NCBI GenBank assembly: GCA_963969395.1
Contig: OZ017804.1
Coordinates: 5,208,001-5,272,000, forward strand
Reading direction: 5' to 3'
Origin: Pseudoscleropodium purum
Lineage: Eukaryota; Streptophyta; Bryopsida; Hypnales; Brachytheciaceae
Length of the DNA stretch: 64,000 bases
The notes beneath the pieces are model-generated. The model had not been told where the DNA came from. It worked only from the letters and a program-made list of their open reading frames with translations, and ran no database searches. The position numbers were made by a program, and so were the translations under genes. This document shows positions 1 to 64,000 of the stretch, piece by piece. How positions within the stretch are numbered: position 1 is the first letter of the stretch; the number at the start of each line of letters is the position of its first letter.

Positions 1-28
1 TAGAAGATTCGACATTCGAAGGTCGTTT

Positions 29-2251
29 ATGGTTCAAACACGGATGCATGACTACGCTGCAGAGGAAGACCAGGAGGTCGCAGTTCACGTTGAGGAGGAC
101 AAAGAGGAGCCAGCTCTACCCTCTGTGAGAGTTGATCCCCTTAAGAGTTGGAGAATTAGCGTTTTTGACGACATGGAAGACCATAATGGTGGATCCATGG
201 TTCGTGACCGCTACTCCAGAAGAGCTGAGGGCGTGGCCTTCAATGATTGGAAGACCAGGTTTCGATCTTGGCAATGCACACAAAGACAACGCAATGCTCT
301 TTTCAATGATTGGTGGGCTTTTGAGCAGCTACCCACCCATCTTGAGTTTGAGGCGTTGCAAGCCTATGATTCTTAGTTTGAGGATCATAGGGTTGAGCTT
401 GAGGAGGTGGAAGACTATTGGGCTCGAAGGGTGGAGTTAGTCACGGCGTTGAAAGAGGGAGCTGCATTCCCAGCAACTCAAGCTTCAAAGACTAGTGATG
501 GAGATGAAGAGAAGGGCGAGGAAGCTACCTCGGGCCCTGATGCAGCACGAGCTGCGCGGTTGCTTTTTAAAGCTGCTACGAGTGGCGCTAGTGGGACTGC
601 AACTACATTCATATCTTGGTTGGCTCGAGCTTCAAATGAGGCAATAGCCACGATGGGCCCTCCTCCTCAGTTTGATCCACTCCGATTGTTTTTTGAGCAT
701 TTGGAGATGGAGTTTGGAGGCATTTGCTGCGATCGCATGCGCCACATCCAGGATTTCAAGAAAGAGATTGGAGACACTCCCCGCATTATGTATACAAGAC
801 TTTCCAAGTTTGCTCGTGAAAGCGGAGATGCATTCACGGAACGCCAGTTGGTGGAGCTTTATATGGGGAAGCAAGACAAGAAGATTCGTGATATGGCACA
901 CCCTCACATGTTGTTGGCATATGGAGGTCGAGCTACTTTAGCTCAAGCTTTTGCTATTGTGGAGCAATTGGATCGAGGGCTATGTGTAGAGGAGGCTGGA
1001 AGATTGTCATCCATTATGACTTCAACACCCAGCCAGACCAAGATTGTTGTTGGTAGTTCTAGTAAGAGCCAAGGGAACCCCAAGGCCTCCAAGCAAATTG
1101 CTATGGCAGCTGAAGTGGAAGTGACAACCAATTCTCGTATGCGGTGTTGGAATTGTGGATTGCTAGTCCACAAAAAGAGAGATTGTCCTACAGATACATC
1201 ATCTGAAGGTAAGAATGGTGGGCAATCAGTTACCAACAAGGGCAATGCAACCACAACAAATAGAGGCCCACAAAAGAAAGTACAAGGTGGAGGAACACCT
1301 TCAAAGTGCACTTATGCACCTTGTAGTCGGGTTGGTCATACGGAGGACAAATGTTGGATGAAGAACCCGCAGTTGAGGCTTCAATCTTTCACCCCACAAG
1401 GTGCTCAAGGGGTTGGATCAAATTCTGGAGGCAACAATCTTGAGGCACGTATGGGAGAGTTGCAAAATACCCTAGCATTGCTCGTTGCAGCGACAGCAAA
1501 GATCACACCAGTTCCTTCTAATTCAAAGCCTGGACCAGATAGGTTTGAATATGGAGCACTTGGTGAGGTGGTTGTAGCGGTGGCTACGAGATCACAAGCC
1601 AATTCTTTGCCAGTTGCACCCATGGTGGAAGGAAACTCAACTACTCCAGGTGGGCCTCATGTGCGTCACCAAGGGCCTCCTGATAGTATTGGGCAATCAA
1701 GATTGCCAATGACATTTGGCTTGGCAGATGTGGTGACTAGTCCATCACTTGAAGCTAGCCCTGATGGAAGAAATTTCCCCGTAGAAAAAAATATGATGGT
1801 GAAGAATTTGGTTGTTAAACTCTTGGAAGTTCCATTGTTTTCAGGGGTTCAGTTGTAGAGTGACAACTTTGATGCAGCTGCCGTATATCATATGGCAGGG
1901 AAAATAATGCAAGGAACGGTCCAGATGCCTGCTAATGTGGCCATGAGGGAGATGGAAGAGTCTTCTTTGGCTGAGGGTGATGTGTGCATAAGGAAGGATG
2001 TTGCTAAAGAAGTAGCGAATGCCTTGCGATGTTGGAAGGGGTGGCTAAAAGAACCTCCTTCGCAAGCAGAGTTTGATAGCCACTTGAATTCAAGTGGAGA
2101 AGTTGTTGAAGTTGCCACAAGCTATTTGGCAACGATACCAGCTCGTGCAACTCGTGAACGTTTACAAGTCAAGCCTGGAGTGGTGCGTTTGGCCAATTCT
2201 AGCCATGTCTTTTCTGTGGCTCAAGGTGAAGCACCTCAAGTATTTCCATAA
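29..2251 (+). pseudogene. gag region of the gypsy polyprotein, with stops
   Basis: Retrotransposon capsid/nucleocapsid precursor that would package the element RNA. The frame from the ATG at 29 continues through stop codons near 374 (tag), 1856 (tag) and 2249 (taa) into protease without a frame change. A CCHC zinc knuckle (CWNC, then H four residues on and C four further) is encoded near 1144-1185. A second Cys/His cluster with wider spacing follows near 1309-1356. The N-terminal part is acidic and charged, and the segment around 660-1000 has the helical gag character of plant gypsy elements. Each stop can be explained by a single C-to-T or G-to-A change. The assignment as gag is firm; exact ends are not known. 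Confidence 0.85.
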
Positions 2252-2257
2252 AAAGTA

Positions 2258-2701
2258 TTGCTTGATACGGGAGCCCAACCAGTCATGCTAGGCAAGTTGC
2301 TAGTTCAGAGTTTGGGGCTTCTTGTTAGTGACTTGGAGCCATGTCCTTTTACTATAGCAACATCACTAGGGGGCACAGAGCAGCCTACGGGGATGACAAA
2401 AGAGCCCCTACGACTTCGGTTCAAGGTGGGCACTGATGCGTACACTCACATCTCTGTGAGGTGTGTTGTAACAAGTGCTACGAGCTATGACATTCTTTTG
2501 GGGCAGCAAGTTTTGTACCCCATTGGTTTTGGTCATGATTCTTGGACTGAGGAGGCATGGTTTCGACTAGGGTGGTCACAAGGAGATGGACGGAAGGAAG
2601 TGATTCCCGTCATCTTTGGAGCTTTTGTTGGCGTGGTTGAGGGATTGGTAGCAGTGTATGGGTGTGTTGTAGAGTGGTTGGCAACCGGAGATTTTCTATA
2701 G
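2258..2701 (+). pseudogene. retroviral-type aspartic protease region of gypsy
   Basis: Aspartic protease that would cleave the polyprotein. The catalytic motif LDTGA is encoded at the start of the segment (near 2259-2275), and a typical family motif (YDILLG) lies near 2487-2504. It is in the same frame as gag and separated from it only by a taa stop just upstream. The C-terminal part, 2530-2700, is a hydrophobic linker with no recognised domain and ends at a tag. After this, 2702-2900 keeps the same frame with three more tag codons before the methyltransferase begins. Confidence 0.85.
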
Positions 2702-2899
2702 GAAGGCAACATGTCTGCTATAGACTCGCCTCTAGAGTTAGATACGCCAACACAAGGCAAAATCAACTCATTTGTAAGACATCCCAAGGATCCCATACCA
2801 CCATGGATTTCACCAAAAGCTTTGGTTTAGAAATGCCATGAATTAGTGGAGAAAGTAAACTAGCAGCTATGGCAACCACAACACACACTACCACCTCTA

Positions 2900-3905
2900 C
2901 AACAACTGGTAGATCTTTCTGATGATCCTAAGGGCATAGTTCTTGTAGAACTATTTGTTGGACTTGGTACTAGTTTGGCTGCAGTTTTGGAGGCAGGATT
3001 GTCTATACAAAGTTATACTTATGTGGACAACAACATAGTGGTGAGCAGAGTTGCAAAACATCATTTGGACCAGTTAAGAATGAAATATCCAAAGCAACTA
3101 CCTGCAAGCGCTATTCAAGGTTGTATGTCTCGAGTCCCTTCAGACATTGCCTTGATTGGAGAAGAAGATCTTTTGAGGTTGGGCCAAGTAGACCTTGTGA
3201 TGGCTGGATGGCCTTCCCAAGGGCATTCCCGGGCTGGTTCTCGCCAAGGACTCCAAGACCCATGATCAAGTTTATTTTGGGAGCTCTTACGGTTGTTGCA
3301 TTGGTGGCAATGTAGACAAGCTACAAGTGTGGCTTATGTTCTTGAGAATGTGCCTCCATTGGGAGATGTTGGAGCTCAAGTTCATGAAGATGCACGATTG
3401 GTATGTCAGCACCTTGGTCAGCCAGTGGCAATGGATGCTGCAGCCCTTGGTTCTTACGCCCATCGTTTCCAGTGGAAGTGGACCAATTTGGCTCATATGC
3501 GAGGGATTTTTGCGGCAGTACATTGCATTAGTCGTCCCGAGGGCAGACATCTTGATGACATTTTGGAGGAGGGGCGATCGGCCCAAACAGTGGTGCAAGA
3601 CGATCAACCACCGTTAGCTATAATCAATCGTGTAGGAATGCCTCGATTGGCATTTCCTACTTTGATGAGTTATCCTCGGTCTTTTGTTTTTTGCAATGGC
3701 GGACCGGGCTTGGTATTTGACAACACTTCTATGAGATTGGAGGAGCCGAGTGCTATTGAGCGGGAACGTGCTATGGGTTTCCATACCGGCACCACTTCTG
3801 GGCTTGGATTGACAGAGTCTCAGCGGCGTCATTGTCTTGGACAAGCCATGGACTTGACATCCATGGTTTGGTTTCTTGGGATATGCCTAACAGCTCAACG
3901 GCACA
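2900..3905 (+). pseudogene. cytosine-5 DNA methyltransferase domain inside gypsy pol
   Basis: DNA (cytosine-5) methyltransferase fold, which would transfer a methyl group from S-adenosylmethionine to cytosine. Motifs appear in canonical order: motif I ELFVGLG (2948-2968); motif IV DLVMAGWPSQ (near 3191-3220); a GLQDP then SSLF stretch around 3250-3280; motif VI ENV (3344-3352); a motif VIII-like RFQWKWTNL (near 3464-3490); a region where a target recognition domain would sit; and motif IX/X-like ERERAMGF and LGQAMDL (about 3750-3860). The frame equals that of gag and RT; the only internal stop is a tga at 3263-3265, where the family usually has Arg. Oddity: the catalytic Cys of the PCQ motif is Ser here (tcc at 3215-3217), so this copy would be inactive even without the stop. 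The family assignment is strong; the subfamily is not determined. Confidence 0.87.
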
Positions 3906-4330
3906 AGAAACTTGGCCTTGAAAGCCATCTGGGGGCAGATGTTTCAGGCCAAGGGGCAAAGGGTGTTGTGCCTCTAGCAGTGGAGAAGATGGCTACTCTA
4001 AATGCCAAGGCATGGCATGATAGTGAGCAGGCTTGCAGTCAAATACTTGAAAAGAAGAGAGATCAAGATGTTGTGGAGTGGCTTGTAGAAGATGAATTGC
4101 GAGGACAACGTGTATTGGCAGCATTGGCTCAAGATTTGGGAATGGATGATGCCAAAGAGAAGTTCAAGAGGGTTTTTCTTACAAAAGAAAATCCATTTCT
4201 TGTCACATCACCTCACTTTGTAGTTGGTGCTAATGTTGGCATTAATGGAGGTGATTCGGTTGGAATGATTGAGAGTGATGATGCATCTATTGTCCTGCAA
4301 AAGGGCAATGGTGTAAGCTCTTCCAACTAG
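3906..4330 (+). pseudogene. linker between methyltransferase and reverse transcriptase
   Basis: About 140 codons in the polyprotein frame, charged and helical (around 4000-4170), with no recognised domain. It ends at a tag (4328-4330) where a Gln codon is one transition away, and the RT N-terminus follows in the same frame. It could be the C-terminal tail of the methyltransferase or a spacer. Confidence 0.6.
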
Positions 4331-4339
4331 CAACCAAAG

Positions 4340-4718
4340 GTGGTGTCAGCACCATTAAAGGGGTCCCTGAAGGAGGAAGTAATCTTGCCAATTTACAAAG
4401 ATTGGGAGATGGACATAGGCATGGGACTCACTGGTGCAGAGGCACGGAAGGTGCGAGCATTCATATGCTTGTACAGGGCTTGCTTTGTTTTTAAACTCAC
4501 TGACTTGGAGGGTTATAAAGGCAAGCTTGTGAGAATTCAATTGGAAGATGATCATCCAGTGTTTAAACGCCCGTATAGGCTTAGCCTTTCAGAAAGAGAC
4601 GGGGTGAAATTGAGGTGCAAAGAACTTTTGGACGCCGGATTGATAGAACTTTCCGATGGAGAGTATGCATGTGCTACAGTGATGCCAGCAAAAAAAGATG
4701 TTCTTGGAAATTGGACGG
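4340..4718 (+). pseudogene. reverse transcriptase, N-terminal part, cut by insertion
   Basis: Start of the gypsy RT, with the conserved segment HPVFKRPYR followed by a helix ending ELLDAGLIELS and then the strand VMPAKKD. At 4718 the coding sequence stops inside a codon at the 5-bp target site gacgg (4714-4718). The same reading frame resumes after the second gacgg at 8041-8045, giving the expected GNWT-EKR-MCGDYRPVN order across the join. This shows that the insertion is later than the gypsy. Confidence 0.9.
4714..4718 (+). repeat. target site duplication gacgg, left copy
   Basis: The five bases gacgg occur directly before the TG of the nested element and again at 8041-8045 directly after its CA. 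They are RT codon sequence duplicated by the insertion. Confidence 0.9.
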
Positions 4719-4913
4719 TGTCGCAGCTTAGAATTTTGATTTTCTTAGTATACACCAAAATAGGAACGGAAACTAGTCATTAGCTAACCGGATCCGATTA
4801 GGTGGGGAAGGAAAACTCAAAATTAGCATGGAACGAGAAGTAGTGGGCCTCTTGGATCTAATCCGGTCAGGAGTAACTAACGACGGAAACGGAATTCAAC
4901 ACGGATTAGGTCT

Positions 4914-4995
4914 AGGACCGGATTATGATGATGAACCGGATTATGATGATGAACCGGATAATGATGGTAAACCGGATTCATGATGACAAACCGGA
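4914..4995 (+). repeat. 18-bp tandem repeat containing accggattatgatgatga
   Basis: Three to four units of about 18 bp, each built on accgg plus gatgatga, lie just upstream of the TATA box. The copy at 10819 has one unit fewer, which accounts for its 18-bp shorter length (3304 against 3322). This could be an enhancer-like U3 repeat. Confidence 0.8.
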
Positions 4996-5009
4996 AAGGG
5001 TCCAGGGAC

Positions 5010-5016
5010 TATATAA
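5010..5016 (+). promoter_or_regulatory. TATA box of LTR-like element copy 1
   Basis: TATATAA lies 290 bp after the element start and about 190 bp before the ORF ATG. The second copy has TATAAAA at the matching place (11092-11098), so the site is conserved between copies. Confidence 0.6.
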
Positions 5017-5207
5017 GGAGGAGCTTTCACTGTTGCACCCCCTTTTAGAAATTCGACCTTGAGAGCGCGCGGTTGAGTTTTTGTCGTTTGTGCGTTTGTG
5101 CGTCTGTACGTTTGTGTTTTGTCTGTTTTGCTTCTAGTTGAGATCGGAGAGAGGAAGTGAGGAACGGGACGTGCGGCTAGGAGAGAGTGAGGTAGATTCG
5201 AGTGGGA

Positions 5208-6844
5208 ATGCCTCCGCTACGTAGGTCTAGACCCGCGAGTCCCTCTGGAGGTGAGGTGAAGCTCCGGAAAGTTATTCCGGTTATTCCCTCTACAGAGTCG
5301 GAAAAGTCTGAACTCATGGATGATCTCAAATCCATGGTTGCGTAGGGTTTGCCGAGAAACCCTAGGGATTTAGGGAGGAGAGAATGGTCAAGGAGCTCCT
5401 CGGAAAGTTGTCCAACCAATTTGACAACACCGTGAGAGGAACTCCCGTCAGCTGGAACGAGGGGATGTAGAGAACGGTTTACGGTTTCCGAGCAGGAGGT
5501 TTGGGGATGGCGAGCCGGAAGGATGAGTTTGTCCGAGGGAAGTTCAAGGGAGCCGTCAACCCGAAGGACGGATACGCGGTCGAGGATTGCGTGGATGACC
5601 GACACCGTCGGATCCTGCAATTCCTGGTTCCGGTTCTTCACCCGGAAAAGCCGACCAAGGTGACGATCACCCTCGGCAACACCATTTTCGGTGCCCTCAG
5701 TGGTACCCGGAAAGTGGACTGGGCACGGATCATTTCCGATCTCGTGGCCCAGCTCGTTAGTAGGGTTGGGAAGAAAAGAGCCACTCTAGTGTGCCCTTAT
5801 CTCTTCCACCTCTATCGGGAGAACCAAGTCCTCACCGACATGGAGGAGAAGGTGTGGAAGACGCAGGAAGTGCTCCTGAAGTATGGGGAGTCGGAGACGG
5901 ATGACGAGGCCGAATTCGACTCCGGGTCAGACCGGGAGTCCAGCGAGGAAGAGGAGGAGCCGATGCCGCCGATCAAGCGACAGAAGCTGACGCCTCCATA
6001 CAAGCGCGGGACGCCTCCCGGTCAAGTCAAACCGGCCCCGGAAGAGAAACCGGAAGCCGAGAAGACCAATTCCGGGGGAGATCCGGATATGCAAGATCCG
6101 TTCAACGGTCTGATCAACGTCCTCTGCAACATCAGGGCGGATTGGGAGGTCAAGCACAGGACGCTTGAGGCGATCGGCAAGTTGGTGGGTGCTGCACCGG
6201 ACAGCAAATTGGCGGAACAAGTGGCGGAGTGCATTACGAATCCGGAAGAGACCCGGAAGCAGGAAGCCGAGATCCGCCGGTTGCAGGAGGAGGTGGATAA
6301 CCTGAAGGCAACTCTTTTTGCCTATCAAGAAGACGTGACGGCCGCTCGGGAGATGGCGGAGGAGACTCGGAAGATAGCCGAGCAGATTAAGGCGGTCCTG
6401 GGAGAGACCGGAACGGCCGCTGCCAAAGCGAAGCTCTTCGACAAGAAGATCCACGAAGAGAAGAAACTATCCGGTTCCCGGATGGTCCGGATTCTCGCGG
6501 ACTTCGCTGAGCAGGTGGAGACGGCAATGGTGGAGGGGCGGAAGGCTGCGGACCGGATCGAGGAGAGCAGCCGGAAGCTGACGGGAGCGACGTGCGACAA
6601 AAGTATTCATCTTTCTGACATCTCGCTACCGGATCTCTTTCCGGACGCGACTGTTGCAAAGGATAGGAAGGATTGGACTCCTGAGTCCAAGAAGTCTACA
6701 CGGACTGGGACTCCGGGCACGAGACCGGATATCACCATCGACCTGGAGTCTCCACCCGGATCGAATCCTGCGGAGGGGGAACGGGTCCGAAATTTGAGTG
6801 AAGTCTTCGAGGAGTTGTCCCGGAGGTCGGAAGCCCGACGATAG
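5208..6844 (+). pseudogene. element ORF, copy 1, frameshifted and interrupted
   Basis: Copy of the ~550-aa protein intact at 11282-12940. Here the ATG at 5208 is kept, but one g is missing near 5335 (ccatggttgcg against ccatgggttgcg). A Trp codon has become tag near 5470, and another small change near 6810 shifts the C-terminus. An uninterrupted stretch runs from about 5501 to 6844. The N-terminal third is a globular domain with pattern TLGNTIFGAL, VDWARII and CPYLFHLY. The middle is acidic with a basic patch, followed by a coiled coil around residues encoded at 6230-6450. The domain resembles what is annotated in plants as a putative plant transposon protein; that is recognition by pattern, not a search. 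Confidence 0.75.
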
Positions 6845-8040
6845 GATCTAGAGTTGTAGGGTAGATAGGATTTTAATTTCAGTTAGGAGTAGGAGCGGAT
6901 CCGGATCCGGCTCAACAGTATTAGGTTAGACTGGAAGTTAGATTAGGGTGGCGGCGGACCCCTACGGGTTTTCCGCTCCTTTTTGTGCTTTTAGGGTTTT
7001 TACCCTTTGTATATAAATCGGTTCCCGCGATGGGAATTGGGAGTTGTTCATTTTGCAAACTTCTTGTACTTTTCTATTCTCTTCATTGGGTGTCTCTCTC
7101 CAGCGCGACAGGATTGTATGATGTGGAGTTAGGATAGTACGAGCCAATTTGTGAGTGATTTCTCCCCTTGGTGTTTATTTTCCGATCCTAGGTGCATGTG
7201 AGTAGGTATCGAAGAGTTGGGAGTGAACTTAGTTCCTCAGCACGTCTAGAGTTTGAGATTCCGGGTGAGAAAGCCGTTGTTAGGCTAGGCGGGTAGGGAG
7301 GGATTCCTTAGCTGCGCTAGAATTCCCGGGTGGGAAATCCGGTTGAGTATCCGATCTCCTGTGAGGTCTCACCACCCGTATGGGTAACGGAAGAACTTTA
7401 GTTGATGTTGGAACGGACGGGTGCACTTGTAACCACCTGTCTTCGCACGGATCGGAAGTAGCATCAAGGTCGTTGTAGTACGAGAGGGTCGAGTGTGGGG
7501 TCTTTGTGTGACCTACGACCCGGATTGCTATCTGGGTTGTTGTGAAGGACCAAACCGGATCCGGATTAGCTTAGGAATTTAGGAAGTAGGACAGTGGGTC
7601 TTCAGCCACTATAAGTCACGGAAGGAGTGGTGGGCCTACCACTCTCAAAATTAAGCGGCGACCCCTCTAATGGTGAAACTGAGGTAAAACCAAACCGGAT
7701 AGGATTACGGGTATAGGATGACCATCCGGACCGGATTGGTCAGGACGGATTTCCAGGATCGGAAGTTGTGAGATCCTGGGATTTGGGTATTTGTACGGAC
7801 CGGATAGTTAGTAGGACCGGAAGAAGGAATAATCCGGTCTATAGTTATCCGGTGTGGTGGTGTTTCTGGTTCTAGATCTAGGACCGGAAAGTAAGATTGG
7901 GATACTGACTGAGCTTAACTGCTTAATAGAGCTAGATACTTCACAGGATCTCGTGGGTTCGATCTTTAGAGTTACTTAGTTATACTCTAGAGCGATTTTT
8001 GTGAGTATAATGGGGAATTGACCTGCCCTGTGCTGCGACA
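6845..8040 (+). other. 3' noncoding part of LTR-like element copy 1
   Basis: About 1.2 kb after the ORF with no coding potential. It contains gtatataaat near 7009-7018, short purine-rich stretches and many accgg/ccgga words. It ends in the terminal inverted repeat. The matching part of copy 2 (12941-14122) is highly similar, so the whole unit moves together. Confidence 0.6.
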
Positions 8041-8045
8041 GACGG
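8041..8045 (+). repeat. target site duplication gacgg, right copy
   Basis: Partner of 4714-4718; gypsy RT coding sequence resumes here. Confidence 0.9.
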
Positions 8046-8640
8046 AGAAGAGGATGTGTGGAGATTACCGTCCTGTTAACAAGAAAAAAAAATCCGATCG
8101 CTATCCCATGCCAACACCTGAGGAGTTATTTGATGCAGTTGGAAGGACAAAAGTCTTTAGCACTTTGGACTTGAGGTCTGGATACCATCAATTGCCATTG
8201 AGACTTGAAGATAGGGTGAAGACGGCATTTTGGGGAGTAGATGAGGATGGAAGAGATATGCTTTTCCATTGGAAGTTCTTACCTTTTGGCTTGAAGAATG
8301 CCCCAGCAGAGTTCCAACGTGTTATGGATCAAGTCTTGAAGGGGTTGCTATTTTCTCGGTGTTACATAGATGATGTGATTATCTTTAGTGATACACCGGA
8401 GGAGCATATACAACACTTGCAACAAGTTTTTGAAAGGTTGCAAGCTTGGGGTCTTCGCTTACATCATGGAAAGTGTAAATTCTTCCATGATCAGTTGCTT
8501 TATTTGGGACATATGATTACACTAGGAGGCTTGGGAGTACAAGAGGCGAAGGTGGAAGCCTTGAAGAGGATCCCAATTCCTAGAGATGTATCAAGGTTGA
8601 GAGCCTTTATGGGACTAGCAAACTATTATCGATGATTTGT
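8046..8640 (+). pseudogene. reverse transcriptase, main part
   Basis: The palm and finger motifs of Ty3/gypsy RT are clear: MCGDYRPVN, FSTLDLRSGYHQ (first catalytic Asp), LPFGLKNAPAEFQ, and the active site YIDD at 8363-8374, followed by LGH. The frame is the same as before the insertion. A tga at 8633-8635 replaces an Arg in the conserved NYYRRF motif and is one C-to-T change from cga. RT and RNase H are otherwise contiguous. Confidence 0.92.
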
Positions 8641-9175
8641 TCATGGGTTCAGTCTCTTGGCAAAACCTTTGACTCAATTGACTCGGGTTGATCAAGAGTG
8701 GATGTGGGGACCTGATCAAGAGAAGGCATTTGAGGCTTTGAAAGGAGTACTTGGTTCAGCACCAGTGTTGAGGCGGCTTGATGCTCGACGACCTTTTCAA
8801 CTCCACATAGATTGGAGTATGTTGGGGATTGGAGCTGTATTGACGCAGAAGGATGATGATGGCAAAGAATATGTTATTGCGTATACTTCACGAAGCAACA
8901 ATGATGCGGAGGCCAAATATTCATCTTATGAGGGGGAGTGCCTAGCTGTGGTGTAGGTAGTTGCACATTTCCATCCATACCTCTATGGCCAGAGCTTTAC
9001 ACTTGTGACTGATCATCAACCTCTAAAATGGTTGATGGAGTCTGATAAACTCATAGGGAAGCTTGCTAGGTGGGCCTTATTGTTGCAAGAGTATGATTTT
9101 GAAGTAATCCACAAGGCGGGGTTGCAAAACTTGGATGCTGATGGCTTGAGCCACAATCCAAGTCCCTTAGAGGAA
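8641..9175 (+). pseudogene. RNase H region of gypsy pol
   Basis: RNase H that would remove the RNA template. The catalytic residues are in LHIDWS (Asp), YEGECLAV (Glu), LVTDHQPLKW (Asp) and LDADGLSHNP (Asp). A tag at 8954-8956 replaces the usual Trp after CLAVV and is one G-to-A change. The connection domain KPLTQLT precedes it. Confidence 0.9.
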
Positions 9176-10548
9176 GATTTGATTGGTGCTCGGTGGCATG
9201 GCTCATGTGATCAAGAGGCAGTGCCAAGGTGGCATGCTTCATCTTATTTGGCTTGGATGGAGGGAAGATCCAACCAAGATTTAGGAAAGACTCGATTGAA
9301 TGTTGTTGATGAGGACTTGGATGAAAGAGGACCTCAAGTTACCACTAATGTGTGGAAAGACCAAAGGGTTCTACATCGTCTTCAACATGGGGAGTTTTTG
9401 CCTAATACTATATCTCAAGAAAGGGACCGAATAGTCCATCGTTTGGCTAGGTTTCATTGGAAGGGTGGCCTTATATTTCGTTGATGGCCGGATGGAACAA
9501 GGAGGGTTGTTCCTAGGCCTAACCAACGTTTTCAATTGATATGTCAGGTTCATGAAGAGTTGGGTCATTTTGGAGTGCTTCGTACGTATTCCATGTTACG
9601 TGGTTTGTATTGGTGGATGGGCATGCGAAAGAGGTAGCAACCTATGTAGGGAGGTGTGAAGTTTGCGATCGAGTTAGATCAAGCTTCAACACTCTAATTC
9701 CCCAATTACAGCCTTTGCCAATCATGGGTTTGGGCTATAAGTGGAGTCTTGATTTTGCCGGGCCATTGATGACTTCATCACGAGGTGCTAAGTATGTACT
9801 TGTGATGGTAGAGCATTTCAGCAAGTGGATTGAGTTGGTGGCACTACCACAAAATTCCGCGGAGTTAGCAGCAGCGGCCTTCCTTGACCGTGTGTTGGCT
9901 AGATTTGGAGCTCCAGCTGAGGTGTTAACTGACCAAAGAAGAGAGTTTCTTGGGGCATTTGAAAAGCTTTGTACTAAAGCTCTAATTGATCACCGTACAA
10001 CATCAAGAAACCACCTAGAGGCTGATGGATTAGTAGAGAGGGTGGTTCAGACGGTGAAGCGCGGTTTGCGCAAGTATGGGTTGTTGGCAGGCAATCACCG
10101 AGATTGGGATTTGAAGTTGCCATGGATAGCAATGGGTTATCGTTTCAGTCGACAGGCATCTCTTGCATCTTATAGCCCTTATCAGCTATTGTATGGCAAA
10201 GAGCCAATGTTACCGTCGGCTTTGAGGGAGAAATTAGATCCAGTTGTAGACTTGGATGACCCAAGAATTTGGGCACAAGTACTACATGATCGAGCTGAGT
10301 ATTTTCAAAGGGCCATGCCAATGGCTATGGAAAATTTGGCAATAGCGCAACACAGAGATACTTTCAGATATGCGCGCATTAGAAGTGGGACTTATAGGCC
10401 TCAACTTCGACGGTTCAAGGTTGGAGATTACGTGTATTTACAACGTGAGGCACCAACAACCTTGGATGTACGGGCCGGCCGGACCATTTTGAGGGTCAAG
10501 GCAATTTTGCCTAGTGGAGTTCTTCTTTTGGAGGGGAAAGATGGATAA
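9176..10548 (+). pseudogene. integrase of gypsy pol, frameshifted
   Basis: DDE integrase. The zinc-binding HHCC module is split: the HEELGHFG part (about 9550-9575) is in the RT frame, while CEVC (near 9656-9667) is in the next frame, so a one-base indel lies around 9600-9640. A tga near 9482 also interrupts the N-terminal part. The core residues are Asp in SLDFAGP (9751-9753), Asp in LTDQRREF (9931-9933) and Glu in GLVERVVQT (10036-10038). A C-terminal SH3-like FKVGDYVYL motif is near 10410-10440. A taa (10546-10548) separates it from the PHD finger in the same frame. Confidence 0.9.
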
Positions 10549-10788
10549 GAGTGTAGAGACAACACAAAAAACTGCACTCTTTGTCATTTGCCAATTGAAG
10601 GGACTATGGATCTAGAGTTGGCAGTGGTTCCACTTGGATTTAAATGTTTTGTATGTGGTGAGAGCAAGGGTGCTGCAACCATGTTATTGTGTGATTCATG
10701 TCAACGAGGTTGGCACATGGCATGTCTTCGACCGCCATTGATTGCTCTTCCTGTTAGACGTTGGACTTGTCCTCGTTGTAGAAAGTGA
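10549..10788 (+). pseudogene. C-terminal PHD finger of the gypsy polyprotein
   Basis: C4HC3 zinc finger that in other proteins reads histone H3 tails. Ligands in order: CFVC (10645-10656), CDSC, WHMAC (His and Cys) and CPRC just before the stop at 10786-10788. The Trp before the last Cys pair is the usual one of PHD fingers. It continues the integrase frame through one taa that is a single change from caa, so it was probably part of the polyprotein. Chromoviruses carry a chromodomain at this position; a PHD finger here may play the same targeting role (inference). Confidence 0.88.
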
Positions 10789-10813
10789 TTAGCTAGTACT
10801 ACTTTTTCAAGTG

Positions 10814-10818
10814 GTTGT
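10814..10818 (+). repeat. target site duplication gttgt, left copy
   Basis: gttgt directly precedes the TG end of the second LTR-like element and is repeated at 14123-14127 after its CA end. Confidence 0.88.
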
Positions 10819-11091
10819 TGTCGCAGCTTAGAATTTTGATTTTCTTAGTATACACCCAAATAGGAACGGAAACTAGTCATTAGCTAACCGGATCCGATTA
10901 GGTGGGGAATGAAAACTCAGAATTAGCACGGAACGTGAAGTAGTGGGCTTCTTGGATCTAATCCGGTCAGGAGTAACTAACGACGGAAACGGAATGTAAC
11001 ACGAATTAGGTCTAGGAACGGATGATGATGATGAACCGGATTATGATGGTAAACCGGATTCATGATGACAAACCGGAAAGGGTCCAGGGAC

Positions 11092-11098
11092 TATAAAA
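11092..11098 (+). promoter_or_regulatory. TATA box of LTR-like element copy 2
   Basis: TATAAAA in the same context (after ggtccagggac) as the TATATAA of copy 1, about 190 bp before the ORF ATG. Confidence 0.6.
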
Positions 11099-11281
11099 GG
11101 AGGAGCTTTCACTGTTGCACCCCCTTTTAGAAACTCGACCTTGAGCGTGCGCGGTTGAGTTTTTGTCGTTTGTGCGTCTGTGCGTTTGCGTTCTGTTCAT
11201 TTTGATTCCGGTTGAGATCGGAGAGAGGAAGTGAGGAACGGGACGTGCGGCTAGGAGAGAGTGAGGTAGATGTGAGTGGGA

Positions 11282-12940
11282 ATGCCTCAGCTACGTAGGT
11301 CGAGACAAGCGAGTCCCTCTGGAGGCGAGGTGAAGCTCCGGAAAGTCATTCCGGGTATTCCCTCCACAGAGCCGAAAAAGGCTGAACTCATGGATGATCT
11401 CAGATCCATGGGTTGCGTAGGGTTTGCCGAGAAACCTTGGGGTTTTAGGGAGGAGAGAATGGTCAAGGAGCTCCTCGGAAAGTTGTCCAACCAGTTTGAC
11501 AACACCGTGAGGGGAGCTCCCGTCAGCTGGAACGAGGGGATGTGGAGAGCGGTTTACGGTTTCCGGGCAGGAGGTTTGGGAATGGCGAGCCGGAAGGATG
11601 AGTTTGTCCGAGGGAAGTTCAAGGGAGCCGTCAACCCGAAGGACGGATACGCGGTCGAGGATTGCTTGGATGACCGACACCGTCGGCTCCTGCAATTCCT
11701 GGTTCCGGTTCTTCACCCGGAAAAGCCGACCAAGGTGACGATCACCCTCGGCAACACCATTTTCGGTGCCCTCAGTGGTACCCGGAAAGTGGATTGGGCA
11801 CGGATCATTTCCGATCTCGTGGCCCAGCTTGTTAGTAGGGTTGGGAAGAAAAGGGCCACTCTAGTGTGCCCTTATCTCTTCCACCTCTATCGGGAGAACC
11901 AAGTCCTCACCGACATAGAGGAGAAGGCGTGGAAGACGCAGGAAGTGCTCCTGAAGTATGGGGAGTCGGAGACGGACGACGAAGCGGAATCCGATTCCGG
12001 GTCAAACCGGGAGTCCAGCGAGGAAGAGGAGGAGCCGATGCCGCCGATCAAGCGACAGAAGCTGACGCCTCCATACAAGCGCGGGACGCCTCCCGGTCAA
12101 GACAAACCGGCCCCGGAGGAGAAACCGGAAGCCGAGAAGACCAATTCCGGGGGAGATCCGGATATGCAAGATCCGTTCAACGGTCTGATCAACGTCCTCT
12201 GCAACATCAGGGCGGATTGGGAGGTCAAGCACAGGACGCTTGCGGCAATCGGCAAGTTGGTGGGTGCTGCACCGGACAGCAACTTGGCGGAACAAGTGGC
12301 GCAATGCATCACGAATCCGGAAGAGACCCGGAAGCAGGAAGCCGAGATCCGCCGGTTGCAGGAGGAGGTAGATAAACTGAAGGCAACACTTTTCGCCTAT
12401 CAGGAAGACGTGACGGCCGCTCGGGAGATGGCGGAGGAAACTCGGAAGGTGGCCGAGCAGATCAAGGCGGTCCTGGGAGAGACCGGAACGGCAGCGGCCA
12501 AGGCGAAGCTCTTCGACGAGAAGATCCACGAAGAGAAGAAACTATCCGGTTCCCGGATGGTCCGGATTCTCGTGGACTTCGCCGAGCAGGTGGAGACGGC
12601 AATGGTGGAGGGGTGGAAGGCAGCGGACCGGATCGAGGAGAGCAGCCGGAAGCTGACGGGAGCAACGTGCGACAAAGGTATTCACCTTTCGGACATCTCA
12701 CTACCGGACCTCTTTCCGGATGCAACTATGGCGAAGGACAGGAAGGATTGGACTCCTGAGTCCAAGAAGTCTGCACGGACTGGGACTCCGGGCACGAGAC
12801 CGGATATCACCATCGACCTGGAGTCTCCACCCGGACCGAATCCTGCGGAGGGGGAACGGGTCCGGAATTTGAGTGAAGTTTTCGAGGAGCTAGTCCCGGA
12901 GACCGGAAGCCCGACGATAGGATCTAGAGTTGTAGGGTAG
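11282..12940 (+). CDS. LTR-like element protein, 552 aa, intact
   Basis: The longest undamaged reading frame in the window. The ATG at 11282 is chosen because copy 1 keeps it at 5208; an in-frame GTG lies two codons upstream. Residues 1-60 are basic and Ser/Pro-containing. Residues about 60-215 form a globular domain with TLGNTIFGAL, KVDWARIISDL and CPYLFHLYRE, a pattern I associate with the plant transposon-protein domain seen in gag-like ORFs of plant retroelements. Residues 215-300 are acidic with a Lys/Arg-rich patch (IKRQKL), and residues about 330-440 are predicted coiled coil. The C-terminus is Pro/Ser-rich and charged. It has no RT, integrase or transposase motif, so it cannot mobilise the element alone. 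It could be a gag-like or accessory protein; the function is unknown. Confidence 0.75.
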   Translation: MPQLRRSRQASPSGGEVKLRKVIPGIPSTEPKKAELMDDLRSMGCVGFAEKPWGFREERMVKELLGKLSNQFDNTVRGAPVSWNEGMWRAVYGFRAGGLGMASRKDEFVRGKFKGAVNPKDGYAVEDCLDDRHRRLLQFLVPVLHPEKPTKVTITLGNTIFGALSGTRKVDWARIISDLVAQLVSRVGKKRATLVCPYLFHLYRENQVLTDIEEKAWKTQEVLLKYGESETDDEAESDSGSNRESSEEEEEPMPPIKRQKLTPPYKRGTPPGQDKPAPEEKPEAEKTNSGGDPDMQDPFNGLINVLCNIRADWEVKHRTLAAIGKLVGAAPDSNLAEQVAQCITNPEETRKQEAEIRRLQEEVDKLKATLFAYQEDVTAAREMAEETRKVAEQIKAVLGETGTAAAKAKLFDEKIHEEKKLSGSRMVRILVDFAEQVETAMVEGWKAADRIEESSRKLTGATCDKGIHLSDISLPDLFPDATMAKDRKDWTPESKKSARTGTPGTRPDITIDLESPPGPNPAEGERVRNLSEVFEELVPETGSPTIGSRVVG

Positions 12941-14122
12941 ATAGGATTTTAATTTCAGTTAGGAGTAGGAGCGGATCCGGATCTGGATCCGGCTCAATAG
13001 TATTAGGTTAGACCGGAAGTTAGATTAAGGTGGCGGCGGACCCCTACGGGTTTTCCGCTCCTTTTTGTGCTTTTAGGGTTTTTACCCTTTGTATATAAAT
13101 CGGTTCCTGCGATGGGAATTGGGAGTTGTTCATTTTGCAAACTTCTTGTACCTTTCTATTCTCTTCGTTGTGTATCTCTCTCCAACGCGACAGGATTGTA
13201 TGATGTGGAGTTAGGATAGTACGAGTTGGTTGGCAAGTGAATTCTCCCCTTGGTGTTTATTTTCCGATCCTAGGTGCATGTGAGTAGGTACCGAAGAGTT
13301 AGGAGTGAACTTAGTTCCTCAGCACGTCTAGAGTTTGAGATTCCGGGTGAGAAAGCCGTTGTTAGGCTAGGCGGGTAGGGAGGGATTCCTTAGCTGCGCT
13401 AGAACTCCCGGGTGAGAAATCCGGTTGAGTGTCCGATCTCCTGTGAGGTCTCACCACCCGTATGGGTAACGGAAGAACTTTAGTTGATGTTGGAACGGAC
13501 GGGTGCACTTGTAACCACCTGTCTTCGCACGGATCGGAAGTAGCATCAAGGTCATTGTAGTACGAGAGGGTCGAGTGTGGGGTCTTTGTGTGACCTACGA
13601 CCCGGATTGCTATCTGGGTTGTTGTGAAGGACCAAACCGGATCCGGATTAGCTTAGGAGTCTAGAAGGTAGGACAGTGGGTCTTCAGCCACTATAAGTCA
13701 CGGAAGGAGTGGTGGGCCTACCACTCTCAAAATTAAGCGGCGACCCCTCTGATGGTGAAACAGAGGCAAAACCAAACCGGATAGGATTACGGGTACAGGA
13801 TGACCATTCCGACCGGATTGGTCAAGACGGATTTCCAGGATCGGAAGTTGTGAGATCCTGGGATTTGGGTATTTGTACGGACCGGATAGTTAGTAGGACC
13901 GGAAGAAGGAATAATCCGGTCTGTAGTTATCCGGTGTGGTAGTATTTCTGGTTCTAGATCTAGGACCGGAAAGTAAGATTGGGATACTGACTGAGCTTAA
14001 CTGCTTAATAGAGCTAGATACTTCACAGGATCTCGTGGGTTCGATCTTTAGAGTTACTTAGTTATACTCTAGAGCGATTTTTGTGAGTATAATGGGGAAT
14101 TGACCTGCCCTATGCTGCGACA

Positions 14123-14447
14123 GTTGTTGATTACTTTTCTCATTGACGGAAGATGTACTCATTTTGTAACATTTAATGTTGGAGTATGAGCAGTGGTTTT
14201 TGATATTGAAACTTGGATGGAGATTTCGTAGAGTCCAACTACAATATTGGAAGCGATTGAGGATGGGGCTCAATTGTACCCAGCTTACCCCTTCACTTAT
14301 GATTGATTCAAGCTTAGCAATGAATGGGGGCCTTTCGTCTATCTTCTTCAACATATTGATTACATAGTGAGTGTAGGGAAGTTTATTTCATTGGACTTCT
14401 GTTGCTAGCTGAGTTGCGAGGGCGCTTTACTCAGCTAGGGGGGCAAT
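14123..14447 (+). other. gypsy 3' untranslated region and polypurine tract
   Basis: Gypsy sequence resumes at the right gttgt duplication (14123-14127) and runs without coding potential to the purine run taggggggcaa (about 14436-14446), a good polypurine tract candidate for plus-strand priming just before the LTR. Confidence 0.6.
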
Positions 14448-14449
14448 TG

Positions 14450-14561
14450 AATGGTTGTTCATTCATGCCTTGTTGTAGTGTGGATTTGCATGTGGGCATG
14501 TATGTATGTAGTAGTACATGTAGTTTACGACACTTACTGTTAGCGATACGGAGTGATACGA
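14450..14561 (+). repeat. 112-bp direct repeat, first copy
   Basis: Starts aatggttgttcattcatgcc and ends gatacga; its partner is 14944-15055. The offset is 494 bp. Confidence 0.85.
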
Positions 14562-14943
14562 AAACTGTCATGTTAATCAATGGTGGGTGGTTGGTAGGTT
14601 CTATAGAGCATGTCGTAGGCTTAGTATTGTCCAAATGGCCATGTATTGGTCACTGGGGGCCTATACTAGAGTTTTGAGATTGAAGGAGGTGTGAACGAAG
14701 CTATTTGGGGACTCCTTTGAAGTGGTTGTAACCCTAGGCCGCCCCTTTGCTCCTTCACTCTCTTCAAGTCTTGCATATGTGTGTAGTTTATGAGTTGATA
14801 GGAATTGGAGCATGGATGTAATGATGATTGGTTGTTATACCAATCTTTACTAGTGTTATTCCTTGATTCATCTCGTTTTGCAAGACTAATCCAATTGAGA
14901 CAAAGTAGAAGCTATCTTGGAGTGTTAGGGAAGCTTAAAATTA

Positions 14944-15055
14944 AATGGTTGTTCATTCATGCCTTGTTGTAGTGTGGATTTGCATGTAGACATGTATGTA
15001 TGTAGTAATACATGTAGTTTACGACACTTACTGTTAGCGATACGGAGTGATACGA
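14944..15055 (+). repeat. 112-bp direct repeat, second copy
   Basis: Partner of 14450-14561; it ends two bases before the LTR terminus. Confidence 0.85.
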
Positions 15056-15057
15056 CA

Positions 15058-17322
15058 GTTTGCATTGTCGGGAACGACATCCTTGCGGTTTAGATGATAA
15101 TCATGCGTATCATTCACCAAATCGGGAAAGCCTTTCATAACGTCTTCATCTCCCCATGCTGTCGCACGATTGAAGTCATCCCCGCCATCTACAGCTGAAA
15201 GGCCCTTTCCAAATCCTCGTCATCATCGTCATCATCTTCTTCTAACGTCGGCCTATCTGAATCCTCTGATTCCATCAGATCCACATTATCATTATACCAT
15301 TTTTTTTCATCTTTTTCCTTCGATGCGTTTAATACTTTGGAATTGGTATACACGTACACCAAATCCGCTACTCTCTCCGGCTTCAATTTATTTCGAGATT
15401 TGTTGTGAACAAAAGAATAGTTGCTCCAATTTCGTTCACATGAAGATGATGACACCGATTGAGCCAATATCCTCTTTGCTAATGGAGCTATAAACTTGCC
15501 ACATGCACCTTCAAAATCCCACCAAGCATGTGCAGACAACATTTGATCTCCCGGATTCAACATATTGTGGAATGGAGGTTCCTTGTGTCGAAAAGCCACA
15601 AATTCCTTCACCACTGCTGCATATTCATCCGGTTTACATATTCTCTCCAAAACTTTCTTACATCCTGACATTGCATCTGCGTCATCCGCTAGTTCTTTGT
15701 CATAAAGAAGATATGGATTCAAAAGAGCTGCGGCTGATTGGAAATCATTGTCCACCATTCTTTTTCGGGCATAAAAAGATTGTATCAATAGAATTGCAAG
15801 TTCTTCTAGCAAACAACATGGTGGACTTTGTAATCCGTTCACGTGCTTCTCTAACTTCCTCATGATATGCAACACCTTCCCCATGCATGGTGATTTTGAA
15901 TCCAAATCACGGAGTGCACATATGATTGGTTCAACCATCTCCACATAATTAATGGATCGATTTCAAAAATGGTCATTAAGAACAATTTTCTTCATCGCTA
16001 AGGCCAAGTCTTTTGGTTGGACTTTGGCTCCATGTTTCTTCTTGAGAATATGTACATACTCAATCCATGGCGGATCTACCATTGTTTGTTCCAATGCTCC
16101 TCTTAATTTTGTCAAATGTTCAATTTTGTCAAACGTTCCATCATGATAAATTTAGAGGCGAAACTTGTATCCCCAAGCATCAAGAGACCAAGATTTGGCG
16201 AATACTTTCGCAATAAAGCTAGTGGCATATGTCTCTTGCTGATAAATTTAACTACAAGAACTCCTTTATCCAATTTGGAAGCAATTCATTTCTGTGCAGT
16301 CCAATCCTTCAACAACAAATTCAATGCATGTACAACGCATCCTTAGTAAAAAATATGAGGATATTTTGCAGATATTACATCCCATGCAGACGGATTCACG
16401 GGAGCATTATTCGTAGTTATTAACACGACGTTCTTGGACCCCACTTGTTCAATGAACTTTTTCAACACAGTTGCCAAGTACTCTGCATTTTTTTCACAAC
16501 CACTTATATCCACAGATCCAAGAAATCCTTCACCTGTGGATGATACAAACATGGCATTGATGAGAGGTCGATTAGTCACTGAGCTCCATCCATCAATGGA
16601 CAATGTTGCTCCAAATTTTCGAATGCTATCTTCGGTCCGTACATTCAACTGTGTCTGAATGTTGGTCTTCGCCTCATTCAACAATTTGTACTGAAGGTGG
16701 TGATATGAGGGAGGAATGTATGGCCTACCAAACGTGGCCGTTTTCTTCACTACTTCTTTAAAAGCTGGATTTCGAGCCACAGAAAATGGTATGTTCGCCG
16801 AATAAAAAAAATTTACCCACACTGAATGTAATTTGTGTCTATGACCTTCTTCAAACCCATTCACTAAGCTGCCTTGCTTCTGAGGCTTAAAACTTGATGC
16901 CCTCATGATTTCACATTCACTAGAAGCTTCTGTACTCAAAGTCATTTCAGTTGTGGCACATACCATTAATACCAATTCTTTGGACGCTGGACAAGAGTCT
17001 TCGTGGTCAGAATGCGACACAGCCTTTCCGGCCGAAAACTCTTGGACATCTGAAGGGTCAGGGTTGCCATCCACATTGTCCATTACAACGCGTTTTGGAA
17101 AAACTCCTTCGCAATGCCGAAATAAATTTCAAACTGCCATTGATAATCGTAGACAAAGGCTCATCCTTTATCACGTACACCTCTAGGCCCAGAATAGCCT
17201 AAGTGGCTAAACATATGGCTGAGCCTCTTTGATATGATCGCTTTGCAAAGCCTACATTTTACTTTACCATCCTCTTGCACACTATACCAAGGAGAAAAAT
17301 CCCCCGTCGGTTTGGCCCCCAT
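15058..17322 (-). pseudogene. hAT/DUF659 transposase-like gene (H), left copy, 3' end cut off by gypsy
   Basis: hAT-family transposase. The start is taken as the ATG at 17322 (reverse), matching the other copy at 33518. A BED-type zinc finger follows (CRLCKAIIS, then two His). Next is the DUF659-like core with SIDGWSSVTNRPLIN (about 16600-16560) and finally the hAT dimerisation region with SSSSCERNW and KPERVADLVY (about 15450-15340). Damage: stops around 17160 and 15945, a one-base loss near 15195, and loss of everything after 15058 where the gypsy LTR begins. Relative to the right copy it keeps about 115 bp more around 17060-17160, which may be an intron or an internal deletion in the other copy. 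Confidence 0.85.
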
Positions 17323-17663
17323 ATTGACAAGTGTATGTTTTACCTCAATTTCAAAAGAAACCAATAGAATATTTTAAATTTGAAACCCACAACGTGACAA
17401 TGTATACAATATCAATGAAATTAGTCATACAAAGCTTTGAAAATCAAAGCCCCTCCGTCCATCGAACTATGCATTATCAAGCAAAAGACACAATAAATTG
17501 AAGCTCATAGCCCTTAAAAATCTTAGCGTTCGGTTTTTCAAGAGTAAATACAAAAGCTTCTCTTCTAACATTTATAGTCCCCTCCAAAAAATTTAAGGTT
17601 CATTTTTAGGGTTTACATTCAAAAACAAGCAATGGCCCGGATGGGGCTAAAGTGGACGGGCGG

Positions 17664-17783
17664 ACGGACGAGTCGGACGGGGCTATCGGGCAGACAAGCT
17701 AGACGGGTCGGACGGGCGGTCGGACGGACGAGTCGGACGGGGCTATCGGGCAGACAAGCTAGACGGGTCGGACGGGCGGTCGG
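17664..17783 (+). repeat. two perfect 60-bp GC-rich tandem units
   Basis: Units 17664-17723 and 17724-17783 are identical by eye, built from gtcggacggg and tatcgggcagac words. They lie in the GC-rich block upstream of the left H gene. The perfect match points to very recent duplication. Confidence 0.85.
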
Positions 17784-17799
17784 ACGAGACTGTCCGCAC

Positions 17800-18008
17800 T
17801 GTCCGCGTTGTGGACACGTTGACTGCTCCACTTAAACACTGACTGTCGACGGCGTCCATCCAGTTGTCCATTGGAGCATCCTATAAGGCCGATATTACTC
17901 AAAAAGAGCGGTAACATTTCCAAAAAAAACAGCCTAATAATCATTGCTAAATGAGGATCAATGTAATTGATTTATCATTTAAAAAAAAAAAAATGTAAAC
18001 CCTAAACC
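17800..18008 (-). repeat. 5'-terminal segment of an R/H-type hAT cassette
   Basis: In reverse orientation this matches the starts of the cassettes at 26867 and 54303: gggtttagggtttac, a poly-T run, a stretch with gataaatcaattacattg, and ggatgc-tccaatggac. It sits upstream of the left H gene, so it is probably that cassette's 5' end. It abuts the 3' terminus of the R cassette at 18009. Confidence 0.65.
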
Positions 18009-18190
18009 CAGGGTTGACGAATCTCAACGTCCGCTCCAAAATAGCGTCCGTTTTCTAGACGTCCGGACGCTAGCGGATGCAGCGTCCCTCCCGCCGTTGG
18101 AAGGCGGACGTGCGAAGCGGGGCGGACGGCTGGGGCGGTCGAGTGTACAGACCAGACGAGGCGGACGGACAAGGCGGATGGGGCGAACTT
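18009..18190 (-). repeat. 3' terminal inverted-repeat region of the left R cassette
   Basis: On the plus strand it begins CAGGGTTGACGAATCTC, then GC-rich cgtccg/cggacg words. The same terminus occurs at 37238 (reverse), 42547 and 60955 (reverse). A CAGGG start with TTGAC fits a hAT terminus. Confidence 0.7.
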
Positions 18191-18491
18191 CACATTGCCA
18201 TTAGTCATTAAATATTTTTATATTGTTATGTAATTTGAATGTTACACAATAAAAAATGAATGCATCCACGTAAAATAAGATGTACATATAAAAATATTTT
18301 TATACGCAAATGAAAATATAGCATCTTTATATATAAATATATATGTATAAACAAAATACATGAAAACATAGTTCCAATATCACTATTGAATCCTATACGA
18401 TCTTTTTAAGATCTAAATCTTTCACATTCTTTTTTGTTTTTAAACTATGAAAAGACCATTGTTTTCAAAAAAACAAAATTCTCTTCAAATC

Positions 18492-21400
18492 CTACTTTCC
18501 ACCAGATGGACCACTACCTTCTCCCAAAACAAAAGGAAAATCTATTGTATCGAGGAGTTTAGCAGATGATTGACGAGTTGACCGTTGTTGCCTTACACGA
18601 ACTATTCGCCTTCCAGATTGAACTTCGATGTCCACCTTATGAAATTGTTTTTTGGTTTCCGGAGAGAAGTCATCGTCCTCTTCACGCTTCCTTTTTTGTT
18701 TTCTTTTCGGTGATAAATCGACTTCGTCTGCCTTCAAGGTTTTCAAGTTGCTCTCCATACGATCTACCATCGCTTGAACAACTTCATCATCTCCTTTCCC
18801 TTGCCATGTTGTGAGGCAATCTCCATTCAATAGGAAAGCCTTCCAATGCCCTATAATATCGCCAATGCGCCTATCAAATGTTGCTGCCACATCTACAGAT
18901 GAATGTCCTGTGTTTGTTTGTCCATTTGTATCGTAGACAGCACGAACTTTTGTAGCCTCTTCCAACTTCGACAATAGAAGGGCCCTACCTACGAGGGTGT
19001 GGTCGTATGCCTTATACTGCTTATCGAACTCTTTTCCATGGTTCACCTCTACCCAACTATCTTCTGGTCCTCTCTTCACTTTTTTATGTGGAAAACGAAA
19101 GAACTTTTCGTGTTGCAAGCTCCAATGTCCCCCCATGTTGTGACAAAACATTTTACGGGCCGCGTCATCTACGATTCCTCGAGCCCGCAATTCCACCTCT
19201 CTATTGTGAGTCATCCATACATCGAAATCCAATGGTTGTTGAGATTCCTGGTACAAATCATGCCTTTGTTCATTTGCATTCCACCGAATTGGCTTCCCCC
19301 AATGTTGATAATTTTGAAATTTGTACGGCGCTTGATCAAGAGGAAGATTCTAACGATTGTACTCGTGGCTTGGAGGCATAGCTTCCAAGATACCAAACAT
19401 TTCGTAGAACCTAGCACTCAATGGACTACGACACTCGGCACACACCGAACGAATGAGTGATGCTTTTACAATGCAAGTGATATGGAAAGTGTGGCGACAT
19501 TGGCCCATGGTTACCGCACCTTCTGGTCTGAAGAGGCCTTGGCAAAGGCTACAACAACCATCCAAGATTGGAGAGGCTGGATCACAAGCATGCACCATTC
19601 GTTTGTCTTTCACATTGATGTGTGCTAAAAGTGTATTGTAAGGGACTCATCCTTCCTCTACTTCCAAGGCCCAATTGATGGGTGGAGCTTGGTCCTTCTT
19701 TATGTGGTTTAACCGTTCAAATATGGCATCCATGTCTCTCCAACATGTGATCTCTGTATATCCCTTAGAAGGATGTTGGTCAAACATAGTCTTGAACCAA
19801 CTCAAAGAGCTTTGAATGGCATCGCAATTTTCATTCGACTCCATTGCCAATGTTTGAAGATCTGCCATTGCTCGAGATACTACATAGGGTCTGTCTTGGA
19901 GTCTTTGTATCCATGCTAACCATCGAGACTCCAAGCCGCTAGATGGTATAAACTTCTTCAAATCCAAGCACAATTGCAATCGATTCAACTCGGATTCAAC
20001 AATTCCTTTTGTTTCAATTGCCTCCTCCAATTTATGCTTCAATTCTTCAAAGTCACAACTCTCCGTTTGCGTCTCTGCATTCACGTAAACGGATGAAAGT
20101 TTTTCCATTGATGGTTGTTGTGTCGCTTTTAACATGCTCATGTTGTAACTTTCTTGTACATTCACAATGGCAGGGTTGTCGCTTGCTTCGGCCTTATCAA
20201 AAGGAAGAGAGAGCTTATCTTCACTCTCTTGAGTCTCTTAATTGTCTCCGAGTACAATCACTAGTGAGATTGCAACCTCATTGGGATTCTTGGAGGTCCC
20301 TTGCAATTCTGCAATCCGTTTACGCATCTTCATCAACTCCTCCATTTGCCTCGATGATTGTTGCTTTATATGTTCAACCTTACTCTCCGAAGTCTTTAAT
20401 TTGAACTCCAACACTTTGCACCTTGCTTCCACTCCTCCAAAGTCAACAATTTTTTTCTCATATTCCAGCAATTGTAGTATGTGAACATCTTTTTTTTTGA
20501 AAAGTGGTCCGAAAGTCTTCGTGAGATTCTGAAATGCTATAGCACCTTTCAACATCTTTGGTGCCATTAAAGAAAACTCCTTGGCCAAATTCATAAAAGT
20601 CGGAGCAACTTGCGCTAAAAATTCAGTTGACATCGTCATCTTGAAAGCTATATCCAGTATATGTGCAACATTCTTTGGATCTGCAAGTGGATTCATTGGA
20701 ACAATAGTAGCACCATCATCGGGGTTAGATGATCCGCCTATTTCTTCATGAAGGTTAGCAAACTGAACCGAGAGCTTCAAAAGATTTTCCAATTGTTTTG
20801 GATTGGATATGTCTTGCAAGGTTCGATGTAGAGGACTCGGCAATGACGTTGTAAACGGACACTCCTCCGCTCGCCTTTTACGCTCGGAACTCCATAATGA
20901 GGATATATTATCAAATGTCACGCCTTGTCCACGAGGCGTATGTACTTTGTCTTCTAAACTTAACGCTGGACTAGATTCAGCACCTTGATGCATAGGCAAA
21001 GATTTGTAGACCAAACTATCAAAACAATTGTTGGCTATCAGACTATCAATTGTAGCATTAGCCTTTGCCACCTTCTCCGCCAAGATTTCGTCTACTTTAC
21101 TTTTTGAAGTTTCTCCGCGTTCCATGCAAACATTGCCTTCGTTTACAAACTCCGTTTGCGTTTGTGCCGCAATATTTGGTGTAAAGGTCAAACGCGTTGG
21201 AGCTGTGGAAAAGACTTCACCTTCCTACGCCTCTACATCTTTCTCTACATCTTTCTCCACATTTTTCGAAGAGCTTTCATTGATTGCTTTTGTTGGAGAT
21301 TGTACAAATCGTAATTCTTCAACATTTGAAGCTTTCTCCACACCATCCGTTTTCACCTCAATAGTATTTTTTAATACTTTTTCTGTTTCTCCCTCTAAAT

Positions 21401-21890
21401 TGTACAAGTCGGGAATGTCCTTTTAATTGGCTTCAAATAGAAGTGGGCAAGCTGTTGTTGTCGGAAACGTGCTTCAATCGATCTTGCGCTCTAATATAAG
21501 TTCAACGTAAACCATACACGCCACGCTATAATTAATATAGCCTTTGCTTTTGGGCTTGTTTCCGAATAGAACACGCCACACCTCCGTAGACCGATGGACA
21601 AAATGTTTGTTGTTGCAAGTCCATGGTTTACAACAAAAATCCCGTGTATGATTCTTGTGCGACTCCTGAGGCCACAACTTGTCAATGTGGTACATTTTAA
21701 CATAGGTCCTGCACATTTTTGATGTCCAATACTCTGCATCTTCATCTTCCCACCCGCTCTCTGCTTTAATTGTAGGGTCATTTAAAATGTCAAGCTGAAG
21801 GTCATGTGTAGCCCCCTTCACTTTGCTCTTTTTTTTGGCTTTGCTTCCTGGAGTCACCCCATCCATATTTCGATCACTTTCGCCGTTCAT
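18492..21890 (-). pseudogene. RING-finger coiled-coil gene (R), left copy, six stops
   Basis: One 1133-codon frame from the ATG at 21890 (reverse) to the stop at 18492, broken by six in-frame stops that are all shared with the right copy. Parts in order: an N-terminal domain shared with the G gene (WTSKMC, YVKMYHIDKLWP, then a VWRVLFG segment); an acidic linker; a long helical/coiled-coil region; a RING-type finger around residues 780-820 (CSLC, CRHTFHITC, CAEC); and a C-terminal region with a basic nuclear-localisation-like patch (KRKQKRKRE). There is no transposase motif. It may act as an accessory ubiquitin-ligase-like protein of the mobile cassette (inference). It lies between H and K. 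Confidence 0.75.
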
Positions 21891-22089
21891 GATTGTCAAT
21901 TGGATTCAATAATCAATTGAAGTGAATAAAAAAATCTCACGTGATCGTCAAAAGTGATGGTATCAACTGTAACCCAGTAACAAAAGATAGAGGACTCCAA
22001 CTCTCCACCCCGTAGGAGCAACTAGCGCATAAAGCAATAGTAGCACATCCAACTTGGCACCGAAGGAGAATTGAAGTGAGAAGAAATGA

Positions 22090-22417
22090 AAAGTCACTCC
22101 ACCTTTATAGCCGTCCGCCGCCGGACCTGCCCCGAACCTCGCGTCTGCCGCACGGACCGACGACGTCCGCTTCGGCAGCGAACACGTCGTCCGCCCGTCG
22201 CCCTGTCCACCCACCCCATCCGCCTTCCAATGCCATCCGCGCTTTGGACACGCCGACCGCCCCACTTAAACACTGACCGCCAACGGCGTCCGCCCAACTA
22301 TCCATTGGTGCATCCTATGAGGCCATTATTATTCAAAAAGAACAATAACATTTCAAAAATAAAACAACCTAATAATCACTACTAAATGAGGATCAATGTA
22401 ATTGATTTATCATTGTG
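22090..22417 (-). repeat. GC-rich 5' flank and 5' terminus of the left R cassette
   Basis: CpG-dense block (22110-22260) followed by the cassette 5' terminal sequence, which stops at 22417 where it replaces the end of the K gene. It matches 26867-27270 and 54310-54690 in reverse orientation. Confidence 0.65.
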
Positions 22418-23401
22418 CAAATGTCCAGCAAGATGCACTGCATACATTATATGCATAAACGCCCATGTCAACTCCATGCGCTTCTTCCGATATCGCCCTA
22501 AACGGTGAGCTTTTACAACCTCCTCTTCGGTTGGATTCGTATACATCAAACAGATTTGAATGTTGTCTGGATAGTCCTTATCCATATTCAACATTTGTCG
22601 AAGAGTTCCACCATTCCACCAATACGCATAACCTTCACACGTCGTTCCGTGCACCGCAGCAAAACGTATCACACCCGTGTGTGGAATTCGAACAGCCATT
22701 GATTCGTTTTGATGTTCTAACTTTGCAAAATCGGGTCGAGTTTGGTGGTGAATTGATTTCTTTGCCGCAAACTCCCAATAAGGAAGTATTCTTGGACATC
22801 CTTCAATACGAACCTTTCGAATCGTTGCATATGCACCTCTTATCGTTCTATCATCAACAACAATCACGCGTACTATATCTGGAAGTGCTATTAGGTGCCG
22901 TTTGGTCCTTTCCGCTTCAGCAACTCCATCATTGCTTTTCTACCAACCAATTGAACCAACTTGATTGTGCGTTTTGGCGAATGGAGCACATCGCCCCCTA
23001 AATAAGTCCGCTTTCAAAATCACTTCTTTAAACTGGGCGTCATTGGGTCGATATTCCTTGCCATATTTAACCAAAATGACTTTGGAATTTCACAAAGCGT
23101 CATGAACCTTGTTCTCCAAACATTTGGTGAAGTGCGTTTTATCCATTTCGTCATGCCACTTCGCCACATTCAATGCATCCAACAACATCTGTGTCATGTC
23201 TACCTTGAATTTAGACACGCACTCCTCTTGATATCTGATGTATTTATTGTTTAAAGACAATGTTGTTTCCAATTCATAAAATTGAACGATGTGCTCAATC
23301 ATGAATTTCTTGTATTCTTCCGAAGAACTTTGGCGAGCTACCTCCAAGTTTGATGGTCCCTCTCCATGTTTTAGCTTTGCAACCTTCTTCTCATTCGGCA
23401 T
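22418..23401 (-). pseudogene. kinase-like gene (K), truncated left copy
   Basis: The start is the ATG at 23401 (reverse). It encodes the N-terminal helical domain and the first half of a protein-kinase-like domain, including the RKVRIEG strand and the EFAAKKS strand with the presumed ATP-binding Lys. The gene is cut at 22418, right after the catalytic-loop start HLHND, where the R cassette terminus begins. An in-frame tga follows the N-terminal domain (near 23090). The full version is at 58552-60042. Confidence 0.75.
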
Positions 23402-23589
23402 CGTGACAAATGAAACTGATATAGATCAAATTTTCTAATTTAAAATTGAATTCCACGTGCAAGTGTTCAAAAAATTGGCAACAAGGGGGCCCCAATAAAC
23501 CACTCTTGCCTTGTTTAGGAAAGGAGCCAATAGAGGATGAACTACCAAGCTCTCTGCTCCACCTTGCATTCACAAGGGGCAAAACAAAA

Positions 23590-23900
23590 GTGACAATGCG
23601 GACGACCCGTCTGCCCCATCGGACGGCCCCAAATCGTCTGCTCGATCGGACGGGCTGGGGGTGGCGTACGCATCAGCCATCTGCCTCCCCGAAACCCTCG
23701 AGCCTTGTCCGCCCGATCGGACGGCCACGGGCGGACAAATCTGGCATCCGCCTGATCCGACGGGCAGCGGTGGACGGCCCCAAACCGTCCACCCGATCGG
23801 ACGGGCCACAGGTGGCGGACGCATTGGCCGTCCGCCTCCCCGAAACCCTTGAGCCCCGTCTGCCCGATCGGACAGCCACAGGTGGACAAATCAAGTGTCT
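23590..23900. repeat. GC-rich minisatellite-like block upstream of left K
   Basis: Degenerate repeats of about 130-200 bp built from cgatcggacgg, ccacgggcggacaaatctgg and gccccaaaccgtcc. The same block lies at 48520-48930 beside the other minus-strand K gene. It is very CpG-rich compared with the AT-rich surroundings. Confidence 0.75.
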
Positions 23901-24506
23901 GCCCGATCTGATTTATTTTCCATATTTGAAAATAGAATCTAAAGAAGAACCACTAATTGTCTAATTTGGGCATTTCTTCATACCAATAAGAAATCATTTT
24001 AGTTTTTAGCAATTGTTGAATGAAAAATAAAAAAATTTCAAATATTCAAATAATTCAATCTTTCATAAATTAATTAGAAATACATTTATATCATTTACGA
24101 GTTTCTAAATGTAATAAACACACAACAATAATTTCAAAATACACACCATGCTAGTACATATTTAACCTCGAATGCTAAATTCAAAAATAGACATAATATG
24201 GCTCTTACAAAGTTACATTTCTTCTTCATATTTTTATTATTTATCAAAGTCGCTTATAGCCTTATACATCAACGCTATTATAAAATAATACAATGATGTT
24301 TTCAACAATATGCTTCCCTACATACATACTTGGTGTACACTATTACACAACACTTTTTGAAAAAATGAACAAAATTGTTGTTCAAAATTGTTCTATTCAT
24401 TTAAAATTTTGTACTACTTCCACCAATCTAGTGCTCTATACTTGTCGTGAGAGTAAAAATGAGAAAATTGAGCAAATACATGCTCACTATATACTTGCAT
24501 GATTGT

Positions 24507-25487
24507 TTATTTGGAATCTGAATCGGACTCAAATTGTTGACCGCTGCCTCTTCTTTGTACTCCAATGAACGGACCACCTCCGTAGTTTCCGTGATATCCA
24601 CTCGGTGCACCTCTTTATCCATAGTTTGAACCTCCAAGAGTAGGAGGAGGAATCGGAGTAGTAGGCTCTAATCCTCTTTCATTTGAAGCCCCGTAATAAG
24701 AGGCCCCATGATGCCCGTATGAATCACTTCTAGTTGATCCCGGATAGTATTGGGTGCTTCCGTAAAGAGAGCAACTATACTGCGGGGTTACATGACTTCC
24801 TTCACTACCTTCGGAGCCCACTTGAGTGGGCGTCGTATAATATGAACTAGATCCACTAGACCTACCATAGTGCGTGTTGCCATAGCTACCTACTCCACCT
24901 TGAGAGCCAATTTTAGGGGGAGTGCTATAATGAGAACCAACTGCACTTGAACCACCATAATGCGTGGATCTGTAGCTCCCTCTTCCACCTTCATATCTAT
25001 TTTGAGGATCGTAACCAAAGTATGAACCACCTCTTCTTTGTTTAGATCCTCGCGTTTCATATTCACGTCCATAGGACCCACCATGCCTATCTTGCTGTCC
25101 ACGATCTTGAAGGCTTCTGCGTGTTGCCTCTTGCATTTGTTGTTCGAATTCAATTCGTTTTCGTTCTTCTACCCGCTCGTGCCTAACTCCAAATGTGACA
25201 AGCGCTTGCATATCATCGTCATCATCGTCATCTGTCCACGCATCTTCAGCATCTCGTAGAACAACTGAAGGTTGTTGTAGATAACCTCGATTGGACTACT
25301 CTGGCATGCAATCGCTTGCGCCCCTCCACTGTGTATCTATAACGGCATCCATGCGCGTATAGTTCTCCACATTGCGACCTGTAGCGGTACGCCAGTCTAC
25401 GTCCTTGTGGAGTATAATCTCTGCCTAAACCATTGCCATAACATTATAATTCATTATATTTGGTTTGGTAGATTTGGTTTGATAGAT
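24507..25487 (-). pseudogene. Gly/Ser/Tyr-rich gene (G), left copy, 5' end deleted
   Basis: 3' two thirds of the gene seen more fully at 49926-51179. It holds an Asp-rich short run, an Arg/Gln-rich helical stretch (FEQQMQEATRRS) and a low-complexity tail of GSYG, HYGG and SHYST words with many Tyr, Gly and Ser. It ends QQFESDSDSK and a stop at 24507-24509. The N-terminal domain is missing because the sequence jumps at about 25487 to DNA that lies 2 kb farther upstream in the other copy. Confidence 0.7.
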
Positions 25488-26866
25488 TTATAACTTTAAA
25501 TGTGAAAGCATTCAATGCCTTTATGCGTTTGTTCATCAATATATTAATTTTAAATAAATAATATATATTTTTTATAACATATGCATAAACCATTGCATTA
25601 AAAAACAAACAAACTAAGAGCCAAGCCAAATAGGCTGGTCAAATGAAGAGAACAAGAGAACAAGAGCCCTACGAGACAAAAAGCAAAGGAAAATAAAGAA
25701 AATATCAAAAGGATTCAAAGGAAGGAGCAAGATGCATTCTTACAAGATCGTAGAATACATAATGATTTCAAAATCCAAACACAAATATATTTTCTATTTC
25801 AATGAGAGTAAAAAATGAACTACCCTGCTCTCAAAGATTGTACAATGTACACGTTATACAAAATGAACATATAACAGAAAGAGTAGAAGACATTGTTTAT
25901 CATGATTGAAAACTGAAATGATTTTTTTTTTCTATGTAGAATATTTTATGAAATGTAACAATGTATTTAATTATCATAGTAATTGGTAGAAATCTTTGTG
26001 TAATATATAAAAACATTTCATTCATGTGGAGTTTTTTCATTTATTTAGGATTAAAATGGAAGTATTATATTCTACAAAGTACAAACCAAAAACAATACCA
26101 TATACCTAAGTTCAAAAGTTTGCAATTGTTTCGTGAATTCATTTTGAAAACTCAAACAAAGAAATATTTTATAATCAATATCTTGTTCATTTGAATCATT
26201 TCAAAATTCGAATTCCGAATTCAATTCCTATTTATAATAGAAATTATGTTTGTCAATTTTTTAGATCTTTAAACAATGAACCCTCTTTTTTAAAATTAAT
26301 ATTTAAAAACATCTAAAATAAGAATATTGGAATTACACTTCAAAATAAATATAGCACATGTATAAGTGTATAATGTATTCTATTCAACCAACTCAAGTAA
26401 CGAATTTTTCTATGTTTTTAAGGAAAAATATAGCCATAGATGATTTGAAAGTTAAAACATTGATTCTTTTTCTTTGTTTTCAAATCTAATCAAAATTTCC
26501 TTAAAAAATATGAAAGACTCGATGTTCATTTGAAGATCGTGATGCACTTTTAATGAGAAATCACAACCTTTCATTAAATATCATGAGGTTGAAATCCATT
26601 AAACTGTTATTCTAATTATGTATTGGGGCCTTTTTTTAAAATTTCATTTGCTTACAATGAAAATGGAATTGATTATTTTTGCAAAACATTTGATTTCCTA
26701 ATGAACTTTAAAAAAATCCCCACCATCTTCAGATTTTCTCAAAACCTATTTAGAGGGATAATATCAGTAAATAATCCAAACATATTCAACTTAACCACAT
26801 TCCCCTCATTCATAAAACAATTTACGGGAGAAAAGAAAAGGTTTAGGATAATTAGGGTATAGGGTT
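25488..26866. repeat. AT-rich segment duplicated at 52930-54302
   Basis: Noncoding sequence, nearly the same in both places (for example tataactttaaatgtgaaag at the start and ggataattagggtatagggt at the end). It separates the divergent G and R genes in both clusters. No gene is seen. Confidence 0.7.
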
Positions 26867-27270
26867 TAGGGTTTACATTTTTTAAAAAGAAAATGATAAA
26901 TCAATTACATTGATCCTCATTTAGCAATGATTATTAGGTTGTTTTATTTTTGAAATGTTACCGCTCTTTTTGAATAATAATGGCCTCATAGGATGCACCA
27001 GTGGACAGTTGGGCGGACGCTGTCGGCGGTCAATATTTAAGTGGGGCGGTCGGTGTGTCCAAAGCGCGGACGGCGTCGGAAGGCGATCAGTGCGGACAAT
27101 CCGGTCGGACAGGTCGGTTGATTGGGTCGGTCGGACGGGGCGACGAGCGAATGGCACGTTCACTGCCGAAGCGGACGTCGTCGGTTCGTGCGGCAAACGC
27201 AAGGTTCAGGGCCGCTTCGCGCGGTCCGGGGCAGGTCCGGCGGGGAATGGCTATAAGGGTAGAGTGACTT
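26867..27270 (+). repeat. 5' terminus and GC-rich subterminal block of the right R cassette
   Basis: Begins TAGGGTTTACATT, resembling the opposite terminus CAGGGTTGAC. AT-rich terminal sequence and then a CpG-rich block with gcggacg words (27010-27250) follow. The R gene starts 200 bp later. Confidence 0.6.
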
Positions 27271-27469
27271 TCATTTCTTCTCACTTCAATTCTCCTTCGG
27301 TGCCAAGTTGGATGTGCTACTATTGCTTTATGCGCTAGTTGCTCCTACGGGGTGGAGAGTTGGAGTCCTCTATCTTTTGTTACTGGGTTACAATTGATAC
27401 CATCACTTTTGATGATCACGTGAGATTTTTTTATTCACTTCAATTGATTATTGAATCCAATTGACAATC

Positions 27470-30400
27470 ATGAACGGCGAAGGTGATCGAAATATGGATG
27501 GGGTAACTCCAGGAAGCAAAGCCAAAAAAAAGAGCAAAGTGAAGGGGGCTACACATGACCTTTGGCTTGACATTTTAAATGACCCTACAATTAAAGCAGA
27601 GAGTGGGTGGGAAGATGAAGATGCGGAGTATTGGACATCAAAAATGTGCAGGACCTATGTTAAAATGTACCACATTGACAAGTTGTGGCCTCAGGAGTCG
27701 CACAAGAATCATACACGAGATTTTTGTTGTAAACCATGGACTTGCAACAACAAACATTTTGTCCATCGGTCTACGGAGGTGTGGCGTTGTCGTGCTGCGA
27801 AACACTGCATTATGTAAAAATGCGTGTTTATTTAGATTTGATTGGATTTGAATTAGCGGTTAGTTGTTTAGAAATTTAAATGACCAAATAAAAGGTGGGG
27901 TCGTGGTGAGAACCACGGTTTTGGGGTCAATGCGGGAGCTTGTTAACGATCTTGGGGTGCCTGCATCTTGTCACTATAGCTCAGGGGTAGGGTAGCGGGT
28001 CAGCTATATTTTCCTGCCTCACTAGCAATGCCAAGCCGTGGGTTACCCGGACCAGTCGACGAGCCCGACGGGGATCGAAACCCGGTCCGGTCGGTTAACC
28101 ATCGACGACTTTAACCAGCCGACCAAGTCCACGACTTGGCGACTGGTTTCGACTATCGAACGGTTTTGTTACCTCCATCGACCTGTCACTTCACCATTTG
28201 GCGTTTATTTTTCCATCTAACTAGTTCCGTTACTTATTTTACCCTTATTAGAATTTTACTAAGTATTTGAGTTGATTTGGCCTTGTTACATAGTTGGAAG
28301 GTGAAGACTGTTTCACCTTCTTTCTTAAGTTTTACTCCTAGTTAGAAAAATAAAAACCAAGCCATTTGGCTAAGGTTTGGAGGTCCACCCATGTAAAAGT
28401 GATATGGGCTGGTTCATGTGGGACTTTGGCATCTAGGAAAAGACTTGGGAAGTTTCCCGAAGTCGGTTTGGTAGTGTGGAGTTGGGGTTTTGGAGGAAAA
28501 TTGGGAACCGAATGTTTGGAGGGGGAGATCTCATGGTGTGTGGAGAATTTTGTAATGAAATTTGGAGCTTTTGTGTATCATATTGTGATGTTTCCGAAAA
28601 GTCCTTGCTTGATTGATTTGAAGTATGCATTTGAGAGTTGTGCTTGTTTGAGTGGAAGAGGGTCTACTGCCTCCTATTTGAAGGGGCAAAGACTTCGATC
28701 GACCAAAGAAGACGGACAGGTCTCTTGTTTGCTTTGAGATTTTGAGGAAGTGTAGAAGAGTTTGTTAGCTTTCTAAAAAGCTATCATTTGAGTTATTTGG
28801 AGCATTTATGAGTGAGTTGTAAGTGTCGAAGTGAGTGTCGAAGTGAGGAAGGGTCTGCTGCCCTTGATTTTAAGGGCCAAAACTTCGGGAGTCCATGGAG
28901 GTTGGATAGAGTGTTAGATTGAATTGAAATTTGGAGGGAGAGTAGAAGTTTGTGTTAGCTTTCCAAAAAGCTATCACTCACCTGATTCGGACCTTTGGAG
29001 TGACGGTGGTGCATGATCGAAGTTCAGCCAAAACATTGAAGATTTGAAGATAGAAGAATCGTGTGTTGTGGCTTGTGACTTGTCATTCTTAGCCGGTTTT
29101 GGAGGCTTGTTGTCATTTATTGTTATTCCTAGCCGGATTTGGAGGCTTGTTGTTTTCAAATTTGCATTGTAAACCTGTTGCGAGTCGTGGTTATCCAATA
29201 AGCGCTTCATTTTGTGTTTGTGGCGGCGAAGTGGGGTTAATGGCCCACATGGTCGATCTTATTTGTTGTTCTCACTAGTGAAAGGCGCTTCCTGGTCACC
29301 ATGGGTTTGAAGTTTAGAATCCTTTCCCCCGGACAGCTCAGCTCGTGGTCTGGCTGTCCCGTTTTTCCTGTCCGAAGCCGTGGTTTCTTATCACATTCCC
29401 TAATCCCTGACCCATTTAGAGCCATCACAGGATAGGCCAACGGTGAGCAGTTCCGAGACGGCAAAGAAGATTCAACGACCAAATTCACGAACATTTACGA
29501 CAGTGTTTCACTGCGACAGCGTTTTGTTCAGACAGTGTTACGATCATTCCTGCGCCAATTCTAACCGCAGCCAGAATCCCCGTGATTTCCTGAGGCAGAT
29601 CGCTCTCTATCCGACAGCGTGTTCTATTCAGAAACAAGCCTAAAAGCAAAGGCTATATTAATTATAGCGTGGCGTGTATGGTTTACGTTGAACTTATATT
29701 AGAGCGCAAGATCGATTGAAGCACGTTTCCGACAACAACAGCTTGCCCACTTCTATTTGAAGCCAATTAAAAGGACATTCCCGACTTGTACAATTTAGAG
29801 GGAGAAACAGAAAAAGTATTAAAAAATACTATTGAGGTGAAAACGGATGGTGTGGAGAAAGCTTCAAATGTTGAAGAATTACGATTTGTACAATCTCCAA
29901 CAAAAGCAATCAATGAAAGCTCTTCGAAAAATGTGGAGAAAGATGTAGAGAAAGATGTAGAGGCGTAGGAAGGTGAAGTCTTTTCCACAGCTCCAACGCG
30001 TTTGACCTTTACACCAAATATTGCGGCACAAACGCAAACGGAGTTTGTAAACGAAGGCAATGTTTGCATGGAACGCGGAGAAACTTCAAAAAGTAAAGTA
30101 GACGAAATCTTGGCGGAGAAGGTGGCAAAGGCTAATGCTACAATTGATAGTCTGATAGCCAACAATTGTTTTGATAGTTTGGTCTACAAATCTTTGCCTA
30201 TGCATCAAGGTGCTGAATCTAGTCCAGCGTTAAGTTTAGAAGACAAAGTACATACGCCTCGTGGACAAGGCGTGACATTTGATAATATATCCTCATTATG
30301 GAGTTCCGAGCGTAAAAGGCGAGCGGAGGAGTGTCCGTTTACAACGTCATTGCCGAGTCCTCTACATCGAACCTTGCAAGACATATCCAATCCAAAACAA

Positions 30401-32701
30401 TTGGAAAATCTTTTGAAGCTCTCGGTTCAGTTTGCTAACCTTCATGAAGAAATAGGCGGATCATCTAACCCCGATGATGGTGCTACTATTGTTCCAATGA
30501 ATCCACTTGCAGATCCAAAGAATGTTGCACATATACTGGATATAGCTTTCAAGATGACGATGTCAACTGAATTTTTAGCGCAAGTTGCTCCGACTTTTAT
30601 GAATTTGGCCAAGGAGTTTTCTTTAATGGCACCAAAGATGTTGAAAGGTGCTATAGCATTTCAGAATCTCACGAAGACTTTCGGACCACTTTTCAAAAAA
30701 AAAGATGTTCACATACTACAATTGCTGGAATATGAGAAAAAAATTGTTGACTTTGGAGGAGTGGAAGCAAGGTGCAAAGTGTTGGAGTTCAAATTAAAGA
30801 CTTCGGAGAGTAAGGTTGAACATATAAAGCAACAATCATCGAGGCAAATGGAGGAGTTGATGAAGATGCGTAAACGGATTGCAGAATTGCAAGGGACCTC
30901 CAAGAATCCCAATGAGGTTGCAATCTCACTAGTGATTGTACTCGGAGACAATTAAGAGACTCAAGAGAGTGAAGATAAGCTCTCTCTTCCTTTTGATAAG
31001 GCCGAAGCAAGCGACAACCCTGCCATTGTGAATGTACAAGAAAGTTACAACATGAGCATGTTAAAAGCGACACAACAACCATCAATGGAAAAACTTTCAT
31101 CCGTTTACGTGAATGCAGAGACGCAAACGGAGAGTTGTGACTTTGAAGAATTGAAGCATAAATTGGAGGAGGCAATTGAAACAAAAGGAATTGTTGAATC
31201 CGAGTTGAATCGATTGCAATTGTGCTTGGATTTGAAGAAGTTTATACCATCTAGCGGCTTGGAGTCTCGATGGTTAGCATGGATACAAAGACTCCAAGAC
31301 AGACCCTATGTAGTATCTCGAGCAATGGCAGATCTTCAAACATTGGCAATGGAGTCGAATGAAAATTGCGATGCCATTCAAAGCTCTTTGAGTTGGTTCA
31401 AGACTATGTTTGACCAACATCCTTCTAAGGGATATACAGAGATCACATGTTGGAGAGACATGGATGCCATATTTGAACGGTTAAACCACATAAAGAAGGA
31501 CCAAGCTCCACCCATCAATTGGGCCTTGGAAGTAGAGGAAGGATGAGTCCCTTACAATACACTTTTAGCACACATCAATGTGAAAGACAAACGAATGGTG
31601 CATGCTTGTGATCCAGCCTCTCCAATCTTGGATGGTTGTTGTAGCCTTTGCCAAGGCCTCTTCAGACCAGAAGGTGCGGTAACCATGGGCCAATGTCGCC
31701 ACACTTTCCATATCACTTGCATTGTAAAAGCATCACTCATTCGTTCGGTGTGTGCCGAGTGTCGTAGTCCATTGAGTGCTAGGTTCTACGAAATGTTTGG
31801 TATCTTGGAAGCTATGCCTCCAAGCCACGAGTACAATCGTTAGAATCTTCCTCTTGATCAAGCGCCGTACAAATTTCAAAATTATCAACATTGGGGGAAG
31901 CCAATTCGGTGGAATGCAAATGAACAAAGGCATGATTTGTACCAGGAATCTCAACAACCATTGGATTTCGATGTATGGATGACTCACAATAGAGAGGTGG
32001 AATTGCGGGCTCGAGGAATCGTAGATGACGCGGCCCGTAAAATGTTTTGTCACAACATGGGGGGACATTGGAGCTTGCAACACGAAAAGTTCTTTCGTTT
32101 TCCACATAAAAAAGTGAAGAGAGGACCAGAAGATAGTTGGGTAGAGGTGAACCATGGAAAAGAGTTCGATAAGCAGTATAAGGCATACGACCACACCCTC
32201 GTAGGTAGGGCCCTTCTATTGTCGAAGTTGGAAGAGGCTACAAAAGTTCGTGCTGTCTACGATACAAATGGACAAACAAACACAGGACATTCATCTGTAG
32301 ATGTGGCAGCAACATTTGATAGGCGCATTGGCGATATTATAGGGCATTGGAAGGCTTTCCTATTGAATGGAGATTGCCTCACAACATGGCAAGGGAAAGG
32401 AGATGATGAAGTTGTTCAAGCGATGGTAGATCGTATGGAGAGCAACTTGAAAACCTTGAAGGCAGACGAAGTCGATTTATCACCGAAAAGAAAACAAAAA
32501 AGGAAGCGTGAAGAGGACGATGACTTCTCTCCGGAAACCAAAAAACAATTTCATAAGGTGGACATCGAAGTTCAATCTGGAAGGCGAATAGTTCGTGTAA
32601 GGCAACAACGGTCAACTCGTCAATCATCTGCTAAACTCCTCGATACAATAGATTTTCCTTTTGTTTTGGGAGAAGGTAGTGGTCCATCTGGTGGAAAGTA
32701 G
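27470..32701 (+). pseudogene. RING-finger coiled-coil gene (R), right copy, split by a solo LTR
   Basis: Inverted copy of 18492-21890. Coding parts are 27470-27787 and 29621-32701, together again 1133 codons with no indel. A 1829-bp insertion plus a 4-bp duplication separates them. In-frame stops lie at 29717, 29768, 29966, 30953, 31544 and 31841, all present in the left copy. Comparison with the 54909 copy shows Trp or Gln codons at several of these positions, so they are secondary nonsense changes. From 29786 to 32701 the translated segments match the left copy residue for residue (about 890 codons). The RING ligands lie near 31638-31762. Confidence 0.8.
27788..29616 (+). mobile_element. 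solo LTR-like insertion (1829 bp) in the right R gene
   Basis: The left and 54909 copies of R read straight through this point; here the sequence TGTCGTGCTG...CTATCCGACA is inserted, with gcgt on both sides (27784-27787 and 29617-29620). TG..CA ends and TGTCG/CGACA inverted termini fit an LTR. There is no internal coding region and no end-to-end direct repeat, so a solo LTR is likely. It contains a roughly 190-bp degenerate internal duplication (28650-28800 against 28845-28990) and a short repeat with agccgg-tttggaggcttgttg (29090-29155). Confidence 0.82.
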
Positions 32702-32999
32702 GATTTGAAGAGAATTTTGTTTTTTTGAAAACAATGGTCTTTTCATAGTTTAAAAACAAAAAAGAATGTGAAAGATTTAGATCTTAAAAAGATCGTATAG
32801 GATTCAATAGTGATATTGGAACTATGTTTTCATGTATTTTGTTTATAAATATATATTTATATATAAAGATGCTATATTTTCATTTGCGTATAAAAATATT
32901 TTTATATGTACATCTTATTTTACGTGGATGCATTCATTTTTTATTGTGTAACATTCAAATTACATAACAATATAAAAATTTTCTAATGACTAATGGCAA

Positions 33000-33215
33000 T
33001 GCGAAGTCCGCCCTGTTCGCCCCGTCCGTCCGCCCCGTCTAGTCTGTGCGTCTGACCGCCTCGTCTAATGCATCCGATCGCCCGTCCGACCCGTCCGTCC
33101 TATCCGTCTGGCTTGTCCGCCCGCCCGACCCGTTCAACAGCACTGTCCGACTCGTTCGACAGACTGATCCGTCTGACCCGTCCGACCAATCACCCCGTCC
33201 GCGCCGTTGGTTGTT
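33000..33215. repeat. GC-rich junction block between right R and H genes
   Basis: CpG-rich run of cgtccgcc, ccgtccgac and tgtccg words. In the left arm the matching position holds an R 3' terminus plus an H 5' terminus. Here those ends are absent and the GC block joins the two genes directly, as expected after a deletion between similar GC repeats. Confidence 0.6.
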
Positions 33216-33517
33216 TTTTAATGTGAACCCTAAAAAATGAACCCTAAATTTTCTGGAGGGGATTATAAATGTTAGAAGAGAAGCTTTTGTATTCACTCTC
33301 GAAAAACCGAACGCTAAGATTTTTAAGGACTATGAACTTCAATTTATTGTGTCTTTTGCTTAATAATGCATAGTTCAATGGACGGAGAAGCTTTGATTTT
33401 CAAAGCTTTGTGTGACTAATTTCATTGATATTGTATACATTGTCACGTTGTAGGTTTCAAATTTAAAACATTCTATTGATTTCTTTTGAAATTGAGGTAA
33501 AACATACACTTGTCAAT

Positions 33518-36500
33518 ATGGGGGCCAAACCGACGAGGGATTTTTCTCCTTGGTATAGTGTGCCACAAGATGGTAAAGTAGAATGTAGGCTTTGCAAGGC
33601 GGTCATGTCAAGGAGGCTCAGTCGTATGTTCAGCCACTTAGGCTATTTTGGGCCTGGAGGTGTACGTGATAAAGGAGTGACTTTTCGGTCGGAAAGGCTG
33701 TGTCGCATTTTGACCACGAAGACTCTTGTCTAGCGTCCAAAGAATTGGTATCAATGGTATGTGCCACAACTGAAATGACTTTGAGTACAGAAGCTTCTAG
33801 TGAACGTGAAACCCCGAGGGCATCAAGTTCTAGGCCTCAGAGGCAAGGCAGCTTAGTGAATGGGTTTGAAGAAGGTCATAGACGCAAATTACATTCAGTG
33901 TGGGTAAATTTCTTTTATTCGGCGAATATACCATTTTCCGTGGCTCGAAATCCAGCTTTTAAAGAAGTAGTGAAGAAAACGGCTACATTTGGTAGGCCAT
34001 ACATTCCTCCCTTATACCACAACCTTCGGTACAAATTGTTGAATGAGGCGAAGACCAACATTCAGACACAGTTGAATGCACGGACCGAAGATAGCATTCG
34101 AAAATTTGGAGCAACATTGTCCATTGATGGATGGAGCTCAGTGACTAATCGACCTCTCATCAATGTCATGCTTGTATCATCCGCAGGTGAAGAATTTCTT
34201 GAATCTGTGGATATAAGTGGTTGTGAAAAAAATGCAGAGTACTTGGCAACTATGTTAGAAAAGTTCATTGAACAAGTGGGGTCCAAGAACGTCGTGTTAA
34301 TAACTACGGATAATGCTCCCGTGAATCCGTCCGCATGGGATGTAATATCTACAAAATATCTTCATATTTTTTACCAAGGGTGCGTTGTATATGCATTGAA
34401 TTTGTTGTTGAAGGATTGGGCTGCACAGAAATGAATTGCTTCCAAATTGGATAAAGGAGTTCTTGTAGTTAAATTTATCAGCAAGAGACATATGCCACTA
34501 GCTTTATTGCGAAAGTATTCGCCAAATCTTGGTCTCTTAATGCCTGGGGATACAAGATTTGCCTCTAAATTTATCATCATGGAGCGGTTGACAAAATTAA
34601 GAGGAGCATTAGAACAAACGGTGGTAAATCCGTAAAGGGTTGAGTATGTACATACTCTCAAGAAGAAACGTGGAGCGAAAATCCAACCAAAAGACTTGGC
34701 CTTAGCGGTGAAGAAAATTGTTCTTGATGACCATTTTTGAAATCGATCTATCAATTATGTGGAGATGGTTGAACCAATCATATGTGCACTCCGCGATTTG
34801 GATTCAAAATCACCATGCATGGGGAAGGTATTGCATATCATGAGGAAGTTAGAGAAGCACGTGAACGGATTACAAAGTCCACCATTTTATTTGCTAGAAG
34901 AACTTGCAATTCCATTGGTACAGTCTTTTTATGCCCGAAGAAGAATGGTGGACAACGATCTCCAATCAGCCGCAGCTCTTTTGAATCCATACCTTCTTCA
35001 TGACAAAGAGCTAGCGGATGACGTAGATGCAATGTCAAGATGTAAGAAAGTTTTGGAGAGAATATGTAAACCGGATGAATATGCAGCAGTGGTGAAGGAA
35101 TTTGTGGCTTTTCGACACAAGGAACCTCCATTCCACAATATGTTGAATCCGGGAGATCAAATGTTGTCTGCACATGCTTGGTGGGATTTTGAAGGTGCAT
35201 GTGGTAAGTTTATAGCTCCATTAGCAAAGAGGATATTGGCTCAATCGGTGTCATCATCTTCATGTGAACGGAATTGGAGCAACTATTATTTTGTTCACAA
35301 CAAATTTCGAAATAAATTGAAGCCGGAGAGAGTAGCGGATTTGGTATATGTGTATACCAATTTTAAAGTATTAAACGCATCGAAGGAAAAAGATGAAAAA
35401 AAATGGTATAATGATAATGTGGATCCGATGAAATCAGAGGATTCAGATAGGCTGACGTTAGAAGAAGATGATGACGAGGATTTAGAAAGGGCCCTTTCAG
35501 CTGTAGATGGTGGGGATGACTTTAATCGTGCGACAGTATGGGGAGATGAAGACGTTATGAAAGGCTTTCCCGATTTGGTGAATGATACGCATGATTATCA
35601 TCTAAACCGCAAGGATGTCGTTCCCGACAATGCAAACGATGCATATACATTTTATGAAGACGAGGACAATGTAGGGGTACAGGAGAATCTACCTTCTCTA
35701 AGTACATATTGCAATGGAATGGGATACTTGAATAGCGAAAACATTCTATCGGAAAAGGCAAACGTTATTGCCAAAGAGGTGAAAATCAATGAGAATGCTA
35801 TTGGTGATGACGGGAGAAATGAAGAAGTTTTAATTTCTCAATCTCCATCTATGACATTAAATGTAGTGCAAGGAAACGACAGAAGAGAAGATGCGATCAT
35901 GGAGGTGGACGTTCCAAAAGATGTGGGCAACAATAGTGGTGATGAGGGGGAACCAAATATTGCGGTACAGAAAAATAGTGATTCAGTTGGGATGGCAGTC
36001 ACAAATTCGACAATTGTGAAGAGTGATAAAGGAAAAGAGCCAATGAAGTCAATTTTTGAAGTACCGAGATCTAGTGCTCTTCCACCAATACCGTTGAAAT
36101 CTGTTAGCACATGATTGGATGATTCTCAGAGCTTTGGATATAGAAAACGCCTAATGAACATTTCCAACAAAATTTCTACAGGCGATAAATCTACGGAAAG
36201 TAGCGTCATCACCTACAAACCTAAGTAATACGGATCGTGATCGGATGCCATTGGCATCTTTGCGTGATCGCATTTTAGGAAAAGGAATAGCGCAAGAATC
36301 CATCAAATCAACAAACGGCACTCTATTACTTCAAAAGAAAGTCAAAGTGGAGATAACCGTTCATAGACATGTCGACCCTACATCGAGATTGATGGTTCAA
36401 GAATCGAGTAAGGTAAAAGCGAAAAGCGAAATGCAACCTTTTGCTATCTCTCCAGTGAAGAATAGGACCCCTCTTGATGAAAATGTTGCTATTTTGTCAA

Positions 36501-36754
36501 ATAGAAAGAAAAGAAAGGTTCCTATTCAAAAAACCTTTAATCGTTTTGTCAAAGTAAAAACAGAAAAATTAAATTCGAAAGAAGGGAGTAAACCTACTTC
36601 GAAAAAAGACTTGAAGGAGACAATGATACTTGAATCCAACAATGAAGATGACTCCGACAATGAAGATGACTCCAATAATAAAGATTTTAAACGGAGAGCT
36701 GCAAGAGAGAGTAGTGGGGCTGAGGTTAAAGGAGATGTGGATTGGTGTCCATAG
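33518..36754 (+). pseudogene. hAT/DUF659 transposase-like gene (H), right copy
   Basis: hAT transposase. The ATG at 33518 opens a BED zinc finger (CRLCKAVMS then His..His). A frame change near 33690 leads to the core, with LSIDGWSSV (about 34110-34140) and VLITTDNAPVNPSAWD. Stops at about 34432, 34633 and 34738 interrupt it. The dimerisation region (SSSSCERNW, NKLKPERVADLV) is at 35250-35350. Unlike usual hAT proteins, which end there, the frame continues for about 240 codons of acidic and mixed sequence to 36114. Another part in a different frame (36245-36754) is Lys-rich and ends in Asp/Asn repeats. It is adjacent to the R gene in the same orientation. The copy at 15058-17322 is clearly more diverged than the R pair. 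Confidence 0.85.
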
Positions 36755-37089
36755 GAATTGTGGAGATGTGAATTTAGATGTTTGATTGTTTAGTTGCTCA
36801 TGATATATGGAGCTCATGTTGACAAATGACAATGGTTTCTTCAATCATTTTATTATAAAATTGTTTGTTTATTGATGATATACATCTCGCTGGATTTTAA
36901 AGTGATTTTGTTTCTAAATCAAAATGAAATTCAACAAAAAAAATTAAAAATATATTTCATATTTTAGCTTTTACATAAATAGTGATATACAACTCTATTG
37001 AATCGCAATTGCAATATAAGAAAAATCCAAATCCAAATGACTTCACTCTCAATCTTTCATTGGTGAAAACAATCAAAACAAAAAACTCA

Positions 37090-37238
37090 AAACGGGTTTT
37101 CTAAGCCGCCCCATCCATCCGCCCCGCCCGTCCGCCTTCCGACGGCGGGAGGGACGCTGCATCCGCTAGCGTCCGTGCGTCCAGACGTCCGAAAAACGGA
37201 CGCTATTTTAGGGCGGACGTAGAGATTCGTCAACCTTA
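37090..37238 (+). repeat. 3' terminal inverted-repeat region of the right cassette
   Basis: The reverse complement of the end is TAAGGTTGACGAATCTC followed by GC-rich cgtccg words, matching 18009 and 42547. It closes the R-H block that opened at 26867. No 8-bp duplication is visible between these two ends, so they may not have transposed as one unit. Confidence 0.65.
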
Positions 37239-38550
37239 GGGCTCCTCTACCAATATCGTCAATCATATTCATGTCAACAGATTAGATTCTTACTACTATA
37301 TTTCTGATGTTCAAATAAAGTCCTCTACTGTACACTACTAACAAATGGAGCATTTCTTTGAGGATGGTCACTGAAACAATGTATTGTACGTATCAGGAAT
37401 CTATTAAGTTATACTCCCTTTTACCCACTAAAAACTTCTACACACCTTCTCCTTAAGGTTTTAACTATATTTTTAATCTTTGTGCTATTGATACATGCAT
37501 TCAAAAATTAGCAACACATCTCTTAGATCTATGCAAAATCTTCAGCTTGGGTGTTGTCATTCAAGCATCCAAAATCCAAATAGAAAGTGTCATATTTGAG
37601 CATCATTTGTAAATGGTGCCAACTCATTATTCTTGATGATTTCGAGGTTGATGGCAACTATGGAATTTTAGAAATATTTGCTCCCGACTTAAATATCTAC
37701 AACAGAAAAAAAATCCATGGCCCCCTTCATGAACAAATTTGATAGTGCCGAAGTGGTCACTGAATCCATCATCAACATGATTGTTTGGAGAAGCAACAAA
37801 TACAACATGCCTCATATGGGCAAGGCCAAGCTTACTACGAGAGGGATGCTTTGTAATCGCTTGCAACTTGCCCAATGCGGTCATTCAATATGGACAACAC
37901 TTATGCAATGGTTGAAATAATAAATTATTGCTTTCGAGTGGGACAAAAACTATACTTGATTTGGAGGGGTTTAGTGGAATTGATGGAGTATTTTAGAAAG
38001 TGGGTGGGTGGCAGTGTGATTTTTAAACATGACTCTTTACTAGTTGGATACTATGAAGAAATGTTGAATATTTTTGCGAAGAAAATTTTCATTTTCTTTG
38101 GATACAATAGCCAAATAACTAGTTTTGATATAGATATTACTAAATATCATTCAAGTGTCATGCAAATATCATCCTAGTATCACATGAGTATTGAAGAAAT
38201 AATTGGCTACTTCTCCAAAATGATAAAAAAATCATTGGTAGGTGTACTAATAGATAATCCTTTATAAATGGTTTTGTTTGGAATCCCCTACATGTGCTCT
38301 CCGAAAACTTTCTTCTAAAATTCTCAAGAAGTTCATGCCTCTAAGATCGATTTTTTGTTTTGTTTGTTTGTTATATTGAGATCTCCCGGACTATGCCTTC
38401 TTTTTAATTTTTTTTTATCTATCTATCTATATTTATTGGGCAAAATAGGTTAGTAATTTTTCAAAAATTTAGGTAATTTTTCATTATTATTTTTTATCAT
38501 GCTACTAGGAAGATATGTTACTATTGAGTTATTGTAAATAACTATTTACA
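37239..38550. other. AT-rich intergenic DNA, no feature recognised
   Basis: No long reading frame with recognisable motifs. A few short ORFs (for example near 37717 and 37875) look random. Confidence 0.5.
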
Positions 38551-38554
38551 TTAA

Positions 38555-39457
38555 CCCCTAAAGGACCATTGTCCCTTCGGGGGACAAATGGGATTCGAGC
38601 AGGTGCCTACAAGCTTAAATTTTTAAATTCTTTTTTGAAGATAGAAAAATTTATTAGCTTCATGGGAATATAATTTTTCTTCCAATTGATGCATAGGAAC
38701 AAAAGTTATGCCCAAATAAGCTCAAAATAGGGGATAGGGGTAGCAAAAAAAATTTCAAAAATTTTGATTTTAATTTTTTATATTTTTCCACATAGATTAT
38801 ATTTTTGTGTACATGTGAAGATTTGATTCATTCCATTTGGATTTTTTATGAGAAAATTATGGACAATCTTGTTTTTTGTGCAATTAGAGCATCTTTTTGA
38901 AAAAATAACTTGTAGGATTCATTTTTGAATGCAATTCTTACAATTTTTCGAAAAAAAAAGTTTCACATGGTCAAAATTTTTTGCTAAAACAATCTCACCA
39001 TTGGAATTACTGCATTTTAATTTCATTTTAGAAATATTAATAATTTAAATTTTCCTTTTTTTTCATATCTACTTCTACTTAACAATTTTCTAAAGAATAA
39101 AAATTAAGTGTTTTTTTAATATTTTTAATTTTTTTAAACTCTCAACTCAATTTTACACCATAAAGATTTGAAGCTCAAAATGATGTAGTGCAAAAAATTA
39201 AAGATAAAAATGTTCAAAGTTAAAAAATCTAGTCCTGCAATGTGTTGAAAATTTTGTTTTTTCCACTTTAGATGCAAATTTCTTATAATTTGTGCAGTTA
39301 AAAATTCTGAAATTTTTTCCACACATTTCATAATATTGAGGTGTAAGATCCTATGGTTAGATGTGGAAAAAATATATTTTAAATTTTTTTCACCTTTTGC
39401 CATAGAAATGGCAATTTTGAGTGTTTTTGGGCAAAAAAGGGCTTGGTTCTTTAGGGG
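38555..39457. mobile_element. possible TTAA-flanked non-autonomous element (903 bp)
   Basis: CCCCTAAAGGACC at the left and GGTTCTTTAGGGG at the right form an inverted repeat with one mismatch, and ttaa flanks both ends (38551-38554 and 39458-39461). A TTAA duplication with CCC..GGG ends is typical of piggyBac-like elements, which are rare in plants. The interior is AT-rich and noncoding. The palindromic nature of TTAA weakens the evidence. Confidence 0.45.
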
Positions 39458-39779
39458 TTAACTCCTAAAGTCTTAAGGCCTTTTTTTCATAAAAGTCACA
39501 AAAAATTGTCGTAAAGAGGTGTAGAAGGATGTTGGAACCTAATTCGGATTTACCCAACTAGTATAGTTTGTTCCGGAGGAGGCTAATTAAATAGGATTTG
39601 ACTCTAATTCCATGCCTAATAGGTCATTGCAACCAAGATTTGTAAAAGAAATTCCTTAACCACATGCAATATTGTTATCCTCATGGTAAGTCTAATTGCC
39701 AAATTTGTCACTCCACTCTTAAAGGCCACAAGGGTTAAGTAAATCTCCCAAGCTATTTATTACTCTTTAATCTTCTTTC

Positions 39780-41340
39780 CTTTGATTCCCTTTATTTTCG
39801 TTCTTCTTTTATATATCCAATCCGAATTCTTTATTCTTTAATGTCTTTAATTCTTTTACTTCAAAATTAGCCTTTAGCCTTCCAATTAGGTACAACCAAC
39901 AAGATCAACAATTCCAAATTGGTAGTTGGTACTCTTCCCGATCAGACTGCCTTCACCAACTCGGACCAAACACCACAGGTACAATACAAACCGAATCACT
40001 TCTTGCCAAATTGATCTTGTCAACCAATTTAGGAACCAGCAAAGTTGACAAGACAACATTCAAACTTTATTCAACGCTCCAAATTGGTTTTGACCATACA
40101 TTCCCAATTATTCAACAACATGCATATCGATACACATCATAATTCACTCAGTAAATTCACAATTTGGCTGCCTCAATTTACTACAATGACATCCATAACA
40201 AGGAGACCACTTGGAAAACAATTCTGTTATATTCATCATGCCAAATTGGCGAACAAATCACCATTACAAATTGTTATTTTAATTGTTCATGCTCATAAAA
40301 ACTAACTCATAGTCATTCAAAACATATCTCTAATTTCTCTCCTACTAGCAATCAAACATATGACTCCAATTAGGCTCATAACATCTCAGCAAAATATTGC
40401 AATTAAGTTCTCATCTAATCTTCACATTTTGCACTAATCTGCTTGATAAATCATTACAACCACTATTCTCTTTAATACGATCTCATCTTTTCTGCACACT
40501 ACTATTCCCAGTTCAAATCTAATCCAGATCTTTGCACCAACTTGGAATCTCTTGCATTCACTGCATCTCACTTCCTTAAAGCATACACTTTCATAAATTC
40601 CACACTACACACTCCCTTCCCAATCAACCCCTGACTAGGAAAATTCTACAACTTCATATCTGCACATCACATGCACTACCATACACTCTCACCAACTTAT
40701 CCCCAATTAGAACGTAGATACACCCAAACTGATTCGACCTTGGATCAACATCAACTAACACAAACACAATTCCCAACTTGGAATCACACACTCAAACACA
40801 AGAACACACAAGGAAACAAATATACAGCCTCGACTAACTCGGACACACACTGGAATTCATTCAACAATGGGTAAAAAAAATGAAAACCCAAAAACAGCCC
40901 AAATAGGAGCTAGGAAAGACGAAGCTCAACAACTCCAACCAACTCAACCGCTTCAACTGAATTAACTACCATTCCTACTTGGCAACTCATACACCTCAAT
41001 CTGCCAACTCGAACTCACCAAACCAGCATCCTAATTGGTAAGCAGACCATCAACCATAATATTTTACAACTTACCAACTAAACTACTCACCCAATTGGAA
41101 TTTACACTAACTCTCACTACTCGACTTCCAACTTGAAAAAATAGAAACAACTCAACCACATCCAATTTGAATTCACACATACAACCAACCATTGACAAGA
41201 CATACTCAAAACATTGACAACTTAGACATTAACAAACACACAAAAACACCCAAATTGGCCCATAGACTAATAATCAATCCACAAAATCCTCACTTTACCA
41301 AAAATAACACCAAGAATTGGCGGCTTTAACATCCAACTTG
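39780..41340 (+). other. G-poor, C/A/T-rich segment with recurrent aattgg words
   Basis: Over 1.5 kb the plus strand has few G and many short words such as ccaaattgg, caacttgg and caactcgg. No coding frame or terminal repeat is recognised. It may be a remnant of an unknown repeat with strand-biased composition. Confidence 0.35.
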
Positions 41341-41610
41341 TGTATCTACAAGAGGGAAAAATATTTATTAATTTTTTTTTGCATATATACATATAGAATC
41401 TCTCACTAGACTAAGCCTTTTTAATAAATTTCTAAAAACTGCCATAGAGAGGAATAAGATAAAAAAAAATTTTGCATATATAACCATAGAAACTTTCATA
41501 CCGAGGCGTGTAGTGGAATCACTATGTGAATTAATTTTTTTTGTTGAGAAAATCCCTGATCCCGCTAATAACGAGTAGGACCAAATAATTCTACCAAAGT
41601 TGTTGCAGAA

Positions 41611-41735
41611 GTGAATCAACAAACCCTAAAGTTACTTGACGTTCTCCTTTAAATTTACGTACTAGAGTACCAACGTGAATATGGTCTCCACCGAATAAAC
41701 GTAATGCTTTAGCTAATACATAGAAATACTCACCA
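41611..41735 (-). pseudogene. rbcL: plastid rbcL fragment in nuclear DNA
   Basis: The reverse strand reads 41 codons without a stop that match the Rubisco large subunit around its VLAKALR, GGDHIH and TLGFVD motifs. About two thirds of residues agree with the usual rbcL protein. Similarity fades toward 41540, where frame changes occur. The upstream side (above 41741) is unrelated. Decay and isolation indicate an old transfer of plastid DNA to the nucleus rather than a working gene. Confidence 0.78.
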
Positions 41736-41984
41736 AAGTTGAAAAAAGTCAGAGTTAAGTCGTATTTTTATAATGTCTATATCTAAGGTTGTTAAAAGTG
41801 GTGCATGGTTGGATAATATACCAATTCGGCCCATTCTTCCTAGCAAGAATTATTTCAGCCTATGGTTTATCCATCAGAAACAAAATAAAACTAAATAAAG
41901 TTTTATCATCATATAAAAAATAATTGAATAATAAAAAATTTAATTTAATTTCTATTAGTTGACAAAACCTCTTATTTATGTCTA

Positions 41985-42455
41985 ATAAGTTCCAATTCTT
42001 GGTACCACTGGAAAATTGGAAAGCCCTTGGTAAGGATGGATGCATGGGCTTCATTTCATGGCCTTAGGACTTATAGCATGAAAGTATTGAATTTTGAGTT
42101 ATTTTTAAATTTAAAATATAAGAAAATTATTTTTACATTTATTTTGACCATGGCAATGGTAGGAGGTACATTAGTATATTAGTTAATTATATCCATCCAT
42201 CCATCCCTTTAAGATAGATTGCTTGTTTGTTTGTTTTGTTTGTTACATCAAAATATCCTATATTATGCATCCCTAGGTCATGTTCTTGGTACCATCAGAA
42301 AGCCCTTAGCAAAGAAGGATGCATAGACTTGATTTTGTGGGGTTCTGAATTTAGATGTGAAAGTAATATATTTTTGAATTATTTTTGGATTAAATTTTTT
42401 TAGAAAATCACTTTTACTTTTCTTTTGACCATGGCAATGGCACAAGGTACACTAG
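41985..42455 (+). repeat. two diverged ~190-bp tandem copies
   Basis: 41985-42180 and about 42265-42455 share the order ttcttggtacca, agcccttgg-aagga, gatgcat, ttgaccatggcaatgg and aggtaca. The two copies differ at many positions. Noncoding. Confidence 0.65.
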
Positions 42456-42546
42456 TTATGACATGAATGCTCCAAAAGTAGGAAATGTATTCTCCAAAAT
42501 AAATGAACTGTCAACCTACAAGGTGTTAAGGACCTACACTTAAACA

Positions 42547-42917
42547 TAGGGTTGACGAATCTCTACGTCCACCCGAAAAAGGCGTCCGTAACCCGGACAT
42601 CCGTCCGCACGGACGCAGCGTCCTTTCCGCCGTCGGAAAGCGGACGCCTCAGCCGCGGCGAATGGGCGGGGCGGACGAGATGGGTGGATGAGATGGACGG
42701 ACGGGATGGACGGATAGGCGGGGCAGACGGGTGACCACGGGACGGTTGGAATAGGGCGGTCGGGGAAGCGGATGGGGGAGATGGTCAGCGGTCGGAGCAG
42801 TCAAGTGGTCGAGGCGGACGGCGACGTCAGGTGTGGCGTCCGCTAGACTTGCAAATGTTAGCGGACGCTGCGGACATAGCGTCCACGTCCGGACGTCCGA
42901 CTGTCCTATCAACCCTG
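42547..42917. mobile_element. 371-bp non-autonomous hAT element
   Basis: Ends TAGGGTTGACG and (reverse) CAGGGTTGATA, with an 8-bp flanking duplication cttaaaca (42539-42546) / ctcaaaca (42918-42925), one mismatch. An 8-bp duplication with a YAGGG terminus is diagnostic of hAT. The interior consists of CpG-rich cggacg/cgtccg repeats like those of the large cassettes, so it is probably a deletion derivative mobilised by the same transposase. Confidence 0.78.
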
Positions 42918-42925
42918 CTCAAACA

Positions 42926-45900
42926 TGTGGCATTCGAAGGTAGGTGAGGTACTCCAAAGGAAAAATAAAAATCCAATCCCAACATTTATTCTATTCCAAG
43001 TATGAGATTTGTTTTTGTATTGATTTGGTTATCATTCTCTTTTTACACACTTCAAACTATTTTTTCTTGCAATTTTTTTTTTCTAAATTAGTCCACATTT
43101 GTTAATATAAGGTGGAACTACCCATAACCAATAATTTAAACAATTCTAAACATGATCTGGAAGACTGCAAGACAAAGCAAATATTTCCTATGTGTAAAGA
43201 TAGAAATGAGGGGAATTGAAAAAAAATTGATGATTTTATTGTTTAAAATCAATTTATAATGAATTTTGGAAGGTAAAATGTACTCTTGACCTATAGCCAA
43301 TGTCTAGGCTCTTCCAATTCTGATCATTCAAGAACTATTTTTCCTCTCATTACTTCCTACTTTCTTGCCCACTACTTTGGAACATGTGTCAAGAACTTAT
43401 TAGTCCAAACCTTGAAAAAGAGAAAAAACAACATTCCAAGCTTCGTTTGAAATAACTCAACCTTACAAGTTGGGTATGGGTCCCTAGTTAGGAATGGGTA
43501 GTCCTACCTTAGTTGAAGCTTGACTCACAAGTAATAAAAACCCTAGCATCCAAGAGCAAATCACATCCTTCATAATGTCATTTGGAAGATAAAAGTTGAA
43601 TTTACCCCTAGGCATTGTGTCAAGACATAAGTCCCCCATACGTGATTTGCTATTTGATGCTAGGATTTTAAGTCCTTGATTGATAGAGTCATCCAAAATG
43701 TCATTCAAAAGTTATTAACATCTCAAATTTTGGTAGTGAAAAGAAGTATGTGGAGTACGATTTGAAATAATGTTATTTTCTTCCAATTTTCCTCTAATTT
43801 TTATCCATTTTCATCAAAATTTCATTTGAATTTCATCCAAACATACACACTAATTACATTCAATTCATCAAAACATTTCTAAAATAGTACTAGGGTGTAC
43901 AACATTCTAACTTTAAAAGTAGTTGAATTCACTTTTGTAGTGATTTTAAATTTCTAAATTCTCAAATTAGCCATGACAATGAAATTTGTTTTACGATAAA
44001 CAAAACACTAACAATGAAAGGTAAAAAATAAATTGGTAACCAGATTGAACAAAAATAATCTAAGTGGAATTATTTTCACAACAAATAAGTGCCAATGAGA
44101 AATAGGGTGAAAAAATCTCAAGAAAATTCTCAAGCTACAATTATACATTACATAATTGACTAATAAGACTTTGATTTCTCATATATGTATCAAAAAAATT
44201 GGTTATATATCTCATCTATATTTATATGAAGTATTTTTCTCAAAAATTGAAAGATGAAATAATACGTTTGGAAAGAACTATTAGTTCTTGGTTTTTGAAG
44301 TTAATTAATAAGCATTATAATCTTGTGATTGGTTGGGGTTTTTTATTCAAAAACTTCCAATAGATCTACTTCAATAAGTTTGCTAAAATATCGAATGGTT
44401 CAATCTACGAATAAATAAAAACAAACATTCCCTCTTTCCCATAATGGTCTTGTTGGCGTTAATTCTGTGTCCTAAAATAATGTTCTTCTTGTTTTTGTAT
44501 TGTTGTGAATAGGTCAAATTTGACTTTGGATTGCTATCTAAGATCAATAAAATAATTCCAAGCACTAGTTCCTTCCATCTATAAAATAATTAATTGAAAA
44601 ACAAATGAAATGAATGAAGGGATCAATCAATACTATTTGTTCTTATTTTTTGCATCTCTTTGAGTATAGCCTGATTGAAAGAGATGAAGCCTTGGGAGGT
44701 GAAACAAAGGTTCACACATGGTCTTGAGCCCATACTAAATGCATATAAAATGATGAGATCGCACTCAACAATTAAATGCTTGATGGTGCTCTTTGAAATA
44801 TTCCGAAATTTCACTTTTCAATACTTCCAAATTTCACTTTAAAAAGGGTTCCAAAACTCAAAGTTTCTAGGACACTGAGAATGCATCAAACGTTACTTAC
44901 ATAATTACATTGCGAAATGGGTCTTAAAAATGTTATTTTAAGCCTTAATGTAAAATAAATTTTTCCAACAAGAGGACCTTTTTAGGACAAAGGAAGTAAA
45001 ATATTTGAACAATGTTTAGAAGGGAGCTTTTGAAAGGAGTTTTGGCCTACCAAAGTGAAGGGATTTGAGCAAATAAAAATGAAATTGGAATATTATTTGT
45101 ACAATAAAATTCAAAAAAATCATTCGTAGTTACTTTTCAAATCATTTTACAAGTATTTTCCCTTCAATAAAAATTCCTAAAAGACAATTTGAATTTTCAA
45201 AATTCAACCCATATTTAACTAATCATGGATAAATAGAAAAATTAAGAGAAATTCATTTATATTTAATGACCCAAAACTAAGTCCAATAGGAATGTTAAAA
45301 ACATTAAAACATGAAATTTAAAAAGAGAAAAATACAAAACATCCTTGAATGTAAGCAAAATCAAAGATATTTGTAGTGCACTTATAGAAAAGTATTAGTG
45401 GCTTGCTAAGACATTTAACAAATAGTGTGCTAGGTTTGCATAATGGATTTAGAAAAGATAAGAAAATAGCAAGATTATTACTGAAATTCCCACATTTACT
45501 TCAAGAAGTGACATTGTTAATGATAGTTTCAAATTTAATTACATTAAACAGAGTATCGGTGGCCCGCCAACACAATTGCAGGCATTGAATTAACTCCTAA
45601 GGGTTTCCAATGTTTTTAGGTCCAAAATTGCTTTGATGTACTCAAATCCAAAGCAAGGCTAAAATCTTCATTTTTCTTTCTTTATTAATTAATCCAACTA
45701 TAGAATCTTGTAGTGAACTTGTTAGAGTACATCCTCTAAAAACGGGCAATTGCACTTTAAAAGGTTAGATCATTATGAAGAAATGTCCAAAATGGTTGTG
45801 CTTCTCTGGATACATTCTTCAAGGCAAGCTCGCTACACATATGAAAATTTTCAGATCATTTGGAGTTGTACAACATATAGGAAAAAATTAGTAAGTAGAA

Positions 45901-46480
45901 AGAAATAGAGGATGATTCAAAATACTAAATTGTTAGTAAATTAGTTATAGAATTAAAAAATTTCAATCCAAATGGTGAATTGTTGTTATAAACATTATAC
46001 ATCCAGTATTATTATTATTTTTCAAAAATATTGAAATTTCAGTAAAATAATGGACTTCAAAGTTTTTTTTGGTGTAAAGATTCTATGACTGCCCGCAAAC
46101 TAAAAAGCCTCATAACTTTTATCTCAACTATTGAATTGCAATGATTCTAAGGTTTTTGAATACATATAAATTTCAAAAACCAATTTCAAATTTTTATTTC
46201 TTGAAAAATTGATTTTTTTAGATCTGCCCGGAGCCCCGGACTGCCCAAGTTGAGAAACAAACAACATACTATGCAATAACTTTTGATTCATATTTTCAAA
46301 TGTCATGAAATTTGTGCATATGGAAGATATTCTTCATCTCCACATTCTATTAAAAAATTTCAGCCCAAAATATGCAAATCTGTAGTCACACGTATGCCCA
46401 AAAATTATATATTGCCCCAAAACACATGTTGGTCCTCTAGGGATTCAACCACATAGGAAAAAAAATTAAAACAATGTCTC
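42926..46480. other. AT-rich DNA without recognised genes
   Basis: No motif-bearing frame. Part of it, about 45890-46220, is similar in the same orientation to 61245-61570 (agtaagtagaaag, then aattgttag-a-tta), which marks a dispersed noncoding repeat. Confidence 0.5.
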
Positions 46481-46589
46481 TTATAAGTTGAAAGATTATA
46501 AAGTTTGACCATGAGTTCATGATAGTCTTGAAACTATGAAAAAATTCCAATTCATTTTCAAAAGGCAAACTAAAAAAGTTTGTGACTTC

Positions 46590-46613
46590 AAATATATATA
46601 TATATATATATAC
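46590..46613. repeat. AT microsatellite
   Basis: An uninterrupted run of about ten ta dinucleotides in the 3' flank of the minus-strand K gene. The plus-strand K copy has a shorter run at about 60239-60252. Confidence 0.8.
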
Positions 46614-46841
46614 TATTTAAAAAATCGAGACCAACACAAATACAAATATAATCAATATGGGCAAAATGTATTGAATTTAATATAGCATACCATACATTGT
46701 GGACTCAAAAATTTACATATACCATATAGTGTGCACATTTGGCTAATTGCACATATAATTTTTTTCATTCCAACTTTATATTTCTAAACTAATTTTTAAT
46801 GCCTATATAACCTATTCAACTACTACTTCTGTACTACCAAT

Positions 46842-48327
46842 CTAATATAAATGGTGGAAATGTTCATCTGGCATCGGCCAACGATATGTATTATAAAATC
46901 GTGTAATCACATGGGCCAAACTAGTATTTTCATCGTCATTTTTTGAAAAAATGTGCTTCAAATAAACATAAAACACTTTTGCAAATTCATGAAAGGCAAA
47001 TTGTATTGCACTAGGTGTTTTAAGTAGCAAGATGAAATACGCCTCTGATATGTTCTTTCTATTCATCCGCCGAGCAATTTTTCGAATGGCATACTCTTCC
47101 GACTTACGTGAATACATCGGAATGACTTCCACATCTGCACCTGCTTTATGCAAATATACAATATGTGGATCCACCCACCATCTCCTCTACAAAGTTTGTT
47201 TCATCTCATCTGCTGATGTGAATGTGTACAAAGACTTCATTGGCTGAGAAGCTAAGGTGGTCATGCTCCAATCGCAAACTCCAATGTACACACGTGAGTC
47301 ATCCTCTGGAAAATGTAACAAGATGTTGTCTGGAGAAAGATCATTGTACAAATGTCCAACAAGATGCACAGCATACATTATATGTATAAAGGCCCAAGTA
47401 AGCTCTGTGCGCTTCTTCCGATATCGCCTTAAACGGTGAGCTTTTACAACCTCCTCTTTGATTGGATTCGTATACATCAAACGGATTTGAATGTTGTCTG
47501 GAAAGTCCTTATCTATATTCAACATTTGTCGAAGAGTTCCACCATTCCACCAATACGCATAACCTTCACACGTCGTTCCGTACAAACTGTATCACACCCG
47601 CGTGTGGAATTTGAACAACCATTGATTCGTTTTGATGTTTTAATTTTGCAAGATCGGGTCGAGTTTGGTGGTGAATGGATTTCTTTGCCGCAAACTCCCA
47701 ATGAGGAAGTATTCCTAGACATCCTTCAATACGGACCTTTCGAATCGTTGCATATCCACCTCTCATCGTTCTATCATCAACAGCAATTACGCGTGCTGTA
47801 TCTGGAAGTGCTATTAGGTGCCGTTTGGTCCTTTCCGCTTCAGCAACTCCATCATTGCTTTTCCACCAAACAATCGAACCAACTCGATTGTGCCTTTTGG
47901 CGAATGGAGTACATCGCCCCCTAAATAAGTCCGTTTTCAAAATCACTTTTTCAAACTGGGCGTCATTGGATCAATATTTCTTGCTATATTTAACCAAAAT
48001 GACTTTGGAATTTTACAAAGCGTCATAAACCTTGTTCTCCAAACATTTGATGAAATGCGTTTTATCCATTTCGTCATGCCACTTCAGAACATTCAATGCA
48101 TCCAACAACATTTATGTCATGTCTACCTTGAATTTAGACACGCTCTCCTCTTAATATCTGATGTACTTATTGTCTAAAGACAATGTTGTTTCCGATTCAT
48201 AAAATTTAATAATGCGCTCGATCATGAATTTTGTGCATTCTTCCGAAGGACTTTGGCGAGCTACCTCTAAGATTGATGGTCCTTCTCTATGCTTTAGCTT
48301 CGCAACCTTCTTCTTCCCATTCGGCAT
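46842..48327 (-). pseudogene. kinase-like gene (K), second minus-strand copy
   Basis: ATG at 48327 (reverse), stop at 46842. It covers the whole gene but is broken: stops in the N-terminal part (around 48120-48000) and an 8-base loss near 47580 that shifts the frame. The catalytic loop reads YNDLSPDN where the plus-strand copy has HND, and the metal-binding motif reads DWS where the other has DWG. Both are single C-to-T or G-to-A changes. It lies downstream of the G gene on the same strand, with a GC-rich block between. Confidence 0.78.
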
Positions 48328-48519
48328 CGTGACAAATGAAATTGATATAGATAAAATTTTTTAATTTAAATTTGAATTCCACGCGCAAATGTCAAAAAAA
48401 TTGGCAACAAGGGGGCCTCCAATAAACCACTCTTGCCTTGCCTAGGAAAGGAGCCAATGGAGGATGAACCACCAAGCTCTCCGCTCCACCTTGCATTCAC
48501 AAGGGGCAAGGCAAAAGTG

Positions 48520-48930
48520 AGAAAACAGACGGCCCGACTGCCCCTCTTATAAGGCGCGGACGGCCCCAAACCGTCCGCCCGATCGGATGGGCCGGGGGTG
48601 GCGGACGCATTGGCCATCCGCCTCCCAAAAACCCTAGAGCCCCGTCCGCCTGATTGGACGGCCACGGGCGAACAAATCTGGCGTCTGCCCGATCCGACGG
48701 GCAAGGACGGACGGCCACGGGCGGACAAATCTGGTGTCTGCCCGATCCAACGAGCAAAGACAGACAGCCCCAAACCGTCCGCCCGATCGGACGGGCCGGG
48801 GGTGGCGAATGCATCGGCCGTTCGCCTCCTAGAAACCCTAGAGCCTCGTCCGCCTGATCGGACGGCCACGGGCAGACAAATCTGGTGTAAACCGATCGGA
48901 CGGCAAAGGACGGATTGCTCTAATATATAT
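48520..48930. repeat. GC-rich minisatellite-like block upstream of second K
   Basis: Degenerate units containing gtccgcccgatcgga, ggccgggggtggcg and cacgggcggacaaatctgg. Equivalent to 23590-23900 but longer, so the unit number varies between copies. Confidence 0.75.
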
Positions 48931-49925
48931 ATTTTTTATATGAGTTTCGAATTTGATTTTGTTTTCAAGTCTTAAGGCAGGCTGGGAGTCTCAAAAATGG
49001 TGCATCTGAGAGTAGATCCGCTTTTTTCATCTATTTCTTTGGATGGAAATATTTTTTTCTCATTTTTCAGACAAAGAGAAATTGATGAGGAATTAAAATC
49101 AAGTGGTTTTGTATTTTTTCAAAGATTTGTAATTTATTTATAAATTTTCAAATGACTTGCATCATAGGTCCCTATTGTGACCCTAGGTCTTTCATAAATG
49201 GTACACTTGCAATTTTAAATAAAAATGGAAAAGATAAAGAGAAGGATTAACTCTTGTATTTAATAATGTTTTTTTTTTCGGTGCATTCCATCAATGTATT
49301 TGTCAATTAAAAAACCATAAATAAACCATTTCAGTGAACTTCCATATTTGAAAATAGAATCTAAAGAGGAATCACTAATTGTCTAATTTGGGCATTTCTT
49401 CATACCAATAAGAAATCATTTTAGTTTTTAGCAATCGTTCAATGAAGAATAAAAAAATTTCAAATATTCAAATAATTCAATCTTTCATAAATTAATTAGA
49501 AATACATTTATACCATTTACGAGTTTCTAAATGTAATAAACACACAACAATAATTTCAAAATATACACCATGCTAGTACATATTTAACCTCGAATGCTGA
49601 ATTCAGAAATAGACATAACATGGCTCTTACAAAGTTACATTTCTTCTTTATATTTTTATTATTTATCAAAGTTGCTTATAGCCTTATACATCAACGCTAT
49701 TATAAAATAATACAATGATGTCTTCAACAATATGCTTGCCTACATATATACTTGGTGTATACTATTACACAACACTTTTTGAAAAAGTGAACAAAATTGT
49801 TGTTCAAAATTGTTCTATTCATTTAAAATTTTGTACTACTACCAATCTAGTGCTCTATACTTGTCGTGAGAGTAAAAATGAGAAAATTGAGCAAATACAT
49901 GCTCACTATATACTTGTATGTTTTT

Positions 49926-51179
49926 TTATTCGGAATCTGAATCGGACTCAAATTATTGACCGGTGCCTCGTTCTTGTACTCCAATGAACGGATTACCTCC
50001 ATAGTTTCCGTGATATCCACTCGATGCACCTCCTTGTCCATAGCTTGAACTTGCAAAAGTGAAAGGAGGAACCGGAGTAGTAGGCTCTGATCCTCTTTCA
50101 TTAGAAGCTCCGTAATAAGAGGCCCCATGATGTCCGTATGAATCACTTCTAGTTGATCCCGGATAGTATTGGGCGCTTCCGTGAAGAGAGCAACTATATT
50201 GCGGAGTTACATGGCTTCCTCCACTACCTTCGGAGCCCACTTAAGTGAGCGTAGTATAATATGAATTAGATCCACTAGACCTACCATAGTGCGTATTGCC
50301 ATAGCTACCTGCTCCACCTTGAGAGCCAATTTCAGGGGGAGTGCCATAATAAGAACCAACTGCACTTGAACCACCATAATGCGTGGATCCATAGCTCCTT
50401 CTTCCACCTTCATATCTATTTTAAGGATCGTAACCAAAGTATGAACCACTTCTTCCTTGTTCAGATCCTCGCGTTTCATATTCACGTCCATAAGACCTAC
50501 CATGCCTATCTTGCCGTCCACGATTTTGAAGGCTTCTGCGTGTTGCCTCTTGCATTTGTTGTTCGAATTCAATTCGTTCTCGTTCTTCTACCCGCTTGTG
50601 CCTAACTCCAAATGTGACAGGCGCTTGCATATCATCGTCATCTGACCACGCATCTTCAGCATCTCGTAGAACAACTGAAGGATGTTGTAGATAACCTTGA
50701 TTGGACCACTTTAGCATGCAATCGCTTGCGTCCTTCCACTGTGTATCTATAATGGCATCCGTGCGCGTATAGTTCTCCACATTGCGACCTGTAGCGGTAC
50801 GCCAGTCCACGTCCTTGTGGAGTACAATCTTTGCCCAAACCATTGCCATAACATTATAATTCATTATATTTGGTTTGGCGCTTTTAATGCCAAGAACTCG
50901 ATGCACTTGTGTATATCGTTGTTTGAAGTGCTCACTTTGGCACGTAGACATTTGTCCTTCTCAACGTGGCGCTTGGTGCTCTACACGTTTACGTGGCCAA
51001 AGTTTTTGAATGTGAGTCATTTTCACATACTTCTTGCACATTGAGCAATCCCACACTTTTGTTGGTTCCTCTTCCCATCCCGGTTCACCCACGCACAATG
51101 GATCGGCCCAAGCATCCCAATCGAACGATTGGAGTCTTCCCTTTCGACTACTTTTTTTGGATGCTCTATCTTTCGGCAT
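49926..51179 (-). pseudogene. Gly/Ser/Tyr-rich gene (G), nearly full copy
   Basis: A 418-codon frame from the ATG at 51179 (reverse) to the stop at 49926-49928, with four internal stops (near 50961, 50421, 50242 and 49950). The N-terminus is basic, then a domain shared with R: CSMC, YVKMTHIQKLWP, a basic helix with VHRVLGIK, and KDVDWRT. A short Asp run and an Arg/Gln-rich helix follow. The last ~190 residues are low-complexity, with GSYG, THYGG and SGSN words that resemble prion-like or phase-separating tails (inference), and an acidic end ESDSDSE. It is divergent to the R gene at 54909. Confidence 0.72.
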
Positions 51180-51389
51180 GATGAAGCCGAAGCAAAGAGA
51201 ATGAAACAATTAGAAAGCTTAAGAACCAAAATTTTGATTTAATCAATTAATTAAAATTTTACAAGCGTGAACTTTGTGAAAATTTGTAACAATGCCACAA
51301 CAATCGTTCATTCAAAGCGGAGGGGACACGCAGAGCTTCCAAGGCATTGGTCCGCCCACTCCAAAAGAGAATGACTGTTCGGAATGAGC

Positions 51390-51669
51390 CGTCTGCCTCC
51401 CCATATATATATAGGCGGACGCCCCGAGGCGGACGTCCAGATCATGCGGACCACATCAGTCTGCGTGTCAATTGGACAGCCGTAACCGGGCAGACGGGTA
51501 TTGAGGCGGATAGGGCAGACGCCTAATCAAACAGAGGACGGGGCGGACGAGTATCGGAGCGGACAGGGCAGACGGCGAACGGGTATTAGGGCGGACAGGG
51601 TCTAGGTGGACGGGGGTCTAGGTAGATGGGGTGGATGAGTATGAGGGCGGATGGAGCAGTTTGACCCTG
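51390..51669. repeat. GC-rich 5' subterminal block and possible terminus of the G-K cassette
   Basis: Short repeats of gggcggacgggtatt type upstream of the G gene. The right edge reads in reverse CAGGGTCAAACTGC, close to the hAT-like terminus CAGGGTTGAC, so 51669 may be the 5' end of the G-K cassette. Confidence 0.5.
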
Positions 51670-52929
51670 AAGCGCTCCGACGTCCATATTTTGCATGATA
51701 AACAGAGGTCTTCATGGCACTATATAGTCCAACTAACTTTTCATTCATTCAATGTAAAATTTGAAATTAAAAAAGGTAGCCTTCCTTTATGACCAAATTT
51801 ATGAATTCTTGGTAAATGATATTTTTGTATAAAGATATGAGCTAAAATGTGCAAAAATTCACAAAAGGATTGGGACGTTTAATATATGTACCCAAATATT
51901 CACATTGCATTGTGTATAAAGCAATTGTAAAAAGGTAGTTGAATAAAAATTCTACTATTAAATTGAATTAGTTGACATCTAATCACTTAGTAAACTGCTA
52001 AATGTTCAAGTTTTTGCAAGTGTGTTTTGGCTATTGAAAAAGAGCATGGATTTATAGTTATCCCCAATGAAGCAAATTGTTCTTTTTTCAAAATCTAACG
52101 GTATAGATGTTTAACCCTTAAAGTTCTTTTCACTAAAAACACTTCAAAACTGCCAGTAGTAGTGCAAATACCAAGTCTTGGAAGAAAAATACTTTTGGAC
52201 ATATGTAACCGTAGGATCTTGTAGTAAATTAGTTGGAAAAGATGTGGAAAAAATTTTAGACAAATCCACCATTTGGATTGTAAGATATTAGATATTGAGT
52301 GTTTCATTTAAGGGAGCTACTCAATTATGTCTATTAATGAATAATTGGTAGGCTAACAAACCTAACTTAGCATGTATTTTAATATTTGTTGCAATTGTTT
52401 TAGGAATATTATAACATAACACTATTATAATATTCTTATAAATGATATAGTACTAAATCATTTCAAAATCAACAACATTTGAACACAATCTGTCAATCTT
52501 GTCTTCCATACTCCTTTAATGATATATATATACATACATACATAAAATATATTAGATCAATCAACATGAACAAATCAATGATTATATATTTCATAAATCT
52601 ATTCTTCATCAATCAAATAAGAGTGCATGTTCAAATATAGACAAAGATGGTTTCTCCATTTGTTCCCAAAAAATAGATAAACAAATAGAGAAAGATATGA
52701 AGTGAATGTTACTTGGAGAATTGAAGGGAAAGAAATTGAAGTACTCAATCGCATTTTATTAAATTGGAAAATTGCATGTGGATGGCATGAATTAATCTTC
52801 ATAGATGCTAAACTCATACGAGTTGCATTTCAACATTTATGATTTATGCAATTAAATGAATTGAAAGCTCTTGTAATTACATTTTCAAATTTTCGATTCA
52901 ATCATTCAAATTTGCAAGAGTGATTTATG
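51670..52929. other. AT-rich DNA, no gene recognised
   Basis: Noncoding. It contains a short at/ac run near 52525-52548. It is absent from the equivalent position at 25487, where the other cluster has a deletion. Confidence 0.5.
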
Positions 52930-54302
52930 ATAGGTTTATAACTTTAAATGTGAAAGTATTCAATGCCTTTATGCATTTGTTTATCAATATATAAATTTTA
53001 AATAAATAATGTTTTTTTTTTATAACATATGCATAAACCACTGCATTAAAAAAAACAAAAACTAAGAGCCAAACCAAATAGGCTGGTCAAATGAAGAGAA
53101 CAAGAGAACAAGAGCCCTACAAGAAAGCAAAGGAAAAAAAAGAAAATATCAAAAGGATTCAAAGGAAGGAGCAAGATGCATTCTTACAAGACTGTAGAAT
53201 ACATAATGATTTCAAAATCCAAACACAAATATATTTTCTATTTCAATGAGAGTAAAAAATGAACTACCCTGCTCTCAAAGATTGTACAATGTACACGTTA
53301 TACAAAATGAACATATAACAGAAAGAGTAGAAGACATCGTTTATCATGATTGAAAACTGAAATGATTTTTTCTTTTTATGCAGAATATTTTATGAAATGT
53401 AACAATGTATTTAATTATCATAGTAATTGGTAGAAATCTTTGTACAATACATAGAAACATTTCATTCATGTGGAGTTCTTTCATTTATTTAGGATTAAAA
53501 TTGAAGTATTATACTCTACAAAGTACAAACCAAAAACAATACCATATACCTAAGTTCAAAAGTTTGCAATTGTTTCGTGAATTCATTTTGAAAACTCAAA
53601 CGAAGAAATATTTTATAATCAGTATCTTGTTCATTTGAATCATTTCAAAATTCGAATTCCGAATTCAATTCCTATTTATAATAGAAATTATGTTTGTCAA
53701 TTTTTTAGATCTTTAAACAATGAACCCTCTTTTTTAAAATTAATATTTAAAAACATCTGAAATAAAAATATTGGAATTACACTTCAAAATAAATATAGCA
53801 CATGTATAAGTGTATAATGTATTCTATTCAACCAACTCAAGTAACGAATTTTTCTATGTTTTTAAGGAAAAATATAGCCATAGATGATTTGAAAGTTAAA
53901 ACATTGATTCTTTTTCTTTGTTTTCAAATCTAATCAAAATTTCATTAAAAAATATGAAAGACTCGATGTTCATTTGAAGATTGTGATGCATTTCTAATTA
54001 GAAATCACAACCTTTCATTAAATATCATGAGGTTGAAATCCATTAAACTCTTATTCTAATTATGTATTGGGGCCTTTTTTTAAAATTTCATTTGCTTACA
54101 ATGAAAAAGAAATTGATTATTTTTGCAAAACATTTGATTTCCTAATGAACTTTAAAAAAATCCCCACCATCTTCAGATTTTCTCAAAACCTATTTAGAGG
54201 GATAATATCAGTAAATAATCCAAACATATTCAACTTAATCACATTCCCCTCATTCGTAAAACAATTTAGGGGAGAAAAGAAAAGGTTTAGGATAATTAGG
54301 GT
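52930..54302. repeat. AT-rich segment, partner of 25488-26866
   Basis: Nearly collinear with the other copy, with scattered substitutions. It leads into the R cassette 5' terminus near 54303. No gene is seen. Confidence 0.7.
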
Positions 54303-54690
54303 ATAGGGTTTAGGATTTACATTTAAAAAAAAAAAAAATGATAAATCAATTACATTGATCTTCATTTAGTAGTGATTATTAGGCTGTTTTTTTTTGAAAT
54401 TTTACCGCTCTTTTTGAGTAATAATGGCCTCATAGGATGCTCCAATGGATAGCTAGGCGGATGCCGTCGGCGGTTAGTGTTTAAGTGGGGCGGTCGGCGT
54501 GTCCAAAGCGCGGACAACGTCGGAAGGCGGATAATGTGGACAGTCTGAGCAAACGGGGCGGGCGAACGGGGCGTCTGTTGCTAAAGCGGACGTCGTTGGT
54601 CCAGGCGGCGGACGCGAGGTTCGGGGCTGCTTCGCGCGGTCCGGGTCAGTTCCGGCGACGAACGGCCTCTAGGTTTGGCAGCGGTTGATT
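54303..54690 (+). repeat. 5' terminus and GC-rich block of the third R cassette
   Basis: Terminal sequence tagggtttaggatttac, an A-run, then a block with gcggtcggcgtgtcc and gcggacg words. It is collinear with 26867-27270. Confidence 0.6.
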
Positions 54691-54908
54691 GTAAGGGTGA
54701 AGTGACTTTTTATTTCTTCTCACTTCAATTCTCCTTCGGTGCCAAGTTGGATGTGCTTCTATTGCTTTATGCGCTAGTTGTTTCTACGGAGTGGAGAGTT
54801 GGGGTCCTCTATCTTTTGTTACTGGTTTACGGTTGATGCCATCACTTTTGACTATAACGTGAGATTTTTTTATTCACTTCAATTGGTTATTGAATCCAAT
54901 TGACAATC

Positions 54909-57900
54909 ATGAACGGCGAAGGTGATCGAAATATTGATGGGGTGACTTTGGGAAGCGAAGCCAAGAAAAAAAGCAAAGTGAAGGGGGCTACACATGACCT
55001 TCGGCTTGACATTTTAAATGACCCTACAATTAAAGCAGAGAGCGGGTGGGAAGATGAAGATGCGGAGTATTGGACATCAAAAATGTGTAGGACCTATGTT
55101 AAAATGTACCACATTGACAAGTTGTGGCCTCAGGAGTCGCACAAGAATCATACACGGGATTTTTGTTGTAAACCATGGACTTGCAACAACAAACATTTTA
55201 TCCATCGATCTGAGGAGGTGTGACGTGTTCTATTCGGAAACAAGCGCAGAAGTAAAGGCTATATTAATTATAGCGTGGCGTGTATGGTTTACGCCAAACT
55301 TATATTAAAGCGTAAAATCGATTGAAGTACGTTTCCGACAACAACAGCTTGCCCACTTCTATTTGAAGCCAATCAAAAGGACATTCCCGACTTGTACAAT
55401 TCAGAGGGAAAAACAGAAAAAGTATTAAAAAATACTATAGAAGTGAAAACGGATGGTGTGGAGAAAGCCTCAAATGTTGAAGAATTACGGTCTGTACAAT
55501 CTCCAACAAAAGCAATCAATGAAAGCTCTTCGAAAAATGTGGAGAAAGATGTAGAGGTGTAGGAGGGTGAAGTCTTTTCCACAGCTCCAACGCGTTTGAC
55601 CTTTACACCAAATATTGTGGCACAAACGCAAAAGGAGTTTGTAAACGAAGGCAATGTTTGCACGGAACGCGGAGAAACTTCAAAAAGTAAAGTAGACGAA
55701 ATCTTGGCGGAGAAAGTGGCAAAGGGTAATGCTACAATTGATAGTCTAATAACCAACAATTGTTTTGATAGTTTGGTCTGCAAATCTTCGCCTATGCATC
55801 AAGGCGCTGAATCTAGTCCAGCGTTAAGTTTAGAAGACAAAGTACATACGCCTCGTGGACAAGGCGTGACATTTGATAATATATCCTCATTATGGAGTTC
55901 CGAGCGTAAAAAGTGGGCGAAGGAGTTTCCGTATACAACGTCATTGCCGAGTCCTCTACATCGAACCTTGCAAGACATGTCCAATCCAAAACAATTGGAA
56001 AATCTTTTAAAGCTCTCGATTCAGTTTGGTAACTTTCATGAAGAAATAGGCGAATCGTCTAACCCCGATGATGGTGCTACTGTTGTTCCAATGAGTCCAT
56101 TTGCAGATCCAAAGAATGTTGGACATATACTGGATACAACTTTCAAGATGACGATGTCAGTTGAATTTTTATCGGAAGTTGCTTCGTGTTTTATGAATTT
56201 GGCCAAGGAGTTTTCTTTAATGGCACCAGAGATGTTGAAAGGTGCTATAGCATTTCAGAATCTCACGAAGACTTTTGGACCACTTTTCGAAAAAAGAGAT
56301 GCTCACATACTACAATTGCTGGAATATGAGAAGAAAATTGTTGACTTTGGAGGAGTGGAAGCAAGGTGCAAAGTGTTGGAGTTCAAATTAAAGACTTCGG
56401 AGAGTGTGGTTGAACATTTAAATCAACAATCATCGAGGCAAATGGAGGAGTTGATGAAGATGCGTAAACGGATTGCAGAATTACAAGGGACCTCTTAGAA
56501 TCTAAGTGAGGTTGCAATCTCACCAGTGATTGTACTCGGAGACAGTCAAGAGACTCAAGAGAGTGAAGATAAGCTCTCTCTTCCTTTTGATAAGGCCGAA
56601 GCAAGCGACAACTCTGCCATTATGAATGTACAAGAAAGTCACGACATGAGCATGTTAAAAGCAACACAACAATCATCAATGGAAAAGCTTTCATCCGTTT
56701 ACGTGAATACAGAGACGCAAACAGAGAGTTGTGACTTTGAAGAGTTGAAGCATAAATTGGAGGAGACAATTGAAGCAAAAGAAATTGTTGAATCCGAGTT
56801 GAATCGATTGCAATTATGCTTGAATTTGGAGAAGTTTATGCCATCTAACGGCTTAGAGTCTCGATGGTTAACATGGGTACAAAGACTCCTAGACAGACCC
56901 TCTGTAGTATCTCAAGCAATGGCAGGTTTTCAAACATTGGTAATGGAGTCGAATGAAAATTGCGATGCCATTCAAAACTGTTTGAGTTGGTTCAAGACTA
57001 TGTTTGACTAACATCCTTCTAAGGGATATACGGAGATCACATGTTGGAGAGACATGGATGCCGTGTTTGAGCGGCTAAACCACACAAAAAAGACCAAGCT
57101 CCACCCATCAATTGGACCTTGGAAGTAGAGGAAGGATGGATCCCTTACAATACACTTTCAGCACATATCAATGTGAAAGACAAGCGAGTGGTGCATGCTT
57201 GTGATCCAACCTCTCCAATCTTGGATGGTTGTTGTAGCCTTTGTTAAGGCCTCTTCGGACCGAAAGGTGCGGTAACTATGGGCCAATATCGCCACACTTT
57301 CCATATCACTTGCATTGTAAAAGCATCACTCATTCGTTCGGTGTGTGCCGAGTGTTGTAGTCCATTGAGTGCTAGGTTCTACGAAATGTTTGGTATCTTG
57401 GAAGCTATGCCTCCAAGCCACGAGTACAATCGTTGGAATCTTTTTCTTGATCAAGCACCGTACAAATTCCAAAATTATCAACATTGGGGGGAGCCAATCC
57501 AGTGGAATGCAAATGAACAGAGGCATGATTTATACGAGGAATCTCACCAACCATTGGATTTTAATGTGTGGATGACTCACAATAGAGAGGTGGAATTGCG
57601 GGCTTGAGGAATCGTAGATGACGCGGCCCGTAAAATGTTTTGTTGCAATATGTGGGGACATTGGAGCTTGCAACACGAAAGGTTCTTTCGTTTTCTAGAT
57701 AAAAAAGTGGAGAGAGGACCAGAAGACAATTGGGTGGAGGTGAACTATGGAAAAGAGTTCGATAAGCAGTATAAGGCATACGACCACACCCTCGTAGGTA
57801 GGGCCCTTCTATTGTCGAAGTTGGAAGAGGCTGCAAAAGTTCATGTTGTCTACGATACAAATGGACAAACAAACACAGGACATTCATCTGTAGATGTGGC

Positions 57901-58294
57901 AGCAACATTTGATAGGCGCATTGGCGATATTATAGGGCATTGGAAGGCTTTCCTATTGAATGGAGACTACCTCACAGCATGGCAAGGGAAAGGAGATGAT
58001 GAAGTTGTTCAAGCGATGGTAGATCGTGTGGAGAGCAACTTGAGAACCTTGAAGGCAGACGAAGTCAATTTATCACCAAATAGAAAACAAAAAAGGAAAC
58101 TTGAAGAGGACAATGACTTCTCTCCGGAAACCAAAAAACAATTTTATAAGGTAGACATCAAAGTTCAATCTAGAGGGCGAATAGTCCGTGCAAGTCAACA
58201 ACGGTCAACTCGTCAATCATCTGCCAAACTCTTCGGTAAAGCAGATTTTCCTTTTGTTTTGGGAAAAGGTAGTGGTCCATCCAGTGGAAAGTAG
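54909..58294 (+). pseudogene. RING-finger coiled-coil gene (R), third copy
   Basis: Diverged copy of R (roughly 90% by eye). ATG at 54909; internal stops near 55221, 55320, 55559, 56497 and 57009, and a one-base loss near 57090 that shifts the frame. It keeps Trp or Gln at several positions where the other two copies have stops, which shows the original frame was continuous. The first RING Cys pair is damaged (a taa near 57244 just follows it) while CRHTFHITC-like and CAEC ligands remain, with His-Thr-Phe-His intact. The 3' flank joins the K cassette at about 58480. Confidence 0.78.
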
Positions 58295-58551
58295 GATTTG
58301 AGGAGAATTTTGTTTTTTGAAAACAATGGTCCTTTCATTGTTTAAAAACAAAAAAGAATGTGAAAGATTTAGATCTTAAAAAGATCGTATAGGATTCAAT
58401 AGTGATATTGGAACTATGTTTTCATGTATTTTGTTTATACATATATATTTATATATAAAGATGCTATATTTTCATTTGTGTATATTGGGGCCTTCGTGTG
58501 AATTCAATTTCAAATTAGAAAATTTGATCTATATCAATTTCATTTGGCACG

Positions 58552-60042
58552 ATGACGAAGGGGAAGAAGAAGGTTGCTAAGCTTAAACATGGAGAGGGAC
58601 CATCAAACTTGGAGGTAGCTCGCCAAAGTCCTTCGGAGGAATGCAAAAAATTCTTGATTGAGCGCATCGTTCAATTTTATGAATCGGAAACAACATTGTC
58701 TTTAAACAATAAGTACATCAGATATCAAGAGAACGTGTCTAAATTCAAGGTAGACATGACACAGATGTTGTTGGATGCATTGAATGTGGCGAAGTAGCAT
58801 GACGAAATGCATAAAACGCACTTCACTAAATGTTTGGAGAACAAGGTTCATGACGCTTTGTAAAATTTCAAAGTCATTTTGGTTAAATATGGCAAGAAAT
58901 ATCGACCCAATGACGCCCAGTTTGAAGAAGTGATTCTGAAAGCGGACTTATTTAGGGGGCGATGTGCTCCATTCGCCAAAACGCACAATCAAGTTGGTTC
59001 AATTGGTTGGTGGAAAAGCAATGATGGAGTTGCTGAAGCAGAAAGGACCAAACGGCACCTAATAGCACTTCTAGATACAGCGCGCGTGATTGCTGTTGAT
59101 GATAGAACGATGAGAGGTAGATATGCAATGATTCGAAAGGTTGGTATTGAAGGATGTCCAGGAATACTTCCTTATTGGGAGTTTGCGGCAAAGAAATCCA
59201 TTCACCACCAAACTCGACCCGATCTTGCAAAGTTAGAACATCAAAACGAATCAATGGCTGTTCGAATTCCACACACGGGTGTGATACGGTTTGCTGCGGT
59301 GCACGGAACGACGTGTGAAGGTTATGCGTATTGGTGGAATGGTGGAACTCTTCGACAAATGTTGAATATGGATAAGGACTTTCTAGACAACATTCAAATC
59401 CGTTTGATGTATACGAATCCAACCGAAGAGGAGGTTGTAAAAGCTCACCATTAAGGGCGATATCGGAAGAAGCGCACGGAGTTGACATGGGCGTTTATGC
59501 ATATAATGTATGCAGTGCATCTTACTAGACATTTGCACAATGATCTTTCTCCGGACAACATCTTGTTGCATTTTCCAGAGGATGAGTCACGTGTGTACAT
59601 TGGAGTTTGCGATTGGGGCATGACCACCTTAGCTTCTCAGCTAATGAAGTCTTTGTACACATTTACATCAGCAAATGAGATGAAACAGACTTTGCAGAGG
59701 AGATGGTGGGTAGATCCACGTATTGCATATTTGCATAAAGCAGGTGTAGATGTGGAAGTCATTCCGATGTATTCACGTAAGTCGGAAGAGTATGCCATTC
59801 GAAAAATTGCTCGGCGGATGAATGGAAACAACATGTCAGAGGCGTATTTCAACGTGCTACGAAAAACACCTAGTGCGACACAATTTGCCTTTCATGACTT
59901 TGCAAAAGTGTTTTATGCTTACTTGAAGTGCATTTCTTCGAAGACTGACGATGAAAATACTAGTTTGACCCATATGATTATGCGATTTTATAATACATAT
60001 CGTTGGCCGATGCCAGATGAACATTTCCACCATTTATATTAG
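58552..60042 (+). pseudogene. protein kinase-like gene (K), most complete copy
   Basis: A single 496-codon frame with three stops (58795, 58861, 59452). Residues 1-105 are a basic and helical domain. The kinase-like domain spans about 185-470: a RGRYAMIRKV strand in place of the glycine loop; EFAAKKS with the presumed ATP-anchoring Lys at residues 214-215; catalytic loop HNDLSPDNILL at 329-339; and CDWG at 353-356 for metal binding. HND replaces the usual HRD and DWG the usual DFG, so it is a divergent kinase or pseudokinase. It lies directly downstream of R in the same orientation. The target is unknown. Capture of a host kinase by the mobile family is plausible (inference). Confidence 0.8.
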
Positions 60043-60369
60043 ATTGGTAGTGCAGAAGTAGTAGTTGAATAGGTTATATAGGCATTGAAAATTAGTTTAG
60101 AAATATAGAGTTGGAATGAAAAAAATTATATGTGCAATTAGCCAAATGTGCACAATGTATGGTATTCTATATTAAATTCAATATATTTTGCCCATATTGA
60201 TTATGTTTGTATTTGTGTTGATCTCGATTTTTTAAATAGTATATATATATATTTGAAGTCACAAACTTTTTTAGTTTGCCTTCTGAAAATGAATTGGAAT
60301 TTTTTCATAGTTTCAAGACTATCATGGACTCATGTACAAACTTTATAATCTTTTAAATTGTTTAAAGAT

Positions 60370-60528
60370 TAAGGGAGTGACCGCGGGGTAGTTTGGGTAG
60401 GGCAGTCGGGGGAAATAGGGCCGTCAAAGCGACGGGGCGGACGGGGCGGACACTGTGTCCGCGGGGACCGCGAATGTCAGCGGACGCTACGGACACAGCG
60501 TCCGCATCCGGACATCGTGTCAAACCTG
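60370..60528. repeat. hAT-like terminus, alternative end type
   Basis: GC-rich block ending (reverse) CAGGTTTGACACGATGTCC, close to the right end of the 371-bp element at 42917. It is followed at once by gagctcat, the point where the H 3' flank resumes (compare 36810). The left end of this insertion is unclear. Confidence 0.55.
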
Positions 60529-60955
60529 GAGCTCATGTTGACAAATGACAATGGTTTCTTCAATTATTTTATTATAAAATTGTTTGTTTATTGATGATAT
60601 ACATCTCGCTGGATTTTAAAGTGATTTTGTTTCTAAATCAAAATAAAATTCAACAAAAAAATTAAAAATATATTTCATATTTTAGCTTTTACATAAATAG
60701 TGATATACAACTCTATTGAATCGCAATTGCAATATAAGAAAAATCAAAATCAAAATGACTTCACTCTCAATCTCTCATTGGTGAAAACAATTAAAACAAA
60801 AAACCCAAAATGGGTTTTCTAAGCCGCCCCGTTTGCCGCCTTGTCCGTCCGCCCCGGCCCGCCTGTCTGCCTTCCGACGGCAGGAGGAACGCTGCGTCCG
60901 CTGGCGTCCGGGTTACGGATGCTATTTTGGGGCGGACGTAGAGATTCGTCAACCG
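60529..60955 (+). repeat. 3' end of an H cassette with terminal inverted repeat
   Basis: Collinear with 36810-37234: the H 3' flank, then the GC-rich terminus whose reverse begins GGTTGACGAATCTC. The H coding region itself is missing here, replaced by K and the small GC element. Confidence 0.7.
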
Positions 60956-63900
60956 TGCAAATAGCTAATCATAATGGAAGGTTCATTCTTGAAAACATGT
61001 AGGGAACTTGTGGCCTTTCCAAAGCTTGATTTTCTTTCTAATCTTGTCATTTAGATTTCAAAAAGAAGTATTTTCAGCTCTTTCCAAAATCCAAATGGTT
61101 GGATTTCATCTTTGAAAATTTTGATACAAAAATCTTTATATTCTATTATTTGTTACCTCCCTTAATATATTGAAGACATAAATTAAGAATATATATAGAG
61201 AAAATTTCAACAAAACATATTTAATATTCATGCTTGAAAAAATAGTAAGTAGAAAGAGGTAGAGTATGATTTAAAATACTAAATTGTTTAGAATTTAGAT
61301 TTAAAATTGAAAAACTCCAATCCCAATAGTTGTAATGTTGCAATAAAAAATCTACATCCAATGCTCTAATTTTTTCAAAAGTATTTAACATTAAGTTAAA
61401 TAAAAAATTTCAAAGTTTATTTCAAAGTAGAGATTCAAAAAGTGTCCACAAACTAAAACTTTTCATAGTTTTCATCTTATTAATCAAAATGGAATGATTC
61501 AAAGCTTTCTACATATATAAGTCTAAAAAACCAAGTTCAAATTATTATTTCTTAAAAATGTGATTTTTTCTAAGGTGTTGGAGTTGCTCGTTGAGCAAGA
61601 AAAATTACATGTTATGCTATAACTTTTTTACTATAAAGTCAAAAGTTTTGAAAGTTGATGTACTTCAAAGCTACTCCTTAGGCTCATGTATGAAAATTTC
61701 AAAGGAAAAAAATAAAGTTTTTATTCATAGTAAACTACCCAAAATCACTATATTGTTAAAAAAAAATGCAGTTTAGTCCTTTTGGAATTAGAAATAGTCC
61801 ATATCTAAAAATAAAAAATAGTCCAAGATGCAATGTAAAACAATCTAATAGAAGAAATAGAAAAGATAACAAATAGATGGTGAACCCTAAACCCTAAAAC
61901 CCTACAATATTTCAGTCGTATACAATGAATAGTAAATGATCATTTTTTAATCCTAAAATGATGCAAAAAAAACACTTGAAAGAGAGACTTTAGAGGTAAT
62001 TGAATTGATGTCAACTAACAACCAATAGGTGGCTTAGAAAACATTAGTAAATAAATAAAAGCTAAAATAAAGAATAAAATGATCTCAATAGAATATGAAG
62101 AACTACACAAGAAATCAACATAGCATTTGGAAAACTTAATACCATTGATTTCATCTTATTTAAAAGTGGAATGTACAAGTTCCAAGCCAATATGGTCATA
62201 GGTGAACAAATGAAAATCAAATGTAAGCAACAACCATTATTGCCTCTTTGAATGATAGCGAAGTATGTATTGTCCAGTAGTTGACAATTGCTAAAATTGA
62301 TAATCCAAGGTGTGGATGCCTAGCCTTAAATTGATATCATCACATTCTGAACCACAATGAAATACAATTCAATAGTAAATCTCAAATCAATAAAAGTGAT
62401 CATATGCTATTCCAAAACCTTCAAAAAGTTATCAAAAAATATGTATTAGTTGGTATTTGACAACAAAATCTAGAAAACAGATGGCTTGTTGATTGTAGGC
62501 TAATAGCCAATCCATAGGCAACAAAATCTAGTATTAGATGGCAACCAACAATAACTTTATACTAGCTACTTTAATCTTCTCCATCATCCTATTAGAAGAA
62601 ACATGTATTTTTTTCTAGTATTAGCTATAAATATGCATTTTTGATGAAAGACCAAGATGTCAAGAGGTGGATGGCTCAGAAAGGCAAATTTTTGCGGAAG
62701 TTGTAGAGGACATCTACAAAATACTATAAAAACAAATTCACATCATCGTTGAGGTCAATAATTTATTTGATATGAATACAAACGCAGTGATATTTTTAAG
62801 GATGTCAAAAAAACCTAGTATTGCTACATCAATGAATAGATCCATTTTGATTGTAGATAAGTGGGTGAAAGTTACTATGGGCAACTGTAAAACTCTAATT
62901 ACATGGGAATATCACAAGGGAAAGATAGTCATGTGGTATGCTTTGCAAAAAAAGGGAAAGAAGTAGATATAAACCATGGATGAAAAGAGAAGCTCTTTAT
63001 ACAAGTGGGGTAATAGGAAGTAAAGCAGTCCATATAGGATATGTAAAGTAAGAATTGTATTCAAAATATAATTTTTGAAATACCATTTAGATATTTGGAA
63101 CAATGTCCAAAAGTCAAGCTTCCATCTTTAAACTATACCATATTTGTTGTTTTGACCATGGACAGGTAATGAATTTCATTATAAAAATATCTTCTCTTCT
63201 ACCCCTCATTCTCACTAACTATCAATGAAGTAATTTCTTGACTTCTCTATCAAAAATTATGTTGATGGTAGATGGTAAATTTTCTTTAATTCTTGTTGAA
63301 TTTGACAAATTTTCTTATTCATTTTTAAAATTTTCTTTAAAATAATTATTTTTTGATGCCTCCACCCTATAGATATGTTTGCGCTTATTGATGTCTCTGA
63401 AAACATTTGGACATTGAAGTTGATGTCTCAAAAAGCAATATTAAATTTCTTTAGATAGCGTAAAAGTGTATTGATTAGGCATGCCATGCAATTTTCACTA
63501 GTTACCACATCACTTTTCCCACCACCACATTTGATGCCATGCCATGGACTGGCGAGATGAAAAATTTTCCCACATAGTTGTCTTCGCTTGCATGCTGCAT
63601 GCATGGTACTATGGTAGAAACCACATAGCCACATTTTAGGACCTTCAAAACCCAGTTCTATGGACATTAATTCAAAAACATCTATTGTTAGGGTGTCATA
63701 TCAAATGTTTTTGACCTATCAATCTTAATAGGATTTTTTGGACGTTTATGTTGACATTAGCAAACATCACCTATGATGTCCACATGTTGGACTCTAGATA
63801 CCCCAAAAAATAGGTTTCTTTTAGAAAGTGAACTAGATACAAGTTCAGAGTACTCCAAGGCTACTATAATAACAAGACTAATCCAGAAGACAAGGGGTTG

Positions 63901-64000
63901 GGCATATATTGTTGTTAGTCACCACCTTTGGATTGTATTGTAGAAGTAAACAACTTGCTACGAAAATGATGTGTAGATGTTTTTAGCATTCACACAGGCA
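60956..64000. other. AT-rich DNA, no gene recognised
   Basis: No frame with a recognisable motif. It contains the partner of the dispersed repeat (61245-61570) and a short telomere-like string aaccctaaaccctaaaac at about 61882. Small ORFs near 62772 and 63428 appear random. Confidence 0.5.

What the first reader, a model, noticed from the sequence alone, without database searches (positions are those of the whole stretch)
2900..3905. Gypsy retrotransposon encoding a cytosine-5 DNA methyltransferase between protease and RT
Methyltransferase motifs I, IV, VI, VIII and IX/X are visible in order and in the same frame as gag and RT. This is not a standard plant gypsy gene. Acquisition of cytosine methyltransferases by retrotransposons has been reported, as I recall, in some algae and dinoflagellates. 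A plant-like copy placed between PR and RT would be a notable case of an element writing its own or its host's methylation.
Basis: partly seen in the sequence, partly recalled or inferred. Interest (0 to 1): 0.9.

Follow-up and report, generated by a model that had tools for sequence, protein, structure and literature searches.

The report
Plant Gypsy retrotransposon carrying DNA methyltransferase
This is a decayed copy of a jumping gene from a plant-like genome whose better-preserved relatives, including ones in liverworts and peat mosses, carry their own DNA-marking enzyme, an unusual case of a genomic parasite owning the kind of tool hosts use to silence it.

Summary
Confirmed, with corrections. 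Window 2933-3889 encodes a C5-cytosine methyltransferase (MTase) domain between protease and RT of a Ty3/Gypsy element (454 bits to a profile of relatives; best of 20 shuffles 4.0). It is no chance insertion: 14 of 14 long ORF1 clusters examined (P0145-P0158) are Gag-PR-MTase polyproteins with motif IV intact; named hosts include Marchantia, Calypogeia, Riccia and Sphagnum. Relative L001 shows the layout [Gag-PR-MTase] stop [RT-RNaseH-IN-PHD], collinear with the window. The ORF1 stop reads UAG-CARYYA, the tobamovirus-type readthrough context, in both DNA copies available. The fold is closest to DNMT3A/3B. The window copy is dead: catalytic Cys replaced by Ser, seven in-frame stops before the ORF1 end, two 3.3-kb insertions. 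A DNMT3-bearing Gypsy is already published (Klebsormidium KnitGypsy-Dnmt3; no activity seen in yeast, called inconclusive), so the kind is known. I found no report of land-plant members, of the MTase in the Gag-PR ORF, or of MTase plus PHD. Self-methylation is inferred. The window's host and its own-genome copies could not be checked (search unanswered).

The parts
29..2248 (+). Gag region of ORF1 (in-frame stops at 374 and 1856; another at 2249 just after)
   Evidence: Starts MVQTR like 13 of 14 relatives P0145-P0158; 407-1855 is 80% identical to P0154 over 483 aa; stops
1142..1186 (+). CCHC zinc knuckle of Gag (RCWNCGLLVHKKRDC)
   Evidence: Sequence pattern, start; Pfam zinc-knuckle hits only sub-threshold, E 0.15; the pattern C..C....H....C is in 14 of 14 relatives P0145-P0158
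2255..2529 (+). Aspartic protease (VLLDTGAQP)
   Evidence: PF13650 E 1e-4; 90% identical to P0154
2933..3889 (+). DNMT3-like C5-cytosine methyltransferase domain, degenerate (stop at 3263; Ser in motif IV)
   Evidence: 454 bits to the family profile; 85% and 79% identity of its two pieces to P0154 (the second piece includes the tail)
3890..4327 (+). C-terminal tail of ORF1 after the MTase
   Evidence: Ends KGNGVSSSN; relatives P0154, P0155, P0157, P0158, P0001, P0002 also end in SSN
4328..4336 (+). ORF1 stop TAG with CAACCA: UAG-CARYYA readthrough context
   Evidence: L001 has TAG CAATCA at the same stop; motif definition in a PMC3542737 passage
4331..4718 (+). Start of Pol ORF2 (N-terminal part of RT)
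   Evidence: 4394-4717 is 68.5% identical to L001 ORF2 residues 17-124
4719..8040 (+). Nested insertion 1 (3,322 bp, TGTCGCAGC...GCTGCGACA) splitting RT; not part of the element
   Evidence: 5-bp duplication GACGG at 4714-4718 and 8041-8045
8041..9618 (+). Rest of RT (YIDD at 8363) and RNase H, broken by stops 8633, 8954, 9482
   Evidence: RVT_1 4.4e-31, RT_RNaseH_2 1.1e-26; 71% identical to L001; stops
9619..10545 (+). Integrase (other frame after a frame change near 9619)
   Evidence: rve 6.9e-13; 82.5% identical to L001 over IN-PHD
10645..10779 (+). PHD finger at the C-terminus of the integrase (a stop at 10546 precedes it)
   Evidence: PF00628 5.5e-12; also in L001, 4.3e-10; positions
10819..14122 (+). 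Nested insertion 2 (3,304 bp, 95% identical to insertion 1), after the end of Pol; not part of the element
   Evidence: Duplication GTTGT at 10814-10818 and 14123-14127
14434..14443 (+). Candidate polypurine tract GCTAGGGGGG; a 3' LTR may start near 14448 (inference)
   Evidence: Lies at the end of a weak alignment with L001 (63.5%, E 0.002), where L001 has the same motif at 6936; the 5' LTR lies outside the window, so LTRs are not verified

Best explanation
A decayed copy of a Ty3/Gypsy retrotransposon family that carries, as a conserved component, a DNMT3-like C5-cytosine methyltransferase as the last domain of its Gag-PR-MTase polyprotein. Shown (in sequence): domain order; conservation of the MTase across many element copies; DNMT3-like predicted fold of a relative; end of ORF1 soon after the MTase; Pol (RT-RNaseH-IN-PHD) in the same frame after a UAG-CARYYA stop. 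Inferred: (1) Pol is made by occasional readthrough of that stop, so the MTase is produced at Gag level rather than at the lower Pol level and enters the particle; (2) in working copies it methylates the element's own new DNA, so that incoming copies look like host heterochromatin or avoid being treated as foreign; (3) the PHD finger on the integrase reads histone H3 tails and steers insertion. The window copy itself does none of this. My separate estimates: identity 0.97, readthrough 0.65, self-methylation of element DNA 0.3 (lowered from 0.35 after reading that the closest published enzyme gave no methylation in yeast).
Against: KnitGypsy-Dnmt3, the closest published enzyme, gave no methylation in yeast; the authors call this inconclusive because human DNMT3B also failed. 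Only two DNA copies of the ORF1 stop could be read, and one decay stop in the window (2861, TAGCAGCTA) fits CARYYA by chance. In the window ORF2 has an in-frame ATG 78 nt after the stop, so reinitiation is possible; non-ATG starts were not weighed. Some relatives run from MTase into RT without a stop (P0127, P0162, P0165; the Marchantia model P0161) or place it between RNase H and IN (P0169, P0170), so the Gag-level placement is not universal. 15 of 97 relatives covering motif IV lack PC[QEN]. In one of nine pairs (P0145/P0152) Gag is as conserved as the MTase (81 vs 79%). P0151 lacks the usual start. No activity, particle or methylome data; no dN/dS.
Confidence: 0.7

Rival explanations
1. A one-off insertion or transduction of a host methyltransferase gene into a single Gypsy copy, without a role for the element.
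For: The window copy is dead and heavily damaged.
Against: The same Gag-PR-MTase fusion with motif IV intact occurs in 14 of 14 clusters P0145-P0158 and in Marchantia proteins, and family members from several host lineages are related in one tree.
Confidence: 0.02
2. The MTase is kept but does not methylate the element's DNA: it acts on RNA (genomic RNA or primer tRNA), on host DNA to disturb silencing, or as a structural or nucleic-acid-binding part of the particle.
For: No activity data for this family; placement with Gag fits a particle component; KnitGypsy-Dnmt3 and SymbioLINE-Dnmt showed no DNA methylation in yeast (inconclusive), and RNA methylation is discussed for the LINE enzyme.
Against: Catalytic motifs are conserved in 14 of 14 clusters P0145-P0158 and the fold matches DNA-methylating DNMT3 enzymes best.
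Confidence: 0.38
3. The enzyme comes from a bacterial or phage C5 MTase rather than from a eukaryotic DNMT3.
For: Motif IV reads PCQ, not PCN as in DNMT3A (alignment; that bacterial enzymes often read PCQ is recalled); the best phage enzyme scores about the same as a DNMT3A segment against the family profile (59.5 vs 60.1 bits, phage set preselected for shared motifs).
Against: Fold ranking puts DNMT3 chains above bacterial ones; motif VIII and X regions align with DNMT3A; seven phage rows split from the family plus DNMT3A with 100/100 support (midpoint root, DNMT3A branch very long); distant members P0099 and P0059 read PCED and PCQD.
Confidence: 0.15
4. The ORF1 stop is not read through; Pol is expressed by reinitiation, splicing or a separate transcript, and the CARYYA match is chance.
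For: Two DNA copies only; a chance CARYYA stop occurs at 2861; the window has an ATG 78 nt downstream; the Marchantia model P0161 runs from the MTase into RT, possibly by annotated splicing.
Against: The match sits at the homologous stop in two copies whose coding segments are 59-70% identical in DNA; L001 has no in-frame ATG for 348 nt.
Confidence: 0.3

Closest known systems
KnitGypsy-Dnmt3 of Klebsormidium nitens (de Mendoza et al. 2018, PMC5890265)
   Same: LTR Gypsy element with an intronless Dnmt3-related methyltransferase in its coding region, key residues conserved, Ka/Ks below 0.2 (section 9).
   Different: There the DNMT is described in the Pol polyprotein ORF, with DIRS-like repeat structure; here it closes the Gag-PR ORF before a stop. 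The main text has no mention of PHD, readthrough or gag (word search). Its sequences were not returned here, so common descent is untested. In yeast it gave no methylation, inconclusive (section 10).
SymbioDIRS-Dnmt3 and SymbioLINE-Dnmt of Symbiodinium (same paper)
   Same: Retrotransposons with their own cytosine methyltransferase; SymbioDIRS enzymes active on CG de novo in yeast.
   Different: DIRS and LINE elements with tyrosine recombinase or endonuclease, dinoflagellate hosts (passages).
DNMT3A/DNMT3B catalytic domain
   Different: PCQ instead of PCN in motif IV; Pfam reported no other domain beside MTase and protease in the relatives scanned; about 25% identity in the structure alignment.
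Chromoviruses (chromodomain Gypsy elements)
   Same: Gypsy elements with a chromatin-reader domain (on the integrase C-terminus, recalled; PMC3350952 seen only in the search listing).
   Different: Reader here is a PHD finger, not a chromodomain, and the element also carries a DNA methyltransferase.
Marchantia polymorpha proteins MARPO_0008s0049, Mp_4g09160, Mp_6g11220 and Calypogeia, Sphagnum and Riccia entries
   Same: Members of the same MTase family; the five Marchantia entries examined carry the PR motif and the MTase.
   Different: Named only as hypothetical, unnamed or uncharacterized proteins or, for two Sphagnum troendelagicum entries, DNA (cytosine-5-)-methyltransferase; about 36-50% identical in the comparisons made.

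Membership tests
Ty3/Gypsy LTR retrotransposon | RT-RNase H-integrase order in Pol | tested here: met
Ty3/Gypsy LTR retrotransposon | Gag with zinc knuckle and aspartic protease upstream | tested here: met
   PF13650 1e-4, just under its curated cut-off (23.4 vs 24.3 bits), 90% identical to P0154 protease; CCHC by pattern only, Pfam sub-threshold
Ty3/Gypsy LTR retrotransposon | Flanking LTRs and target-site duplication | tested here: inconclusive
   5' end outside the window; 3' LTR only suggested by a polypurine tract
C5-cytosine methyltransferase (PF00145) | Family-level sequence match | tested here: met
   Relatives above cut-off (6 of 6, 3 of 7, with 2 below it and 2 without a listed match); window copy 454 bits to the family profile but 16.9 bits to PF00145, below the cut-off of 22
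C5-cytosine methyltransferase (PF00145) | Catalytic Cys in motif IV, window copy | tested here: not met
   WPSQG at 3209-3223; so a dead relic of this enzyme
C5-cytosine methyltransferase (PF00145) | Catalytic Cys in motif IV, relatives | tested here: met
   14 of 14 clusters P0145-P0158 and 8 of 9 further members; PC[QEN] in 82 of 97 relatives covering it
DNMT3 subfamily | Nearest solved fold and profile | tested here: met
   DNMT3A/B/C rank first
DNMT3 subfamily | PCN in motif IV (as in DNMT3A) | tested here: not met
   PCQ in the family; hence called DNMT3-like, not filed as DNMT3
DNMT3 subfamily | Groups with DNMT3 in a tree with DNMT1, CMT, DRM, DNMT2 | tested here: inconclusive
   Only one DNMT3A segment and seven phage enzymes were in the tree
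KnitGypsy-Dnmt3 | DNMT inside the Pol ORF of a Gypsy element | tested here: not met
   MTase lies in the Gag-PR ORF, stop at 4328; same in L001. It works like KnitGypsy-Dnmt3 but is not filed as a member; distant relatives such as P0162 and P0169 do have it in Pol
KnitGypsy-Dnmt3 | Sequence clade of the K. nitens DNMTs | not tested
   No entry named K. nitens was listed or 54

The most novel reading that the evidence does not exclude
A lineage of land-plant Gypsy elements that is both writer and reader of the epigenome: it places a DNMT3-like methyltransferase before a programmed UAG readthrough stop so that the enzyme is made at Gag level and packaged, methylates its own cDNA in the particle, and uses a PHD finger on the integrase to choose chromatin for insertion. 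The MTase has been carried, and moved to other positions in Pol, since before liverwort and moss elements diverged.
Probability: 0.28. Interest if true: 0.85.

Novelty: new variant of a known kind. Interest (0 to 1): 0.62.

Why it matters
Hosts use cytosine methylation to silence retrotransposons. A retrotransposon lineage that keeps its own methyltransferase under apparent constraint raises the question of what the parasite gains. This family has members in Marchantia polymorpha, a tractable model plant, so the question could be tested by removing the domain or by reading the methylation of particle DNA. The Gag-PR-MTase arrangement with a putative readthrough stop predicts dosage and packaging that can be assayed directly.

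Tried and rejected
Chance match: rejected (454 bits vs at most 4.0 in 20 shuffles). Single-copy insertion: rejected. First window MTase piece against PDB sequences: no match, so profile and fold were used. PF00145 on the 3266-4327 piece: no match. Plasmid collection with P0062: no match. Viral contigs with P0025: 8 stretches, none a relative; with the A3 alignment 28 loci, distant phage-type MTases, not this family; open frames from all 32 loci L002-L033 were scored and 7 of the 28 viral ones used as outgroups. Genome contigs: 5 loci, of which 4 are Streptomyces MTases; L001, filed under a Synechococcales MAG, is a plant-type element and is taken as contamination. Score-only assignment to DNMT3 over phage enzymes is inconclusive. 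No DNMT1 or CMT rows are among the 50 shown by VIA-align; that is no evidence of absence. Rfam (gathering) and tRNA scans of the window: nothing. dN/dS: not possible, since only the window and L001 were available as DNA; domain identities of nine chosen pairs used instead. Tree rows: 72 of 172 relatives, those with at least 230 aa of the domain; so Riccia and S. jensenii entries are not in it. Literature for a bryophyte MTase-bearing Gypsy or a PHD-bearing Gypsy integrase: searches listed no paper whose title or abstract start told of it, but several listings were capped (5 of 41,326; 68: 20 of 511; 83: 25 of 1,036) and subscription journals and supplements are not covered. Passages of PMC10952607, PMC9516144 and PMC9994747 on host DNMT3 in bryophytes were seen; none spoke of retrotransposon-borne DNMT3.

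Full report
What was checked. Translation of frame 2 shows them, at the positions given. Single-sequence searches are weak because the copy is damaged and divergent: PF00145 gives E 0.0046 on the first open piece and nothing on the second, and the first piece has no match in PDB sequences. The second piece nevertheless finds 59 relatives in the protein database at E <= 0.01, the best 65% identical, many with PF00145. A profile of 39 relatives, not including the window, gives 454 bits on the window and at most 4.0 in 20 shuffles; the domain occurs once in the 64 kb.

Anatomy. L001, a 9,285-base contig with a 127-base end overlap, holds an unbroken relative. Its first frame carries Gag, PR and MTase and ends in a stop; its second, in the same frame, carries RT, RNase H, integrase and a PHD finger (PF00628, 4.3e-10). 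The window is collinear with it: Gag from 29, PR from 2255, MTase 2933-3889, ORF1 stop 4328, Pol from there, RT split by a 3,322-base insertion with a GACGG duplication, integrase from 9619, PHD 10645-10779 (5.5e-12), and a second insertion of the same kind at 10819-14122 with a GTTGT duplication. The contig is filed as a cyanobacterial MAG; because it is a eukaryote-type element I take it as contamination.

State of the window copy. In the gag frame there are stops at 374, 1856, 2249, 2699, 2828, 2861 and 3263 before the ORF1 stop at 4328, more in Pol (8633, 8954, 9482, then 10546 in the other frame), a frame change near 9619, and Ser where relatives have the catalytic Cys. It is a dead copy. 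The closest unbroken relative found, P0154, is 80% (Gag), 90% (PR) and 85 and 79% (the two MTase pieces) identical.

A conserved component. The profile search listed 120 of 141 relatives and the ORF1 search 36; the lists overlap. Fourteen clusters, P0145-P0158, are Gag-PR-MTase proteins of 1,252-1,451 aa (13 of 14 start MVxTR; P0151 starts later); 14 of 14 have a CCHC pattern, the PR motif and MTase motifs I, IV, VI and VIII, 13 of 14 the motif-X pattern, and where motif X was found the ORF ends 116-163 residues after it. Nine further members checked in the same call, including Marchantia and Calypogeia, have motif IV in 8 of 9 (P0161 lacks it) and VI in 8 of 9. Of 97 relatives covering motif IV, 82 have PC[QEN] and 15 do not. 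Between P0154 and P0145 the MTase (60%) and PR (67%) are far more alike than Gag (36%), linker (32%) and tail (31%), as expected if the catalytic domain is under constraint; over nine chosen pairs the MTase exceeds the linker in nine and Gag in eight (P0145/P0152 is the exception, 79 vs 81%). Named hosts are Marchantia polymorpha, Calypogeia fissa, Riccia sorocarpa, Sphagnum jensenii and S. troendelagicum, with a partial match in Closterium. Other arrangements exist: MTase-RT-RNaseH-IN (P0162), MTase-RT (P0127, P0165), RT-RNaseH-MTase-IN-PHD (P0169, P0170), MTase-IN-PHD (P0167, P0171). So the domain has moved inside the element while staying in it. In the tree of 82 rows the window pairs with P0154 (100/99) in a clade apart from the Marchantia, Calypogeia and S. 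troendelagicum rows.

Expression. The ORF1 stop is TAG CAACCA in the window and TAG CAATCA in L001. Both fit UAG-CARYYA, described for tobamoviruses in a passage of PMC3542737. CARYYA follows 10 of 6,433 stop trinucleotides in the window, one of them the decay stop at 2861. In L001 the next in-frame ATG is 348 nt downstream, at the edge of RT; in the window it is 78 nt downstream. Readthrough is the likeliest way to make Pol, but rests on two DNA copies. If it holds, the MTase is made with Gag, unlike the Pol-borne DNMT of KnitGypsy-Dnmt3.

Mechanism. De Mendoza et al. (PMC5890265; abstract, sections 9, 10 and 11 and passages seen) expressed retrotransposon DNMT domains in yeast: both SymbioDIRS-Dnmt3 copies methylated CG de novo, while SymbioLINE-Dnmt and KnitGypsy-Dnmt3 did not, which they call inconclusive since human DNMT3B failed too. 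They propose cDNA methylation. I take that as the likeliest single role here, unproven and at 0.3, with RNA methylation, action on host DNA or a non-catalytic role as rivals. The PHD finger's solved relatives by sequence include PHF12, KMT2D, CHD4, KDM5 and UHRF1; that several of these read the H3 tail is recalled.

Novelty. A Gypsy element with a Dnmt3 is published for a charophyte; a 2025 paper (PMC12344493, passages seen) mentions DNMT3 members within retrotransposons of streptophytes and dinoflagellates (there as LTR Copia and DIRS). I found no report of land-plant members, of the Gag-PR-MTase arrangement, or of the MTase plus PHD combination in the listings, several of them capped; supplements could not be read. 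I rate it a new variant of a known kind. The host of the window and its other copies remain unknown because the own-genome search did not complete.

Noticed in passing
window 4719-8040 and 10819-14122: Two 95%-identical 3.3-kb insertions with TGTCGCAGC...GCTGCGACA ends, 5-bp target duplications, an ORF of 447 and 554 aa and no internal direct repeat of 60 bp or more: they look like solo LTRs that contain a gene.
   Followed up: partly
window 15058-17041 and 33679-35637: Two inverted, 94%-identical stretches of a hAT-like transposon; DUF659 was found in an ORF of the first and the hAT dimerisation domain in an ORF of the second.
   Followed up: no
window 18134-21576, 29617-33060 and 54337-58484: A large repeat with several unknown ORFs; two inverted copies are 99.4% identical, so recently duplicated.
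   Followed up: no
window 14445-14561 and 14939-15055: A 117-bp direct repeat (96.6%) next to the candidate 3' LTR.
   Followed up: no
L001 and P0008: Members of this plant-type element family are filed under bacterial MAGs (Synechococcales, Obscuribacterales), probably eukaryote contamination of the bins.
   Followed up: partly
P0169, P0170, P0162: The methyltransferase occupies different positions within Pol in other element groups, as if shuffled.
   Followed up: partly
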